In this document: positions 1-60,620 of the stretch, piece by piece
Layout of the letters: every line of letters starts with the position of its first letter
How positions within the stretch are numbered: the stretch's first letter is position 1
From: Candidatus Sulfotelmatobacter kueseliae
Lineage (GTDB): Bacteria; Acidobacteriota; Terriglobia; Terriglobales; Acidobacteriaceae
DNA length: 60,620 nt
Assembly (NCBI GenBank): GCA_900290255.1
Contig: OMOD01000079.1
Coordinates: 1 to 60,620, forward strand
Direction of reading: 5' to 3'
The notes under the pieces: model-generated
Told to the model about the DNA's origin: nothing
Databases searched by the model: none
Seen by the model: only the letters and a program-made list of their open reading frames with translations
Position numbers and translations under genes: made by a program

Positions 1-1
1 C

Positions 2-1102
2 GCAGGCGCCGGCATCGTGGGCGCGGCTTGCGCCGACGAGTGCGCCCGCCGTGGCCTGCGGGTCGCGGTAATTGAGCGGGATATCGTCGGAAGCGGAGCC
101 ACTGCCGCCGGGATGGGGCACATCGTTGTGATGGACGATTCCGATGCCCAGTTCGCGCTGACCCGTTACTCCCGGCGGTTATGGCAGGACCTCCGACCCC
201 AATTGCCGGACGATGTCGAATACGAGCAGTGTGGAACGATCTGGGTAGCGGCCGACGAAGAAGAAATGGCGGAAGTCTGGCGCAAGCACGACTACTACAA
301 GAAACGAGGTGTTCCGACCGAAATATTGGAGGCTCAGACCCTGAGGCGTCTGGAGCCTAACTTGCGCGATGGCATGGCCGGCGGCCTCCTCGTTCCCGAG
401 GACGGAGTGCTGTATCCGCCCTGCGCCGCCCGTTTTCTGCTGGAGCGTGCCCAGGAACGAGGCGCCGAACTCCGTTTGGGGGCCTCAGTAGGGCAGATGG
501 GCGAGGGACATGTTCGTTTAACGGACGGCTCGGAGATTGCGGCAAAGGTCATTGTGAACGCGGGCGGAGCCAGCGCTCCAGAACTTACCCCGGGAATTGA
601 GATCAAGAAGCGTAAGGGCCACCTGGTGATCACTGACCGCTATCCCGGATTTTTGCGTCACCAATTGGTCGAACTCGGCTACCTGAAGAGCGCTCACTCC
701 CTCAGGAGCGACTCAGTCGCTTTCAATGTCCAGCCCCGGCGGACGGGGCAGATTCTGATTGGTTCCTCGCGGCAATACGCAGCCGAGCACACGGAAGTCG
801 ACAACGACGTCCTCGCACGCATGCTCCGGCGCGCACAGGAATACATGCCAGGGCTCGCAACTATGTCCACGTTGCGTGTGTGGACTGGATTCCGTGCGGC
901 CACGCCGGACAGGCTGCCGCTGATTGGCCCCTGGCCGCAAGACAAGTCCGTCTTCCTGGCGACTGGGCATGAAGGTCTGGGCATCACGACCTCACTCGGA
1001 ACCGCGAAAATCCTCGTCGACCTGATTACAGGCGCGAAACCGGAAATTCCCGTCGAGCCCTATTTGCCCTCGCGAGCGACGAAGGAGTGCACTCATGCCT
1101 AG
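2..1102 (+). CDS. FAD-dependent D-amino-acid/D-hydroxyproline dehydrogenase subunit (5' partial)
   Basis: The reading frame is open to the left edge, so the true start is outside the window. The first visible residues read AGAGIVGAACADECARRG, the GxGxxG dinucleotide-binding motif of DadA-like FAD oxidoreductases, followed by the E of the FAD ribose contact in VAVIERD. The C-terminal part (TGHEGLGITTSLGTAK) is the second FAD-contact motif of the DAO superfamily. It is followed by overlapping genes for a small 2Fe-2S protein, an FAD/NAD oxidoreductase, a DHDPS-like lyase and a semialdehyde dehydrogenase. That order matches the catalytic subunit of heteromeric D-hydroxyproline dehydrogenase (LhpB type), which oxidises cis-4-hydroxy-D-proline to 1-pyrroline-4-hydroxy-2-carboxylate. 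The family call is strong; the substrate is inferred from context, and sarcosine or another D-amino acid remains possible. Confidence 0.85.
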   Translation, partial: AGAGIVGAACADECARRGLRVAVIERDIVGSGATAAGMGHIVVMDDSDAQFALTRYSRRLWQDLRPQLPDDVEYEQCGTIWVAADEEEMAEVWRKHDYYKKRGVPTEILEAQTLRRLEPNLRDGMAGGLLVPEDGVLYPPCAARFLLERAQERGAELRLGASVGQMGEGHVRLTDGSEIAAKVIVNAGGASAPELTPGIEIKKRKGHLVITDRYPGFLRHQLVELGYLKSAHSLRSDSVAFNVQPRRTGQILIGSSRQYAAEHTEVDNDVLARMLRRAQEYMPGLATMSTLRVWTGFRAATPDRLPLIGPWPQDKSVFLATGHEGLGITTSLGTAKILVDLITGAKPEIPVEPYLPSRATKECTHA

Positions 1103-1340
1103 TCAGGTCACACTGACCGTGAACGGGTCAACGGTGGAAGTGCCCGCAGGCGCAACCGTAGCGGTTGCCGTGGCCATGGCCGGGCAGGCATGTCGGATCT
1201 CGACCAGCGGTGAGCCGCGCGGTCCACTGTGCGGGATGGGCATCTGCTTCGAATGCCGCGCGACCATCAATGGGAACGCACATTGCCGAAGCTGCCAGAT
1301 TTTGTGTGAGCCGGGGATGGAAGTGGAGACGGATGAGTAG
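1095..1340 (+). CDS. Small (2Fe-2S)-binding subunit of D-hydroxyproline dehydrogenase
   Basis: An 81-residue ferredoxin-like protein. It begins with a beta-grasp segment (VTLTVNGSTVEVPAG) and carries the cysteine cluster CGMGICFEC followed by CRSC near the C-terminus, as in the small subunit of sarcosine-oxidase-like and D-hydroxyproline dehydrogenase complexes (LhpE/SoxA-N type). It overlaps the upstream gene by 8 bp and the downstream gene by 8 bp, so the three products are probably made in balance. It should pass electrons from the FAD subunit to the larger oxidoreductase subunit. The ATG at 1095 is the only sensible start. The electron-transfer role is known for the family and was not tested here. 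Confidence 0.85.
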   Translation: MPSQVTLTVNGSTVEVPAGATVAVAVAMAGQACRISTSGEPRGPLCGMGICFECRATINGNAHCRSCQILCEPGMEVETDE

Positions 1341-2640
1341 AGATTCCCAGTACCGCTTCGATGTTCTTGTGGTCGGCGGAGGCCCTGCCGGCATTGCGGC
1401 TGCAGTCCGCGCCGCCGAGTGCGGAGTCCGCGTCGGAATTGTGGATGACAACGCGACCCTGGGTGGGCAAATCTGGCGGGCGGGCTCCGCAGAAGGTGAC
1501 AAGAAAGAAGCGGCAGGATGGCGCCGTCGTCTGCGCCCAGCAGGCGTAACCACGGTTTGCGGAAAGAGAATTTTCCACCAGTCCGAACCGGGCGTTCTGC
1601 TGGCAGAGGGAGCCGATGATCTGATCGAGTTGAGCTATCGGAGTCTGGTGCTGGCGACCGGAGCGCGGGAACGATTTCTCCCCTTCCCAGGTTGGACGCT
1701 CCCGAATGTGATGGGTGCGGGCGGATTGCAGGCCATGGTCAAGTCGGGCCTCCCGATTCGCAACCAGCGCGTGGTGGTGGCCGGGACTGGACCCCTGCTG
1801 CTCGCCGTCGCTGCTTACCTTCGCAGCCACGGCGCCGAAATACCCGTCATCTGCGAGCAGGCATCCTGGAGCAGCCTGGCACGGTTCGGCGCGGCACTGA
1901 TCAGCCGGCCGGAAAAGATCGTCCAGGCGTTACAACTGAAGAAAGACCTTGCCGGCGTTCGCTTGGTCGCGAACTGCTGGCCGCTGGCTGCGCACGGGCA
2001 GGAGAGTCTCGATAGCGTCACTCTCTCACGAGACGGAAAACCGGAAAGCATCCAGTGTGATTATCTGGCGTGCGGCTTTCATCTGGTTCCCAACATCGAG
2101 TTGCCGATTCTGTTGGGCTGTCAGATCCGCGGCGGCTATGTAGAGGTTGACGATTTCCAGGAAACCACGGCGCAGGGAATTTTCTGTGCCGGCGAACCGA
2201 CCAGCATCGGAGGTGTGGACCTGTCGCTCATCGAGGGACAGATTGCCGGCCTCGCGGCCACCGGTTCCACGGGAGAAGCCCGAAAACTGTTTAGAGCTCG
2301 GCGGAAAGCGCGGCGCTTCGCGACTATTCTGGAACGGACATTTGGTCTGCGCCGCGAACTCAAGAGCCTGCCGTCTCCGGAGACTGTAGTCTGCCGATGC
2401 GAGGACGTTCCGCACTCGCGTCTCCAGAGGCATACATCCTGGCGCGCCGCGAAGCTGCAGACCCGTTGCGGCATGGGCCCCTGCCAGGGAAGAGTATGTG
2501 GGCCGGCTACACAATTTCTTTTTCAATGGAACCCGGCTTCGGTCCGCCCGCCAGTTTTCCCCGTCCGAGTCGAGAGCCTGGCGGGCTTTCCCGACGTCAT
2601 GGAACCGGAGCACACCGTCGGAACAGGAGGCACAGCATGA
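1333..2640 (+). CDS. FAD/NAD-binding subunit with BFD-like 2Fe-2S tail (D-hydroxyproline dehydrogenase alpha-type)
   Basis: Start chosen at the ATG at 1333 because the protein then opens with the FAD Rossmann motif VLVVGGGPAGIAAA at about residue 10; the frame is open further upstream but that stretch overlaps the 2Fe-2S gene. A second dinucleotide motif (VVVAGTGPLLLAVAA) sits near residue 145. The C-terminal 70 residues contain CRCE and CGMGPCQGRVC, a BFD-like 2Fe-2S domain. This FAD-NAD-BFD layout is that of the large non-catalytic subunit of heteromeric D-hydroxyproline dehydrogenases (LhpF type) and octopine-dehydrogenase-like complexes. The stop codon overlaps the start of the next gene (ATGA). 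Confidence 0.85.
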   Translation: MSRDSQYRFDVLVVGGGPAGIAAAVRAAECGVRVGIVDDNATLGGQIWRAGSAEGDKKEAAGWRRRLRPAGVTTVCGKRIFHQSEPGVLLAEGADDLIELSYRSLVLATGARERFLPFPGWTLPNVMGAGGLQAMVKSGLPIRNQRVVVAGTGPLLLAVAAYLRSHGAEIPVICEQASWSSLARFGAALISRPEKIVQALQLKKDLAGVRLVANCWPLAAHGQESLDSVTLSRDGKPESIQCDYLACGFHLVPNIELPILLGCQIRGGYVEVDDFQETTAQGIFCAGEPTSIGGVDLSLIEGQIAGLAATGSTGEARKLFRARRKARRFATILERTFGLRRELKSLPSPETVVCRCEDVPHSRLQRHTSWRAAKLQTRCGMGPCQGRVCGPATQFLFQWNPASVRPPVFPVRVESLAGFPDVMEPEHTVGTGGTA

Positions 2641-3560
2641 ACTGGAAGGGCGTGATGCCTGCAATCACCACGTGTTTCCGCGAGGATTTCAGTGTCGACC
2701 ATGGTTTCATGGCGACGCACTGCAGTTGGCTGCTGGATAACGGCTGTACCGGAATCGTCGCGCTGGGATCGCTAGGCGAAGGAGCAACCCTGTCGCTCGA
2801 CGAGAAGCGGCAAATCTTGCGCAATTGTATTGACGCGGTGCATGGGCGCGGATCGGTCGTCGCTTCGATCTCGGCTCTTACAACATCCGAGGCGGTAGCC
2901 TTGGCGAAAGCAGCCACCGATCTGGGTTGCGACGGCCTCATGGTCTTGCCTCCCTTTGTGTATCAGGGAGATTGGCGCGAAATGAAGACTCACGTCGCCG
3001 CCGTCTTCCAGGCAACCCCACTTTCCTGCATGCTTTATAACAACCCGGTCGCGTACGGAACGGATTTTTTTCCCGAACAGATTCACGAACTGGCAGCCGA
3101 ACACGAGAACTTCGAAGCAGTCAAGGAATCGAGCACCGATGCCCGGCGAGTATCTGCCATCCGTGCGCTGCTGGACCGCCGGCTGCAAATATCCGTCGGC
3201 GTGGATGATGCGGTGCTGGAAGCCATTGGAGTCGGAGCGACGGGATGGATTGCCGGTTTGGCCAATGCCCTGCCCCGTGAATCGGTGGAGTTGTTCAACT
3301 GCGGAATCAATGGCGAGAGTGATAAGGCATTCGAGTTGTATCGCTGGTTCTTGCCCTTGCTCCGGATGGACACTGTTCCCAATCTCGTCCAACTCATCAA
3401 ACTGGTGCAAGCCGAGGTGGGCATGGGGAATCCCCATGTGCGCCCGCCACGGCTGGAGTTGGTGGGGAGAGAACTGGAGCAGACCAGGAAAATCATCTGC
3501 GACGCTTTGCGCACCCGGCCGCAGTCGGCGAGCACCTACGCGTCGCCGAATAGGAAGTGA
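2637..3560 (+). CDS. Dihydrodipicolinate synthase family; likely 1-pyrroline-4-hydroxy-2-carboxylate deaminase
   Basis: A 307-residue TIM-barrel lyase of the DapA family. The Schiff-base lysine lies in FEAVKESSTD (about residue 162) and the conserved tyrosine in CMLYNNPVAYGTD (about residue 133). The ATG at 2637 overlaps the previous stop (ATGA); the longer upstream frame is an overlap artefact. Its position behind a D-hydroxyproline dehydrogenase and before a semialdehyde dehydrogenase points to the LhpC reaction, dehydration and deamination of 1-pyrroline-4-hydroxy-2-carboxylate to alpha-ketoglutarate semialdehyde, rather than lysine biosynthesis. Assignment of the substrate is inference from the cluster. 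Confidence 0.85.
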   Translation: MNWKGVMPAITTCFREDFSVDHGFMATHCSWLLDNGCTGIVALGSLGEGATLSLDEKRQILRNCIDAVHGRGSVVASISALTTSEAVALAKAATDLGCDGLMVLPPFVYQGDWREMKTHVAAVFQATPLSCMLYNNPVAYGTDFFPEQIHELAAEHENFEAVKESSTDARRVSAIRALLDRRLQISVGVDDAVLEAIGVGATGWIAGLANALPRESVELFNCGINGESDKAFELYRWFLPLLRMDTVPNLVQLIKLVQAEVGMGNPHVRPPRLELVGRELEQTRKIICDALRTRPQSASTYASPNRK

Positions 3561-3562
3561 CT

Positions 3563-5203
3563 ATGTTGGCATCCATGGCAAAACTCTCAGGCCGGTCGTT
3601 GATCGGGTTCCGTGAAGGCGCGGGTACAGCAGAACTTCTATACGCTACCGACCCGACCACCGGCCAGCACTTGCAGCCCGGCTTTATTCCAGCAACTGGA
3701 GAAGAAGTCGAACTTGCTGCTCGCCTGGCGGCGGAAGCCTTCGAGGTCTACCGGCGCGCGCCCGGGCGCGAACGGGGTGCGTTCTTACGCAAGATTGCCG
3801 CCAAGATCGAATCGATCGCAGAGGAGGTGGTCGAGCGCGCCGGCCAGGAGACAGCTCTGCCGCGGGCACGCCTGCAAGGTGAAACCGCGCGCACCTGCGG
3901 CCAGCTTCGGTTGTTTGCTCAGGTGGCAGAAGAAGGATCCTGGGTCAACGCGCGCATTGATCACGCTGACCCCGGCCGCAAGCCTCTTCCCAAGCCCGAC
4001 ATCCGCTCCATGCTGCGCCCGCTGGGACCTGTGGTGGTGTTCGGCGCCAGCAACTTCCCCCTGGCTTTTTCGGTGGCTGGAGGCGACACAGCTTCAGCGC
4101 TCGCCGGAGGAAATACGGTGATCGTGAAGGCGCATGCGGCCCATCCCGGCACCAGCGAACTTGTGGGTCGCGCAGTGCAGGAGAGTGTGCGCGAATGCGG
4201 CCTTCCCGAAGGTGTGTTCTCACTTCTGTTTGGCAGTGGTTCGCAGGTCGGCACGGCACTGATGAAGCATCCTCTGGTGAGGGCTGGTGGTTTCACCGGA
4301 TCGCGCACCGCCGGAAGAACTTTGATGGACGTGGCCGCATCGCGCCCGGAGCCGATTCCGTTTTATGCGGAGATGAGCAGCACGAACCCCGTCTTCATTT
4401 TGCCGGGGGCCCTGCACCAGCGTGCCGAGACCATTGCAGCTGGACTGCATGCGTCGTTCACCCTGGGCGCTGGCCAATTCTGCACCAAGCCGGGAATGGT
4501 GTTTCTGCCACAGGGGACTGACGCGGAATTATTCACCCGCAAGTTGCGCCAGCTGGTGACCGAGTCGAGTCCATTCCATCTCCTGACGAGGAGCATTCAC
4601 CATTCTTATGATTCGGCGATTGCTGGGCGCAAGACGGACTCGGCTGTCGAGCTTGTAGCCCAGGGTCTGCAAACCGGGGCCACAGGTTTTGCCGCGAATT
4701 CCGCGCTTTTTGAAACCGACGCGTCAGCCTTTCTCGGGTCGGACCTGGACGCGGAAATCTTCGGGCCCACTACGATTCTTGTGCGGCACGCAAGCCGCGA
4801 TCAAGTGCTGGCGATCGCCCGCTCCCTCGAGGGCCACCTCACCGCCACAGTTCATGGCACGGATCAGGATTTGCACGAGTTCGCCGATCTCCTCGCCATT
4901 CTCGAGACAAAAGTCGGCAGGCTGGTCTTCAACGGCTTTCCGACCGGCGTCGAGGTTACCCATGCCATGGTGCATGGCGGTCCCTATCCCGCGACTTCGG
5001 ATGGCCGCTCCACGTCGGTCGGAAGCCAGGCAATTTTCCGCTTCACGCGACTGGTCTGCTATCAGGGATTTCCCGACACGGCCCTGCCCGACGAACTCAA
5101 GGACTCCAATCCTTTAGGACTTTGGCGGATGCTCGATGGAAAAATGACCGACGGGCAAATGTCGCGCGATGCCAGTGCGCCTGCATCTGAGACCCGGGCG
5201 TAG
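3563..5203 (+). CDS. Aldehyde dehydrogenase; likely alpha-ketoglutarate semialdehyde dehydrogenase
   Basis: A 546-residue member of the NADP-dependent aldehyde dehydrogenase group that oxidises alpha-ketoglutarate semialdehyde. The catalytic cysteine is in GAGQFCTKPG (about residue 306) and the general-base glutamate in FYAEMSSTNP (about residue 269); the cofactor segment VVFGASNFPLAFSVAGGD is also visible. It starts 2 bp after the lyase stop. ATG at 3563 is preferred over the GTG 6 bp upstream because AGGAAG then sits at a normal distance. It would finish hydroxyproline breakdown by delivering alpha-ketoglutarate to the TCA cycle. The hydroxyproline epimerase and any transporter would have to lie left of the window. 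Confidence 0.88.
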   Translation: MLASMAKLSGRSLIGFREGAGTAELLYATDPTTGQHLQPGFIPATGEEVELAARLAAEAFEVYRRAPGRERGAFLRKIAAKIESIAEEVVERAGQETALPRARLQGETARTCGQLRLFAQVAEEGSWVNARIDHADPGRKPLPKPDIRSMLRPLGPVVVFGASNFPLAFSVAGGDTASALAGGNTVIVKAHAAHPGTSELVGRAVQESVRECGLPEGVFSLLFGSGSQVGTALMKHPLVRAGGFTGSRTAGRTLMDVAASRPEPIPFYAEMSSTNPVFILPGALHQRAETIAAGLHASFTLGAGQFCTKPGMVFLPQGTDAELFTRKLRQLVTESSPFHLLTRSIHHSYDSAIAGRKTDSAVELVAQGLQTGATGFAANSALFETDASAFLGSDLDAEIFGPTTILVRHASRDQVLAIARSLEGHLTATVHGTDQDLHEFADLLAILETKVGRLVFNGFPTGVEVTHAMVHGGPYPATSDGRSTSVGSQAIFRFTRLVCYQGFPDTALPDELKDSNPLGLWRMLDGKMTDGQMSRDASAPASETRA

Positions 5204-5251
5204 TCGTGGATAGCGGAAAGAGCATGCAGGCGGAATCGCCAGAGCGTCTAG

Positions 5252-5384
5252 AGGCTATCTCATAAATGGTTTTGGGAAGGGCACGGCTTCAGCCGTGCCG
5301 CCCAGAGCCAACAAAGACGCGGGCTTTAGCCCCTGAGGGAGCCGACGGTTTATCCCTTTGGTTCATTATGAGATGGCGTTAGCC
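5252..5384. repeat. MITE/REP-like palindromic element, copy A1
   Basis: Intergenic element of about 133 bp. Outer arms (around 5255-5268 and 5364-5377) are inverted copies based on TCTCATAAATG. Inside is the perfect stem GGCACGGC-ttca-GCCGTGCC at 5280-5299 and the short palindrome-rich GGGCTTTAGCCCCTGAGGG at 5321-5339. The same core recurs at 16361, 24524, 27365 and 34381. Confidence 0.8.
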
Positions 5385-5400
5385 TGAACCCAAGATCTGC

Positions 5401-7650
5401 TCAGCGTGGATTCGTGGTCATCAACGCTCGACGTCCGGTGGTGGTCCGCCAGTAATCCATCCACCGCTCCCGAATAGCATTTGCCCGCTCCACGAGTTCG
5501 GGGCTTGGACTTTGACCGTGCTCAACCATGACGACGATCCCGGTGTTGAACTTCCTTTGCGAGTGATCCACGTCGGGCAAGCGCGGTCCCTCGGCGGCGA
5601 TTACGTCTTGAATGGTCACTTTCGTTCGGTCAGCTTTGAATATCGGGTGCCCGTTTGCATCCTTACCGGCTGGCACGAGGTTCCTCAACAAGAAGAAGTC
5701 AGGCACCTCCGCGGCAGAGATCAGGCCCATCAGATACAGATCAAGATAGGAATAGCCCGTGGCCGGCACATAGTAATCGTCATCGAGCTGCGTGTACGTT
5801 CCATCGAAGTTATCCTGCCAGACGCCCCCTCCCATGGCAGACGCCTCCGTAGGACGCTGATAAGGAAACGCAACCGGGGCTTGCAATCCCCGCGCCCAGT
5901 GGACCGGGCCAAGCGAAACGGTTTCACCGTTGACTTTCGCCGAGACAAACGCGGACCAGCGATGGCCCATCTCGTGCCCGATCTGCGACATCGCATAGTT
6001 ATAGGGAAGCATCTTTCCGTCCGGTGAGCTTTCCGCGAGCTGGTGAGAGTAAAAGGTTATGTCGCGGTCGCTCCCGACCGGCGCTCCTTCCGGAGGACGT
6101 TCCTGCATTTGGCTCGAGCCGACGTACACGGGCTGCACGAATCCCCACTGGAATCTGCCTTGGGTGCAGTAGCCTTCCAGGTCGTGTTGCCCCTCCCCGG
6201 TTCCCATCACATTGCCGCCCTTGGGCCCGTCGCTTGGAGTGCCCGCTTCCTGGTTGTCAATGCGGAAATCGGAGTAGTAGGCAAGGAAGTCGAACTTGTC
6301 GCCCAGAGCCTTAATCACTGTGCAGGACAGATCCTGAGGGCGCGGTAAAGACAGGTAGTGGAACGATTCGTACACGACGGCAAAGGGACCATCTTTTCGC
6401 GTCAGGGAAGAAAGGTGAGCTTCAGGATTGCGAATTCCAGCCAATCGAACCGGATGTGGCGACAGCCGCTCCACCGGCGCGGGAGTCCCGGGTGCGCTGA
6501 TCTCAGCGTAAACGGCAACCTGTTCGACTCCGCGGAGAGCCGTCGGCAGCACCCCCTGCAACGTGATCGTGTTGCCCGCCGCTTTCACCCTCCGCGAAAC
6601 GCCGGGGCCGAATGCAATGTACCTTGAGGGACGGCCGCGCCATGCAATTCCTCGCACCGTCCAGGCAAGCGTTGGGCGTGCAGCGTCGGCGCTCGAAGGC
6701 AGCGGTTCGTGCGCGTCAAACAAGACGCGGTAGGTTATGCCGTCCACTGCTGGATCGCCTTCCGCCAGCACCGGCCCACGCGTCTCGAACGTGACTTTCA
6801 GAAGGACGCTGTCAACAACGGCGAGCTTGAGATTCCGGACATCTAAATGTGCGGCGACTGCCGGATGCGGCTCAGCACTGAGCGTCGCCAAAGGCTTTTC
6901 CGCGCCCGCGGGCACGGGGTAGATCCCAACGATGGCATCCTTCGCGGCGAGTTCTTTGTAGGACATCTCAATGGACCCATCGCGATCGAGCACCGCCTGA
7001 AAGCGATTGGTCGTCTTGAACCAGGTGAAATCCTGAATATTCCCAAACGGCTCCGTGACATCCCAGGTGATGACCACACGATCCGGCAGTTCCTTCACAT
7101 AATGGGGCCCGGACATTCGCGGCTTGAAGAACACACACATCGCCGGAGCGCTATCGATCAATGTGCTGGCCGCTTCTGCCAACGGGTCGAACCGGCCAAT
7201 AGAGACTCCTCCGTCGCTGGAGCCGCGCGGGAAAGGGTTGCTGTCCTTCTCTGGCGTGCCAAAGCGGATCGATCCGGTCGTGCCTACATGAAATGAAGTC
7301 CACTGCTGACCGGAAAAAGGAAAGGCGAACTGATGAAGAGTAACTTCGGCGCCCGTGAGCTCAGGGCCGAAGTCCGAATCCCACTGCAGCGCTCCAGTCT
7401 CCACGCGATAGCGGGAACCATCCGGCACGAAACGCAGTGTGTGACCGACGAGGTCGAACAGGTTGGCCTTTCCCAGAGCACCGTCATCCAATTCCATGAC
7501 GATCAGGTCTCCCTGGGTTGAGACCTTACCGATGGAGTGTCCCGGCTCGATCCGTTCGTCCTCTTGCCCTGACGACAGGCTTGGACACAGAAGGAGCCCA
7601 CACAAAACCAACATCCCAGCAAGCGATAGACAACCCGTGCGTACCTTCAT
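5401..7650 (-). CDS. Large secreted protein with HExxH metalloprotease motif
   Basis: A 749-residue protein with a clear signal peptide (hydrophobic core LAGMLVLCGLLLCPSL, cut near SSGQ). The N-terminal two thirds are beta-rich with no domain I can name. Near residue 557 the segment SQIGHEMGHRWSAF contains HEMGH, an HExxH zinc-binding motif placed in a helix, so a secreted zinc metallopeptidase is likely. A third metal ligand was not identified with certainty. AGGTG precedes the ATG at a good distance. No operon partner; both neighbours run in the other direction. Function beyond 'putative exported protease' is not supported. Confidence 0.75.
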   Translation of the reverse strand: MKVRTGCLSLAGMLVLCGLLLCPSLSSGQEDERIEPGHSIGKVSTQGDLIVMELDDGALGKANLFDLVGHTLRFVPDGSRYRVETGALQWDSDFGPELTGAEVTLHQFAFPFSGQQWTSFHVGTTGSIRFGTPEKDSNPFPRGSSDGGVSIGRFDPLAEAASTLIDSAPAMCVFFKPRMSGPHYVKELPDRVVITWDVTEPFGNIQDFTWFKTTNRFQAVLDRDGSIEMSYKELAAKDAIVGIYPVPAGAEKPLATLSAEPHPAVAAHLDVRNLKLAVVDSVLLKVTFETRGPVLAEGDPAVDGITYRVLFDAHEPLPSSADAARPTLAWTVRGIAWRGRPSRYIAFGPGVSRRVKAAGNTITLQGVLPTALRGVEQVAVYAEISAPGTPAPVERLSPHPVRLAGIRNPEAHLSSLTRKDGPFAVVYESFHYLSLPRPQDLSCTVIKALGDKFDFLAYYSDFRIDNQEAGTPSDGPKGGNVMGTGEGQHDLEGYCTQGRFQWGFVQPVYVGSSQMQERPPEGAPVGSDRDITFYSHQLAESSPDGKMLPYNYAMSQIGHEMGHRWSAFVSAKVNGETVSLGPVHWARGLQAPVAFPYQRPTEASAMGGGVWQDNFDGTYTQLDDDYYVPATGYSYLDLYLMGLISAAEVPDFFLLRNLVPAGKDANGHPIFKADRTKVTIQDVIAAEGPRLPDVDHSQRKFNTGIVVMVEHGQSPSPELVERANAIRERWMDYWRTTTGRRALMTTNPR

Positions 7651-7881
7651 ATCACCTCACGGTCTGCAACCCTGGCAAGACTGAAGATCTTGCGGACACG
7701 GCTAAAGCATACATCGCCTATATCAGGTTCGGTATCCTATGAAAATCTGAGCTTCGTTCGATCCTTGCGGGCATGGGAGTGACGGCGTCTGCAATGTTAC
7801 CGCAACCCGGTGAGCACGAAATCGGCGCCGGATTAACCCGACGTCAGTATACTGATCACGCACAAATTCAGTACTGCCCTC

Positions 7882-8610
7882 ATGAGCGCCATCCTGACCA
7901 GCGTGCTGTTAGGCCTGACCGCGGCCGCGGCCAACGTCTTCGGCGGAGCGATCATCGTGCAGCGCAACTGGGAGCGCCGCTATCTTCGCTATTTTGTCGC
8001 TCTGGGTGCGGGTTTCATGCTGGCCACGGCCATGGTTGAAATGATTCCCCAGAGCATCGAGTTGAGTGGAAGGCACGCCGCATGGCTCGTCCTGCTGGGC
8101 TATTTGATCATTCACTTTTTCGAGCACACCGTCACGCCGCACTTTCATTTCGGCGAAGAAACGCATCGCGACGAGTTCATTCATTCCCACAAGAGCTATT
8201 CGGTACTTCTCGGGCTGGTTATTCATACCTTCTTCGACGGAATCGCCATCGCATCCGGATTTCTGGTCTCGAACTGGCTGGGTTGGTTGATCTTCTTCGC
8301 CATCTTCCTGCACAAAATTCCCGAGGGATTCACCGTGAGTTCGGTCATGCTGGCCAGCGGACGCAGCCGGGGCATCGCCTGGGGCGCGTCGATGATCCTG
8401 GGCGGTTCAACCCTGGCCGGCGTTTTGACGATGGCCCTGTTCCGCCATCACGTGGGCGCCGGGCTGCCGCTGGCTGCGGGAGTTACCATCTACGTCGCCG
8501 CTTCGGATCTGATTCCCGAGGTCAACAAGGAACCTGCCATGAAGATGGCCCTGCTGGTCTTCGTAGGTGCAGGGCTGTTCCTGCTGCTGGACCGACTGTT
8601 TCACGTCTAA
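7882..8610 (+). CDS. ZIP family divalent metal transporter
   Basis: A 242-residue inner-membrane protein with about seven or eight hydrophobic helices. The signature helices carry HTFFDGIAIASG and HKIPEGFTVSS, the histidine and acidic metal-binding residues of helices IV and V in the ZIP family (ZupT/GufA-like). A histidine-rich loop (HFFEHTVTPHFHFGEETH) lies between helices III and IV, as is usual for a metal-sensing or metal-collecting loop. It should import zinc or a related divalent cation. No Zur-like operator was recognised upstream. Confidence 0.88.
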   Translation: MSAILTSVLLGLTAAAANVFGGAIIVQRNWERRYLRYFVALGAGFMLATAMVEMIPQSIELSGRHAAWLVLLGYLIIHFFEHTVTPHFHFGEETHRDEFIHSHKSYSVLLGLVIHTFFDGIAIASGFLVSNWLGWLIFFAIFLHKIPEGFTVSSVMLASGRSRGIAWGASMILGGSTLAGVLTMALFRHHVGAGLPLAAGVTIYVAASDLIPEVNKEPAMKMALLVFVGAGLFLLLDRLFHV

Positions 8611-8678
8611 GGGCGCGGAAGGAAGCCGCCTCGCGCTTCGTTTGCGGTCATGATAGGTCCCGTTGCATAGTGGAAGCC

Positions 8679-9305
8679 ATGGCAACGGAGAATATCGTCT
8701 TACAAGGTCGCCACGTTCGTTTGGAACCGCTGGAGCAGCGCCACGTGGACGGATTGGCGGCGGCTTCAGCGGGCGATCCTTCGCTCTATCGGTGGAGTCC
8801 CGTCCCGCAGGGCAAGATTGAGGCCGCCGACTACATCGCCAGCGCATTGGTTTGGCGAAATGCCGGCAAAGCCGTGCCTTTTGCCACCGTGCGGGCCGAA
8901 GACGGCGTTGTCCTCGGCTCGACGCGCTTTTTCGATCTGGAGCGATGGTCCTGGCCGCAAGGCCATCCCTTACACGGGCGCGACGTCCCCGACGCCTGCG
9001 AGATCGGCTACACGTGGCTGACTGGTTCCGCCATCCGCACGCCCGCCAACACCGAAGCCAAGCTGCTCATGCTGACCCATGCCTTCGAGAAATGGGAGGT
9101 GCTTCGGGTCTGCTTCCACACCGACGTGCGGAACCAGCGTTCCCGTGCCGCACTCGAACGGATCGGCGGGCAGTTCGAGGGAATCCTCCGCGCGCATCGC
9201 ATGGCCGCGGATTTCATCCCCCGTGATTCGGCTCGCTATTCGATCGTGGCCTCAGAGTGGCCGGGCGCTAAACAGCGGCTGATACAACTTCTCGATCGCA
9301 CCTGA
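8679..9305 (+). CDS. GNAT family N-acetyltransferase (RimJ/RimL type)
   Basis: A 208-residue protein that begins VLQGRHVRLEPLEQRHVDGL, the typical start of RimJ/RimL-like acetyltransferases. Later come GSTRFFDL and the acceptor-side segment CEIGYTWLTGSAIRTPANTEAKLLML, followed by FHTDVRNQRSRAALERIGG, the C-terminal GNAT motif. The ATG at 8679 is preferred; the frame is open far upstream through the ZIP gene but has no protein-like content there. The substrate (protein N-terminus or small amine) cannot be read from the sequence. Confidence 0.85.
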   Translation: MATENIVLQGRHVRLEPLEQRHVDGLAAASAGDPSLYRWSPVPQGKIEAADYIASALVWRNAGKAVPFATVRAEDGVVLGSTRFFDLERWSWPQGHPLHGRDVPDACEIGYTWLTGSAIRTPANTEAKLLMLTHAFEKWEVLRVCFHTDVRNQRSRAALERIGGQFEGILRAHRMAADFIPRDSARYSIVASEWPGAKQRLIQLLDRT

Positions 9306-9368
9306 AAAAAGACTGCTCCATGAGGAAGAAGGGACGAACAGACGCGAGTAGCAAAACGGGAGTACTGC

Positions 9369-9758
9369 ATGAACGCCGATGAGATTCGTCAGTTCTGTCT
9401 CGCCTTTCCGCAGGCGACAGAGAAACTGCAGTGGGGCGACGACCTCTGCTTCAAAATCCGCGGCAAGATCTTTGCCATTGTCAGCCTGGACCACCGGAAG
9501 CTGTGTTTCAAGTGCACGGCCGAAACGTTTGCCGAACTGATTGAGCGCGAGAATATCCGCCCGGCTCCGTACGTCGGACGCTACAAGTGGGTGATGCTCG
9601 ATCGCCTGGATGCGCTGCGTAACGACGAGTTGAAGGACCTGATCCGGCAGTCGTACGAAATGGTGGCGGCCAGGGCTCCCAAAGCCGGGGCTCGAACGTC
9701 GAAGCAAAAGAAAAAGCCTGGTGGAGGAACCGGCCGCACTGGCGCAAAGAGGAGTTGA
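9369..9758 (+). CDS. MmcQ/YjbR family DNA-binding-like protein
   Basis: A 129-residue protein. Residues 1-100 match the MmcQ/YjbR (CyaY-like fold) family: the start IRQFCLAFPQATEKLQWGDD, then FKIRGKIFAIVSLD and CTAETFAELIER and the tail YVGRYKWVML. The last 25 residues are a lysine/arginine-rich tail that is not part of the domain. Members are widespread small proteins whose function is poorly known; the name 'DNA-binding' comes from the fold and basic surface. Confidence 0.85.
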   Translation: MNADEIRQFCLAFPQATEKLQWGDDLCFKIRGKIFAIVSLDHRKLCFKCTAETFAELIERENIRPAPYVGRYKWVMLDRLDALRNDELKDLIRQSYEMVAARAPKAGARTSKQKKKPGGGTGRTGAKRS

Positions 9759-9849
9759 GATCCCGTTGGCGGAAAAACGCTGGCTCCAGCGCGCGCGCTT
9801 GACATCCGTTTCCCCGCGGGCATGTTAGCCTTTTTGTCAGGGGTGGGGC

Positions 9850-10269
9850 ATGCCGGTGACCTACTGTATCGATGCTCTGGGGAGGATCATTCGCACGACC
9901 TGCAGCGGTCCGGTGAATCTGGCGGAGGTGTTGGAGCATTTCCGAGCTCTACAGGAGGATCCCGCCTGCACCGGACAACTGGATGTGCTGTTGAACGTCT
10001 GCGAGGCCCAAGTCTTGCCGCAAGCCAGCCAGTTGGGTGCCGTCAGCGCCGCCGTGGGCATGATTCGCGAGAAAGTACAGTTCGAGTTTTGTGCCATCGT
10101 TGCCAGTGGCGACGCCATGTTCGGCATGATGCGGATGTTCGAGGTCTTTGCCGACAAGTATTTCCGCGCAGTCCGTGTCTTCCGGGAAACGGATAAGGCA
10201 GAGTCCTGGCTGGCTGCCCAGCGGGCAGCCCAGGACTCGGCGCCCAGATCGCATCCACGCGATACCTGA
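9850..10269 (+). CDS. SpoIIAA/STAS-like hypothetical protein
   Basis: A 139-residue soluble protein without signal peptide. The pattern (a first strand VTYCIDALGRIIRTTCSG, then VNLAEVLEHFRALQEDPA, then LDVLLNVCEAQ) resembles small single-domain SpoIIAA-like/STAS proteins common in Acidobacteria. No catalytic motif is visible. It stands alone between genes on the same strand and no function is assigned. Confidence 0.7.
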   Translation: MPVTYCIDALGRIIRTTCSGPVNLAEVLEHFRALQEDPACTGQLDVLLNVCEAQVLPQASQLGAVSAAVGMIREKVQFEFCAIVASGDAMFGMMRMFEVFADKYFRAVRVFRETDKAESWLAAQRAAQDSAPRSHPRDT

Positions 10270-10364
10270 ACCATGGAACCGCACCGCGCGCCAGGATTTG
10301 ACTCCGCTCCCGGCGGTCGGCTAGCCTCAAGAGTCCCGGGCAAGTCCGGACATCTTCAACCCGC

Positions 10365-12112
10365 ATGCAATCTCCGCATAAATTCTTGATTTTGCTGCTG
10401 ATGGCGGCTCTGGTGCCTTCGGCCGCGGCTTCCACTCGACCGGTTCACGCCCAGCACGGCATGGTGGTGAGCACCAACGAACTGGCGTCGCAGGTGGGTG
10501 TGGAGATCATGCAGGAAGGGGGCAACGCCGTGGATGCGGCCGTGGCGACCGGATTCGCTCTGGCGGTGGTGCATCCCGCGGCGGGAAATATCGGTGGCGG
10601 CGGGTTCATGCTCGTCCGCATGGCCGACGGTAAGACGCATTTTCTTGACTACCGCGAAAAGGCTCCAGGCGCGGCGACGCGCGATATGTATCTGGACGCG
10701 CAGGGCAATGTAATCGAAGGCGCCAGTAAAATTGGCTACAAGTCGATCGGCGTGCCGGGGTCGGTAGCGGGCATGACGTACGCCGAGCAGAAGTGGGGCA
10801 AGCTCACTCTGAAACAAGTGATGGCTCCTGCCATCAAGCTGGCTCGCGATGGATACCCGCTGACTTGGGAACAATCGGGAGATCTTCACGACCAGTATCT
10901 GGCCATATTTCCCGAGTCGCGCCGCGTGTTTCAGCGCAACGGCGATTACTACAAGCCGGGCGACATTTTCCGCCAGCCTGATCTGGCGCGAACCCTGGAA
11001 CGAATTGCCGAGAACCCGGAGGACTTTTATCACGGATCTCTGGCCAAAGAACTGGCCGCGGCCATCGAAAAAGGCGGGGGGCTGATCACCCTCGACGATC
11101 TGGCCCGCTATGAAGTGAAAGATCGCGAGCCGGTGCGGGGCACCTATCGCGGATATGAGATCATCAGCGCACCTCCGCCGTCGCCGGGTGGAACGGCGTT
11201 GATTGAATCGCTTAACATTCTCGAAGGTTACGATTTGGCGAAGCTCGGAAACCGCTCGGCGCTGGCCATTCACATCATCATCGAAGCTTTCCGGCGGGCG
11301 TTCTTTGATCGCGCCGAGTTTCTGGGAGATCCTGATTTTGCCAGGATTCCGGTGGCGCAGCTGATTGACAAGAAATACGCGGCAGCGTGGCGGGAAACAA
11401 TCGATCCCGCGCACGCCAGCTCCAGCAAAGACCTGAAGCGTCCGGCCGTTTTCAGCGAACTGGAGCAATATGCCGCGGCGCATCCGCCCGCCGCAGCGCC
11501 GCACGAGTCACGTCACACAACGCACTATTCGGTGGTGGACTCCGAGGGTAATGCGGTCGCGGTGACTACAACAATCAACGCTTGGTTCGGATCGCGAGTC
11601 ACGGCTGACGGTCTGGGCTTCCTGCTGAACGACGAGATGGATGACTTCTCGATGAAGCCGGGCGTATCCAATAGCTATGGGTTGCTTCAAGGCGCCGCTA
11701 ACGCAATCGGACCGGGGAAGCGGCCGCTGTCGTCCATGACACCGACCATCGTGGTGCAGGACGGCAAGCCGGTGATGGTGCTGGGCTCGCCCGGTGGTTC
11801 GCAGATCATAACCATTGTGGCCAATGTTCTGATGGGTGTGGTGGACTACGGAATGAATATCCAGGAAGCGGTGAATGCCTCGCGTTTTCACAATCAGTGG
11901 ATGCCCGACGTAGTGAACGTGGAAAATGGTTTTCGCCCGACACCGTCAACGCGTTGCGGCAGATGGGTTACAGGGTCGAGATCGGGCTTCCCGAAGGGGA
12001 TCGCGTCTCCGCTTATTGGGGCGATGCCGAGTGCATTGCCATTGATGAGAAGAGTGGCGCCCGGCTGGGAGCCAGCGACGTCCGCAGTAACGGCAAGGCT
12101 GTGGGATACTGA
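10365..12112 (+). pseudogene. ggt: Gamma-glutamyltransferase with a 3' frameshift
   Basis: Periplasmic gamma-glutamyltransferase precursor with signal peptide (FLILLLMAALVPSAAA). The autocatalytic/nucleophilic threonine is T386 in RHTTHYSVVDSEGNA, and the oxyanion region RPLSSMTPTIVVQDG is present. The upstream frame runs on to a stop at 12161 with a non-family tail, while the correct C-terminus (SPDTVNALRQMGYRVEIG) is in another frame and ends at 12112. The frames meet at the T-run near 11930-11936; one extra T would restore the whole protein. So it is either a true one-base deletion that replaces the last 60 or so residues, or a consensus error. The family is certain; whether the gene is functional is open. 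Confidence 0.9.
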
Positions 12113-12113
12113 G

Positions 12114-12200
12114 GATTGCCGACTGTCGATTGTCGATCGCCGATTGAACGCGGCAGCCTGAAGTTTGCAATCGGCAATCGAAAATCGCAAATCGTAAATT
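12114..12200. repeat. GATTGCCGATTTTCGATT-family inverted repeat, copy B1
   Basis: Between ggt and the next gene: repeated GATTG(C/T)CGA units on the left and TCGGCAATCGAAAATCGCAA on the right form an imperfect inverted repeat ending a few bases before the downstream start codon. Related copies lie at 13036, 14461 and 34991. Confidence 0.7.
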
Positions 12201-12213
12201 CCGAAGGATTTGC

Positions 12214-13035
12214 ATGCTAAAGGCAGTCTCAACCTATCTATTCGTGAAGGAGCGCCTGCACCCGGGCATTCTGGACGGGCTCGCCCGCAGCGGTGTGCAG
12301 GCGATCGAGATTTTCGCGGCCCGCCAGCATCTCGACTACGCCAACCGCAAAGCCCACGTCAAGGAAATCGCCGAGTGGTTCCGCGGCAGCGGCATTCCGC
12401 TGCATTCGGTCCATTCGCCGCTTTACGCCGACTACGAATGGGGCCGCGCCGGCGCACCGCCCTTGAACATAGCGGCCACAGACCGCGCGGCGCGGGTCGA
12501 GGCCATGGACGAAATCAAGCGCGCCCTTGAAATTGCCGAGCAGATTCCGTTCCGCTTTCTGGTGCAGCACGTCGGCACATCCAACGAGAGTTTCGGCGAG
12601 AAGAAATTCGAAGATGCCATGACTTCCATCGAGCACCTGCGGGCGTTCGCCAAACCGCTGGGCGTGCGGATTCTGCTCGAGAACATTCCTAACGAGCTTT
12701 CTACTCCCGACAAGCTGGTTGAGTTGATCCACAGCGCGCATTTTGACGACGTGGGCGTGTGCTTCGACTTCGGACACGCGCACATCATCAGTTCGGTGCG
12801 CGAAGGGTTCGAGATTCTGCGCAGCCACATCCGCTCCACCCACGTGCACGACAACGCCAAAGACAAAGATTCACACCTGTGGCCGGGACAAGGAACGATT
12901 AACTGGAAAGAAGCGATGGAGTTGCTGCGTTCGGCACCGCAGACTCCGCCCGTCTTGCTGGAGCTCGAAGGCGACGAGAAGGTGAATCCGCTGGAGAAGC
13001 TGGGCGACGCGTTCGGGAAGCTGGAAACGGCTTAG
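12214..13035 (+). CDS. Sugar phosphate isomerase/epimerase family TIM-barrel protein
   Basis: A 273-residue AP-endonuclease-2/xylose-isomerase-like TIM barrel. Metal-site motifs are visible in order: HSVHSPLYADY, QHVGTSNE, LLENIPNE, VCFDFGHAH, STHVHDN and LELEG. Such enzymes isomerise or epimerise sugars or act on inositol derivatives; the substrate cannot be told from sequence. It sits between two copies of the same inverted repeat and upstream of asnS. Confidence 0.85.
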   Translation: MLKAVSTYLFVKERLHPGILDGLARSGVQAIEIFAARQHLDYANRKAHVKEIAEWFRGSGIPLHSVHSPLYADYEWGRAGAPPLNIAATDRAARVEAMDEIKRALEIAEQIPFRFLVQHVGTSNESFGEKKFEDAMTSIEHLRAFAKPLGVRILLENIPNELSTPDKLVELIHSAHFDDVGVCFDFGHAHIISSVREGFEILRSHIRSTHVHDNAKDKDSHLWPGQGTINWKEAMELLRSAPQTPPVLLELEGDEKVNPLEKLGDAFGKLETA

Positions 13036-13131
13036 CATTTTCGATTTCCGATTGTTGATTTGCGATTGAGATCGAGCTGTAGTGATGAAATGTGAACAAT
13101 TGGAAATCGGCAATCGAAAATCGGAAATTTT
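13036..13131. repeat. GATTGCCGATTTTCGATT-family inverted repeat, copy B2
   Basis: ATTTTCGATTTCCGATTG on the left pairs with CGGCAATCGAAAATCGGAAA on the right, about 50 bp apart. It occupies the whole gap up to the asnS start codon and would be in the 5' leader. Confidence 0.7.
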
Positions 13132-13136
13132 CAAGA

Positions 13137-14462
13137 ATGCCATCAACTGTTACTACCATCGCAGAAGTCGGCCGGCACGAAGGCCAGTCCGTCGTCATCC
13201 GGGGCTGGCTCTACAACCTGCGCGAGAGCGGCAAGTTGCTGTTCCCGCAGTTTCGCGACGGCTCGGGCATTATTCAGGGCATCGTGCCCAAAAGCGCGGT
13301 CCCGCCGGAGGTCTTCGAGGCGGTCAAAACGCTCACCCAGGAATCGAGCGTGATCGTCGAAGGCAAGGTCCGCGCCGACAAGCGCGCACCGGGCGGCTAC
13401 GAACTCGATGTGGCCAGCGTTCAGGTCGTGCAGCGCGTGCCTGAGTCGGACCCGTATCCCATTACTCCTAAAGAGCACGGCACCGATTTCCTCATGGAGC
13501 ACCGCCATCTCTGGGTGCGCTCGCAGCGGCAGGCCGCGATTCTGCGGGTGCGGGCGGAGATCATCAAAGCCGTGCGCGACTTTCTCGACGAGCGCGGCTT
13601 CACGCTGACCGATCCTCCCATCATCACTCCTGCCGCATGCGAGGGTACAACTACTCTCTTCCCCGTCGATTACTTCGAGGAGCAGGCCTACCTAACTCAG
13701 TCGGGACAGCTTTACATCGAGGCCACGGCGATGGCGCTGGGCAAGGTGTATTCATTCGGCCCGACGTTTCGCGCGGAAAAGTCAAAGACGCGGCGCCATC
13801 TCACTGAATTCTGGATGGTCGAGCCGGAAGTGGCTTACGCGACGCTCGACGACCTCATGGAACTGGCCGAGCAGTTTATCAGCTTCGTCGTGAAACGCTG
13901 TCTCGATCGCCGGCAAGTAGAACTGAAGACCATCGGGCGCGACACTTCAAAGCTCGAGAAGGTTGAGCCGCCATTCCCGCGGGTTAGTTACGACGAGGCC
14001 GTAAAGCTCCTGCAGGAAGGACACGCCAAAGGCGCTCTCGAAACGAAATTCGAGTGGGGCGGCGACCTGGGCTCGCCCGATGAAACCTATCTTTCCGCGG
14101 AGTTCGACAAGCCGGTCATGGTGCATCGCTATCCGGCGAAGGTGAAGGCTTTCTACATGGAACCGGATCCGCAGCGGCCGGAATTGGCGCTGTGCGTGGA
14201 TGTGCTCGCTCCCGAAGGCTACGGCGAAATCATTGGCGGCTCGCAGCGCACGGCCTCGCACGAATTACTGCTCGAGCGGATTCACGAGCACAACTTGCCG
14301 GAGGAAGCCTTCAAGTGGTATCTCGATCTGCGCAAGTTTGGCAGCGTGCCGCACAGCGGTTTCGGTATGGGCATCGAGCGCGCCGTGGCCTGGATCTGCG
14401 GCCTCGAGCACGTGCGCGAAACGATTCCCTTCCCCAGGATGCTGTACCGGCTATATCCGTAA
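13137..14462 (+). CDS. asnS: Asparagine--tRNA ligase
   Basis: A 441-residue class II aminoacyl-tRNA synthetase. The N-terminal OB-fold ([20 protein letters not shown]) binds the anticodon. Class II motif 2 is [20 protein letters not shown] and motif 3 is [15 protein letters not shown]. The Asn-type signature [13 protein letters not shown] is present. The ATG at 13137 gives the normal family N-terminus; the frame open upstream is repeat sequence. Presence of AsnRS suggests direct charging of tRNA-Asn, although the amidotransferase route cannot be excluded from this window. Confidence 0.95.
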
Positions 14463-14537
14463 TTGCCGATTTTCGATTTTCGATTGCCGATTGGGGCGAC
14501 GGTTGAAAATCGGCAATCGGCAATCGAAAATTGGAAT
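14461..14537. repeat. GATTGCCGATTTTCGATT-family inverted repeat, copy B3
   Basis: TTGCCGATTTTCGATT repeated on the left and AATCGGCAATCGGCAATCGA on the right, separated by about 15 bp: a near-perfect stem just upstream of the PIG-L gene. Confidence 0.75.
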
Positions 14538-14552
14538 TCCCGTGAGGACTTT

Positions 14553-15401
14553 ATGAAAAAGTCTCTTTCTCTCGCCCTATTCTTTCTGTTTCCCCTGGCC
14601 GTCGCGGCTCAGCCCTCTGCCGGTGCACCCGACGTTCCAGTCGAGAAGTGGACCGGCAAAACAATTATGCTGATCGGCGCTCACGCCGACGATGACGCAC
14701 TTTCCCATGGCACGCTGGCGCTCCTTCAATCTCACGGGAATCAGATCTACATCGTAACCCTGACGACTGGAAATGTCGGAACGCAGGACCCGAACCTCTC
14801 GCGCACGCAGCTGGCACAGATTCGCCGCCAGGAGGAACTGGCGGCTTTGGCAGAACTCGGCATCTCCGGAGACCACTACATCAATCTGGGATACGACGAC
14901 GGCCTGCTCGAGTTTGAAGACCGCAAAGCGGTGGTGGAGAATCTGGTTCGCTGGATTCGAAAATTGCGGCCCGATGTGCTCATGTCCTGGGACCCGGGCA
15001 AGAACTATCAGCGCTGGCACAAGTCCGATCACCGTGCCGCCGCTTACCTTTCGGCCGATGCTGCCCGTGCCGCCATGTGGCGGCTGCTGTTCGAGGGCCA
15101 GATCACGCAGGAAGGTCTGAAGGAATACATGATTCCCGAATACCTCTTCTACAACGACTACGATCACGGTGACGAGAACACCTGGGTAGACATCAGCGGC
15201 TACGTCGACAATAAAGTGAACGCATTTTCGAAATACGTCAGCCAGTACGGACCAGGCTGGAAGAACTACCAACCGAATCCTTCAGAGGCAGAGTTGAAGG
15301 AAATGAAAGATGCCGCGCGCCGCCGCATCATGATGAAGGACGGGAAACCGGTGGAAGGATTCCGTTACTACAAGGGACTGCCCGATGCCATGGGAAAATA
15401 A
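14553..15401 (+). CDS. Exported PIG-L family deacetylase
   Basis: A 282-residue protein with a signal peptide (SLALFFLFPLAVAAQ) and the PIG-L/LmbE fold. The zinc motif is GAHADDDALSHG (a variant of HPDDxxxxG), followed by the family segments TLTTGNVGT and RRQEELAALAELG and the third ligand region KSDHRAAAYLSADAAR. PIG-L enzymes remove N-acetyl from sugars such as GlcNAc derivatives. The exported form suggests action on extracellular or cell-wall glycans. Start at ATG 14553 is fixed by the signal peptide; upstream codons are repeat. Confidence 0.85.
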   Translation: MKKSLSLALFFLFPLAVAAQPSAGAPDVPVEKWTGKTIMLIGAHADDDALSHGTLALLQSHGNQIYIVTLTTGNVGTQDPNLSRTQLAQIRRQEELAALAELGISGDHYINLGYDDGLLEFEDRKAVVENLVRWIRKLRPDVLMSWDPGKNYQRWHKSDHRAAAYLSADAARAAMWRLLFEGQITQEGLKEYMIPEYLFYNDYDHGDENTWVDISGYVDNKVNAFSKYVSQYGPGWKNYQPNPSEAELKEMKDAARRRIMMKDGKPVEGFRYYKGLPDAMGK

Positions 15402-15409
15402 CCGCACTT

Positions 15410-16351
15410 ATGACCATGACCACACTGCCCACCAACATCGCTGCTAGAAAGATTCGTGTCATTGGCGTGCCGCTGGACTTGGGTCAATCACGCCGCGGCG
15501 TGGACATGGGGCCGTCCGCCGTGCGCGTCGCCGGCCTCGAAGCGCGGCTGGAAGCTCTCGGGCATGAAGTTGAAGATGGCGGTAACATCGCCGTCGCCAT
15601 CCCCGAACAGAAGAAGGAAGGCGACGCCCACGCCAAGTATCTGAAAGAAATCACGGCCACCTGCACCAAGCACGCCGAACTCGTGCTCAAGACGCTGGAG
15701 GCCGGCAAAGTTCCGCTGGCGCTCGGCGGAGATCATTCCATGGCGGCGGGCACGGTCTCCGGTGTGGCCGAATTTTACCGGCGCCAGAATCAGCACATCG
15801 GCTTGATCTGGATTGACGCCCACACCGACATCAACACGCCGGAATCCTCGCCCAGCGGTAATGTGCACGGCATGCCACTGGCGGCGATCATGGGTCTGTG
15901 GCCATCGGAGTTGGCGCGCATTTACGATTTTTCTCCCAAGGTGAAACCGGAGAACTGCGTGCTGGTCGGCGTGCGCGACATTGATGCGGTTGAGAAGGAA
16001 AATGTGCGCCGCACCGGCATCGGCGTCTTTACCATGCGCGATATTGACGAGCGCGGCATGCGCACCGTCATGGAAGAGGCTCTCCGTCTGGCTGGACGCG
16101 GCACCGCCGGTTATCACATCTCGCTCGACATGGACTGGGTCGACCCCGAAGACGCGCCCGGCGTGGGCACTCCGGTGCGCGGCGGCGCGACTTATCGCGA
16201 GGCTCACCTCGCCATGGAAATCATCGCCGACCACGGCCGCATGCTGAGCTTCGAGATTGTCGAAGTGAATCCGGTGATCGACGAACACAATCAGACTGCC
16301 GACCTGGCGGTCGAGTTGGCGCTGTCAGCGTTCGGGAAGAAGATTCTGTAG
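15410..16351 (+). CDS. rocF: Arginase
   Basis: A 313-residue ureohydrolase. Manganese-ligand motifs are present in order: GGDHSMAAG, DAHTDINTPESSPSGNVHG and LDMDWVDPEDAPGVGTP, with the substrate-binding glutamate in the FEIVEVNPVIDE segment. Length and the SSPSGNVHG motif fit arginase rather than agmatinase. It hydrolyses arginine to ornithine and urea in the cytosol. It starts 8 bp after the PIG-L stop, so the two may share a transcript, although no functional link is obvious. A second in-frame ATG lies 6 bp downstream. Confidence 0.92.
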   Translation: MTMTTLPTNIAARKIRVIGVPLDLGQSRRGVDMGPSAVRVAGLEARLEALGHEVEDGGNIAVAIPEQKKEGDAHAKYLKEITATCTKHAELVLKTLEAGKVPLALGGDHSMAAGTVSGVAEFYRRQNQHIGLIWIDAHTDINTPESSPSGNVHGMPLAAIMGLWPSELARIYDFSPKVKPENCVLVGVRDIDAVEKENVRRTGIGVFTMRDIDERGMRTVMEEALRLAGRGTAGYHISLDMDWVDPEDAPGVGTPVRGGATYREAHLAMEIIADHGRMLSFEIVEVNPVIDEHNQTADLAVELALSAFGKKIL

Positions 16352-16360
16352 AAGCGGGAA

Positions 16361-16422
16361 GGGCACGGCTTCAGCCGTGCCGTCAGCGCCACGGGAGGGT
16401 CGCGGCTTTAGCCGCTGAGGGC
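16361..16422. repeat. MITE/REP-like palindromic element, copy A2
   Basis: Perfect 8-bp stem GGCACGGC-ttca-GCCGTGCC at 16362-16381 followed by CGCGGCTTTAGCCGCTGAGG at 16401-16420. It lies between convergent genes and lacks clear outer arms. Confidence 0.75.
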
Positions 16423-16445
16423 TGGCATTTACCATCAGTAGACTG

Positions 16446-17267
16446 CTACTCCGCAAAATTCAGATTGAAGACGTCTGCGGCCGGCATGCCGGGTCCGTAG
16501 ACCACGAGTTGCACCTCGAGATGGCGGACCACCACCGGACGCCGCTGCAAGGCCTCGGCCGGGAGTTGCGCCGTAATTCGCCGGTCTTCTGCCTTAACGT
16601 TTCTCAATTCCACCGTGGTGCCATCCACCTGCGCTTCGGGCGTACAGTCGCAGCGCGTGAACTGCGCCCCATCGATCGAAATGGAAACTCCGACCCCGGG
16701 CGCAAGACTTCGTTTATCGATATAAGCCGGACCTACGAGTCCGATCTCCTTGCTCGACGCGGATTGCGGAAACTCCGTAGGATCGCTGCCCATGATGTAC
16801 CAATCCGTGTTGCCGTATGAACAATGCACCCGGAAGCGCACCGTCGGCCCCAGATCGAAGCTCGAAGCATCGAGAAGAAACTCGATTTGCGCGCGCGGCT
16901 GCACGTCCACGTTGAACCTTTGCACCTCACCGATTCCGCGGGCGTAGATTGAGATATACGCCTTGGTGGCTTTCTCCGCGTGGTCAATCTCGTAGGTCAG
17001 CGAAAAACGTTGCATGGGCGCGTGTCCATCGTGGACGACGATTGTTTCCGGCGACATGCTCACGATCAGCGGCGAAACCTCGTTCATGAAGATGCGGTGA
17101 TGCCGTTCCTTGGACGCAGGCGCGGCGGGCGCGGAAGTGGGAGCGGCCTGGGCAGCATTTTCGGTCTGCGGCGTTGCGCTCGTCTCCCGAGACTTGCGGC
17201 ATCCGCTAAAGAAAAGGATCCCCGCAGCTAACACCGCACAATAAACTCGACACCTTTGGTTCAACAT
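16446..17267 (-). CDS. Putative lipoprotein of unknown function
   Basis: Starts at the ATG at 17267 so that the N-terminus is a lipoprotein signal (AVLAAGILFFSGC, lipobox cysteine at residue 21). An alanine/proline-rich linker follows (residues 25-50), then a beta-rich domain of about 220 residues. No catalytic motif or known domain was recognised. Likely anchored to a membrane facing the periplasm. It is divergent from ddl, 80 bp away. Confidence 0.65.
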   Translation of the reverse strand: MLNQRCRVYCAVLAAGILFFSGCRKSRETSATPQTENAAQAAPTSAPAAPASKERHHRIFMNEVSPLIVSMSPETIVVHDGHAPMQRFSLTYEIDHAEKATKAYISIYARGIGEVQRFNVDVQPRAQIEFLLDASSFDLGPTVRFRVHCSYGNTDWYIMGSDPTEFPQSASSKEIGLVGPAYIDKRSLAPGVGVSISIDGAQFTRCDCTPEAQVDGTTVELRNVKAEDRRITAQLPAEALQRRPVVVRHLEVQLVVYGPGMPAADVFNLNFAE

Positions 17268-17347
17268 GCGAGGTGGATACCTGCTTCCCGCAGTGTACCA
17301 ATCCTGCGATTGACGGGGAACTCCGCTCGCGTCCACACTGAGAGGTC

Positions 17348-18538
17348 ATGAAAAAGCTTCGCGTCGGCATCCTGTTTGGCGGGCGCAGTGGCGAGCATGA
17401 AGTTTCCCTGCTCTCGGCCGCGTCGGTTCTTAACGCCATCGACAAAGAAAAATACGAGGTCGTGCCCATTGGCATCACCAAGGACGGCCGCTGGCTGACC
17501 TCCGAGCACGCCGAAAACCTGCTGACCGGTAAGCTCGTGCTCGAGCCACGACATCTGCGCGCCGGCGATCCCGAAACTACGCCCGCGGCCGCGGTCCTGG
17601 CTCAGGGCGAGTCGGTCGTCGTGCCACCCGAGCCGGCGCACCACGAAAACGGCCTGATGCCCTTTCAGACCGATGCCGCTCATCTGCGGCGGGCCAGCGA
17701 CCGCGCCATCAACGTGGACGTGATTTTTCCCGTGCTGCACGGCACGTTTGGCGAGGATGGCACCATCCAGGGCCTGCTCGAACTGGCTGACATCGCATAC
17801 GTGGGAGCGGGCGTCTTGGGCTCGGCCGCGGGCATGGACAAGGACATCATGAAGTCGCTGTTTATCGCGGCGGGCATCCCCATCGTGAAGCACGTCACGA
17901 TTCTGCGCAGCGATTGGGAAAAAGATGCGAAGAAAGTCGAACGATTGGTCGGCGGCAAGCTGACGTACCCGGTATTCGTGAAGCCGGCGAATCTGGGATC
18001 GTCCGTCGGCATCAGCAAGGCGCATAACCGCAAGGAACTCGGCCCTGCCATCGAAGAAGCTGCAAAATTCGATCGCAAGATTGTCATTGAGCAGGGCGTG
18101 GGCGGCAAGAAAGAAAAGGCCCGCGAGATCGAGTGCTCGGTGCTCGGGAACGACGATCCGGTGGCGTCGGTGCCCGGAGAGATTGTTCCAGTGAAGGAAT
18201 TCTATGACTACAACGCGAAATATCTCGACGAGGGATCAGAGCTGATCATTCCTGCGAGGCTGACCAAGGCGCAAACGAAGAAGGTTCAGGAGCTGGCCGT
18301 CGCCGCATTCAAGGCCGTGGATTGTTCCGGCCTGGCGCGCGTGGATTTTCTGATGGACGGGAAGACGCAAGCGATCTACCTGAACGAGATCAACACCATG
18401 CCCGGGTTCACCTCGATCAGCATGTATCCCAAACTGTGGGCCGCGTCCGGGCTGGAGTACTCCGAGTTAATCGATCGGCTAATCCAGCTTGGCCTGGAGC
18501 GCCATGAGGACAAGAAGAAGAATCAATACAGCCGGTGA
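17348..18538 (+). CDS. ddl: D-alanine--D-alanine ligase
   Basis: A 396-residue ATP-grasp ligase. N-terminal [17 protein letters not shown] and [21 protein letters not shown] are the first substrate/serine motifs; the ATP-grasp part has [15 protein letters not shown] and the metal-binding [18 protein letters not shown]. It makes D-Ala-D-Ala for peptidoglycan. The terminal alanine form cannot be separated from D-Ala-D-Lac with certainty, but the general housekeeping form is most likely. Confidence 0.94.
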
Positions 18539-18584
18539 AACAATTATTGATTGCTGATTTCTGCGATTTTGTGCGGTACGGAAT

Positions 18585-19202
18585 ATGAGAAAGAGATTGA
18601 TTGGCGCGCTTAGTGGCATCCTTGCGTCAGTCATTCTCGCCGTCAGTGGCTTCCTGTTTATTGAGAGCCATCATCAGCGAAGCAAAGCTTACGAATGCCT
18701 TCGAGAGATTGCCTCCTTGCGGCTAGGCACCGCCACATTTTCGGATGCGCAACAACTAGCCAGGAGGTATGGGGGACAGCCGTGGAGTGGCACCGCTCGG
18801 CAGCCAGAGTGCTCCGTGCAAGACTGCAATTTAAGATTCGTCTTTGAAAATACGATGCTCAATCATCTTCAGAAATAGAAGAGGATATCTCTGATGGCGG
18901 GCGTGTGGGTGAAGGACGGATACATCGTCAGCAAAGAAGTTGACTATTCAATAATGACAACGACCGAATACTCACAATTCCTATACTTTATGTTCGATCG
19001 GCGTGCAGGCGCCGGAGTACAGGGCTACGAGGTGAAGAGGTTCCAAGTCGACGAGCACAACGTGCCTCACGTACTCGAAGTGACGCTTGGCCCGGATGCA
19101 CCTGCAGCCGTGAGGAGCCGAGCATACGCCCTGGATCTCTCGTGTCTGTCCCGCTTTTATGGGTGCAACGATGGTCTTTCGATCTTTCCGTCGGGCCTGT
19201 AA
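18585..19202 (+). pseudogene. Small membrane-anchored hypothetical gene split by an in-frame TAG
   Basis: Two open frames (18585-18878, 97 residues; 18894-19202, 102 residues) are in the same frame and separated only by one TAG at 18876-18878 and four sense codons before the next ATG. The first half has an N-terminal membrane helix (LIGALSGILASVILAVSGFLF) and ends FVFENTMLNHLQK; the second begins MAGVWVKDGYIVSK. Read through, they give a continuous 205-residue protein, so this is best seen as one gene with a nonsense mutation. No function is known. Separate short genes remain possible. Confidence 0.6.
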
Positions 19203-19339
19203 CAGCGTCCTAACTTTGGGAGGGCAGCCGAGAACGTAAATTCACGAGATTGCTCTTGCGATAACCAGTTCACCAACTCGGTTCTGCGCCGAATCTCTCG
19301 CTCCCTTCATGAAGGTGCCGCAGAATCCGATTGCGGGCT

Positions 19340-20980
19340 CTATTGCCCTCCCGCCTTCTCCATGAACGCAGCCTGATCCGCTTTCATCTTCTTCAGGCCA
19401 TCCACCGGCAGGTACACCATATGTCCTGACTCGTAAGTCGCAAACGAGATGTTCGCGCGATACTTCTCAGGCAGGTTCAGATGGTCAACGGTGTAGTTGG
19501 CCGCGAAATACGGCGTCGCCAGATCGTAATAGCCTTCCATCACCAGAATCTTCAAGTACGGATTCTTCACGATCGCCTGCCGCATCGCCGAAGCCGTGTC
19601 AGGAAATCCCCCGCCTGCCGATCCCCAGTCCCAGGTGTCATTCGGGCCTCGCGGCGCTCGCACGTTGTACGGCATGTCCACTTTGTATCCCAGTTCCGTG
19701 CGCAGGTAGTTGTTGAACACCGACGTAAACGGCGGCTGCGTAGCTGAGCCGGTCGGATCATAGAACGGCGTATCGAGCAGGCCGTTGGGATCGGGGCCGG
19801 TGTAGCGTCCGTCGAGCCGGCCGACGCGCACTTTCCGATCAATCAGCAAATAATGCGTGAACTTCTGAACGTTAATGCGCAGGTTAGCCTCGTCGATCAC
19901 TTCTTTGCTCAGGCCGGTGTAGCGCGCCAGTTGGTCAATCACTTTCTGCCGCTCCTCGGGCGTAAGCGCGTCGCCTTTGTCGAGGGCGCGCTCGTATTCG
20001 GTCGCAGCCCACAGCTCCGCCTCTTGACGGGCGTGGCCCATATCTCCGGCGAGATCAGGCGCGAGTTTGTGGTGATAGCCCGCGATCATGGTGAACGAAG
20101 GGACCAGAAAAATGTACGGCTGATCGTTGGTGAAGTTGTCTTCAAGCGTTTCGAAATTCAGCACGGTCGAAAGCAAGGTGATGCCGTTGAACGAGATGCC
20201 GCGATCGGCCAGGTATCCCGCGATTCCAGCGGCGCGGGTGGTCCCGTAACTCTCGCCCAGAATGAACAGGGGCGACGACCAGCGTTCGTTGCGGCTGATG
20301 TAGAGCCGAACAAACTCGCTGAACGCTTCGATGTCTCCCTTCATGCCCCAGAATTTCTTCATCAGCTCGGCGTCAGCGGCGCGGCTGAATCCGGTGCCAA
20401 TCGCATCAATCAGCACGAGGTCGCTTTTGTCGAGCAGCGTGTAAGGATTGTCTTCGATGTGGTAGGGCGCCGGGGGCATAAAGCCGTCTGCCTGCAGCAC
20501 GACTTTGCGCGGACCCAGCGCTCCCATGTGCAGCCAGATCGAAGCCGATCCCGGCCCGCCGTTAAAGGCGAACGTGAGTGGCCGCCTGGCCGCCTCCTGG
20601 CCGTCGAGCGTGTAGGCGACGTAAAACATTTCCGCCTCCGTCTTGCCGTCGCCGCGCTTGATCGGCAGGCGCCCGGCCGTGGCCGTGTATTTCAGCGGTT
20701 TTCCGTCAACCGTGATCTGATGGTGAGTCACCACCGGTGCCGCTTCAGTCATGTCGTAGCGTTCTTCTTTATCTTTTTCCCTGTCGGCAGCGGTCTCGCG
20801 CGGCGCGGCCTTCTCCTCGGCCGGTGACTCCGGCTTGGCCGCTGTCTCCGCCGGTTTTTCACCGGACTGAACCGCCGCTGGTTTCTTTGCGGCTTGAGGC
20901 TTCGAGGAGTCTGGTTGCTGGGCGAGGGAAGCGCCCAGAAGGATCACGACAGCGATGAGCGTGCGGCAAATAGTTTTCAT
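19340..20980 (-). CDS. Exported S10-like serine carboxypeptidase family protein
   Basis: About 546 residues with a signal peptide ([15 protein letters not shown]) and an alanine/glutamate/lysine-rich linker. The alpha/beta hydrolase core carries [20 protein letters not shown] (oxyanion and S10 signature), the nucleophile motif [14 protein letters not shown], an acid in [10 protein letters not shown] and the catalytic histidine in [10 protein letters not shown]. It is likely a periplasmic or secreted carboxypeptidase. ATG at 20980 is preferred because it gives a compact signal peptide; another ATG lies 18 bp upstream. Confidence 0.88.
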
Positions 20981-20998
20981 AAATTTGTTCCCGCGCAT

Positions 20999-21364
20999 TG
21001 ACTGAATTTTGCGAGTGCGAGGAATTGTACACCTCGGCAGCGAGGAGGAGCGTCTGGGACGCTGCCTACCCTTTGGCAGTGTCGGAATTTCCTTTTTGCC
21101 ACCACAGAGTCACCGAGTCACGGAGAAAACCTCGAACCTGCAAGAACCAGGAGGGGTGGGAGTTGCCAAGCAGTTGGGTTTCTCTGCGTCTCCGTGACTC
21201 GGTGGTGAAAAAACTGAATTCAGCCACTGCCTACCTTTTGGTGCGGTTGACGCATCTCAATTTCCGCGCTTATGATGTCCGTTTGGCCTTTTCGGTCGGG
21301 ACGCCTTCGGGAGGAGGCGTCCCAAGACTTTTATTGTGGCGGCTTGGGCCGATTGAAGTGACCT
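20999..21364. other. Intergenic region with long inverted repeat
   Basis: No gene seen. CACCACAGAGTCACCGAGTC (from about 21101) pairs with TCTCCGTGACTCGGTGGTG (ending about 21208), flanking about 60 bp. Partial direct repeats of 'CTGCCTACC(C/T)TTTGG' occur near 21064 and 21230. A strong hairpin lies just before the dksA-like gene and is listed separately. Confidence 0.6.
21298..21323 (+). terminator. Strong hairpin upstream of the DksA-like gene
   Basis: Perfect 9-bp stem GGGACGCCT / AGGCGTCCC with an 8-base loop, followed by AAGACTTTTATT. It could be a terminator or leader hairpin for the gene that starts at 21365. The T-run is not immediately adjacent, so termination is uncertain. Confidence 0.4.
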
Positions 21365-21733
21365 ATGGATAAGAAGAAACTGGATGCCTTTAAGAAACGT
21401 CTGGAGACGCGCCAGCAGGAATTGCGCCGCATTGTGAATCGCACGCAGGCCGACGGCCGTTCGGCCGACGAAGACTCGACGCAGGATATCGCCGACCGCG
21501 CTGCCAGTTCCTACAACAAGGAATTCCTCTTCAGCCAGAGCAATAACGAACGGCAACTGCTGCAGATGGTGGAGAAGGCGCTGGCCCGCATCCGTGAGGG
21601 CAGCTTCGGCGAGTGTATCCACTGCGGCAAAGAGATTAACGCCAAGCGGCTGGAGGCCGTGCCCTGGACGCGTCACTGCATCGAATGCCAGGAAAAGGCG
21701 GAGAACGGAATGCTGGAGGAAGCTTCGCGGTAA
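21365..21733 (+). CDS. DksA/TraR family C4 zinc-finger protein
   Basis: A 122-residue protein: an N-terminal helical hairpin (MDKKKLDAFKKRLETRQQEL onward) and a C-terminal zinc finger CIHCGK...RHCIEC, the DksA/TraR C4-type signature. Family members bind RNA polymerase through the secondary channel and adjust transcription under nutrient stress. The coiled-coil tip DxxDxA (ADEDSTQDIADRA region) is present in part, so a DksA-like activity is plausible, but some relatives lack it. Confidence 0.9.
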   Translation: MDKKKLDAFKKRLETRQQELRRIVNRTQADGRSADEDSTQDIADRAASSYNKEFLFSQSNNERQLLQMVEKALARIREGSFGECIHCGKEINAKRLEAVPWTRHCIECQEKAENGMLEEASR

Positions 21734-22034
21734 GGGTGAATCGGCTGTGAACCGCGCCGCCGGGAAATCGGCGGCGTTCGTGTTTTGGCGGAAGATGGGG
21801 CTCGCCGCTGTCCTCCGACGGCGTCATCCCGAGCGCAGCCGCTTTTCTGGTAGACCCTCGGCTTCAGCCGGGGGCGAGCGAAGCGAGGCGGAGCGAGGGA
21901 TCTCGCGCGGGGCGTCTCGCCGGCGCGCGCCGGCTCCCTCGGCCTTCCACACATCCGCCTTCTTTGACGCCTCGTTTTCCCGCCTGTTAAGCTATTAGTT
22001 TGTCCACTCATCGTTTACTACCCGAGGGAAGTCT
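21734..22034. other. Intergenic region with dispersed-repeat sequence
   Basis: Contains 'GCGTCATCCCGAGCGCAGC' and 'GCGAGGCGGAGCGAGGGATC', fragments of the CATCC(T/C)GAGCG repeat also seen near 27317, 33283, 39668 and 45130, and a GGCTTCAGCC core. No gene was recognised. Confidence 0.5.
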
Positions 22035-22760
22035 GTGCGCGCAGAAACCCGCCATCAACTGAAGCAGGACGCATTTAGCCGTGTCACCATCGAGGCGGCC
22101 GAGAAGACGGCCCACTGGACGGTGGAGCACCAAACCACCCTGATCATTTCCGGCATCGCAATCGCCCTCCTATTGGCCGTCGGTGTGGGCGGCTGGTATT
22201 ACCTGGGGGTGCAGGACGAAAAGGCCAGCCTGGACCTTACCCAGGCCGTTCGTACCCTGGACACACCTCTGCGTCCTGCCGGCGCGCCCGAACAACCCGA
22301 CTTTCCTACCTTCACTTCCGTCAAAGAGCGCACCGAGACCGCTCGGAAACAGCTGCAGGCGATTGTGGATAAGTATCCGCACACCCGCACCGCCGACATG
22401 GCTCATTACCTCCTGGGCGTAACTGCGGTCGATTTATCGGACAACGGCACGGCCGAGCGCAACTTCAAAGAGGTCGCTTCGGTGCGCAACCGAGACCTGG
22501 CCGCGGTCGCCAAGCTTGCCCTGGCCTCGCTCTATGGGCAGACAAGCCGGACGAAGGATGCGGTCGCGCTCTACCAGGAGCTGATCAACAAGCCCACCAA
22601 CTCCGTCAGCAAGGTGACGGCGCAGCTGCAGTTGGCTGAGCTCTATCAGAATTCCAACCAACCCCTCGACGCCAAACGGATCTACGAACAGGTCAAGAAA
22701 GAGAATCCGGGCAACGAGGCCGGGCAGTTGGCCGCGCAGAAACTGGCGGATTTGAAGTAG
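22035..22760 (+). CDS. Membrane-anchored tetratricopeptide repeat protein
   Basis: A 241-residue protein with a GTG start. A cytoplasmic N-terminus of about 37 residues is followed by one membrane helix (TLIISGIAIALLLAVGVGGWYYL) and then periplasmic TPR-like repeats (KYPHTRTADMAHYLLGVTAV..., ...AKLALASLYGQTSRTKDAVALYQELI..., ...QLAELYQNSNQPLDAKRIYEQV). The architecture is that of YfgM-like/BamD-adjacent tetratricopeptide proteins, which assist envelope protein assembly. The exact partner is unknown. Confidence 0.8.
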   Translation: MRAETRHQLKQDAFSRVTIEAAEKTAHWTVEHQTTLIISGIAIALLLAVGVGGWYYLGVQDEKASLDLTQAVRTLDTPLRPAGAPEQPDFPTFTSVKERTETARKQLQAIVDKYPHTRTADMAHYLLGVTAVDLSDNGTAERNFKEVASVRNRDLAAVAKLALASLYGQTSRTKDAVALYQELINKPTNSVSKVTAQLQLAELYQNSNQPLDAKRIYEQVKKENPGNEAGQLAAQKLADLK

Positions 22761-22902
22761 GGTCCAAGCGTCACTGTTTGGTAGCTTTTCAGTCCGCCTC
22801 GCATTACCTTGGTAAGACAATTCCACGTCTTTTTGCTGAGTCCCTCGCCTGACTCAAGGAAAATCTAGGGGGAGTCCATTTCTTTTCCTTGAGCGAGGAC
22901 CC

Positions 22903-24483
22903 ATGACGATCTGCCGGAATTGGCGCCAACTTCTAGTGGTCTCCCTTCTTGGCTTGTCTCCCGCAATTGCCTTCTGCCAGAACGATGCTTCCTCGCAGAG
23001 TCTGGGCGATGTTGCCCGCAAGTTGCGCAAGGACACGACGGACGAGGTCCGCATGACCGACGCGGATGCCAAGCGGCTCTTCGAGTCGGTGGACAAAATC
23101 GTTGACTTCGCCGCGGAAGATACCGGCATGCCCAAGCGTGCCGTCGTAAAACGCCGCATGGTCAGCAAGGCGGACGTTGAGAAGTACGCTCGCGGCCGGC
23201 TGGCTAAGGAGGAATTCACGCAACGCTTCGCCCAGGGAGAACTGAGCATGAAGAAGCTCGGCTTCCTGCCACGCGATTTTAATCTGCCCGAGTTTCTGGT
23301 GAAATCCACGGGGCAAGGGGTCGCCGCTTACTACGATAACGAAACCAAGACCATCTCTCTGCTGAATTGGGTTCCGTTCGACCGGCAGGAGCCCATCCTT
23401 GCCCACGAACTCACTCATGCATTGCAGGATCAGAACTTCGACCTGCGGAAGTGGATGCAGGCCCCTCTGAAGCCGGCGGGAAAAGGCCCCCATGACGTCG
23501 ACAACGACGACGGCGCGACCGCCCGCAGAGCGGTGGTGGAAGGCCAGGCCATGGTGGTCTATGTGGATTACGTCCTGGCGCCCCTGGGACGCAATCTGAT
23601 CGATACGCCTGATCTGATCTACTCGATGGAAGAGCCGGCGGTAAAGGCCGTCGCCGACTCGCAGATGTTGCACGATGCGCCCATGATTCTGCGCGAGTCC
23701 GGATCGTTCGCTTATAACGAAGGCCTGATCTTTGAGGGCGAACTGCTGCACAAGGGCGGCAAGGAAATGGCCTTTGCCGGGGCTTTTGCCCGTCCGCCGC
23801 GCAATTCCCACGAAATCCTGCAACCCGATGCCTACATCAATGGTGAGAAGCTGCCGCCGGTGGGCATGCCCGACTTGAAGAAGCTGTTGGGCGGCCAGTA
23901 CGACGTCTACGACTCCGGCGGGATGGGCCAGCTTGACGTGCGCGCGCTGCTGAAACAGTTCGGCGAACGCAGGATTGCCGACGAACTTTCCTCTTCCTGG
24001 CAGGGCGGGGCGTACGTAACGTACCATCGCACCGACAAAGTGGTCGCGAATTCTTCCCCGACCACGGCCGACCTGGCTCTGCTGTATGTTTCGCGATGGA
24101 AAACACCTCAGGCTGCCGAGCGCTTCGCGCGTTTTTACGCCAGCGCGGTCTCCCAGCGTTATAACAGCGCCACGGCTGAAGCCGCACCCGCCTGCTCCGG
24201 GTCAAACTGCCCGGTTTCGAGCGCCCAGGTCATGACCGAGGAGGGCCCGGTTCTGGTTGAGCACTGGGGCGACAACAGCGTGATCGTCTCCGAAAGTTTC
24301 GACGCTTCCACCGCTGCTCTGGTGCACCGCGCTGTGCGGGAGGAAACCGCCGGCACGCGCGCCCAGATTTTTCCGCAAGGCGAGATTGGGTTGCGACTTT
24401 ACGCAATGCCGGCTTTTCGCGATTTTGCCGAGCGTATCGGTGTGGAGATCGAGCAGGCGATGATGCCGAGCCCGGCACGCTAG
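22903..24483 (+). CDS. Putative exported zinc metalloprotease
   Basis: A 526-residue protein with signal peptide (LLVVSLLGLSPAIAFCQ). At about residue 168 AHELTHALQDQNFDLRKW holds HELTH, an HExxH zinc motif in a helix that is followed downstream by EGQAMVVYVDYVL, which could provide the third glutamate ligand. Otherwise no known domain. It is one of two unrelated putative exported metalloproteases in the window (the other is at 5401). Substrate unknown. Confidence 0.75.
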   Translation: MTICRNWRQLLVVSLLGLSPAIAFCQNDASSQSLGDVARKLRKDTTDEVRMTDADAKRLFESVDKIVDFAAEDTGMPKRAVVKRRMVSKADVEKYARGRLAKEEFTQRFAQGELSMKKLGFLPRDFNLPEFLVKSTGQGVAAYYDNETKTISLLNWVPFDRQEPILAHELTHALQDQNFDLRKWMQAPLKPAGKGPHDVDNDDGATARRAVVEGQAMVVYVDYVLAPLGRNLIDTPDLIYSMEEPAVKAVADSQMLHDAPMILRESGSFAYNEGLIFEGELLHKGGKEMAFAGAFARPPRNSHEILQPDAYINGEKLPPVGMPDLKKLLGGQYDVYDSGGMGQLDVRALLKQFGERRIADELSSSWQGGAYVTYHRTDKVVANSSPTTADLALLYVSRWKTPQAAERFARFYASAVSQRYNSATAEAAPACSGSNCPVSSAQVMTEEGPVLVEHWGDNSVIVSESFDASTAALVHRAVREETAGTRAQIFPQGEIGLRLYAMPAFRDFAERIGVEIEQAMMPSPAR

Positions 24484-24523
24484 TGGCCTGAGCCGGAAAT
24501 CCTTCGCATAATCGCTTCGTATC

Positions 24524-24630
24524 AGGGCACGGCTTCAGCCTTTAGCCTGCCCTGAGCGACCCCGAGGATAACGAGGGGGAGTTGAAGCGTGCCGGTAGGG
24601 AAAAAAATAACCCCGGCTTTAGCCGCTGAC
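24524..24630. repeat. MITE/REP-like palindromic element, copy A3 (rearranged)
   Basis: The left half GGGCACGGCTTCAG is separated from the right half TTGAAGCGTGCCGG by about 45 bp that contain a CCTGAGCGAC-type repeat; a second CGGCTTTAGCCGCTGAC block ends it. It looks like copy A1 with a second repeat inserted in the loop. Confidence 0.6.
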
Positions 24631-24695
24631 GTGTCCGCCACCCATTTCCCTTTTCCCGCCGGTTGAGTACCATGTTGTCGAGTTTCTGGACCAAC

Positions 24696-25163
24696 ATGGC
24701 CAACCTTACGCTCCGCGTTAACGGTAGTGAAAAGAAAGTCGACGTCTCTCCCGAGACGCCGCTTCTCTGGGTGTTGCGCGACACCCTTGAACTTACCGGA
24801 ACCAAATTCGGCTGCGGCGCCGGACTGTGCGGCGCCTGCACCGTCCACGTTGACGGCGACGCCATTCGCTCCTGCTTGACTCCTGTCTCACAAGTAGCAG
24901 GTAAGAGCATCACGACGATCGAAGGGATCTCCGTCAATGGATTGCACGTTTTGCAGGCGGCCTGGATCGCGGAAGAAGTTCCGCAGTGCGGCTACTGCCA
25001 GACGGGACAGATCATGTCGGCCGTGGCTCTACTGGCGAAAACGCCGCACCCCACCGACGAGCAGATCACCCAGTCCATGAACGGCAACCTCTGCCGCTGC
25101 GGAACCTATGAGCGGATTCGCAAGGCGATTCACCGCGCTGCCGCCGACGGAGGTGCGCGATGA
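24696..25163 (+). CDS. (2Fe-2S) subunit of molybdenum hydroxylase (IorA/CoxS type)
   Basis: A 155-residue protein with two 2Fe-2S domains: the plant-ferredoxin-type cluster [12 protein letters not shown] (residues about 43-55) and the helical cluster [12 protein letters not shown] and CRCGTYERI. It is the small electron-transfer subunit of xanthine-dehydrogenase-family enzymes. ATG at 24696 gives the normal [10 protein letters not shown] start; ATG at 24672 and a TTG at 24663 are in frame upstream. It overlaps the large subunit gene by 4 bp (ATGA). Confidence 0.9.
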
Positions 25164-27277
25164 GCCCGCTTTCCCGCCGCGAATTTGTCGCCATCGGCGC
25201 CGCCGCCGGCGCCGGACTCGTAATCGGCTTCTACCTGCCGCACGACGCCGGATCGAAAAGAGATTCCTTCTCCCCCAACGCCTACCTGCGCATCACCCCT
25301 GACAACAAAGTCACCATTGTCGTCGCGCGTTCCGAGATGGGCCAGGGGGTTCGCACTGCGCTGCCCATGATTCTGGCCGAGGAACTCGAAGCCGATTGGA
25401 AGCAGATCGAAATCGAACAGGCTGGAGCCAGCACCCTGTTCGGCGATCAGACCACGGGCGGAAGCGCCAGCATCCACACTTGCTGGGACCCGATGCGCAA
25501 GGCCGGAGCCGCGGCGCGCGAAATGCTGATTTCGGCCGCGGCATTGACTTGGGGCGTTCCACGATCGGCCTGCACGGCTGAGAACGGACGCATCCAGCAC
25601 GCCACCTCCAGCCGCAGCGCGAGCTACGGAGAGCTGGCCGGCCAAGCTGCAACCCTGCCCGTTCCCACCGACCCGCCGCTGAAACAATCCAAAGACTACA
25701 AGCTCGTCGGCCAGCGGCTGCCGCGCCTGGATTCGCCCGCCAAAGTAAAAGGCGAGGCAGTCTTCGGGATTGACGTCCGCGTGCCCGGGATGAAGCTCGC
25801 CGTGCTCTCGCGCTGCCCGACCATCGGTGGAAAAGTCTCGGGCTTTGATGATAAAGACTCGAAAAAGATCTCCGGAGTCAGTTACGTCGGCAAGGTCGGC
25901 GAGTCCGCCGTTGCCGTAGTCGCCGGGAGCGTCTGGGCCGCGATGGAAGGCCGCCGCGTGTTGAACGTCACCTGGGATGATGGTCCGAACAAAAATCTGA
26001 ACACTGCCACCGTCATCACGTCGTTGAGGCAGGCCGCGTCCAGGAAGGCCGCGAGCATCTACCTGGCAGGCGATCCCGCCAAGACCTCTGGGCGCCACAT
26101 TTCCGCCGAATACGAATTGCCCTTTATGGCTCACGCACCGATGGAGCCGGGCAACTGCACCGCACACTATCAGGGCACAAAGTGCGAACTGTGGGCGCCC
26201 ACGCAAGTGCCGCAGGATTGTCGCGACGCAGTAGCGCAAGCCGTCGGGCTCGATCCCGACCAGGTCAAAGTCAACGTGACCCTGATGGGCGGCGGCTTTG
26301 GCCGCCGCCTCGAACACGACTATGCGGTTGAAGCCGCGCTCGTGTCGAAGGCGATCCGCGCGCCGGTGAAAGTCCTCTGGACGCGCGAAGATGATATGCG
26401 CTTCTCGACTTACCGCCCGGCGAGCTTCCATCAACTCAGCGCCACGCTCGATGGCTCTGGATTCCCCATCGCGCTCACCCATCGTATCGTCGCGCCCTCG
26501 ATCAGCGGGCAGAGAGGTCAGCCAGGGCCGAACAACCTGGACCCCGATCTGCCGGACGAGGCTGGCCCGGTCTATGGAATCTCCAACTACTCGATCGAGT
26601 ATGTGATGATCGAAACTCCCGTCCCGCTGGGCTGGATGCGGTCGGTCTACGCACTGCAGGCGGCGTTCGCGCTGGAGAGTTTCATTGACGAACTGGCGGT
26701 CGCGGCCGGCAAGGATCCGCTCGAATACCGGCTTCACCTGCTGGCCAAGGATCAGGACCTGCAGTTTTTCACCACGACCTGGCACACTGCCCGCATGCGT
26801 GGCGTATTGCAGACGATTGCCGAAAAAGCGGGATGGGACAAACCTCTGCCCGCCGGGCGCTACCGCGGAGCGGCTTGCTTTGGCTGCTTCGATTCGTACA
26901 TGGCCGAAGTCGTCGAGATCAGCATGGAAAACGGCCAGCCTCGCGTGCATCGAGTGGTGGCGGTCGTGGACTGCGGACAAGTCGTCAATCCCAGCATTCT
27001 GGAGCAGCAGATTCAAGGTGGAATTGTCTACGCGCTGGCCAACGCCCTGCGAGCCAGGATTACGATCAAGAACGGCGGCGTAGTAGAGGGCAATTTCGAC
27101 GATTATGCCCCGCTGCGCATGGAAGAAACGCCCGCGGTTGAGGTTTATGCTGTTCCCAGTGCAGAAGCTCCCACCGGGATCGGTGAGCCGTCCGTTCCGC
27201 CGCTCGCTCCGGCGCTGTGCAACGCGATTTACGCGGCCACGAAAAAACGAATTCGCGCGTTGCCGGTTCTGAGCTAG
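25160..27277 (+). CDS. Molybdopterin-binding large subunit, isoquinoline 1-oxidoreductase (IorB) type
   Basis: A 705-residue aldehyde-oxidase/xanthine-dehydrogenase large subunit. The N-terminus [17 protein letters not shown] is a twin-arginine-like signal, so the enzyme is probably periplasmic. Cofactor and active-site segments include [16 protein letters not shown] and the C-terminal [19 protein letters not shown], whose glutamate is the catalytic base in this family. It partners with the 2Fe-2S subunit just upstream. No FAD subunit gene is present, in line with IorAB-type enzymes. The substrate (aldehyde or N-heterocycle) is unknown. Confidence 0.9.
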
Positions 27278-27364
27278 CGATGGCGGTTTGCGATTCCGCA
27301 ACACAAGGCAACCCTGTCATCCTGAGCGAAGCGAAGGATCTGTGTAGTTGATCGCGCGAGCACA

Positions 27365-27500
27365 TAGAACTGGTTTCACAAAAAGGTCTTGGGTAGGGCC
27401 CGGCTTCAGCCGGGCCGCCAAGGGCCGCATAAACGCTGGGCTTTAGCCCCTGAGGGCTTGGCACTCGCCGCACGGAAGATCATTTGTGAGACCAGTTCTA
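27365..27500. repeat. MITE-like palindromic element, copy A4 (complete)
   Basis: Complete element of about 136 bp. Outer arms TAGAACTGGTTTCACAAA (27365-27382) and its inverted copy (27483-27500) match at 17 of 18 positions. Inside are GGCCCGGCTTCAGCCGGGCC and GGGCTTTAGCCCCTGAGGGC, in the same order as copy A1. The CATCCTGAGCGAAGCGAAGG repeat lies just to the left (about 27317). Confidence 0.85.
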
Positions 27501-27545
27501 GGTCTTTCGCTTCGCCCAAGATGACGATGCCTTGAGGAGGAATCG

Positions 27546-28700
27546 ATGATCCGCAAGTGGATTGCTGTCCTTATATTTCTGGCGTCCGTTTCGTCGGCGC
27601 AGGCTCAGACCGCCGCCCAATTGCCGACCTCCGTTCCTGCCTCGCGCCTCGCTCACCTTCGCCGCGGCATCAACCTCAGCGAGTGGTTTGCGCAGGTTTA
27701 CGATCCCAAGGGATACACCAAAGAACATTTCCAGACCTGGAGCACCTCCGCTGACATCGCGCTGATCAAGTCTGCCGGCTTCGACCACGTGCGGCTCAGC
27801 GTGAATCCACAGCCGATGATGGAGGCGGGCGAGCGCCGCGACGGCGCCGCCGAATATTTCGGTTACCTCGACGCTGCGGTCAAGATGATTCTCGATGCCG
27901 GTCTCGCTGTCGAACTCGACATGCATCCCGAGTCCAACTTCAAGGCTCGCCTGGCGAAGGAAGACGATGCGGTCGAACGTTTCGCCGATTTCTGGCGCAT
28001 GGTGGCGCAGCACTATTCCTCATGGGATCCGGAGCGCCTTTTCTTTGAGATCCTGAATGAGCCGGAGTTTCAGGACCCGTATCGCTGGTATGGCGTGGAG
28101 GCCAAGCTGGCCGCGGCGATCCGCCAGGCCGCGCCTGGGCATACGATTCTTGCGCCCGGCGCGCGCTGGGACGACGATGACGACGTGATCTTCCTCGAGC
28201 CTCTGCGCGATCCCAACGTGATCTACGTTTTTCATTTCTACGAGCCGCACATCTTTACCCATCAGGGCGCAACCTGGGGAGACTACTACTGGCACTGGCT
28301 CAAGGGGCTGCATTATCCCTCCCAGCCGGAAAATGCCGCGCAGGTTGCGACTCTGGTTCCGGAGGCGCTCGACCGTTTGTATGTGATCCGCTATGGCCAA
28401 GATCACTGGGACGCGTCACGCATCGAAGCTGAGATCAACCAGGCCGCCGAGTGGGCAACGCACAACGGCGTGCCGCTCGTGTGCAATGAATTCGGCGTCT
28501 ACCGGAATTTTTCAGAACCGCAGGACCGCGCGGCGTGGCTGAAGGACGTGCGCACGTCGCTCGATCGCCACCATATCGGCTGGGCCATGTGGGATTACTC
28601 CGGCGACTTCGGTGTGGCGGCGAAAAAAGACGGCAAGGCCGCGCTCGATGAAGTCACAGTGCGAGCCCTGGGCTTGAATATGCCTGTGGGTCAGCGCTAG
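27546..28700 (+). CDS. Secreted glycoside hydrolase family 5 (cellulase-like)
   Basis: A 384-residue protein with a signal peptide (WIAVLIFLASVSSAQAQ). The catalytic TIM barrel shows GINLSEWF near the start, the acid/base in FFEILNEPEF (E about residue 171) and the nucleophile in LVCNEFGVYRN (E about residue 314), the hallmarks of GH5 endoglucanase/mannanase-type enzymes. AGGAGG lies just before the ATG. Its 3' end overlaps the convergent glycosyltransferase gene by about 47 bp. The exact polysaccharide is unknown. Confidence 0.9.
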   Translation: MIRKWIAVLIFLASVSSAQAQTAAQLPTSVPASRLAHLRRGINLSEWFAQVYDPKGYTKEHFQTWSTSADIALIKSAGFDHVRLSVNPQPMMEAGERRDGAAEYFGYLDAAVKMILDAGLAVELDMHPESNFKARLAKEDDAVERFADFWRMVAQHYSSWDPERLFFEILNEPEFQDPYRWYGVEAKLAAAIRQAAPGHTILAPGARWDDDDDVIFLEPLRDPNVIYVFHFYEPHIFTHQGATWGDYYWHWLKGLHYPSQPENAAQVATLVPEALDRLYVIRYGQDHWDASRIEAEINQAAEWATHNGVPLVCNEFGVYRNFSEPQDRAAWLKDVRTSLDRHHIGWAMWDYSGDFGVAAKKDGKAALDEVTVRALGLNMPVGQR

Positions 28701-30384
28701 CTGCCCACGCAATCACGGCAGAACTCGATGGCCTGGAAATGCCCGCGGCGAAGTCGTGCCCAGCCGTCAGCTTGAAGATCTTGATGTTGTTCCCGAACGC
28801 GCGGAAAGGCAGGTCGTGAAACTGCGGGATCTCGCTGCGCAATCGCGCGGGCAGATCTGCTCCCCATCCGGCTTGAAAAATCCAGATCGGCTCGCCTGGC
28901 TTCACGCCGCAGGTCTCGGCCAGATTTCTTTCCAGGCCGAGAAAAACTTCTGGCGTGAAGTTCGTAGCCGTTGTTCGTTTGGTGGAGACGACGCGATATC
29001 CGCCGCAAGAAAACCTTTCGAACTCCGAGCCGAGGTCCTGCACCGAGATCGGCTTCGCGTCGCACAAATAATGACCCAGGACAAGGCCGCTCTCGAAGTC
29101 GGTGAAAATCACCCCTGCCGGAGCCACATTCTCCCTTAGAAATGTCATCCCCTCGGTCATTCGCTCCCGGCTCTGATCGGCGCGCGTCATGTAGGGCTGG
29201 TGCTGCTTGCCGAATGCCGCAGAAATCACCACTAGGACGAGAGCCAGCGCCACCCCGCGCGTCCAGCACCCAGCTGCGATTCGGGCAGTGGCAAGACTCA
29301 CGCCGGCTACCGCCGCAATGATCAAATAGGCAGTATGCCTTGTCCCTCCGTAGGGATACACATGGGCCAAGCTTGCGCCGCAAGCCAGCGCGAATAAGAG
29401 CGCCAGAAAGAAGGCCAGTTGCCGCGACGCATTCCTCGTCTCCGCCGGCGACCGCCACAGCAAGCCCAGACCAGCCAGAAACAGCAACCCGGCGACGTCG
29501 CCCACCGCAAGCTGGCCAAACACAAACTGAAAGACTCCAAAGCTGTGGCCGAGAACAAACAGCAGTGGGTTATCGCGTCCCGCCTCGAAGTAGGATCGGC
29601 GCAGGTAGAACTCGCTCATCCACCCTTGCAGCACGGTCCGCGACTCCCCGTGCCCCAGGTGCGAGAGATGGGTTTTGTAAAAGAACACCAGCAACGCCAC
29701 TGCCCCCAGTTGCCCCACGACCCAGACCGCAACGGTGCTTCTCGAGGGTGCCCGCGCCGGCTCGTGCCAGAGAATCTTCAGCACGGCGTAGAGACCCATC
29801 CCCACGACGAAGAACAGTGCCGAGTAGTGCGACAGCATCGCAAGGTAGATACACACCGCCGACGACATCATCAGCCAGGAAGAGTTCTCCCTCAGCGCCC
29901 GCTCCAGGAAATAGAGCGCGCCAGCCAGGAATGCCAACAGCAGCGCATACTGCCGCACCTCTGCCGATAACCGAACCACGGGCGGCAGGAAGGCAACCAG
30001 AATCAGGCCAATGAGGCCGGAAAGGCGGCTCATCACCTGCGTCAGCCACCGGAAGAACAGCCAGCAGAAAGCCGTCCCCGCAATGACGGATGGCATGCGC
30101 AGCCAAAGCTCCGACGCGCCGAGCCCGCGCACAAAATACAACAACCAGTACAGCAGTGGAGGATGCGACTCGGTCAGGCTGGCGCGGTACACGGCTGCCA
30201 GCGAAGCCTGATTCGCGATGCCAAAGTGCAAGGCCTCATCCGGGTTGAGAAACGTCCCCGAGGCGGCCCACATCCGCGCCAGAAATCCGGCCACGATCAC
30301 CACCATCGCGATCACGGTGGCGCGGTCCGCAAACCGTTTCTCGGCGGAGTCTTTGATCGGCACGTAGGCCGGCGGCGTAGTCAT
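28654..30384 (-). CDS. GT39/ArnT-like membrane glycosyltransferase
   Basis: A 576-residue integral membrane protein with about ten or more hydrophobic helices. The first periplasmic loop has FLNPDEALHFGIANQ, containing the conserved acidic pair of dolichyl-phosphate-mannose-type (GT39/GT83) transferases, and the second loop has ESHPPLLYWLLYF. A soluble C-terminal domain of about 150 residues follows. Such enzymes use polyprenyl-phosphate sugars to decorate proteins or lipids in the periplasm. Acceptor unknown. Confidence 0.82.
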   Translation of the reverse strand: MTTPPAYVPIKDSAEKRFADRATVIAMVVIVAGFLARMWAASGTFLNPDEALHFGIANQASLAAVYRASLTESHPPLLYWLLYFVRGLGASELWLRMPSVIAGTAFCWLFFRWLTQVMSRLSGLIGLILVAFLPPVVRLSAEVRQYALLLAFLAGALYFLERALRENSSWLMMSSAVCIYLAMLSHYSALFFVVGMGLYAVLKILWHEPARAPSRSTVAVWVVGQLGAVALLVFFYKTHLSHLGHGESRTVLQGWMSEFYLRRSYFEAGRDNPLLFVLGHSFGVFQFVFGQLAVGDVAGLLFLAGLGLLWRSPAETRNASRQLAFFLALLFALACGASLAHVYPYGGTRHTAYLIIAAVAGVSLATARIAAGCWTRGVALALVLVVISAAFGKQHQPYMTRADQSRERMTEGMTFLRENVAPAGVIFTDFESGLVLGHYLCDAKPISVQDLGSEFERFSCGGYRVVSTKRTTATNFTPEVFLGLERNLAETCGVKPGEPIWIFQAGWGADLPARLRSEIPQFHDLPFRAFGNNIKIFKLTAGHDFAAGISRPSSSAVIAWAASADPQAYSSPGLAL

Positions 30385-30449
30385 TTCTGGTTAGAATCTG
30401 AACTCCCAGCCATTCTACGGCCTCGGACGCGGTAGAATTCCGGCGCGGC

Positions 30450-30881
30450 TCAGAACGCGCCCAGCCACTTCACGGGCAGGCGAGCCGCCAGCGCGTTGGC
30501 CAGGCGTTCGTCGGCCGTGATCAGTTCGCTCCTGGATTCCATCGCTAGTGCAACGTATAGGCTGTCGTAGACCGTGCGGCCATGGCTTAAGGCTAACTCC
30601 AAGGCTGCGGGCACGAGATCCAAGGAAGAAGCCGTCACTATGCCGAGGTTGCGCACAAATGAGATTGCTGACGCTGCGCTCTCCTCCGCAATCTCTCCTC
30701 TTCGGACCGCCTTCCACAGCGCGTTTGCCAACTCTGCCCAAAACAGATCGGGCACCAGAAACCGCGTTTCATCGCGGCGGCAGGAAGCCAGCAGTTCTTC
30801 CGCTTGCGCGACAAACTCCTCCCGTGGAGAAGGGAGGCACCACTTCACCGCAACGCTGGCGTCAACGACGACGCGCGTCAC
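30450..30881 (-). CDS. vapC: PIN-domain toxin (VapC/FitB family)
   Basis: A 143-residue PIN nuclease. The acidic residues are visible: D in VVVDASVAVKW near the N-terminus, the E in WAELANALWK, D in TVYDSLYVALAM and the final D in LITADERLANAL. It would cleave RNA unless held by the antitoxin encoded immediately upstream, whose stop overlaps this start by 4 bp. Confidence 0.9.
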   Translation of the reverse strand: MTRVVVDASVAVKWCLPSPREEFVAQAEELLASCRRDETRFLVPDLFWAELANALWKAVRRGEIAEESAASAISFVRNLGIVTASSLDLVPAALELALSHGRTVYDSLYVALAMESRSELITADERLANALAARLPVKWLGAF

Positions 30882-31129
30882 CTCTCGCGATCCTCACGGA
30901 TCATTTCCTCAGCCGAGGGGAAAGGGCCGGGGTTGAGAGGCGGCTTCGCTCGAAGCCTGGCCAAACCTTCAAAAGCTTTGCGCCGCCGCTTCAACTCTTC
31001 CGCAGTCGGAATATTCTGCTCCAGGAGCGAGATTACTTCTCCGGCAATCGACTTGCGGTTAGCGCGGGCCCGCTTGCGCAGGGCTTTGTAGATCTCGTCT
31101 GGAACGTTTTCCACATAAAGTGTAGCCAT
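30878..31129 (-). CDS. FitA-like ribbon-helix-helix antitoxin
   Basis: An 83-residue protein with an N-terminal ribbon-helix-helix (ATLYVENVPDEIYKALRKRA, then SIAGEVISLLEQ) as in FitA/VapB antitoxins, and a charged C-terminal tail that should wrap the toxin. First gene of the two-gene operon; such antitoxins normally repress their own promoter. The upstream AT-richer stretch to about 31190 may hold that promoter. Confidence 0.9.
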   Translation of the reverse strand: MATLYVENVPDEIYKALRKRARANRKSIAGEVISLLEQNIPTAEELKRRRKAFEGLARLRAKPPLNPGPFPSAEEMIREDRER

Positions 31130-31295
31130 ATGGATTCCCTAGCAATAGTCTAGCATATGCCAAGGCAAATAGGTCATACTTTTCTTGACACTCTCGCCTC
31201 CCGCCCTTTATCCTAAGTCTTGCTCCTTGCGGTACTTACGCCTCTTGGCGTGCTCCGCGGGCCGGTCCGGCACGATTGCCGCGGAGGTTTCTCGG

Positions 31296-31847
31296 ATGTT
31301 CCTCGACATCAAAGAACTGGAACGTCATCCTCTCGATTTTGAGGAGGAGTTACAGCCCGATGTCATTGACTTGGGCGACGAAGTCCGCCAGCGCACGCCG
31401 CTGAAGACCGCGGGGCGCGCCGAACTGGTCGAGGAACATCATGGCAAGCATAAGATAATTAAAGACATACGCCTGCGCGGGCGGTTGTCGGCCGGCCTCG
31501 AAATGCAGTGCGCACGCTGCCTGGAGCCGGTGCCACAGGAAGTCGCCCGCGACTTTGAGTTGCTTTATCGGCCCCTCGGCGCCGACGCTGGTCGCGATGA
31601 GCTTTCCGTAACCGACGCGGAAGCCGAGATCGGCTATTATCAGGGCGAAGGCATTCTGCTCGAAGATGTGTTGCGCGAGCAGGTGTTGCTGGCACTCCCC
31701 TTGAAGGTCACCTGCCGCGAAGACTGCAAGGGCTTGTGCCCGCATTGCGGCAAGAATCTGAACCAGGAACAATGTTCCTGCGTGGTTGCGGCGGACGACC
31801 CGCGGTGGACCGCGTTGAAAGACATTCGCAGCAAGCTGGAGCACTAG
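31296..31847 (+). CDS. YceD family (DUF177) protein
   Basis: A 183-residue protein of the DUF177/YceD family that is regularly encoded before rpmF. The cysteine pairs CARCLEP and CPHCGK...CSC suggest a zinc site, as in many non-proteobacterial members. ATG at 31296 has GGAGG at 31283 and gives the typical MFLDIKEL start; the longer frame upstream is not family-like. In other bacteria and plants the family is linked to 23S rRNA accumulation and ribosome assembly. Confidence 0.88.
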   Translation: MFLDIKELERHPLDFEEELQPDVIDLGDEVRQRTPLKTAGRAELVEEHHGKHKIIKDIRLRGRLSAGLEMQCARCLEPVPQEVARDFELLYRPLGADAGRDELSVTDAEAEIGYYQGEGILLEDVLREQVLLALPLKVTCREDCKGLCPHCGKNLNQEQCSCVVAADDPRWTALKDIRSKLEH

Positions 31848-31867
31848 AAGCTGTCAGCTATCAGCGG

Positions 31868-31940
31868 GTGCCCCGTCCTTGTCGCGTTCTTGGCGACAGA
31901 GCCTGCCCTGAGCGAAGTCGAAGGGGCGGGGGTTTTGACT
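31868..31940. repeat. 'TGCCCC(A/G)(C/T)CCTTGTCGCG' hairpin-family repeat, copy D1
   Basis: Reads GTGCCCCGTCCTTGTCGCGT, then GGCGACAGAGCCTGCCCTGA and GAAGTCGAAGGGGCGGGGG ending in TTTTGAC. Related copies at 44883 and 49080. Confidence 0.6.
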
Positions 31941-32023
31941 GAGCGCCGGCTGCTCTACAGAAGTTATCGAGAAGAACAAAGTTGGCGGCTGGCCCAAAGG
32001 CCCCGCGAGAGGAACTCACACCC

Positions 32024-32209
32024 ATGCCTAATCCGAAACGGCGACACTCCCAGAAGCGCACCTCCACCCGGCGGGCGCATGACGCACTCAAAGGCCATTC
32101 ACTTTCTGAATGCCCCAACTGTCACGAGAAAAAAATGCCCCACCGCGCCTGCCCCAAGTGCGGGTACTATAAAGGACGCGAAGTCCTCGATGTCGAAGAA
32201 GCCAGCTAA
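32024..32209 (+). CDS. rpmF: 50S ribosomal protein L32
   Basis: A 61-residue protein with the L32 start MPNPKRRHSQKRTSTRRAHD and the four-cysteine zinc motif CPNCHEKKMPHRACPKCG. ATG at 32024 is fixed by the conserved N-terminus. Located between yceD and plsX as in many bacteria. Confidence 0.97.
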   Translation: MPNPKRRHSQKRTSTRRAHDALKGHSLSECPNCHEKKMPHRACPKCGYYKGREVLDVEEAS

Positions 32210-32221
32210 CTGACACACACC

Positions 32222-33259
32222 ATGCCTAGCGTGATCGCGCTGGATGCGATGGGTTCGGACCGCGCGCCCAAGCCTGAGGTCGAGGGCGCGATACTGGCGG
32301 CGCGCCAGTACGGCGTGCGCGTGCTGCTGGTCGGCTCCGAAACCACGATCAAGATGGAACTGGACCGCCACGGTGCGGCCAGAAGACTGCCCATCGAAAT
32401 CGTCCACGCCAGCGAAGTCATCACCATGGATGACAAGGTAGAGGCCATTCGCGCCAAGCGCGATTCCTCCATGCGCGTGGGCTTGCGTCTGGCGCGCGAA
32501 GGCCAGGCCTCGGGCTTTGTCACGGCCGGCAACACCGGCGCCGCCATGGCTACCGCGAAAGTTGTGCTGGGCGCGGTTCCCGGCGTCGACCGCCCCGCGC
32601 TGGTGGCAGTCTTCCCTACTGCCCCGGGAACGCCCGCCATCCTGCTCGACGTCGGCGCCAACGTCGACTGCAAGCCGCAGAATCTCGAACAGTTCGCCGT
32701 GATGGGTGACGTCTATTTCCGCGCTATGTTCGGCAAGCGGCCCGGGACAACCGAGCCGCGCGTCGGATTGCTCTCCATCGGCGAAGAGGAAACCAAGGGG
32801 AACGAGTTGACCCGCGAGGCCTTTCAGTTGCTTAAGCAGCTCCCCCTGAATTTCGTGGGCAACGTGGAAGGCCGCGATCTTTACAACGGGAACGTTGACG
32901 TCATCGTCGCCGACGGTTTTGTCGGCAACGTGGCACTGAAGATTTCCGAAGGCGTGGCCAACCTGGTTCGCACCGCCTTGAAAGAATCGCTAAAGGCGAC
33001 CATCACGCGGCAGGTCGGCGCGCTGCTCTCGCGCAGCGCATTTACCGATTTCAAGAAGCGCCTCGATCACACTGAATATGGCGGTGCGCCACTGTTGGGC
33101 GTAAAGGGTGTCTGCATCATCACCCACGGTTCTTCCAACGCCAATGCCATGAAGAATGCGGTGCGCGTGGCCGCCGAGTTCGCCGAGCGCGGCGTCAATC
33201 AATTGATCGAGAACGGCCTGGCAGCATTGCGGCCCGCGGTAGGCGTCGGTACCCTGTGA
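32222..33259 (+). CDS. plsX: Phosphate acyltransferase PlsX
   Basis: A 345-residue protein starting [20 protein letters not shown], with the family segments [16 protein letters not shown] and [19 protein letters not shown] and the C-terminal [19 protein letters not shown]. It makes acyl-phosphate from acyl-ACP for phospholipid synthesis, working with PlsY. It starts 12 bp after rpmF. The usual next gene, fabH, is absent; a repeat and fabD follow. Confidence 0.95.
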
Positions 33260-33277
33260 CTTCTGCAACTGAACTCA

Positions 33278-33374
33278 GTCTGTCATCCTGAGCGCGTCTT
33301 TTGCGCGAAGGATTTATGTAACTCGGCTGCAGGCCAATTGCATAGGTCCTTCGCTTCGCTCAGGATGACAGAAC
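33278..33374. repeat. Long inverted repeat of the CATCCTGAGCG family
   Basis: TCTGTCATCCTGAGCG at the left pairs with CGCTCAGGATGACAGA at the right; GGATTTATG/CATAGGTCC extend the arms inside. It sits between plsX and fabD. Confidence 0.75.
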
Positions 33375-33392
33375 TTTATTTTCATCCACTTC

Positions 33393-34340
33393 ATGCCTGA
33401 AAACACCATCGCACTCCTCTTCCCCGGCCAGGGTTCCCAGGCCGTCGGCATGGGCAAAGACCTGGCCGAAAAATATCCCGTCGCCCGCCAGACTTTCGAA
33501 GAAGCGAACGACGCTCTCGGCTACCAGCTCTCGAAACTCTGTTTCGAGGGCCCAGAGGACGTCCTCCGTCTGACCGAAATCACGCAGCCGGCGATTCTTA
33601 CCGCGTCCGTTGCGGCACTCCGGGTGCTGGAAACGCACATTCCCAGGCCCAGCTTCGTCGCCGGCCACAGCCTCGGCGAATATTCCGCGCACGTCGCCTC
33701 CGGCACCATCGCCTTTGCCGACGCCGTCCGCACCGTCCGCAACCGCGGCAAATACATGCAGGAGGCCGTGCCGGTCGGTGTGGGCGCGATGGCTGCGATT
33801 CTCGGTATGGATCTCGAAAAAGTAACCGCCGTCTGCCAGGACGCAGCCCAAGGTGAGGTCTGCCAACCCGCCAACATCAACTCGCCCGAGCAGATCGTCA
33901 TCTCCGGCAATACCGCCGCGGTGGAGCGCGCCGCCAAGCTTGCCGATGAGCGCGGCGCCAAGAAGGCCAAGCTGCTGCCAGTCAGCGCTCCCTTCCATTG
34001 TTCGCTGATGAAGCCGGCGCAGGACCGGCTCGAAGCCGATCTCAACACGCTGCGCATGCAGAAGCCGGTCTATCCCGTCGCTTGCAACGTCGACGCCGTG
34101 CTGGTCACCGACGAACTGCGCGCCCGCGACACGCTCGTGCGGCAGGTCACCGGATCCGTGAAGTGGGAGCAATGCGTGCGCCTGCTGATCGAAAAAGGCG
34201 TTCACACTTTCATCGAAGTGGGGCCGGGAAAAGTTCTCTGGGGATTGATGCGCCAGATCGACCGCTCGAAGACCTGCCTGACGGTCGGAGACGAGACAAC
34301 ACTGGCGAAAACGCTGGAGTCGCTGGGGAAAACAGCATAG
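33393..34340 (+). CDS. fabD: Malonyl-CoA:ACP transacylase
   Basis: A 315-residue acyltransferase with the nucleophile motif VAGHSLGEYSAHVASG, N-terminal LLFPGQGSQAVGMGKDL and the histidine in VSAPFHCSLM. It loads malonyl onto ACP for fatty-acid synthesis. It follows plsX after an inverted repeat that separates the two by about 130 bp, so co-transcription is possible but not assured. Confidence 0.95.
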   Translation: MPENTIALLFPGQGSQAVGMGKDLAEKYPVARQTFEEANDALGYQLSKLCFEGPEDVLRLTEITQPAILTASVAALRVLETHIPRPSFVAGHSLGEYSAHVASGTIAFADAVRTVRNRGKYMQEAVPVGVGAMAAILGMDLEKVTAVCQDAAQGEVCQPANINSPEQIVISGNTAAVERAAKLADERGAKKAKLLPVSAPFHCSLMKPAQDRLEADLNTLRMQKPVYPVACNVDAVLVTDELRARDTLVRQVTGSVKWEQCVRLLIEKGVHTFIEVGPGKVLWGLMRQIDRSKTCLTVGDETTLAKTLESLGKTA

Positions 34341-34380
34341 AGGATGTCTAACTCGTTTCTTGGACAGGCATGACTCGGGA

Positions 34381-34442
34381 AGGGCACGAGTTTACTCGTG
34401 CCGTCAAGCGTGTCTATTAGTTAGGGGCTTTAGCCCCTGAGG
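34381..34442. repeat. MITE/REP-like palindromic element, copy A5
   Basis: Variant stem GGCACGAG-ttta-CTCGTGCC followed by GGGGCTTTAGCCCCTGAGGG. Same order as the other A copies but with a compensated stem change (ACGG to ACGA with matching partner), which points to selection or copying of a paired structure. Confidence 0.75.
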
Positions 34443-34457
34443 GTCTCCGCACGCCGT

Positions 34458-34943
34458 TCAGTGAAACATCAGTTCACACGGAGGATAGCTCATGGTGTGG
34501 TCCGATTTTTCCACCCACACTTGCGCGTGTTCGGCGCGGTCGTTCACCACCACATCCACGACGATTCCACTGCCGCCGCCCGGGCAAGTGCTCGCGCCAT
34601 AGACTTTCTGGGTCTTGATGAGTCCCCACTCTCCGCCTGGCCCCCAGTCGCGATAGAAATCGCCGAACGGATATTTCGGATGCCGCTCCGGATGCTGCCG
34701 CCAGTCCACATCCTGCATCCAGATGCCATAGGCCGTGTTGTAATCCTGTTTCTCGATCGCGTCAAAGAACTTGCCGGCGACGTGTTCTTCCGGCCAGTAG
34801 CGAAACCACCAGCCGTGACCAAGCAGGAAACCAAGGAAACCAATAGCCAGCACGCCGACCACGAAAACAATTATCGCGGTCGTCCGGGTCTTGCGTTTCC
34901 GCGCTTCTCTCGGGTCATCCTCTTTCGCGTCCAGAAGGGTCAT
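34458..34943 (-). CDS. Membrane-anchored hypothetical protein
   Basis: A 161-residue protein: charged N-terminus, one membrane helix (TAIIVFVVGVLAIGFLGFLLG) and a soluble domain with WWFRYWPEEHVAGKFFDAIEKQDYNTAYGIW, a pattern like DUF4878/NTF2-like lipoprotein-type domains. ATG at 34943 gives a compact protein; the long upstream frame is repeat sequence. Function unknown. Confidence 0.7.
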   Translation of the reverse strand: MTLLDAKEDDPREARKRKTRTTAIIVFVVGVLAIGFLGFLLGHGWWFRYWPEEHVAGKFFDAIEKQDYNTAYGIWMQDVDWRQHPERHPKYPFGDFYRDWGPGGEWGLIKTQKVYGASTCPGGGSGIVVDVVVNDRAEHAQVWVEKSDHTMSYPPCELMFH

Positions 34944-34990
34944 GCCTCTAGCATAATGGACACAGCGGGCAATGCAAAAGTTCCCGAAAA

Positions 34991-35083
34991 GAATTTTCGA
35001 TTGGCGATTTCCGATTGCCGATTTTATGAAGCCTGCGCCCGACGATTTCAATTGGCAATCGAAAATCGGAAATCGCAAATCTC
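34991..35083. repeat. GATTGCCGATTTTCGATT-family inverted repeat, copy B4
   Basis: AATTTTCGATTGGCGATTTC and CCGATTGCCGATTTT on the left; CAATTGGCAATCGAAAATCG and GAAATCGCAAATC on the right. It lies directly behind the ABC permease stop codon. Confidence 0.75.
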
Positions 35084-36196
35084 CTACAGGGTTCGCTTGA
35101 ACAGCGGAATCGCGATCCCCAGCGTGGCCGCGGCGAAAAGTCCCAGGAACAGCATGTCTCCCCAGACGGCGGCGAGCGTCGTCTCCTTCAGCAGCAGGCA
35201 CTTGAACCCGTCCACCGCATAAGTAAACGGATCAACTCTCGCAATCGCCCGCAGCCAAGGCGGAAACGCCTGGATGGGATAGACCGAACCGCTGGGAAAA
35301 AACAACAGCGTGTTGAGGATGCCGAACATGGCGCGCGGCACCAGCGGGTCTTCAATGCGCACCATCAGCAGAAACATCATCGTGTTGAAAGCCAGCGAAG
35401 TCAGCACGATCATGATCAGCAGGCCGACCACCGTCGTGGGATTGAAAATTGTCCCCACGCCCGCCAGCAGCGACCCGATCCCCACGATGACCACGCCCGT
35501 CATCACCGCCTTGATCGCCCCGGCCAAATTCAGCCCCAGCACCAGTTCGAGCTTGGTGATGGGCGTGACCAGGTAGCCCTCGTGCACCCCGCGCGCCTTG
35601 TCGTCGATGTAGAGCATGCCGCCGCCAATCATCACCGACACGAACATGGCCAGCGCCAGCGACCCCGGCAGCAGGTACTTCATGTATTCGATGTACGGAT
35701 AAAGTTCGACAATATCCAGCGCGGTCTGTTGCAAAATCCGCGGCGACACCGCCGGCTGGTTGAGGTTATTGGTCAGATCGGTCAGTTCCGATTCAACCGC
35801 TGAGCTCATGAAATTGTCGCTGTTATCCACCACCAGCGCGATGCGCGGATGATTCTCTTCGTACACGCGCCGCGAGAACTGTGGCGGGATGATGACCGCG
35901 CCCTGCAGCCTGCCGTCACGCACGTCTTCCATGGCCTGCTTGTCGCTGTCGTAAGGGATCGGCGTGAAGGTGCGAATATTCGCCCGCACCGCGTCAAACG
36001 CCTCCCGCACTCGCAGCGCCTGCGGGCCGCCATCCTGGTCCACGATGGCGATCTTGGCGTCGTGAATCTTTCCGCCGAAAGCGTTGCCCAGAACAATCAA
36101 CTGCACCAGCGGAAAGATCATCGAAGCCAGCATCAGCGTCGGCGAGCGGAAGAATTTGCGCATTTCGCGCTCGACAATGGCCATCATTCGATTCAT
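35084..36196 (-). CDS. ABC-2 type transporter permease
   Basis: A 370-residue permease of the ABC-2 type. One N-terminal helix (LMLASMIFPLVQLIVLGNAF) is followed by a long extracytoplasmic domain of about 150 residues and then five C-terminal helices (from LPGSLALAMFVSVMIGGGML), the layout of YbhR/YhhJ-like exporters. It ends the minus-strand operon TetR-HlyD-ATPase-permease. The complex is likely a drug or hydrophobic-compound exporter. Confidence 0.88.
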   Translation of the reverse strand: MNRMMAIVEREMRKFFRSPTLMLASMIFPLVQLIVLGNAFGGKIHDAKIAIVDQDGGPQALRVREAFDAVRANIRTFTPIPYDSDKQAMEDVRDGRLQGAVIIPPQFSRRVYEENHPRIALVVDNSDNFMSSAVESELTDLTNNLNQPAVSPRILQQTALDIVELYPYIEYMKYLLPGSLALAMFVSVMIGGGMLYIDDKARGVHEGYLVTPITKLELVLGLNLAGAIKAVMTGVVIVGIGSLLAGVGTIFNPTTVVGLLIMIVLTSLAFNTMMFLLMVRIEDPLVPRAMFGILNTLLFFPSGSVYPIQAFPPWLRAIARVDPFTYAVDGFKCLLLKETTLAAVWGDMLFLGLFAAATLGIAIPLFKRTL

Positions 36197-36198
36197 AC

Positions 36199-36252
36199 GC
36201 TAGTCCTGAGTCCTGAGTTGCTAGTCCTGAGTCCCGAGCTCCGGGTCCTGAG
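36199..36252. repeat. 'CTAGTCCTGAGTCCTGAG' repeat, left copy
   Basis: Tandem copies of (T)AGTCCTGAGT(C)C. The unit CGCTAGTCCTGAGTCCTGAG at 36199 recurs as a direct repeat at 36629, on the other side of the four-helix-bundle gene. Confidence 0.8.
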
Positions 36253-36619
36253 CCCGCTCGCGCTCCTTCAGAGAGTTAATCAAGCCGCTCAATATGCGCC
36301 CCAGTTCGTCGAGTTGCTGAGTCAACTTTGTTGTTGTTGTGGCGGGCAAATACTGGCGCTGTTGTGCAATCAGGACCTGCGTTTCGATCTCCGCCAGAGA
36401 CCCGCGGGCGTGGCGCAGAAATCTCACAAAATCGCGGTTAGAATAGTGAGCCTTTCCCTCGGCAATGTTGCTGGGAACCGAAACGGCCGCCCGACGCATC
36501 TGGCTGACAAGCCCGAACTGCTCATGCGGCGGAAATCCTTCCGTCGCATCGTAGATCGCCGCCACCAGCCCCATCCCCTTCTGCCACGCAATTAAGTCTT
36601 TGTAACTGCTCTGACTCAT
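36221..36619 (-). CDS. Four-helix-bundle protein (23S rRNA intervening-sequence/S23 type)
   Basis: A 132-residue protein that starts YKDLIAWQKGMGLVAAIYDA and contains RRAAVSVPSNIAEGKAHYSN and FLRHARGSLAEIETQVLIA, the signature of the S23/IVP four-helix-bundle family first found in 23S rRNA intervening sequences. It is lodged between the ATPase and permease genes of an ABC operon. Its last 14 residues (ERERAQDPELGTQD) are encoded by the flanking repeat. Function is unknown; homologues occur as scattered, repeat-associated genes. Confidence 0.9.
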   Translation of the reverse strand: MSQSSYKDLIAWQKGMGLVAAIYDATEGFPPHEQFGLVSQMRRAAVSVPSNIAEGKAHYSNRDFVRFLRHARGSLAEIETQVLIAQQRQYLPATTTTKLTQQLDELGRILSGLINSLKERERAQDPELGTQD

Positions 36620-36623
36620 AACG

Positions 36624-36700
36624 TTAGTCGCTAGTCCTGAGTCCTGAGCTGCAAGGCGGCACTAACCTCTCGCGACTCGGGACTCACAACTCGGGGCTCG
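36624..36700. repeat. 'CTAGTCCTGAGTCCTGAG' repeat, right copy
   Basis: CGCTAGTCCTGAGTCCTGAG at 36629 duplicates the left copy, then GCGACTCGGGACTCACAACT and CGGGGCTCGC, inverted versions of the same unit. Confidence 0.75.
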
Positions 36701-36701
36701 C

Positions 36702-37787
36702 TCACGGCTGCATCCCCGGCCGCGGCGGCATGACGAAGCCATAGGCCTTCTGCAATTCGTCGCGCAACTGGCGCCCGGTGTAGTGCACGAAAACGTCGTC
36801 CAGCGTGGTGTTTTGCACCGTGAGTGACTTCACGGAAACCCCCGCCGTAACCGCCATCTCCACCAGTTCGGTGGTCGTGCGCGAACCGCTGCCCGTCAGC
36901 ACGCGGTACATGCCTGCTCCCTCATGCTGCACTGAGGTCACATCGTCGAGCGTGTGCAGCCGCTGTTCCCAGTCGGCCGGAGGATTGTCAAATTGCACTT
37001 CGATTACATTCGTGCCCGGCACGCTCGCCTTCAGCGCCATGGGGGCATCGAGCGCCACGAGTTTCCCGTGGTCCACGATCGCCACCCGGTCGCATAGCCG
37101 GTCGGCTTCATCCATGTAATGAGTCGTGAGCAGGATGGTCAACCGCCGCTGACCCTGGATGTTGTTCAGCATCTCCCACACCGCGACGCGCGACACCGGA
37201 TCGAGCCCCGTGGTCGGCTCGTCAAGAAAGAAGATTCGCGGATGGTGCACCAGGCCGCGCGCAATTTCCAGCCGCCGTCGCATGCCGCCGGAGAGCGTCT
37301 TGGTCTGTGCGTTCCGCCACTTCGTAAGGTCCACCAGTCGCAGAAGTTCATCAATCGACCTGGCGCGCTCTTTGGCGGGAACGTCGTAGAGCTTGGCGTA
37401 GATCTGCATGTTCTCTTCGACGGTCAGGTCGAGATCGCTGGTGAGCGCCTGCGGAATCACTCCAATCAGCCGCCGCACCGCATTCGGCTCCCGGACCACA
37501 TCGTGTCCGGCGATGCGCGCCTTGCCCGAAGTGATTGGAATCAGCGTCGTCATCATCCGGATCAGCGTCGACTTTCCCGCCCCATTCGGCCCCAGCAGCC
37601 CGAAAATTTCCCCCTCCTTCACGCTGAAGGAAACATCGTCCACCGCGGTGAAATCGCCGTACTTCTTGACAATGTGTTCGACTTCAATCGCAGCCGGCGC
37701 CGTCGGATCGTAAACCGGCTTCGTCACCGCAGCGCCATTCACCGCTGGCGCTGCCCCACCGTTCGTCTTGGGATCGACCTCTGCCAT
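36702..37787 (-). CDS. ABC transporter ATP-binding protein (DrrA/YbhF-like)
   Basis: A 361-residue ATPase: Walker A GLLGPNGAGKSTLIRMM, signature LSGGMRRRLEIARGL, Walker B IFFLDEPTTGLDPVSR and H-loop LLTTHYMDEADRL. A C-terminal extension of about 90 residues (DUF4162-like) follows, as in daunorubicin-type exporters. Its start overlaps the HlyD stop (TAATG). Confidence 0.93.
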   Translation of the reverse strand: MAEVDPKTNGGAAPAVNGAAVTKPVYDPTAPAAIEVEHIVKKYGDFTAVDDVSFSVKEGEIFGLLGPNGAGKSTLIRMMTTLIPITSGKARIAGHDVVREPNAVRRLIGVIPQALTSDLDLTVEENMQIYAKLYDVPAKERARSIDELLRLVDLTKWRNAQTKTLSGGMRRRLEIARGLVHHPRIFFLDEPTTGLDPVSRVAVWEMLNNIQGQRRLTILLTTHYMDEADRLCDRVAIVDHGKLVALDAPMALKASVPGTNVIEVQFDNPPADWEQRLHTLDDVTSVQHEGAGMYRVLTGSGSRTTTELVEMAVTAGVSVKSLTVQNTTLDDVFVHYTGRQLRDELQKAYGFVMPPRPGMQP

Positions 37788-38884
37788 TACCGTTGCTCCG
37801 CCGCGGCTGCGCTCTGCGTGGGGTTGCCTTTCATCTGCTCGGGTGAAACCAGCACCTCCGCCGTCATTCCCGGCACGTACTCGCCTCGCGGATTCTGCAG
37901 GCGCACTTTCAGAATAATCGTCTTGATGTCGCGCTTGCGCCGGCTTACGTCGCGCTGCGTAGCGTAATCGCCCTCCACGCCCTTGAAAAACACTTTCCCG
38001 CTGGTGATAGTTCCTCCGGGGAAGCGCACCCGCAGCGTGTCGCCGTACCCGATGTGGTCGGCATAGGTTTCAGGAATCGCCGCTCGCACCCAGGCGTCGT
38101 TCAAATCCACGATGGTCACGATCGGTGCGCCGATATTCACCACTTCTCCCTGCCGCGCCGCGCGCACCGACACCGTTCCCGTCACCGGCGCGACAACGTT
38201 GGTGTACCCCAGCCGCACCTCAGCCTGATTCTTCTGCGCGATCGCAGTCTTCAGATCAGCCTCCGTCGCCGCCACTGTGCTCTTGGCCGCGTTACCCTGC
38301 TGGGTGCGCGCAATGGCGGAATTCAAATCCGCCTCCGCCGCGCGGACCAGATCCTGCTGCGCCTGCACCGTGGCCTGCGCCGCCTGCAGGTTGGTCTCTG
38401 CCTGCACCCGCTCCTGATCCGACGCCACCCCGGTCTTGGCCAGCTCAATCGTGCGCCGGCTGTCGCTTTCGGTGCGTTCCAGCGCAGCCTTCGCCTGCAG
38501 AAGTTGTGCCTTGGCCGACGACAGCTTGGCCTGCGCGTTCGCCACATCGCTCGACGTCGACCCCGAGGTCGACGCTTCGGTGTGCTGCATCTCGGCGACC
38601 TTGTGCTGCAAACTGGTGATCGTCGCCACCGCGGCGGCCGCTTGCGCCTGCAGTTCCGACGGATCGAGCGTCGCGACCAAGTCTCCCGCTTTGACCGGCG
38701 TGCCTTCATCCACCAGCAACTTCTGGATGCGGCCTTCCACCTGCGCGCTCACGATGACCTGATTTGCATCCACCGTGCCGATCAGCACCAGGTCGCGGGA
38801 ATGATCCACGGAAAAGTAGTAGTAGATCGCGGCAATCACAAAGATCACTGCCAGCAAAATGAAGACGCGGTTGCGCGGGCTCAT
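37787..38884 (-). CDS. HlyD family efflux adaptor (membrane fusion protein)
   Basis: A 365-residue protein with one N-terminal membrane helix (RVFILLAVIFVIAAIYYYF), a biotinyl-lipoyl half (VSAQVEGRIQKLLVDEGTPV), a long alanine/glutamine-rich coiled-coil hairpin (residues about 85-215) and the second lipoyl half (LGYTNVVAPVTGTVS). It links the inner-membrane ABC exporter to the periplasm or an outer-membrane channel. ATGA overlap with the upstream TetR gene. Confidence 0.92.
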   Translation of the reverse strand: MSPRNRVFILLAVIFVIAAIYYYFSVDHSRDLVLIGTVDANQVIVSAQVEGRIQKLLVDEGTPVKAGDLVATLDPSELQAQAAAAVATITSLQHKVAEMQHTEASTSGSTSSDVANAQAKLSSAKAQLLQAKAALERTESDSRRTIELAKTGVASDQERVQAETNLQAAQATVQAQQDLVRAAEADLNSAIARTQQGNAAKSTVAATEADLKTAIAQKNQAEVRLGYTNVVAPVTGTVSVRAARQGEVVNIGAPIVTIVDLNDAWVRAAIPETYADHIGYGDTLRVRFPGGTITSGKVFFKGVEGDYATQRDVSRRKRDIKTIILKVRLQNPRGEYVPGMTAEVLVSPEQMKGNPTQSAAAAEQR

Positions 38885-39534
38885 GAGCGAACTCCTTGCC
38901 TGGCATCTTTCGGACGGAACAACGCCGCCGAAATGAAATCCAGCACCGCCGCCCGCCTTTCCGCAATCCGCTCCGGGGTCAGGGGGTTAAATCCGACAAT
39001 TTTCTGCATCACAGGCGCTCCACTGAAATAAAAAACGATCATCGCCACCATGGAAGGAACAAAGTGCGCGGGTTTGACCGGCCGGAATTCGCCCTCTTCG
39101 ATTCCCTTCCGCAACAATTCGGCCACGCGCAGGAAAATCGGCTGAAAATAATTCTTGATGATCCGGTCAAGATGCGCAGACGAGCCTTCGCGCGCCCGCA
39201 TCATCTCGCGCTGCATGAGCCGGGGATACATCTGGTTCGAGGCCACAAAGTCGAAGTACGCCCCCACATACGCCATCAACTTCTCGCGCGTGGGCAAATC
39301 GCTGTCCAGCACGCGGAAGACGGTTTCTTTCAGCCCGGAGAACGCTCCGTCTAGGACAGCCGAATACAGCGTCTCTTTGTCTTTGAAGTAGTAGTAGAGC
39401 AGGGCCTTGTTGACCCGGGCTTCGCGGGCAATGGCGTCGGTGCGGGCGCCGGCAATGCCGAATTCGGCAAACTCATGCGCCGCAGCTTCAAGGATAGCGG
39501 CGCGGCTTTCCTCGGGCTGGCCGCGCGAACCCAT
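38881..39534 (-). CDS. TetR/AcrR family transcriptional regulator
   Basis: A 217-residue regulator. N-terminal HTH: RAAILEAAAHEFAEFG, then ARTDAIAREARVNKALLYYYFKDKETLY (recognition helix). The C-terminal ligand domain is helical (TetR_C-like). First gene of the efflux operon, so it most likely represses its own operon and responds to an exported compound. The start is ambiguous: ATG 39534 gives the usual short arm, ATG 39576 adds 14 arginine/histidine-rich residues and sits closer to the promoter seen upstream; neither has a clear Shine-Dalgarno. Confidence 0.9.
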   Translation of the reverse strand: MGSRGQPEESRAAILEAAAHEFAEFGIAGARTDAIAREARVNKALLYYYFKDKETLYSAVLDGAFSGLKETVFRVLDSDLPTREKLMAYVGAYFDFVASNQMYPRLMQREMMRAREGSSAHLDRIIKNYFQPIFLRVAELLRKGIEEGEFRPVKPAHFVPSMVAMIVFYFSGAPVMQKIVGFNPLTPERIAERRAAVLDFISAALFRPKDARQGVRS

Positions 39535-39581
39535 GCGCCGGTGCAGTACGCGGCGGTGGTGAAGAAGCCGGGGCATAGCTT

Positions 39582-39598
39582 AATTAACCAGTTAGTTA
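39582..39598. promoter_or_regulatory. Candidate TetR operator
   Basis: AATTAACCAGTTAGTTA, an AT-rich sequence with AAC/GTT arms, just downstream of the -10 box of the efflux operon and before its first gene. Position and partial dyad symmetry fit an autorepressor site; binding is inferred. Confidence 0.4.
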
Positions 39599-39599
39599 G

Positions 39600-39627
39600 A
39601 TTATACACCAGATGAAACCGATGCCAA
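39600..39627 (-). promoter_or_regulatory. Sigma-70-type promoter of the efflux operon
   Basis: On the minus strand TTGGCA (39627-39622) and TATAAT (39605-39600) are spaced by 16 bp. It lies 24 bp upstream of the first possible start codon of the TetR gene. Confidence 0.55.
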
Positions 39628-39743
39628 GAACAAATAAAAGGGATCGTCGCCACCACGACTTCTGCGTCATCCCGAAGCCCCGCGTTTTCACCAGCGGGGC
39701 GAGGGATCTCGCGTGGATCATCACCGACCACCGCCACTGGGCG

Positions 39744-40829
39744 TCAGCCGCTGTGCCGGATGTGCAGCACATCTCCATCCTGCACGATGTAATCTTTGCC
39801 CTCCAGGCGCAACGTGCCTTTGGCGCGGGCGTTGGCCTCCGAGCCGGCTTCGAGCAACTGATCCCAACGTATGGTCTCCGCCCGGATGAAGTGCTTTTCC
39901 AGATCGGAGTGAATCGCCCCCGCCGCTACCTGGGCGCGGGTGTGAGCCGGAATCTGCCAGGCGCGGCACTCGTCTTCTCCCGCCGTGAAGAAGGAAATCA
40001 GTCCGAGCAGCCCATAGGTCGTGCGGATCAGCCGCGTCAAGCCGCTTTCTTTCAGTCCGTAGCTCGACAGAAACTCGGCGGCATCGGCGTCGCTCATCTC
40101 GGAAAGCTCAGCCTCGACCTTCCCGCAAATCGCCGTGGCGGCGCCATTCGGCCGCGCCGCAATATCGGTCAGCTTGTACTTGCTCGCGGCTTCCTCCAGT
40201 TCCCTTCCCAGTTCGACCGATTCGCCGATATTGAGCACGTACAGTATCGGTTTCTCGCTCAGGAACATGAATCCGCGAATGCGCTTCTTGTCCTCGGCCG
40301 TCATTTCCAGTTCCCGCAACGGCTTCTCTCCGCCCAGGTGCGCGTTGGCGCGATTCAGCAGCTCAAATTCCTTTTCGAGTTCCGCCGTCTTCATCTTTTT
40401 GAGATCTTTTTCCAGGCGCTCCAGGCGTTTTTCGATCTGCCCCAGATCGCTCACCATGAGGTCAAATTCCACGTTCCTGATGTCGCGCAGCGGATCGATT
40501 ACCCCCACGTGCGGAATGGCCGCGTCCTCGAAAACCCGCACCACGTGAGCCAATGCGTCCACCTGCCGCAAATGCCCGAGGTACGCAGTCTCTTTGAGCG
40601 CGTCCTGGCCTATGGCGCCGACGTCCACGTATTCGACCGAAGTGTGGGTCAGTTTTTTCGGATTGTAGAGCGCAGCCAGGCGGTCCAGACGGTCGTCGGG
40701 AACCTTGGCCACGCCGATGTGCGCCTCGCGCGGGTTGGCGAAGGCGGGCGCGGATAGATGTGCCCTGGTGAGAATGCGAAACAGCGATGTCTTGCCCACT
40801 TGGGGCAGGCCGATAATGCCGGTTTTCAT
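39744..40829 (-). CDS. ychF: Redox-regulated ATPase YchF
   Basis: A 361-residue Obg-family P-loop protein: Walker A GLPQVGKTSL, ATP-specific NIGE motif in LYVLNIGESVE instead of NKxD, a central coiled coil (GQIEKRLERLEKDLKKMKTAE) and a C-terminal TGS-like domain (EAGSEANARAKGTLRLEGKD). Universally conserved ribosome-associated ATPase with a role in stress and translation accuracy. A tandem AGCTTCTAGCTTCTAGCT repeat lies just upstream of the start. Confidence 0.95.
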   Translation of the reverse strand: MKTGIIGLPQVGKTSLFRILTRAHLSAPAFANPREAHIGVAKVPDDRLDRLAALYNPKKLTHTSVEYVDVGAIGQDALKETAYLGHLRQVDALAHVVRVFEDAAIPHVGVIDPLRDIRNVEFDLMVSDLGQIEKRLERLEKDLKKMKTAELEKEFELLNRANAHLGGEKPLRELEMTAEDKKRIRGFMFLSEKPILYVLNIGESVELGRELEEAASKYKLTDIAARPNGAATAICGKVEAELSEMSDADAAEFLSSYGLKESGLTRLIRTTYGLLGLISFFTAGEDECRAWQIPAHTRAQVAAGAIHSDLEKHFIRAETIRWDQLLEAGSEANARAKGTLRLEGKDYIVQDGDVLHIRHSG

Positions 40830-41150
40830 AGGAAAGCTTCTAGCTTCTAGCTTCTAGCTCCTAGCTCTTAGCCTTTAGGTGCTGAGTCCTGGAACTGACA
40901 TGGCCGAGCAGCCAGCGTTGAACAGCCTTTCAGCATAAACCATGGCAGCAAGGATTCAAATCGAGTCCGGCCCCGGCGGTCCCAGCCGCGAAGCGGCGGC
41001 AGGTGATAGCCCGGCACGTGAGTGCCGGGTAGAAGTGGGACAACGGAGCGAGTCCCGACGGGACGGAACCAGTTCTCACGCGCACCCTTCAGCCCCGGTG
41101 GATGCCCCGGCGTGAAGGCCTTGCCTCCCGTGAACCGGAACGTGCCAGAT
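40830..41150. other. Intergenic repeats between ychF and the phosphoesterase gene
   Basis: No gene seen. It opens with a tandem (T)AGCTTC(T) repeat at 40835-40870. A stem CCCGGCAC-gtga-GTGCCGGG lies near 41010-41030, and TCCCGACGGGACGGA is an interrupted palindrome near 41053. All are of the REP-like type dispersed in the window. Confidence 0.6.
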
Positions 41151-42167
41151 CTACTGTCCAGCCGCCTTCGCCGCGGCTGCGGCCGCAACGGCAATGTTCA
41201 CCGAATCGGGCTGGGTCCAGACCGCCTTGCCGCCGCTCAGTTCTAGGCGATTCATGGTGATCTTCAGTTGCTGGTGGTCCACTTCCACCAGCAGGTAGTG
41301 ATAGTTGATTTCCTTGCTCTGGAAAGGATCGTCCTTAGCCCGCTTGATGGGATAGGCGTGCGCCGCGCCTCCGCCACTCACGAAATAAGTCACGCCGCCA
41401 TGCTCGTGCCGCTCGTAGTTGTGCACGTGTCCGGAGAAAACCACCAGGCGGTAGCGGGCGTGGGCCTGGCGTTCCTCCAGCATTTTCGCCAGTGCCTGCT
41501 CCTGCGCCCGGGCCGAGTGGCCTCCGCCGAACAGCTTCGTATCCGAAGAACTGGTATAAGGTGGGTGGTGCAGCATGACGAAAACGAAATCCACGTCGGC
41601 CGGGACGTGATCCAGTTTGTCCGCCAGCCACTGGCCCTGCCGGCCCGTGAGTTCGTCGAGAGAGCTGTCAAGCACGAGAATCAGCGTGTTGGCCGCGCGC
41701 ACCGAGTAGTAGCGGCTGTTCTTCAAATCGGGGAAGCGCTCGAAGTAGTTGCCCAGCGCGACTTCTTCTTTTCCGTGCAGGTCGTGGTTGCCCAGCGTCG
41801 GATATATGGGGATTTTCTTTTCGCGCCAGCCACTGGTTTCGCTATCCCAGACTTTCCAGTCATCCTTATCGTAGCCGTTGTAGACGATATCGCCGGTAAA
41901 ACACACGAACGCAGGATTCGCCTCCGCAATCGCTTGCACCAGCGCGACGCGCACCAGAGGATTGGCCGCGTCGGTGTCTTTGGGATCGTGGAAGCGCGTA
42001 TCTCCGTAGGCGATGAACCGGAACGGAGCCTTGACATCGACTTGCAGATCAACCGGCGCAAAAGTCTGTGCGCTCGATTTCTTCGTGCAGCCGGGGAGGG
42101 CAAGCAGCATTGCCGCGGCAACAACTAATGATGCGGCCTGCACGAGCGTATAGCGTCGCGAATTCAT
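41151..42167 (-). CDS. Metallophosphoesterase lipoprotein
   Basis: A 338-residue protein with a lipoprotein signal (VVAAAMLLALPGC). Calcineurin-like metal motifs are present in order: IAYGDTRFHDP, CFTGDIVYNG, LGNHDLHG, MLHHPPY and SGHVHNYERHEHGG. This is the purple-acid-phosphatase/Icc-like pattern; it probably cleaves phosphoesters outside the cytoplasm. ATG at 42167 gives the lipobox; an ATG 15 bp upstream is in frame. Confidence 0.88.
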   Translation of the reverse strand: MNSRRYTLVQAASLVVAAAMLLALPGCTKKSSAQTFAPVDLQVDVKAPFRFIAYGDTRFHDPKDTDAANPLVRVALVQAIAEANPAFVCFTGDIVYNGYDKDDWKVWDSETSGWREKKIPIYPTLGNHDLHGKEEVALGNYFERFPDLKNSRYYSVRAANTLILVLDSSLDELTGRQGQWLADKLDHVPADVDFVFVMLHHPPYTSSSDTKLFGGGHSARAQEQALAKMLEERQAHARYRLVVFSGHVHNYERHEHGGVTYFVSGGGAAHAYPIKRAKDDPFQSKEINYHYLLVEVDHQQLKITMNRLELSGGKAVWTQPDSVNIAVAAAAAAKAAGQ

Positions 42168-42361
42168 AGGTGAAGACCCCACTTCGGAGCTAAGGAAACT
42201 CTGATCAACAACCCGTGGTCAAGTACGCGCGCTGTTAAACGATTCGTATCAGGGTATGCCTTCAGAGCCTGCCCTTGAGCGCAGTCGAAGGGCATACCGT
42301 AAGCACTGCGTTAACATTGCGTCTTCAGGCGCTGACTTACCACCCACGGCCTGCCAAGTTC

Positions 42362-42530
42362 TTATTTTCCCACGACCGGCACTTCGAACTGCGCATTTTC
42401 CGCCGTGGAGAGGAAAAGCCGGTGCGTTTTGGGATCGAGCGCCATGGTTTTGGCGCGGCGCGGTCTTCACCGTCTCCACCACAGACTATTTATCGGGGCT
42501 TTCCTCGCGAATGACGGTGATCGGGTCACG
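42362..42530 (-). pseudogene. Fragment of a YVTN/YncE-type beta-propeller protein (3' end)
   Basis: On the minus strand one frame reads DPITVIREESPDK then a stop then SVVETVKTAPRQN; a second frame continues TMALDPKTHRLFLSTAEN and ends AQFEVPVVGK-stop at 42362. Joined, this is the end of a YncE/YVTN-repeat surface protein (VVE-VKT...TMALDPKTHRLFL). At least one stop and one frameshift separate the pieces and the N-terminal part is missing, so it is a relic. Confidence 0.6.
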
Positions 42531-42630
42531 GCGCAACCTTCCACGTGGAGTTGCCTCTGATCGCCGCGCCCGTCGAGGGTCCTTGCCCGCGTAGGCGCGG
42601 GTCCTTATCAACCCGCAAAACCCAGGAAAA

Positions 42631-42665
42631 AGGGTGGCTTGGGGCTTCTCTCCTCAAGCCACCCT
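42631..42665. terminator. Perfect 11-bp hairpin
   Basis: AGGGTGGCTTG / CAAGCCACCCT with a 13-base loop, followed by CTTTAGG. Terminator-like stem without a strong T-run; it could also be a leader structure. Confidence 0.4.
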
Positions 42666-43036
42666 CTTTAGGAGGAACAACCCATCCCTGTCAAGAACAG
42701 GGGGACGGGACAGCTTCGTTTCAACCTTACGGTTGCACGGAGACTTCCAGTCCACGAACCATAACTTGTTGATTTCGTTAGCCATTGGGTCTACTTCCGG
42801 GGGTGTGGTCGGGACACTGTGTCCCGTCCCGGTGGGCATGCGCCACATTGTCCCACGCGAGCTGGATTCAACCGGGCGCGCCTTGCTGGAGGTGCAAAAA
42901 GGCGCTTTCAGGCTTGTACGGGCTCCCGCCTGGCAGCGATTTCATTAGCAATTCGTTACCTTGGTTACGCCGCAAGGCTCTCGCATCTCGGTCGAAGCCC
43001 CTTCCCTGTGTCAACATCATTCCCAAACGCCCTTAC

Positions 43037-44824
43037 ATGCCGACTGATCAACGAAATTCGGTCCCAGCGACTGTTAGCGATGTCCGGACCAGATCCAGCG
43101 AAAATGCCGCGTCTGCCGAGCGGACGATCCCCGCTCCGCTGGCGGTCTTCTCCACCGATCTCGAGGGAAACATCACGGGCTGCAACTCGGCCTTCAGTCA
43201 GCTCATCGGCCACTCCCCCGAGGAATTGCTTGGACGCAGCTTTTCGGTCCTGTTCGCGACGACCGGCGGTACCGGTCGCCCGGACCATCTGCGGAAAGAG
43301 ATCCTGGCCGCGGTTTCAACCCGGGGCGACTATCAATCCGCCCTGCTCGCGTGCCGGAAGTCGGGAGAGAATTTATCCGTTCAGTTCTCCTCCACTCTTC
43401 TGCGCGATGCCGCCTCCAAACCTGTGGCCATGGTTGCGGTGGTCGCGCCAGCCCCAGAAATCAGCGTGACCGTCCCAGCCCAGGAAGCTCCTGCCGCGCC
43501 CAGCATCATCTCCCGCAAGATTGACGATACTCAGTTCATCCTTGCCAGTCCCGTCATGCAGCGCTTCATGGGACTGGTCGAGCGGGTGGCCGGTCTCACC
43601 GAGTCGGTGCTGATTACGGGCGAAACCGGCGCCGGCAAGGAACTCATCGCGCGCACCATTCACGAAATGTCGCCGCGACGGAGCCGCCCCTGGGTCGACA
43701 TCAACTGCGCCGCGCTCCCCGAAAATCTGGTCGAAAGCGAACTCTTCGGATACGAAAAAGGCGCCTTCAGCGGCGCCGACGCCTCCAAGCCCGGCCTGTT
43801 CGAACTGGCCGACAAAGGCACGCTCTTCCTCGATGAAATCGGCGACCTGCAGGTGCAGACGCAGGTCAAGCTGCTGCGCGTGCTCGACGGCCAGCCCTTC
43901 TACCGGCTGGGCGGCCACCGCAAAATCAAGGTGGACGTGCGCATTGTGGCCGCCACCAACCAGGATCTGGAAGCCGCGGTCAAAGGCGGAAGCTTCCGCC
44001 AGGACCTGTTCCATCGCCTGGGGCAGTTCCAGCTTCGCGTGCCGCCGCTGCGCGAGCGGCCGGAGGACATCGTCGCACTGGCCGAACATTTCCTGCGCCT
44101 GAAAGTTTCGGGCAAGCATTTTTCGCCGCAGGCGATTTCCGCGCTCCTGTCGCATAGCTGGCCGGGCAACATCCGCGAACTGCGCAACCTGGTGGCCAAG
44201 ATGGCCATGGAATCGACCGGCGCCGAAATCCAGTTGCCGCGCCTGAGCGCCGCGCTGACCGGCGAACCCACCGCCTTGCGGCAAACCGCTTCCATGCCCG
44301 TGGGCAATCTCGACAGCATGGAAGAGCAGATGATCCTGAAAGCTCTCGAGCGCACCGGCGGACACCGCGCCCTGGCGGCCGAGCAACTAGGCATCTCGCG
44401 GCGCACCCTCAGCCGCAAGCTGAAGGAATACAACATCACGTTCGCTTCGTCCGACAGCTCGGCCGCGCCGCTCGGCGTCATCAGCACCGAACAGCAGAAA
44501 TTCTTCCGCGCCCGGGTGCAGATTCCCGTGACCATCAAGAATGCCCGCGGCGACGAAATCCGCGCCGAGGGCGTCAACCTGAGCACGGGCGGCATGGGTC
44601 TCGACTGCCTGCAGGACCCGCTGCGCTTCAGCGGCCTGCTCGACGTCAGTTTCATGCTGCCCGACAGCGACATTCTCTTCCAGGCCAAAGCCCGCCTGAT
44701 GTGGATTGGCGACGAGGGCCGCGTCGGCATCCGCTTCGCCGTCATCGAGCCCGCCCTGTTCGAGCAGCTGCAGCAGTGGTCGAACAAAAAGATGAGCGAG
44801 GAAGGCTGGGAATTTCCCAGCTAG
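43037..44824 (+). CDS. Sigma-54 enhancer-binding protein with PAS and PilZ domains
   Basis: A 595-residue regulator starting at ATG 43037 (the longer frame is not protein-like). PAS domain at about 35-130 (VFSTDLEGNITGCNSAF), AAA domain at 165-395 with Walker A GETGAGKE (195-202), the sigma-54 loop GAFSGA (243-248, threonine replaced by serine) and Walker B LFLDEIGD (264-271), Fis-type HTH at 430-470 (ALAAEQLGISRRTLSRKLKE) and a C-terminal PilZ domain (485-590) with NLSTGGMGL. It likely activates sigma-54 promoters and may bind cyclic-di-GMP through PilZ. The arginine motif of PilZ is weak, so binding is uncertain. Confidence 0.9.
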   Translation: MPTDQRNSVPATVSDVRTRSSENAASAERTIPAPLAVFSTDLEGNITGCNSAFSQLIGHSPEELLGRSFSVLFATTGGTGRPDHLRKEILAAVSTRGDYQSALLACRKSGENLSVQFSSTLLRDAASKPVAMVAVVAPAPEISVTVPAQEAPAAPSIISRKIDDTQFILASPVMQRFMGLVERVAGLTESVLITGETGAGKELIARTIHEMSPRRSRPWVDINCAALPENLVESELFGYEKGAFSGADASKPGLFELADKGTLFLDEIGDLQVQTQVKLLRVLDGQPFYRLGGHRKIKVDVRIVAATNQDLEAAVKGGSFRQDLFHRLGQFQLRVPPLRERPEDIVALAEHFLRLKVSGKHFSPQAISALLSHSWPGNIRELRNLVAKMAMESTGAEIQLPRLSAALTGEPTALRQTASMPVGNLDSMEEQMILKALERTGGHRALAAEQLGISRRTLSRKLKEYNITFASSDSSAAPLGVISTEQQKFFRARVQIPVTIKNARGDEIRAEGVNLSTGGMGLDCLQDPLRFSGLLDVSFMLPDSDILFQAKARLMWIGDEGRVGIRFAVIEPALFEQLQQWSNKKMSEEGWEFPS

Positions 44825-45302
44825 GCGTCAGACCTCGGACGCCGGACCTCAGACCTCGGACCTCAGACCTCGGACCGCCGGTTGCCCCACCCTTGTCGCG
44901 CCCTTTGCGACAGGGTGGGGATTTTGACTTTCGGTTCAGCCGGAGGTTGCGGCTTGTGGGCTGGAGACGCGGCGCTGAAGCGCCGCTCTTCCACGGCGGC
45001 GCAATCCGCGGGGAACATCATTGGACGGGAGGGCGCGCGGCGCTTCGGGATGAGGCATGAGCACGAGGTCCTTCGGCGGACAAAAGGCGTCCGCCTCAAA
45101 TATAAAAAGCAGGTTCCTCGCTTCGCTCGGAATGACAAACGAAAAGCAGGTCCCTCGACTGTGTACGCCGGTTCGCTGCGTTCTCCGGCGTGCTTCGCTC
45201 GGGATGACAGGGAAGAACCGGACGGGCGAGGGCGCCCGTCCCCACACGGCCTGTGCCAAGGTCTGAGGTCTGAGGTCCGAAGTCCGAAGTCTGAGGTCTG
45301 AT
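44823..45302. repeat. Repeat block between two convergent PilZ genes
   Basis: No gene seen. Left edge: tandem CAGACCTCGGAC units (44827-44878). Right edge: tandem GGTCTGAGGT units in the opposite sense (45262-45300). Between them a strong hairpin CCCCACCCTTGTCGC / GCGACAGGGTGGGG (44885-44920, copy D2), then CGCTTCGCTCGGAATGACA-type repeats near 45118 and 45187. Confidence 0.75.
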
Positions 45303-48107
45303 TTACCGTTTCAGCAGGTTCTCGAAGTAGCGGTTGTTGTAGAACGCGGTGGCTTTCTGGACGAACTCCAGAATCTTGAACATGCGCTCGCGGCCTTCGC
45401 GGTTGACTTCGCGGAACTGCACGGCCACGCCGGAGCCGGGGTCGAGCCGCACCACCACGCCTTCGTGGGCCAGGCTTCCGTCGTCCATGGAGAAGCCCAG
45501 CTTGATCTTGCTGCCCGGCGAAAGGATGGCACTGGTTTCCAGATAGCATCCGCCCATGCTGATGTCGGTGAGATTGGCGAACACCGGGGCTTCGCCGACT
45601 TCGGCCTGCATTTCCACCGTCACGCGGCACTTGAGGCGCGGATGCAGGCGGCGATCCTTGTAGGAAAGCTGCTTCTGCTTCTCCAGATACATGCGGCGGT
45701 CGGCCTCGGCCAGCAGATGTTCGGCGTCTTCGCCGTCCTCGGGATAGACGGAGCGACCGACGCTGAGCGAAACGATCTCTTCGCCGCAGACTTCGGCGCC
45801 GGCCTGCTTGGCCAAGGTGCGCATCTGCTCGGACTTCTTTCCGGCGGCATCGGCAGCCAGGCCGGGGGCGATGACCACGAACTCGTCTCCGCCCATGCGG
45901 GCGACGTAGTCGTACTCGCGGGAGGTGTCTTTGAGCGCCTGGGCGAAGAGGCGCAGCACGCGGTTGCCCTCGAGGTGGCCGAAGCGATCGTTGACCTGCT
46001 TGAAACCGTCCATGTCGGAAACCATGACGGTGAGGGTGTTCTTGTCGCGCTTGCAGCGGGCCAGTTCGCGATCGAGCTGCAGGAAGAGCGAGCGGGCGTT
46101 GGGCAGGCCGGTGAGGTAGTCGGTGGTGGCGGAATTCTCGGCCTGCTGATACTTGAGGGCGTTCTCGATGGCCAGCGCCATCTTGCTGCTGACCGCGAGC
46201 AGAATGCGCAGGTGGTCGGAGGTGAACGCGTCACGCTCGGCGCGGTAGAGAGCGAGAACGCCAATCGTTCCGGAGACACCTTCGAGCGGCACAGCGAGCG
46301 CGGAACGCAGGGTGCTGAACTTCGAAGGATCGTTGAGGTATCCGGGCTCGACCGAGGGGTTGCCGTTGATGATCGGCTTGCGGTTCTGCGCCACCCAGCC
46401 GGAGAGTCCCTGGCCGAAGGGGATGCGCAAGGAGGAGAACAGGCGGTAGTTGTCGCCGTTGACGAATTCGGGAAAAAGTTCCTCTTCCCGCAGGATGTAG
46501 ATGGCGATGGCGTCGTAGGGCACCATCGGCTTGAGTTTGACCGAGAATACGGAGAGTGTTTCTCCCAGGCTGAGCGATGCGCCCAGGTCCTGACTGAGTT
46601 CGAACAGAGACTGTGCCTCCTGGCGGGCGGCGGCGATGGATGACAAGAACGTGGTTTCCCGGCCGGCGTAGTCGGGCGCGGTGATGTTCTCGAATCCGGC
46701 GGCGGGCTCGAGACCGCGCTCGATCTTGATGGCGGTGGAGAGCGGGCCGGTGGGATCTTCGAGCGACTTGGCCACGGCCAGGTGTTCCATGTCCTGATAG
46801 CGGCGTTGGAGAACCTCGACGACCTTAGGGTCGAAGGACTTGCCGGACTCGGCGACCAGCTTCTGCATGACATCGCGCAGGGGTAGGGCGCGGCGGTACT
46901 GGCGGTCGGAAGCGAGGGCGTCGAGATAATCGACGGCAGCAAGGATGCGGGCGCCGATGGGAATTTCGGCTCCCTTGAGGCCGAGCGGGTAGCCGGAACC
47001 GTCATATTTCTCGTGGTGGGCGCGGACGATCGGCACCACGGGATAGGGGAAGCGCACGCGCTCGAGAATTTCCGCCCCGACCAGGGTGTGGATCTTCATC
47101 TTCTCGAATTCTTCCGGGGTGAGACGTCCCGGCTTGGAGATGATGTGCTCGGGCACGGCCAGTTTGCCGATGTCGTGCAACAGGGCGGCGGCGTGCAGGG
47201 CTTCGAGATCGGTGCCGGTCACGCCCAGCTCTTTGGCCACTTCGATGGCGTAGATGCGAACCCGCTGCAGGTGCTCGTGGGTGGTGTGGTCCTTGGCCTC
47301 GATGGCCAGCGCCAGGGCCTCAATGGTGCGCAGGTGCAGGCTGGCCATCTCCTCGACGTGGCGCTTCTCATCCTCGAGTTTGCCGAGGTAGAGACGGTAG
47401 GAGCGGTAAATGAGATAAACCGCCGGCACCAGAAGCAGCGAAGTTTCCCAGTTGAAATTCTCGTTGAACCAGGCGATGGCCCCGGCGATTCCCGCTCCCA
47501 CCAGGTAGTAGGGGAATGACCAGAAATAGCAATCCACCAGGATGCGGGTGAGCGGCCGCCGCTCGGTCATGGAAATGACTGCGGCGATCGCGCCTGCGTT
47601 GGAGATGAAGTAAACGGTGGCCGCGACTCCAAGCAGAAGCGCCCGGCTGTCGAGCAACACGGCGGCCAGCGGATGATGATACACGCCGTAGGCCAGGGCG
47701 GTGGAAACGGCGCCCGCGCACACATTGAAGGTGACTTGGAGCGCCTTCGGGCGCTCCGGATACAGGCACTGGGCTAGCATGGAAACGGAGCCCAGAATCA
47801 GGGTTTCGGTGAAACTCAACTCCAGAACGCCGATCAGGATGAAGAGGAAATTGACTGACAGGGTGCCGGTAATGCCGGGCAGGTTTACCTTGAGCCGCGA
47901 GGCCAGAATGGCGATGCCCAGATAGCAGATGAACTCGGCGATGTTCTTGCTGCTCTGATGGATTGCGCCCCAGGCCAGGATGGCGGTCCCGGCCATCACG
48001 ATCAGGCTGATGAACAGCTTAGCGCCAACGGACAGACCTCTCCACGAGTGGGAGTGCTGAACAAGGCCCTTCGTGAGGCTCGTGGCACCAGTCATACGAA
48101 TGCGCAC
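45303..48107 (-). CDS. Membrane HD-GYP / GAF / GGDEF / PilZ signalling protein
   Basis: A 934-residue protein. Residues 30-240: about eight membrane helices (MASE-like sensor). 255-440: HD-GYP phosphodiesterase with HDIGK (H311, D312) and the GYP motif in HHEKYDGSGYP (370-374). 505-650: GAF domain. 660-815: diguanylate cyclase with an intact RMGGDEF (G739-F743). 818-915: PilZ with RRLHPRLKCR and DISMGGC. It could therefore make, break and sense cyclic-di-GMP. It is convergent with another PilZ protein. ATG at 48095 is a second possible start. Confidence 0.93.
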   Translation of the reverse strand: MRIRMTGATSLTKGLVQHSHSWRGLSVGAKLFISLIVMAGTAILAWGAIHQSSKNIAEFICYLGIAILASRLKVNLPGITGTLSVNFLFILIGVLELSFTETLILGSVSMLAQCLYPERPKALQVTFNVCAGAVSTALAYGVYHHPLAAVLLDSRALLLGVAATVYFISNAGAIAAVISMTERRPLTRILVDCYFWSFPYYLVGAGIAGAIAWFNENFNWETSLLLVPAVYLIYRSYRLYLGKLEDEKRHVEEMASLHLRTIEALALAIEAKDHTTHEHLQRVRIYAIEVAKELGVTGTDLEALHAAALLHDIGKLAVPEHIISKPGRLTPEEFEKMKIHTLVGAEILERVRFPYPVVPIVRAHHEKYDGSGYPLGLKGAEIPIGARILAAVDYLDALASDRQYRRALPLRDVMQKLVAESGKSFDPKVVEVLQRRYQDMEHLAVAKSLEDPTGPLSTAIKIERGLEPAAGFENITAPDYAGRETTFLSSIAAARQEAQSLFELSQDLGASLSLGETLSVFSVKLKPMVPYDAIAIYILREEELFPEFVNGDNYRLFSSLRIPFGQGLSGWVAQNRKPIINGNPSVEPGYLNDPSKFSTLRSALAVPLEGVSGTIGVLALYRAERDAFTSDHLRILLAVSSKMALAIENALKYQQAENSATTDYLTGLPNARSLFLQLDRELARCKRDKNTLTVMVSDMDGFKQVNDRFGHLEGNRVLRLFAQALKDTSREYDYVARMGGDEFVVIAPGLAADAAGKKSEQMRTLAKQAGAEVCGEEIVSLSVGRSVYPEDGEDAEHLLAEADRRMYLEKQKQLSYKDRRLHPRLKCRVTVEMQAEVGEAPVFANLTDISMGGCYLETSAILSPGSKIKLGFSMDDGSLAHEGVVVRLDPGSGVAVQFREVNREGRERMFKILEFVQKATAFYNNRYFENLLKR

Positions 48108-48454
48108 ACTTCCCCAAGCGAGGAGATGCGTGACCTTTAGGAATATCAGTTAACGTGTTTATTAACAATGATTTGGAGAGTTTTAGAGAAACTTCAGTAA
48201 CTCGGCGTGAGTACCGATAGGGGTTGACAGGAGTGGCAGGGGGGAACCGAGGCAGATTTCCACTCTTTTGACGGGGCTGAGTGGAAACAGGCAGAATAGC
48301 CCCTGCCCGGCTATGAGGCCAGAACCCGCCGCGCCAGGGTCGCGCCCGAGTCGCCCGTGCTGGGACTGGCCGGGGTCATAGAAACGCCGTCGGGCGAACA
48401 AACGGTGGGAACCTTTCTGTCGGGATTGCGTAATCGTGTTGAGGAGGAGAGGCG
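48108..48454. other. Divergent intergenic region
   Basis: Lies between the HD-GYP/GGDEF gene (minus) and the DinB-like gene (plus). AT-rich on the left side, with a candidate minus-strand promoter listed separately; AGGAGG precedes the DinB start at 48455. No gene recognised. Confidence 0.5.
48138..48166 (-). promoter_or_regulatory. Candidate promoter of the HD-GYP/GGDEF gene
   Basis: Minus strand TTGTTA (48166-48161) and TATTCC (48143-48138) with 17-bp spacing, in an AT-rich stretch about 30 bp upstream of the start codon. Confidence 0.35.
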
Positions 48455-49030
48455 ATGCGAAAATTTCTGCCTGTAATTCTGGTTTGCCTGTTCGCGACCG
48501 CCACTTTCGTTTCGGCCCAGGATAAGCCTGCTGCCGTCGCCCAGTCCCAAGACAATCCGTACAGCGGATTCAACAAGCGGGCCTACACCCGGGTCACGGA
48601 TATTTTGCTCCGCTCCGCCGACAAGATGCCCGAGGAGAACTACCAATTTAAACCCACGGACACGGTGCGCACCTACGGCCAAATCCTTGGACACGTGGCC
48701 GACGCCCAGTACCTGTTTTGTTCCATCGCCCTCGGCGAGAAGAATCCCGGCTTGAACGTCGAGCAGACCAAAACCTCGAAAGCCGACCTCATCGCCGCCC
48801 TCAAGGAAGCCTTCGCCTATTGCAATAAGGCCTATGACGGCATGACCGACGCATCCGGCACGCAGACGGTGAAGCTGTTCGGCGGCGACACGCCGAAACT
48901 GGACGTGCTCACGGTCAATAACATGCACAACATGGAACACTACGGCAACCTTGTCACCTACATGCGGATCAAGAACATTGTTCCTCCCAGCAGCGAGCAA
49001 CCGCCTCAGCCGGCAGCGAAGAAACAGTGA
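48455..49030 (+). CDS. Exported DinB-family protein
   Basis: A 191-residue protein with signal peptide (FLPVILVCLFATATFVSAQ). The rest is a DinB/YfiT-like four-helix bundle with the three histidines of the metal site visible as GQILGHVADAQ and NMHNMEHYGNL. These thiol- or metal-dependent enzymes are usually cytosolic; the exported version is common in Acidobacteria but has no known substrate. GGAGGAGAGG lies just upstream. Confidence 0.85.
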   Translation: MRKFLPVILVCLFATATFVSAQDKPAAVAQSQDNPYSGFNKRAYTRVTDILLRSADKMPEENYQFKPTDTVRTYGQILGHVADAQYLFCSIALGEKNPGLNVEQTKTSKADLIAALKEAFAYCNKAYDGMTDASGTQTVKLFGGDTPKLDVLTVNNMHNMEHYGNLVTYMRIKNIVPPSSEQPPQPAAKKQ

Positions 49031-49048
49031 TAGAAATCCGACGGGTGG

Positions 49049-49079
49049 CCCACTCAAGCCCGGTTTTGGCTTGAGTGGG
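49049..49079 (+). terminator. Hairpin terminator after the DinB-like gene
   Basis: Perfect 12-bp stem CCCACTCAAGCC / GGCTTGAGTGGG, loop CGGTTTT, 19 bp after the stop. No T-run follows, so termination efficiency is uncertain. A copy of the D repeat continues to about 49155. Confidence 0.45.
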
Positions 49080-49165
49080 GCCGGGTGCCCCATCCCTTCG
49101 ACTACGCTCAGGGCAGGCTCTTTCGCGTTCTGTGCGGAAGGGTGGGAGGCGCGCATTGAGTAACT

Positions 49166-50050
49166 TCACAGCTCATCGCTCGAACCGCTCCATTTAGCCA
49201 CGAGCTTCTCGACTCTCCTCGCTACTCCGAATGATCCGTTCACCTGCGAGTTGGTCTCGACAGCCGCCCCTATGCGCTTAGAAAAGGAGGGGGACCAGAC
49301 GGTCAGCTCCTCTAGGCGCCCCATCAGCATTTTCGCGGCCGCGAAGCTCCAACTGCTCTCGAACATGGTCACGACCCCTTCGGCGATTTTCATTCTGGTG
49401 TGTTTGTTCTTGCGAAACGAGTCGAAGAGCTCGTGTGCGAGGTCCTCGCCAGACTTTTCGTGGCCGTTGAACGCTTGGAATTTCCCGATGAAGCCGTAGG
49501 GCGTCTGCCGAAATCGAATCGAGCATACCGGCACGCCGCGACCCATTGCGAAGCCAATCTCCTGGTCGGTCCAGTTGCTCGCGTGAAAATCTTCGTGGAG
49601 AAGGCCGACTAGGGCGTCGCAGGTGGCCAGCGCCGACTCAATCTCGTTCTGCCATTCTGAAGTGGGTTCGATATCGTTATGAGCGACGAATGATGAGATG
49701 CCGTAGTTCAGAAGGCTGGCCTGGAGCTGCGCTGCGAACACCTTGTGCTTCGCCAGGTGTGTGACGAACAGGCGCATCATTCCAGGCTGCCAAAACTTTA
49801 GATCTGCCGGGAGAGTGGGGCCTTGTTGGTCGATCTTGTGGCCGACGTGCTCGCCGAGTTCGACCAGCTCGTCGTCGGCGGCGTCCCCGATCATCTTTAG
49901 CACATAGGACGATGTTGATCCGCTCCAGCTGTCTTGCCATGGAAGGCCGAATTGTTTCAAGGTCGTGTCAATGACGGCCCAATCCTCGCCGCCTAGGCTC
50001 GTAGATATGGCCTTCATCAGCTTGACGCGTTGCGACTTTGTAAGAGCCAT
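49166..50050 (-). CDS. TIR-domain protein with AbiJ-NTD-like N-terminus
   Basis: A 294-residue protein. The N-terminal 75 residues (KSQRVKLMKAISTSLGGED ... VLKMIGDAADDELVELGEHV) resemble the helical N-terminal domain of AbiJ-like abortive-infection proteins. Residues 92-190 are a TIR domain: MRLFVTHLAKHKVFAAQLQ, then LATCDALVGLLHEDF and SNWTDQEIGFAMGRG with the W160-x3-E164 pair of NAD-cleaving TIRs. It probably degrades NAD on phage attack and kills or arrests the cell. It starts directly at the stop of the upstream gene, suggesting translational coupling. Confidence 0.82.
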   Translation of the reverse strand: MALTKSQRVKLMKAISTSLGGEDWAVIDTTLKQFGLPWQDSWSGSTSSYVLKMIGDAADDELVELGEHVGHKIDQQGPTLPADLKFWQPGMMRLFVTHLAKHKVFAAQLQASLLNYGISSFVAHNDIEPTSEWQNEIESALATCDALVGLLHEDFHASNWTDQEIGFAMGRGVPVCSIRFRQTPYGFIGKFQAFNGHEKSGEDLAHELFDSFRKNKHTRMKIAEGVVTMFESSWSFAAAKMLMGRLEELTVWSPSFSKRIGAAVETNSQVNGSFGVARRVEKLVAKWSGSSDEL

Positions 50051-50809
50051 TTACTTGAGGCAGTGTTTCGCCTTGTCCACTAGCCCGGCGACAGCGGGCA
50101 GGTGCAGGCCGAGCTTTGCCCCGAGGTCAACCGCCTTGCCTGCCAGCTCCAGGACCCGCTGGCCGCATTCGAGCACCGACCTCCAGTTCCTCTCGTCCTC
50201 GGGCTTCTCGACCTCGGCCGCCAAGGCCTCGATGTCTGCGGCTCCCTCCTTTAGCTGCCGAGGTGTGAGGTCTTGGCTCTGCTGCAGCAGGTACAACATC
50301 TCCTTCAAGTCGGTGCCTGTCTTATTCCCAACGTGGCCGATCCTCTGGATCGCGCTGCCCGTGGCGATCGCTTGATTGAGATTCACGGGCCCGTGGAAAT
50401 TCTGACTCATTCCGCTGGCCCTGCCTCCGCCTCTACGTGCTGTTACGGGCTTGGGCTGCTCGACGTACACGCCGAAGTCTTCGACGTACCTGATGGCGGC
50501 CCTGAGCGTCGCATCCGCAGTCTCGCAGCCGGTCCGGAATCCGTGGAGGTCTTCCTTCGAGACGTAGTCCCCAGGAACGTACACGCCGTACGGAATGATC
50601 CTAGTGGGGCCGAAGAACCTGGTGTCCCGGAAGCGCGCGGTATGGTGCGACTCCGGTCCCAAGAACATCTCTAGGATTCCTCTGGTAGTGTCGCGCCACG
50701 CCTTGAAGTCAGGGCACTTGTGGTTCAAGCTGCGGACTGTCTGCAACTCTCCGAGCTGCCGATTGAGCAGCCTGATCGCCTTTTGCTGTGGGCTTTCTTC
50801 TTCCAGCAC
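50051..50809 (-). CDS. Unknown protein paired with the TIR effector
   Basis: A 252-residue soluble protein with a GTG start. Features: a charged helical N-terminus, a central segment with GMSQNFHGPVNLNQAIATGS (a 'F-GP-N' strand motif often seen in linkers of bacterial conflict proteins) and a C-terminal helical part ending LAGKAVDLGAKLGLHLPAVAGLVD. No enzyme motif. TAA is followed at once by the ATG of the TIR gene, so the two form an operon; it may sense or regulate the TIR protein. Its 5' end overlaps the integrase remnant. Confidence 0.65.
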   Translation of the reverse strand: MLEEESPQQKAIRLLNRQLGELQTVRSLNHKCPDFKAWRDTTRGILEMFLGPESHHTARFRDTRFFGPTRIIPYGVYVPGDYVSKEDLHGFRTGCETADATLRAAIRYVEDFGVYVEQPKPVTARRGGGRASGMSQNFHGPVNLNQAIATGSAIQRIGHVGNKTGTDLKEMLYLLQQSQDLTPRQLKEGAADIEALAAEVEKPEDERNWRSVLECGQRVLELAGKAVDLGAKLGLHLPAVAGLVDKAKHCLK

Positions 50810-50829
50810 GAGTTGATTCTCGTGCAGGT

Positions 50830-51096
50830 CTTAGCCGAGGCGCAACAGAAATCTGGAGTGGTGGACTCTCCTAGTCCTTTGTCCTTTTTCCTCTCGTTCT
50901 CGGCCTCGAGCAGCTTAACCCCGGCCGCGAGGGCGCGGCGGTCGTCCCTCACGTAGTTGCTCATCATCACGGACATCGTCCTGTGCCTGAGGATCTGCGA
51001 CGCGGCATGAGGGGCTCCGGCGAGCGTGGTGGGGAGGCTCGCGCATACCCGTCTCACCGCCTGGAATCCGGCCCGCCCCGCGCCGCTTGCACACAA
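50830..51096 (-). pseudogene. C-terminal remnant of a tyrosine recombinase (integrase)
   Basis: The minus-strand frame reads RRVCASLPTTLAGAPHAASQ, ILRHRTMSVMMSNYVRDDRR, ALAAGVKLLEAENERKK: the end of a phage-type integrase, with the R, the ILxHR segment (the usual H/G-H motif slightly altered) and the nucleophile tyrosine in NYVRDD. The N-terminal and core parts with the first catalytic arginine are absent, and the sequence just upstream does not continue the frame. It is a relic of an older integrative element. Confidence 0.6.
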
Positions 51097-51150
51097 AATG
51101 GTGCTGTAGCAGTTTCAGGGGGTGCACAATCTAGGCCTAATAGGCTCACC

Positions 51151-51170
51151 CCCCGTCGGGTTTGACGGGG
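51151..51170. terminator. Perfect hairpin between integrase remnant and ariB
   Basis: CCCCGTC-gggttt-GACGGGG, in a gene-free stretch (51097-51295). Could terminate the defence operon that ends at 51296, or be part of an old attachment site. Confidence 0.4.
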
Positions 51171-51295
51171 TAAGCTACTTGCCGGGAAAAAGTGTCCCAG
51201 GATAACGTTCGAGTTAGCTGGGCTAACTATCTAGTAAACCAGGGCGGTGGGGGCGCGCGCGAGGGAACGCGGGGTGTGGTTGTGCGTCCCGCGAG

Positions 51296-52216
51296 TCAAA
51301 GTTGGGCTAGTGCGCGCCGCAATGGCTCTCGGAAGTGCTGAACCCAAGGCGCGTTGAAATCAATCGTTGCAATCAAGCTTCCCAGGAGCCGATCTTGAGC
51401 GCCTTGCCTATTGAAGAGTGGATAAGTCAATTCAAGTTCGCGGAGGACGAAGAGCACGTACCACTTTCCTTTGAACAAGAGGTCATGCTCGGCGCGACGG
51501 TACATGGAATCAACAAGTCTGTAAACAGCCGTGAGCTTTCGCTGAAAATCAACGGATGCAAGTCCCGAGCGGGCTTCCATCTCCGTAGCACAGGCTGCCA
51601 ATCCGGCGGCATCCGTGGCCGAATCGACGGGTGTGTTAACCGAGGAAGGCATAGCGTAGCTGGCGGGATATGGCAACGACAGCTTCCTAGCCAAGATGCA
51701 AAGTGCGATCCATTCCCGCCAGCACGCCGCTGCAGTGTTTCGCCAGAGCACAGAATTGGCGACTCGCGCCCGAATGACTCCTACGTCAATCGAGCCAGCA
51801 GTAGCAAGGCTTGACACAAGATCGCCTTCGGCGAACAGGTGGTTCTCGATGCAATAGAAGACCGTGTACACGACGTGGTCAGAGACGCGCAACGTTTTGA
51901 AGATGTCGTCAACGTCCTTATCCAGGTAAAACATGGCGAGCTTCGCATCGACTTGCGAGCGGTCCACCAGAGAATCGTTGTCTCGAAGGTACTCGAAGAA
52001 ACGAGTAAGCATCCCTTTGCCGCCCCCGACACCGTTGATACGATCAGCAACTACAATCTCGTAACTCCTACCGAGGGCGCAGCATTGAGGACCGCAGATT
52101 CTGCCATAAACATCTGGATCGAGGTCGCGGCCCTCAACAAAAATGAACGTCCGCGTTTGCGATAGTTGTATGTACCTTCGCATGCCGCCGAAGCTGTGGG
52201 CCGTGCGAGAGCTCAT
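51296..52216 (-). CDS. ariB: PARIS AriB-like DUF4435 (Toprim) nuclease effector
   Basis: A 306-residue DUF4435 protein. The Toprim-type residues are in order: the glutamate in TFIFVEGRDLDPDVY (about residue 29), the aspartates in AMFYLDKDVDD (about 96-98) and YCIENHLFAEGD, the DUF4435 signature. Its start overlaps the upstream ATPase stop by 4 bp. In PARIS, AriB is released from the AriA ATPase complex when a phage anti-restriction protein is sensed and then cleaves tRNA. Family and partner are clear; activity and trigger in this organism are inferred. Confidence 0.82.
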   Translation of the reverse strand: MSSRTAHSFGGMRRYIQLSQTRTFIFVEGRDLDPDVYGRICGPQCCALGRSYEIVVADRINGVGGGKGMLTRFFEYLRDNDSLVDRSQVDAKLAMFYLDKDVDDIFKTLRVSDHVVYTVFYCIENHLFAEGDLVSSLATAGSIDVGVIRARVANSVLWRNTAAACWREWIALCILARKLSLPYPASYAMPSSVNTPVDSATDAAGLAACATEMEARSGLASVDFQRKLTAVYRLVDSMYRRAEHDLLFKGKWYVLFVLRELELTYPLFNRQGAQDRLLGSLIATIDFNAPWVQHFREPLRRALAQL

Positions 52217-53424
52217 ATGCGAAAGATCTTGCTGTCCGGAATGTCGGCCATTATTTCCGGAGAGTGCGTGGCCATGATGAGTTGGAGCCTGGGATTCAGG
52301 ACGCGCAATGTCGCGACCAGCTTCTTCTGCCAGTCGACGTGCATTGAGAGCTCCGGCTCGTCGATGATCAGGGAATGATTTGAAGCCGTCAGAGCGTACA
52401 GTGCTATGAAGAGGAGTTGTTTCTCGCCGGACGAGAGCAAGCTGAGTCCGATCTCTCGATCCTTGGAGAGTTGAACCTTGATTTCCTTATCGGTAAATTC
52501 CAAATGCTTGCTTCCCGAGAACATCGACTCTAGGACATCGCGGAATCGCTCGCGAGGTGCGGTTATCTCGCCGATGGTCTTTTCCACCCGCTCGATTTGC
52601 TTGACGACGTTTTGCAGCTCCGGCTTTTTAGCGTAGATTGCTGCAAACTTGCTCTCGCTTGTCAGAAGATGACTGAATCCAGGCTGGCGTTCAAGGAAGC
52701 CGCTGATTCTCTTGAAGGCCTCTTTCTCATCTGGCACTGCGGTCACGTCACTTTGGTCCTGCCCCCCAGCGAGAAAGAACCCGAGTATATTGGCGAGCCC
52801 ACGCTCCTGCGCCTTGGCAGTCTCCTTCGAGATATCGGCGTAGTACTCTGACCACTGCGACTGCAACCCGCGCGCGAACGCGCTGTCTAGCTCCTGATCT
52901 GATAGGCGACTGGAGCCGCTTGGCGTCCGAAGATTCCGATAGAGGCGGGAAATCGGAAGGAAACCAAAGCTATGTTCTGTCAGCTTGCCGTCGGGCTCGG
53001 GTGGATCGCTGGACCACTTTGGCGCTTCCACTATCATCCCCTGGTCCTGGTCGAATATTAGATTAGGAGGCAGTGCGGATAAGCTGACTGGGTTCGCAAG
53101 GCCAGCGAGGTTCCACAGAGGTCGCTGAAGATTAGGAACCGATAACTCTACTTCCTTGCTAGGCGTTTGCGGTCGTCGAGTGAATGTGCGGACGAACTCC
53201 TTCCCGTAACGGTTCAAATAGACCTTTACAGCAGCCCGTGCGAACGGCAGGTTCTCCAATATGTCCACGTCAGTTGATAGAGCGGAGTGAAGGATTTTGA
53301 GCAAAGTTGTTTTTCCGCTGCCGTTTAATCCGAAGAATACGTTTACGTCGGAATTGAGCACGAAAGAAATCGGCTCGCTTCGTCCAGCGAGACCTTCCAC
53401 CGTAAATTCTCGAATTTGAGCCAT
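52213..53424 (-). CDS. ariA: PARIS AriA-like AAA ATPase
   Basis: A 403-residue ABC/OLD-type AAA ATPase: Walker A GLNGSGKTT (32-40), signature LLSSGEKQLLF (about 329-339), Walker B SLIIDEPELS (351-360) and the H-switch ATHSPE (H387). A coiled, variable middle (about 180-300) separates them. It is directly followed by the DUF4435 gene (4-bp overlap), the AriA-AriB arrangement. It is somewhat shorter than well-known AriA proteins, so it may be a divergent branch. Role: sensing scaffold that holds AriB inactive. Confidence 0.82.
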   Translation of the reverse strand: MAQIREFTVEGLAGRSEPISFVLNSDVNVFFGLNGSGKTTLLKILHSALSTDVDILENLPFARAAVKVYLNRYGKEFVRTFTRRPQTPSKEVELSVPNLQRPLWNLAGLANPVSLSALPPNLIFDQDQGMIVEAPKWSSDPPEPDGKLTEHSFGFLPISRLYRNLRTPSGSSRLSDQELDSAFARGLQSQWSEYYADISKETAKAQERGLANILGFFLAGGQDQSDVTAVPDEKEAFKRISGFLERQPGFSHLLTSESKFAAIYAKKPELQNVVKQIERVEKTIGEITAPRERFRDVLESMFSGSKHLEFTDKEIKVQLSKDREIGLSLLSSGEKQLLFIALYALTASNHSLIIDEPELSMHVDWQKKLVATLRVLNPRLQLIMATHSPEIMADIPDSKIFRI

Positions 53425-53495
53425 TCGCGTGAGTCCTTTCCCAGACTCAGTCTAATGCTAACGGAGGGATTCCGCATCTTGCAGAATCGTCCAGC

Positions 53496-53624
53496 TCACC
53501 CATTGTTCTCTTGTTCCAATTCGTATTCTTCGAGCACCTTCAGACACTTCGCTAGCCTAGTCGCCCGCACCGGTTCCCGCTTACATATTTTCTCTAAGGT
53601 GTGCTGACTGATTCCCCGGCACAT
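53496..53624 (-). CDS. Small HTH-like ORF, possibly truncated
   Basis: Minus-strand frame ending at TGA 53496. From ATG 53624 it codes for 42 residues, MCRGISQHTLEKICKREPVR then ATRLAKCLKVLEEYELEQ. The same frame stays open upstream to about 53727 and reads VRRTSLANEQLARIAKVPKR just before, together a compact XRE-like helix-turn-helix, but no ATG/GTG/TTG start is present in that part. It may be a short regulator with a non-standard start or a 5'-damaged gene. It lies between ariA and the polymerase operon. Confidence 0.4.
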   Translation of the reverse strand: MCRGISQHTLEKICKREPVRATRLAKCLKVLEEYELEQENNG

Positions 53625-53689
53625 GAATTCACGCTTGGGGACTTTGGCGATCCGCGCTAGTTGCTCATTAGCTAAGCTAGTCCTGCGTA

Positions 53690-54013
53690 CTATGCTCGCG
53701 AATTGCCCGACCCACTTGATGCACTAGGTGTGAGCGAACTAAAGCTGGCTACCGCCGCAAACAGCACGACCCCGATGGCGACTGCCAAGCCGAAAAGTGC
53801 CATCCATATGCCCTGAGACTCCTGATTTGAAGCAGGGTCGGGCACTCGCTCTCGAACGTGAGTGTGCAGCGCGGCCGCGATGTCGGACGTTGCTTTTGAT
53901 ACGCTCGGCTGTCCCGACCCTGTGTTTAGGCGCTGCACTCTCCGCCTCGCATTCCGTTCTTCGTGATGTTCTCGTTCCCACTGGCGCTTACGTTCCGGGT
54001 CCTTGTAGGGCAT
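53690..54013 (-). CDS. Small tail-anchored membrane protein behind the PolB gene
   Basis: Start at ATG 54013, with GAGGAG just upstream; the longer frame runs back into the polymerase gene. The 107-residue product begins MPYKDPERKRQWEREHHEER, a highly basic segment like those at the start of many phage- and element-encoded small proteins, and ends with a single membrane helix (IWMALFGLAVAIGVVLFAAVASF). Unknown function; last gene of the polymerase operon, about 60 bp after it. Confidence 0.6.
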   Translation of the reverse strand: MPYKDPERKRQWEREHHEERNARRRVQRLNTGSGQPSVSKATSDIAAALHTHVRERVPDPASNQESQGIWMALFGLAVAIGVVLFAAVASFSSLTPSASSGSGNSRA

Positions 54014-54072
54014 TATGTGTTCTCCTCTCTTCTGTCCAGGAATTGCACGACCCGCTATGAATGCCGTTCGCA

Positions 54073-57000
54073 CTAGCCGGGTCGGGTCGTACACCCGCCG
54101 GGAAAGCCCGGTTCTGCACATGGACTGGCGTGCTGTTTAAGAAAGTTCCTTATCTTCTGGTACGTTCTTGGCGTTACAGTTCCGCCATGTCGGAGCAGCC
54201 GAATCGGTTTCCTGTGCAGTCCAGTACCGGTTGCAATTTGTCGTTCTGAAAATCCCGCCAACTGGCGCAGAGTTTCGGGGTCGGCCGCCACTCGCCTGTT
54301 CTCATATACCTTGCACTTGTAGTCGGTTTCGTGATCTACCGGACCCTGTTCCAGTTTTCGCTTGAATTCTTTCCCGCAATATTTGAAGTCTCCGGCGATG
54401 ATGTGACGGCGCTGCAATATGCCGCGCGTCCAGGGATCACAGGGATTTCCGTCGGGTCCGGCAAACTTGCACTCCGGGTGATAGAGGTATTGATGGAGGA
54501 TTTCTCGATAGCTCTTTACCGGAATGCGGCCGCTCCTCCGATCACCGGTCGTGATGCGGCATTCTTCGCCTGTGCGAACGTTGTAATACGTCGCGTTGAG
54601 CCACTCATCGGAGTGCTTGGTGAAACGTGTGATGAGGATGGGCTTTTCGGCTCGTTCTGAGGGGTCGAGTCTGTCAGTAAGCAAGATTGGGGCGAGCACG
54701 AAGTCATAGGGTTTACAGAAATTCTTCAAGCGTCCAAGTACGGCAGGGGAAGAAACGGGAATTTTCATCATGGCGGGATAGTCGAGCCACGCGGGGTCTG
54801 ATCCATCCCACAGAACCTGATCGAAGCGTAGGACGTATTGCCAGGCAGTTTCCATCCAATCCGGCTCATCTTCAGACGCGGGCGACATAAGGTAGCCCAG
54901 GCCATGCCCCTTGACTTCAATTATTTTGGCCTTGTCCAGCAGAGAGTACCGCTTGGCGCTAATGGCGTAACCGTGCACTGTGCGAAGCGAGTCAGTCTTG
55001 GGATTCCCATCCTTATAGTTCACGTCTTCGACCTTCAGCAGGTCCCCGCCGAAAGAGTACGGGTTGAGTGAGCGGAAGCGGCGAGCTATCTTCAGTACTT
55101 CAGCGTGTCGAAGAACCGGAATAGGAGCGATCTCGCGTTGATCCATCGCGCATTCTTCCTCCGGACGGGTCGGGTAGACAGTTTCGCCCTTTGGAGATGC
55201 AACCACCGCGATGGAGTCGGTATCACAGAAGAGCCATGTGCCGCCCGCGTCTATAACGCATTGTTCTGCCATTGCGAGAAGCAGCCGCCCGCCAGACGTG
55301 ATCAAACTTGCCAGTGCTGGAAAGTACAGCTTGCCCGGCACTTCTAGGTCGCGGGCGGGCTGATTGTGATGATGTTCGCCGGAAAACACGTCCAGCTCTA
55401 CCGGGGCTGACTCCCGTTGTTCGTTCAACTCGACGAAGGCTCCGTAAGCAGTCGCGTTGGCGATAACTTTCAACGCGTGCTTCAACGTTTTATCTGACTC
55501 ATTTGCCTTGCGCTGCTCGATCAGCACCTTGAAAAAGTCATCGTGATAAGGATCGATCTCTACGACCCCGCGAAGCGTCATCGGCTTCATCCCTGGCTGG
55601 CGACCTTCCGGCTTGATGCGGATAGCTCTCGGTACATTGGGAACTCGTCCAGTTCGAATTATCGAAGCAACGATTTTGGGGCCTGCACACCAGACTGGCT
55701 TCTCGCTGCTGAAGCGGCTGTCCGCGATATTCAGATGTTGGGGATCTTTGGGATCAAATGGTGCACGCACAGGAAGGATATCGTCGTTCGGTTGAATCAA
55801 CGCGAAGAACCTGAGTTTTCTCCAAAATGATGGCTCGAAGCACTCGTCCAGAGTCACGCTCTTGAGAAAATCGTGCACTTCGCTTGTCGCTTCCGGAAAC
55901 GAAACACTTTCGGCTGTGAGGATTTCCCAATTGCCCATATTTGTGTTGACGCTTGGGTATTGGCTCAAAAAATCGAGCCGCATGACAGGCACTTTTATCT
56001 TTCGCGTATGACACTCGGACCTCCCGCCAAAGTAAGCTTGCATAAATATGCCCTGCAGTTCGTGTGGAACTTTGAACTTATCGGATGGTGGAGTGATACG
56101 CATTTGCCGAAAAATGGACTTACCCAGAGACGCTGGACTATAGGCTTTATCTGGAAGCAGATCGTCCAGCCCATAAAGATCGAACTCAGCCTTGGCGCAA
56201 TTCAAAAGGTCCTGCGTGTATTGCACGTCACGCCTGCAATACTGCAACTCTTCGAGTGTGACGTGGCCGCTAGGTTCGTGGTCCAGCTTCTCGTGTACCC
56301 AATCGAGTTTTCGTTCTTCGCGGAAATAACGACACCAGTCACCCACCCCGAGATGTCGATCGAAGAGCGCGAATAACAATGTGCCAACATCCAGCAGCCT
56401 AGCTTGATTTTTCCATTCTGCCGGGCACATGGTCGATCCGCGTGAGATGAAGGCCGTTCGCGCATCTTTTGCCTCGATGATGATCGGCGGGCGGTACGGA
56501 TTTGTAATCCAGCATTGGGTTTTTTCCCACCAGAGTTTTGAGAGGTTGAGAGAGAAGCCTCCGTTGCGCGTCTTTCGCCAACCGGGGTTGGCCATCGGTG
56601 CTGGAACGGGGACTATGAGACGGCTGATATCGAACGGAAGGTTGAAGCCCGCGATGAGCCATCCCTCACGCAGCGCGGGGAAGAACACTCGTTCCATGAA
56701 CTCGGGGAATGAGTGATGCAGCCGAAATCTTATCTTGGGCGGGAAGCTGGGCACTTCGATGTCCGGGGCACTCTCCGTGAAGAATGTCCAGATCGTGTTT
56801 AGTTCTTCTTTTGAGAGCTTGTTGTAGACCAAGCCTTCTTCGTCGCAGCGATACTTTCCGTCAATAAAAGTGCAGGTGCGGTAGACGCTGAACATCAAGG
56901 TCTGATCAATAGAAGTCCGGGTCTCGGTGTCGAAGAGCAGAGCCCGGTCTGGCCAGCATGGAGGCGTTGGGGTAACTGCTTTCGGTGGAGCCTTTGGCTG

Positions 57001-57132
57001 CTTTTCGACCTTGACCGTGTGCGCCCGGAGAAAGATCGGCAAGCGGTTAGGTTCAACGACAAGGTCACACCCCGCTCGCACCGAACGGCTGCCTGAATGA
57101 TGGTTGCGAGGCTCATTCTTTGTTTTACTCAT
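54073..57132 (-). CDS. Family B DNA polymerase (casposon-type candidate)
   Basis: A 1019-residue PolB. The 3'-5' exonuclease is complete: Exo I FDTET (D68, E70), Exo II NLPFD (N164, D168), Exo III YCRRD (Y298, D302). Polymerase motifs: A LDFLSQYPS (D387), B KVIANATAYG (K555, Y563), C FCDTDS (D637, D639). About 155 residues lie between motifs A and B. The C-terminal 300 residues have no assigned domain. Its ATG overlaps the HNH gene stop (ATGA). Family B polymerases are rare in bacterial chromosomes outside Pol II; this one is far from Pol II and sits beside cas1, as in self-synthesising Cas1 transposons. Confidence 0.88.
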   Translation of the reverse strand: MSKTKNEPRNHHSGSRSVRAGCDLVVEPNRLPIFLRAHTVKVEKQPKAPPKAVTPTPPCWPDRALLFDTETRTSIDQTLMFSVYRTCTFIDGKYRCDEEGLVYNKLSKEELNTIWTFFTESAPDIEVPSFPPKIRFRLHHSFPEFMERVFFPALREGWLIAGFNLPFDISRLIVPVPAPMANPGWRKTRNGGFSLNLSKLWWEKTQCWITNPYRPPIIIEAKDARTAFISRGSTMCPAEWKNQARLLDVGTLLFALFDRHLGVGDWCRYFREERKLDWVHEKLDHEPSGHVTLEELQYCRRDVQYTQDLLNCAKAEFDLYGLDDLLPDKAYSPASLGKSIFRQMRITPPSDKFKVPHELQGIFMQAYFGGRSECHTRKIKVPVMRLDFLSQYPSVNTNMGNWEILTAESVSFPEATSEVHDFLKSVTLDECFEPSFWRKLRFFALIQPNDDILPVRAPFDPKDPQHLNIADSRFSSEKPVWCAGPKIVASIIRTGRVPNVPRAIRIKPEGRQPGMKPMTLRGVVEIDPYHDDFFKVLIEQRKANESDKTLKHALKVIANATAYGAFVELNEQRESAPVELDVFSGEHHHNQPARDLEVPGKLYFPALASLITSGGRLLLAMAEQCVIDAGGTWLFCDTDSIAVVASPKGETVYPTRPEEECAMDQREIAPIPVLRHAEVLKIARRFRSLNPYSFGGDLLKVEDVNYKDGNPKTDSLRTVHGYAISAKRYSLLDKAKIIEVKGHGLGYLMSPASEDEPDWMETAWQYVLRFDQVLWDGSDPAWLDYPAMMKIPVSSPAVLGRLKNFCKPYDFVLAPILLTDRLDPSERAEKPILITRFTKHSDEWLNATYYNVRTGEECRITTGDRRSGRIPVKSYREILHQYLYHPECKFAGPDGNPCDPWTRGILQRRHIIAGDFKYCGKEFKRKLEQGPVDHETDYKCKVYENRRVAADPETLRQLAGFSERQIATGTGLHRKPIRLLRHGGTVTPRTYQKIRNFLKQHASPCAEPGFPGGCTTRPG

Positions 57133-57401
57133 CCTAAGATCCTTTCTGGATCAATCTGCTCAGGGTGATCCAGTAACCAGAGAAAGACATGACATCCTTC
57201 ACGAGCGCGTTTGGTCCTTTCCTCAAGATTCATCGCAGGTTTCATCATGTTGGGGTTTGCGCTGTAATACGCTCTCGTAACCATCTGGTGGTGCTGCGTA
57301 CACATCGGCACACGAAACCAACTGCAATTGTTGCGGCCCGCAACATGATGCCATTCCGTTGCAGGCCTATCACAAAACGTGCATCGTTGCCGCAAGGTCA
57401 C
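57129..57401 (-). CDS. HNH-type nuclease, small
   Basis: A 90-residue protein with GTG start (GTGA overlap with the upstream stop). Layout: C7-x2-C10, then WHHVAGRNNCSWF with H18/H19 and N24, then VPMCTQHHQMVT with C34 and H37/H38. This is a zinc-bound beta-beta-alpha HNH pattern with the catalytic HH dyad and the asparagine of a compact HNH endonuclease. It sits between the HTH gene and the polymerase. HNH nucleases accompany casposases in known casposons. Confidence 0.75.
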   Translation of the reverse strand: MTLRQRCTFCDRPATEWHHVAGRNNCSWFRVPMCTQHHQMVTRAYYSANPNMMKPAMNLEERTKRAREGCHVFLWLLDHPEQIDPERILG

Positions 57402-58012
57402 GCAGCACCTACTAGGGCATAAATGTCTTCGAACGGTTCCTCGCTCTCTGCAGTAGCCGCAGCGATGCGGGAGACTTCATAGTGAGATGTAGCGAGACGG
57501 ACACCGTCTATAAAGATGTTGCGAGGGAAGGCATCTATGAGTGAGAAGTTGCGCAGCCCGGCAGCCTTGACTGCGTTGCTCCACGTCCCCACGAGACTTG
57601 CTTTGCGGCTGCCGCGTGCGCGAAGCAACCTAAATTCCCCTGGCTTAGTTGTGTGTATTTTCAGCTTGCGCGTATACGGGTCATATCCACGCGCCTGAAG
57701 TCGGCCCCGTTCGTCACGGAAGAATGCACGCGGAAGGAGATGCTCTGCCGTTCGGCGAGTAATGCCAGCCTGTTCTTCAGCACTCTTCCAAGTAAGATCA
57801 TCCTGGCGTCGACGTCTGAGCAGTTCAAACGCAGCCTTGCGCTTGCGCGAGGTATCGTGACGAGATAAAACTCGTCTCGGTTCGTTTGTACTTTTGGCCC
57901 TAGGTTTCCTTCCACCGCGAGCCTGGGCCTTCATGGATTGGTTCCGTAGTGATCGCCTTCCCTTTTTGCGCACGTCTCGGCGATTGCGGGAGTGTGAGTG
58001 TTGACGGCTCAT
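57398..58012 (-). CDS. Basic HTH-like protein of the polymerase operon
   Basis: A 204-residue protein with an extremely basic first 60 residues, followed by a helical segment (RKAAFELLRRRRQDDLTWKSAEEQAGITRRTAEHLLP) that resembles a helix-turn-helix. A middle part (RGYDPYTRKLKIHTTKPGEF) and a C-terminal part (GTWSNAVKAAGLRNFSLIDA) have no recognised domain. GGAGAG lies 10 bp upstream of the ATG. First gene of the operon HTH-HNH-PolB; probably DNA-binding, perhaps a regulator or a terminal-repeat-binding accessory protein. Confidence 0.6.
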   Translation of the reverse strand: MSRQHSHSRNRRDVRKKGRRSLRNQSMKAQARGGRKPRAKSTNEPRRVLSRHDTSRKRKAAFELLRRRRQDDLTWKSAEEQAGITRRTAEHLLPRAFFRDERGRLQARGYDPYTRKLKIHTTKPGEFRLLRARGSRKASLVGTWSNAVKAAGLRNFSLIDAFPRNIFIDGVRLATSHYEVSRIAAATAESEEPFEDIYALVGAA

Positions 58013-58209
58013 CGGCTAAACTCTCCTCTCAGAATTTCTCTGCCATGCGCCTATTTCTTTCGGCTGATTATTACATGAGAGATTCATCTAAGTCATTATG
58101 TTGCAATAACTTGTACAAGATAACCTTGATCGGTCTTACGCATAATAACTGGCGTAGACTGACAATTTAACGTATAATATTCCTTGGTTGACTGGAGATT
58201 CCCGCAAGT
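58013..58209. promoter_or_regulatory. Divergent promoter/control region of the Cas1-PolB element
   Basis: The most AT-rich stretch of the area. It has TATAAT at 58173 for the rightward operon (with no good -35), a minus-strand TTATCT-N17-CATAAT pair for the leftward operon, the perfect palindrome CTTGTACAAG at 58110-58119, and two direct copies of ACG(C/T)ATAATA about 30 bp apart (about 58138 and 58170). Confidence 0.5.
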
Positions 58210-58758
58210 ATGGCAAGGTCAAAAAAAGCGAAAACGGCAGCTCAAATTTCCCTTGACCCGCCTTCTGAAAAAGCTCGCCGGGGACCGAAACCGAACTTCC
58301 CGCCTGGCGAGGTCTCTCTGCGGGCTGGCAATTACCGAGGATTTCTAGCCAACATCTGGGACCGTCTCTGGCCGAAACTTTCGGAGGCACAAACTGAGGA
58401 CGATGTGGTTAGTGCCTTTCGCCAGGCTTTTGTAGGTGAATGTGATTTCATCCCGTCTCGCGCTCCCCTCATTCTGAAAGTCAAGAACGAGCGCTTATTT
58501 CCGAAACGGCGGACAACACAGATCAATTTCATCGCGGATTCTTTGGCGGGACTAGGAGTGGTGACTGCTCGCCGCTCTCGCGACATCTGTGCTGAGGAAC
58601 GCGCAAGAGCGAAGCGTGCTCACCAGATTCTCCGGTGCGAGTACTACATTGAGTGTTCGTGTGGGTACAGCGGACCTTCCCATGATCACGCCTGTCGCTG
58701 GTGCCGCACGACGATTCCTGACACGCTGCTCCCGGCAACGGGTATTGACTTTATGTGA
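58210..58758 (+). CDS. Unknown zinc-ribbon protein upstream of cas1
   Basis: A 182-residue protein. Basic start (MARSKKAKTAAQISLDP), a helical middle (FLANIWDRLWPKLSEAQTED and VVSAFRQAFVGECDF) and a C-terminal zinc ribbon: YIECSCGYSGPSHDHACRWC, cysteines spaced CxC and CxxC. In between, KVKNERLFPKRRTTQINFIA and LAGLGVVTARRSRDICAEER suggest nucleic-acid contact. First gene of the two-gene operon with cas1 (86-bp gap). No family recognised; it may assist the integrase or regulate it. Confidence 0.7.
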   Translation: MARSKKAKTAAQISLDPPSEKARRGPKPNFPPGEVSLRAGNYRGFLANIWDRLWPKLSEAQTEDDVVSAFRQAFVGECDFIPSRAPLILKVKNERLFPKRRTTQINFIADSLAGLGVVTARRSRDICAEERARAKRAHQILRCEYYIECSCGYSGPSHDHACRWCRTTIPDTLLPATGIDFM

Positions 58759-58844
58759 AGAGGTTTTCTTGTTCCGTAAAAGCGGGCCTGCCGACTGTTA
58801 GCGCAGCCGACAAGCCCTGACCACCATAGGAGGCATTGGCTCTA

Positions 58845-60380
58845 ATGGCAGCTTCGAGCACCCTACCGCAACAAAACATCTATCGCAAATCCCCTGTAGG
58901 CAAAACTGGCGTTCTCACCCTCACTGGCTTTGGAATCAAAGTGCGGATGCAGTCGGGCCATCTTGAAATCGAGGACGGCATCGGGCTAGAGCGCCGCAAG
59001 ATTCGGCTCGCCCGCGTGGGCCACGGGCTGAAACGGTTGGTCTGCATTGGCTCTGATGGGTTCGTGTCGCTGGCAGCACTGCGCTGGCTCGCGGACCAAG
59101 ATGCAGCGTTCACCATGCTTGATCGCAATGGGAAGGTGCTGGCCGTAACCGGGCCGGTCCGTCCTTCGGATGCCAAGCTCCGGCGTGCTCAGGCTCTCGC
59201 GCATTCGTCCGGGGTGGCCTTGCGTATAGCACGAGAACTCATCAGCCAAAAGCTGACCGCACAGGAACTCGTTGCACGTCGCAAACTGCTCGATTCTACA
59301 ACCGCTGACAGCATCGCCCAATTCCGGGTCGAGCTGCCCACGGCAGACAGCATCACGACGGTTCGGCTGATCGAGTCGCAGGCAGCCCGCGCCTATTGGT
59401 CTGCGTGGCGTACGCTGCCGATCAATTTTCCTAGAAAAGATGAGTCTCGACTAGCCGCCCACTGGCGCAGTTTTGGCGCGCGCATCTCGCCGCTTACTGG
59501 ATCGCCCCGACTCGCTTGCAACCCGCCAAACGCCATCTTGAACTATTTGTACTCGCTGGCAGAGGCAGAAGCGCGACTCGCCGCCAGCGCGATGGGGCTC
59601 GATCCGGGACTCGGCGTATTGCACACCGATACGACTGCTCGCGATAGTTTGGCCTGCGACCTCATGGAGCCAATTCGCGCTCAAATTGACTCCTACTTGA
59701 TTGACTGGGTCACGCACCAGCCGCTCAGACGGGAGTGGTTTTTCGAGCAGAGAGACGGCAACTGCCGACTGATGGGGTCGTTCGCTGCCCGTCTGGCCGA
59801 GACCGCCCCGACCTGGGGTCGGGCCGTTGCACCGATAGCGGAATGGGTCGCTCGTGCGTTCTGGTCAACCATTCGCAAACCCGACACCCCATTGGCTACG
59901 CGGTTGACTCAGGCTAACAAGCGTGAAGCCAAAGGCACTGCGTGTCCTCCCCTTAGCAATCCGCCCCAGCCGCAAAATGTCTGCCTTGGATGCGGGAAGG
60001 CTGTTGCTACCGCCAGCACTCGCTGCGCTACCTGTGCAATCGAAGTCTCAAGAAAGAGAATGCTGGAAGTGGCGAAACGGGGACGCGTAGCCTCGAAGTC
60101 CGCTCAGTCCAGAGCGCGAGTTGCCGCAACACAGCATCGCCAGCAGACGGCCCAACGAAACTGGCAGCCATCCAGCCAACCAGCTTGGCTCACGGAAGAA
60201 GCATACGCGAAGCAAATTCAACCCCTGCTCAGAAATATAAGTCTTTCGCAGATTGCTTCAGCAATCGGAGTCTCAATTCTGTATGCGTCCGACATCCGCC
60301 GAGGCAGACGCCGCCCGCATCCTAGGCACTGGCAGGCGCTGGCGGAACTGGTCGGTCTTCCGCCTGGCGGTGCTCATTGA
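58845..60380 (+). CDS. cas1: Cas1-family integrase (casposase-like) with C-terminal zinc ribbon and HTH
   Basis: Start at ATG 58845, 11 bases after AGGAGG; a TTG at 58836 lies too close to it. Of 511 residues, the first ~345 are Cas1: N-terminal beta domain (TLTGFGIKVRMQSGHLEIED), then the metal residues E177 in RLIESQAARAYW, H260 in LGVLHTDTTARD and D272/E275 in LACDLMEPIR. Residues 380-397 are a CxxC...CxxC ribbon (CLGCGK, RCATC). The end (SLSQIASAIGVSILYASDI) is an HTH. CRISPR Cas1 lacks this tail; casposon integrases carry C-terminal HTH domains. No cas2 or array nearby. Role inferred: cut-and-paste integration of the surrounding element. Confidence 0.88.
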   Translation: MAASSTLPQQNIYRKSPVGKTGVLTLTGFGIKVRMQSGHLEIEDGIGLERRKIRLARVGHGLKRLVCIGSDGFVSLAALRWLADQDAAFTMLDRNGKVLAVTGPVRPSDAKLRRAQALAHSSGVALRIARELISQKLTAQELVARRKLLDSTTADSIAQFRVELPTADSITTVRLIESQAARAYWSAWRTLPINFPRKDESRLAAHWRSFGARISPLTGSPRLACNPPNAILNYLYSLAEAEARLAASAMGLDPGLGVLHTDTTARDSLACDLMEPIRAQIDSYLIDWVTHQPLRREWFFEQRDGNCRLMGSFAARLAETAPTWGRAVAPIAEWVARAFWSTIRKPDTPLATRLTQANKREAKGTACPPLSNPPQPQNVCLGCGKAVATASTRCATCAIEVSRKRMLEVAKRGRVASKSAQSRARVAATQHRQQTAQRNWQPSSQPAWLTEEAYAKQIQPLLRNISLSQIASAIGVSILYASDIRRGRRRPHPRHWQALAELVGLPPGGAH

Positions 60381-60575
60381 CCCCATGATGAGTGTAAACG
60401 GGATTTTGAGACAGTTGTCTGTTCGTTAAGTTGCCAAAGGGAAAGCCAGCTAGTGGTGCTTTTGTGCGATGGTTGCAGAACCCCACGAATGCTCGGCCCC
60501 TTCGTGTCGCGCCTGCTATGGAAGCGGGGCTGGTCGAATCGCGTTCGGACAGTTGCCGCCCTTTTACGTGGACCT

Positions 60576-60603
60576 GTTCAAAATTGATCGTTCAAAACTG
60601 ACC
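60576..60603. repeat. Tandem 14-bp repeat at the right edge, IS21-end-like
   Basis: GTTCAAAATTGATC followed directly by GTTCAAAACTGACC (12 of 14 identical). Short tandem repeats of this TTCAAA-TGACC type are typical of the ends of IS21-family elements. The rest would lie outside the window. Confidence 0.4.
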
Positions 60604-60620
60604 ATTCTTATACATGCCTT

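Follow-up and report, generated by a model that had tools for sequence, protein, structure and literature searches.

Contig OMOD01000079.1 of Candidatus Sulfotelmatobacter kueseliae (assembly GCA_900290255.1, forward strand, positions 1-60,620), whose first lines are shown above and which was analysed over its entire length of 60,620 nt (the window), ends within an element that is very likely a casposon. Judged from its sequence, it represents a DNA transposon that is driven by Cas1 and probably replicates itself, and it appears to prefer promoters of the sigma-70 type. A sequence-only reading had already proposed a casposon at positions 53690-60380, and this proposal was borne out by terminal inverted repeats (TIRs), a 14-bp target duplication (TSD), a patchy distribution, an empty site and a separate Cas1 clade. 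The coordinates turned out to be too narrow, since the element starts at 51167, reaches the contig end at 60620 and continues on contig C35 of the same genome. We add to that reading the element ends, a tandem neighbour, cargo genes and the promoter context. The features are collected in Table 1.

Table 1. Features of the casposon and its left flank in the window
Feature	Coordinates	Strand	Basis and remarks
Apparent TIR end of neighbouring element, GGGGTGAGCCTATTAGGCC...CACCCCC	51118..51152	-	Abuts the same 14-bp sequence
TSD copy 1, CCGTCGGGTTTGAC	51153..51166	.	Copy 2 at C35:333-346
Left terminal inverted repeat	51167..51246	+	74/80 bases match the inverted end on C35
Cargo ORF, 306 aa	51296..52216	-	No family found
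Cargo ORF, AAA ATPase, 403 aa	52213..53424	-	Best PADLOC model AriA (PARIS)
ORF, 143 aa, doubtful gene	53690..54121	-	Overlaps polB end; nothing over curated cut-off, nothing in PADLOC
Family B DNA polymerase (PolB), 1019 aa	54073..57132	-	PF03175 and motifs
HNH-like protein, 90 aa	57129..57401	-	Overlaps polB; PF16786 E 3e-5, weak, under curated cut-off
Basic protein, 204 aa, probably HTH	57398..58012	-	Position and weak HTH matches of counterparts only
ORF182, cysteine-bearing (CxC..C..C), upstream of cas1	58210..58758	+	Alignment of relatives; low-confidence model, pLDDT 65
Cas1 (casposase), C-terminal zinc-ribbon-like cysteines and HTH	58836..60380	+	Likely start 58845

The left TIR directly adjoins the TSD, and a right TIR, which stops at C35:332, was found together with the identical TSD approximately 300 bp into contig C35. 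The check on extended flanks suggested by the sequence-only reading thus located TIRs and an exact 14-bp target duplication on both sides. It must be mentioned that the window casposon was spliced, across a gap of unspecified length, from two contigs of a draft assembly in which contamination amounts to 8.5%. Its left end was missed by exact and weighted scans with the TIRs of relatives, in which the best window score was 9.1 bits and scattered, and was located by a looser pattern. An interpretation of the TIRs as a dispersed repeat was rejected, as the motif GGGATAGGAGA was confined to element ends or stood back-to-back with them in the regions scanned. At the left TSD of the window, element ends likewise seem to lie back-to-back; a search for the left, i.e. 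the other, end of this neighbour gave no result. Some TIR-pattern matches hinted at additional TIR types.

The window copy could be a decaying, immobile casposon, which we consider rather doubtful. Its HNH-like protein comprises 90 aa versus 163-164 aa in the relatives G329 and G233a, relatives often have a cas1 copy that is truncated, and the source genome itself carries a cas1 fragment on contig C163. However, cas1 and polB of the window are open and long, the TIRs are identical at 74 of 80 positions and the TSD is perfect.

The Cas1 protein matched PF01867 with E 6e-40 and, in its C-terminal part, HTH_3 with E 3e-5. The residues E180, H263 and D275, which had been claimed to be intact, were confirmed, and they are invariant together with the cysteines 383/386/397/400 across an alignment of 30 relatives. 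The start at 58845 is the likelier one, because the corresponding M4 is invariant in six relatives. When the fold was compared with the PDB, three casposase chains were the best matches, with the M. mazei casposase on top; in the sequence profile, the CRISPR Cas1 4n06 scored equal to the casposase 6opm. The proposed phylogeny set the acidobacterial Cas1s apart from the other Cas1 of the phylum as a single clade (support 100/100), which joins the M. mazei casposase with support 91/72 in a tree bearing a long-branch warning.

The PF03175 match of PolB (E 2.8e-8) covers residues 286-398 only. Exo I, II and III as well as motif A (DFLSQYPS) and motif C (DTDS) were found by script and a motif B-like KVIANATAYG was identified by eye, in agreement with the earlier assignment to the family B polymerases with Exo and Pol motifs. 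PolB was present in 6 of 9 genomes among one set of relatives. The 204-aa basic protein had no usable Pfam match; its positional counterparts gave HTH matches below the cut-off (E 0.006 in G329, E 0.0015 in G084). ORF182 belongs to no family in Pfam, NCBIfam or PADLOC, its cysteines are conserved across three to four aligned relatives, and its structure was predicted from four sequences.

Among 398 genomes of the same family, 46 encode related Cas1 proteins, isolates included, compared to four bacterial hosts named in the available excerpts of the founding paper (PMC4046053). The group also comprises forms in which cas1 or polB is not intact. In an alignment-based scan, all 55 named loci with related Cas1 were acidobacterial. 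Such scans gave matches where single-protein scans did not: the latter found no PolB in genome contigs and no Cas1 in viral contigs, and viral contigs scanned with the M. mazei casposase gave no match either. Plasmids contained no PolB match; the plasmid Cas1 matches listed were rejected as casposases, being CRISPR Cas1 by annotation, and those in two phage records were rejected as CRISPR Cas1 by their gene neighbours, read by eye. Exact 14-bp TSD and TIR pairs were detected automatically 26 times in 23 of 35 regions and not at all in three control modes; the 12 regions missing such a pair include the window. The inserts, 5-17 kb in size, sit at different loci in different genomes. One tRNA-Gln site is shared by different elements in G329 and G233, with flanks 98% identical. 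The search for empty sites in related genomes, also proposed earlier, yielded a single one, in G337, which concerns a relative's element of the group and not the window copy; here 270 of 290 columns are identical over the junction, with a single copy of the 14-mer. For the window copy, no clean empty site with the two flanks was obtained.

These observations also bear on the alternative that there is no mobile element here but either the remains of a CRISPR-Cas adaptation module or a locus fixed in the chromosome, an explanation we regard as highly improbable. The equal profile scores of CRISPR Cas1 and casposase would be in line with it. However, a genome-wide search found no cas2 in the source genome, and neither a direct-repeat family nor an array was present at the locus (48000-60620 scanned). 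A scan with a CRISPR-repeat-like string gave zero matches, a result of little weight. The Cas1 with its kept catalytic residues is a stand-alone protein, as had been claimed for a cas1, polB, HNH and HTH gene set without cas2 or array. The sequence-only reading had named as contrary signs a nearby cas2 or array with Cas1 nesting inside CRISPR subtypes, and one fixed locus without ends; what we found is a genome without cas2 and different loci with ends present. Because of the TIRs, the TSDs and the empty site, the reading as a CRISPR remnant or fixed locus is refuted, and the patchy occurrence of Cas1 speaks against it as well.

Regarding the target, the site sequences suggest that the acidobacterial group tends to insert at promoters, including those of tRNA and tRNA-synthetase genes; no report of a promoter as casposon target was found in the literature searched. 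The count was based on 21 of 28 sites, as three were dropped because their flank is another element (G084a2, G417b, G572), one is nested (G688big) and three repeat a tRNA-Gln site (G233b, G094, G718c). With sites oriented by similarity to TTTGAC ahead of counting, the TSD ended in TTGAC, the -35 box, at 16 of 21. A -10 box (TAnnnT) at 16-18 bp was also present at 16 of 21 sites, versus 56 of 1925 other TTGACs (2.9%), those coinciding with real sites being skipped. The exact TTGAC, the -10 box or both are missing at 7/21 sites, and in G579 the insertion falls inside an open reading frame. Downstream genes include those of tRNA-Gln, tRNA-Ala, a tRNA-synthetase and L21; as to the gene downstream of the window element, all 11 relatives examined have its promoter conserved. 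Upon insertion, one copy of the -35 box stays with the downstream gene. A tRNA attachment site of a tyrosine recombinase was rejected, given the 14-bp duplications with TIRs and a distance of 98-100 bases between the start of the 14-mer and the tRNA.

It could be argued that the casposon reads only a short TTTGAC-like motif without true promoter targeting, and that the promoter bias arises from loss elsewhere or from reuse of conserved sites (tRNA-Gln, valS). The sites are indeed not independent, with valS five times and tRNA-Gln three times among the 21, TTGAC comprises their most strongly conserved bases and five sites are without a -10 box. But this explanation seems unlikely to us: counted by distinct downstream gene, a correctly spaced -10 box occurs at 9 of 14, versus 2.9% of the remaining TTGACs and, within the same set of sequences, 9 of the 155 remaining TTTGACCs, and the site in G676 has TATACT at 17 bp though it lacks TTGAC. 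Returning to promoter targeting, we consider it moderately probable that this Cas1 integrase has a working sigma-70 promoter as natural target, in which spacer and -10 box would act as the 'leader' and the -35 box as the leader-side end of the duplication, each insertion rebuilding the promoter.

In the proposed mechanism, Cas1 as the presumed integrating enzyme would bind the GGG-starting TIRs and join them to both target strands, 14 bp apart, and gap filling would give rise to the 14-bp duplication. Copying or repair of the element would fall to PolB, perhaps together with HNH; these roles, like that of ORF182, we infer. At the preferred sigma-70-type promoter, recognised possibly as DNA or via bound polymerase, one joint would lie directly behind the -35 box. 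Therefore, the duplicated 14 bp would carry TTTGAC, the downstream gene would keep a full promoter and presumably its expression, and the element could hence settle next to tRNA, tRNA-synthetase and ribosomal-protein genes and leave them intact. A site can be reused, which leads to tandem elements, and anti-phage genes are carried along as cargo.

The Cas1 fold, the catalytic residues and a short sequence that is duplicated next to a stretch with a promoter resemble CRISPR adaptation by Cas1-Cas2, where the leader is this stretch. In contrast to CRISPR adaptation, there is no Cas2, no array at the locus, the inserts are 5-17 kb long and transcription from the casposon-site promoter runs away from the duplication. 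Casposons are regarded as the source from which CRISPR immunity arose. The group offers exact ends, an empty site and a site that was used repeatedly, and it points to a Cas1 integrase aiming at promoters, often of translation genes. This connects the targets of casposons with the CRISPR leader, which likewise bears a promoter, and provides a bacterial system for testing the connection. If true, a promoter beside the duplication would be a plausible model for the transition from casposon target to CRISPR leader and repeat, even though at the casposon sites it is directed away from the duplication.

Among known casposons, the excerpts of PMC4046053 assign to the bacterial family 3 an actinobacterium, an alpha- and a betaproteobacterium and Ca. 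Acetothermum as hosts. The elements described here share with family 3, especially AceAut-C1, a bacterial host, PolB, HNH and an HTH protein, TIRs and TSDs, and, compared by description only, a Cas1 with a zinc-binding domain and HTH, both C-terminal (PMC4046053, in excerpts). Unlike family 3, the hosts are acidobacterial, and the excerpted description of that family names no promoter target (PMC4046053). The proposed new bacterial casposon group is partly supported, as a probable new acidobacterial lineage: the single Cas1 clade speaks for it, and the comparison with family 3 covered described features only. According to excerpts of PMC4046053, PMC6614799 and PMC9939771, family 2 (Aciduliprofundum boonei, Methanosarcina mazei) is similar in the C-terminal HTH of Cas1, the PolB, HNH and HTH genes, the 14-15-bp TSD, tandem insertion and a target composed of the TSD and an adjacent leader-like stretch. 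It differs in that its target is the 3' end of tRNA genes, whereas the elements described here use the promoter that precedes tRNA and other genes.

With respect to cargo, the acidobacterial casposons carry anti-phage genes. In the window element, the 403-aa ATPase matched AriA with E 9e-36 and AAA_21 with E 2e-23.

By the structural features examined, the element at the right end of the window is a casposon. The gene set that the sequence-only reading had described was recovered, with a Cas1 (PF01867, E 6e-40, plus a C-terminal HTH_3) in which E180, H263, D275 and four cysteines are present, a family B polymerase of 1019 aa, a weakly matching HNH protein and a basic protein that is probably the HTH component; ORF182, a cysteine-bearing protein, is also encoded. 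The described lack of cas2 and of a CRISPR array agrees with our searches, which found no Cas2 in the genome and no direct-repeat family at 48000-60620. Window Cas1 is the single PF01867 match of its genome, in which contig C163 carries a cas1 3' fragment.

Because the window is the entire contig (G000:C186, 60620 bases), the sequence breaks off within the element, 240 bases after cas1. A search of the genome with the 31-base core of the terminal inverted repeat (TIR), allowing up to 3 mismatches, gave two matches, both exact, one at the left end of the element and one inverted on contig C35, and the two ends agree at 74/80 of the first TIR bases. CCGTCGGGTTTGAC stands directly before the left TIR and again, identical, beyond the repeat on C35. 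Hence, the proposed inverted ends and 14-15 bp target site duplication (TSD) were both found, and as they match on C35 the element is estimated at at least 9.8 kb, plus a contig-break gap of undefined size. Since an opposite-sense GGGG-type end lies 14 bp from the window TIR, the insertion site is apparently occupied by a second element as well, whose other end was sought within the window and not found. A TIR-domain gene and its neighbour, left of the casposon, are probably cargo of this tandem neighbour.

Features and their coordinates in the window, on contig C35 and at other loci (gene kinds at L211 by eye)
Feature	Sequence	Position	Observation
Left TIR, start	window	51167	
Second TIR core	C35	301-331	inverted
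End of apparent second element	window	directly left of 51153	GGGG-type, opposite sense
TIR-domain gene	window	49166-50050	TIR_2, E 2e-11
Neighbouring gene	window	50051-50809	without family
Dispersed repeats	window	5264-5339, 16356-16421, 27381-27456	GC-rich palindrome (GGGCACGGCTTCAGCCGTGCC), GGGCTTTAGCCCCTGAGGG-like tail
Second dispersed repeat family	window	12112-12202, 13037-13129, 14454-14540, 34990-35086	CGATTGCCGATT-like units and complements
Group cas1	L211 (IMGVR_UViG_3300048818_000271)	1043-4255	ends early beside recombinase-like ORF on phage-like contig; a prophage may have entered cas1
5.1-kb element	L127 (G572)	11412-16519	Cas1 gene present, no polB among its ORFs
Repeat ORF	L033 (G007)	13956-16277	~36-aa tandem repeats within casposon
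Further TIR type GGGGATAGCTATAG	L041 (G233c)	36, 8302, 14045	duplication CACTTCAAAAACC, tandem around PolB fragment

Ends of the same kind were detected across the group. Exact 14-mer repeats flanking an inverted repeat (at least 16/25 match) were searched in 35 regions, namely the window and 34 around relatives, two of which were each built from two contigs. This resulted in 26 pairs in 23 regions; each of the three control modes, across 694 repeat pairs, yielded 0. No pair was found in the other 12 (G084b, G539, G581, G718b, G452b, G400, G520b, G678, G648, G644, G007x and the window, whose pair needed C35); the G007 ends, with one additional base on one side, were resolved by hand. Element sizes range from 5.1 to 17.2 kb, except for one nested 24.7-kb span, and nearly all TIRs start with GGG or GGGG; their sequences vary between lineages.

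The search for empty sites in related genomes was successful for the element in G163. Its joined flanks align with G337 (270 identities in 290 columns, 2 gap positions), where a single 14-mer copy with one mismatch occurs, and on this alignment the G337 locus is the empty site. At the same place upstream of tRNA-Gln, G155 (L246) holds a mini-element of ~140 bp that is flanked by two copies of the 14-mer (GTCGAGCCGTTGAC) and has GGGTAGG/CCTACCC-type ends, a casposon-derived miniature. Moreover, one site with 98% identical flanks is occupied in G329 and G233 by elements whose TIRs differ, and tandem pairs with a common TSD occur in G084 (16.4 + 5.3 kb) and G417 (17.2 + 5.9 kb). In both pairs the smaller partner lies outside the matches to the six-Cas1 profile; in G084 it lacks a PolB match, and in G417 it retains, by eye, a C-terminal piece of PolB.

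When sites were oriented by resemblance to TTTGAC, most read TTTGAC, spacer, TAnnnT. The TSD ends in TTGAC at 16/21 sites (exceptions G233a, G233c, G579, G676, G718a), TAnnnT follows at 16-18 bp at 16/21 (exceptions G233c, G088, G579, G634, G718a), and both occur together at 14/21. Among other TTGACs of the same sequences 56/1925 (2.9%) have TAnnnT at that spacing, and among other TTTGACCs 9/155. The nominal binomial p for the -10 enrichment is 5e-21, to be read with the sites not being independent (9/14 by distinct downstream gene). Downstream lie tRNA-Gln (six loci), tRNA-Ala (one locus), ValRS (five genomes, by eye; the two tested both match the class I tRNA-synthetase model) and, in one genome each, a TGS-domain protein (ThrRS by eye), ribosomal L21 and a protein kinase; no reliable identity was obtained for the remaining genes, and the G579 insertion is inside an open reading frame. 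Downstream of the window element lies a gene for a DUF4932/TPR-type protein, which has matches in 42/45 genomes of the genus, its own included. The promoter upstream of this gene is kept in 11/11 relatives whose loci were returned; by eye, 5 of them have a GGG-type end directly against the 14 bp, and the other 6 have none. Element orientation varies: the cas1 end adjoins the promoter in the window and G084, the polB end in G329 and G233a.

In a Cas1 tree of 66 sequences, all 30 solo Cas1 from acidobacteria fall into a single clade (100/100) apart from 35 others, 30 of which are the best PF01867 matches of other acidobacteria, assumed to be CRISPR Cas1 without a neighbour check. The clade joins the M. 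mazei casposase fragment at 91/72, with a long-branch warning of the program. The AlphaFold model of Cas1 (pLDDT 80.6) best matches three chains of the casposase structure 6opm (E 6e-17 to 5e-15), followed by the CRISPR Cas1 4n06 (1e-14); by sequence profile both match equally. PolB gave no match in the PDB or among plasmids.

Relatives of window Cas1 occur in 9/396 genomes of the phylum, its own included, and 6 of these 9 also hold PolB. The six-Cas1 profile has matches in 46/398 family genomes, again with its own (E <= 1e-50). A 30-sequence Cas1 alignment scan of named genome contigs, which relied on two short peptide patterns that distant kin elsewhere could escape, gave 55 loci, all with acidobacterial titles, including Edaphobacter lichenicola M8UP30 and X5P2, Edaphobacter aggregans and Granulicella sp. 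L46; the viral contigs gave one Cas1 match.

Sequence comparison shows inverted ends, a 14-bp duplication, an empty site, repeated site use and a promoter context. Cas1 would perform the joining, like known casposases, and PolB and HNH may act in replication or repair. As ORF182 is upstream of cas1 and codirectional, it could assist Cas1, although the gene at that place in G329, G233a and G007 is unlike it. The downstream promoter would survive insertion because the TSD contains the -35 box. The suggested new bacterial group can be specified as a new acidobacterial lineage, which by domain order, compared by description only, is perhaps near family 3 casposons. The word promoter has 0 occurrences in the main text, as accessible, of PMC4046053, PMC9939771, PMC6614799 and PMC6563490, and in the accessible text of PMC7305122 the sole mention of casposon is in the reference list. 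In the mostly open-access literature surveyed, preprints excluded, we found no report of an acidobacterial casposon group or of promoter targeting, and the target of this lineage is not described there.

The cargo was sampled with ten hand-picked ORFs from seven elements, not a census, and 8/10 had matches. Of the two from the window, one encodes an AriA-like ATPase (E 9e-36), and no family was found for the other, a protein of 306 aa; other elements carry GmrSD, a type IIG-like protein, two methyltransferase-like proteins, an AIPR/AbiU-like protein, an NTPase (PDC-M54A) and a GHKL ATPase. Furthermore, the cas1-polB core is oriented oppositely in G007 and G345 relative to type III-like modification genes (gene kinds by eye).
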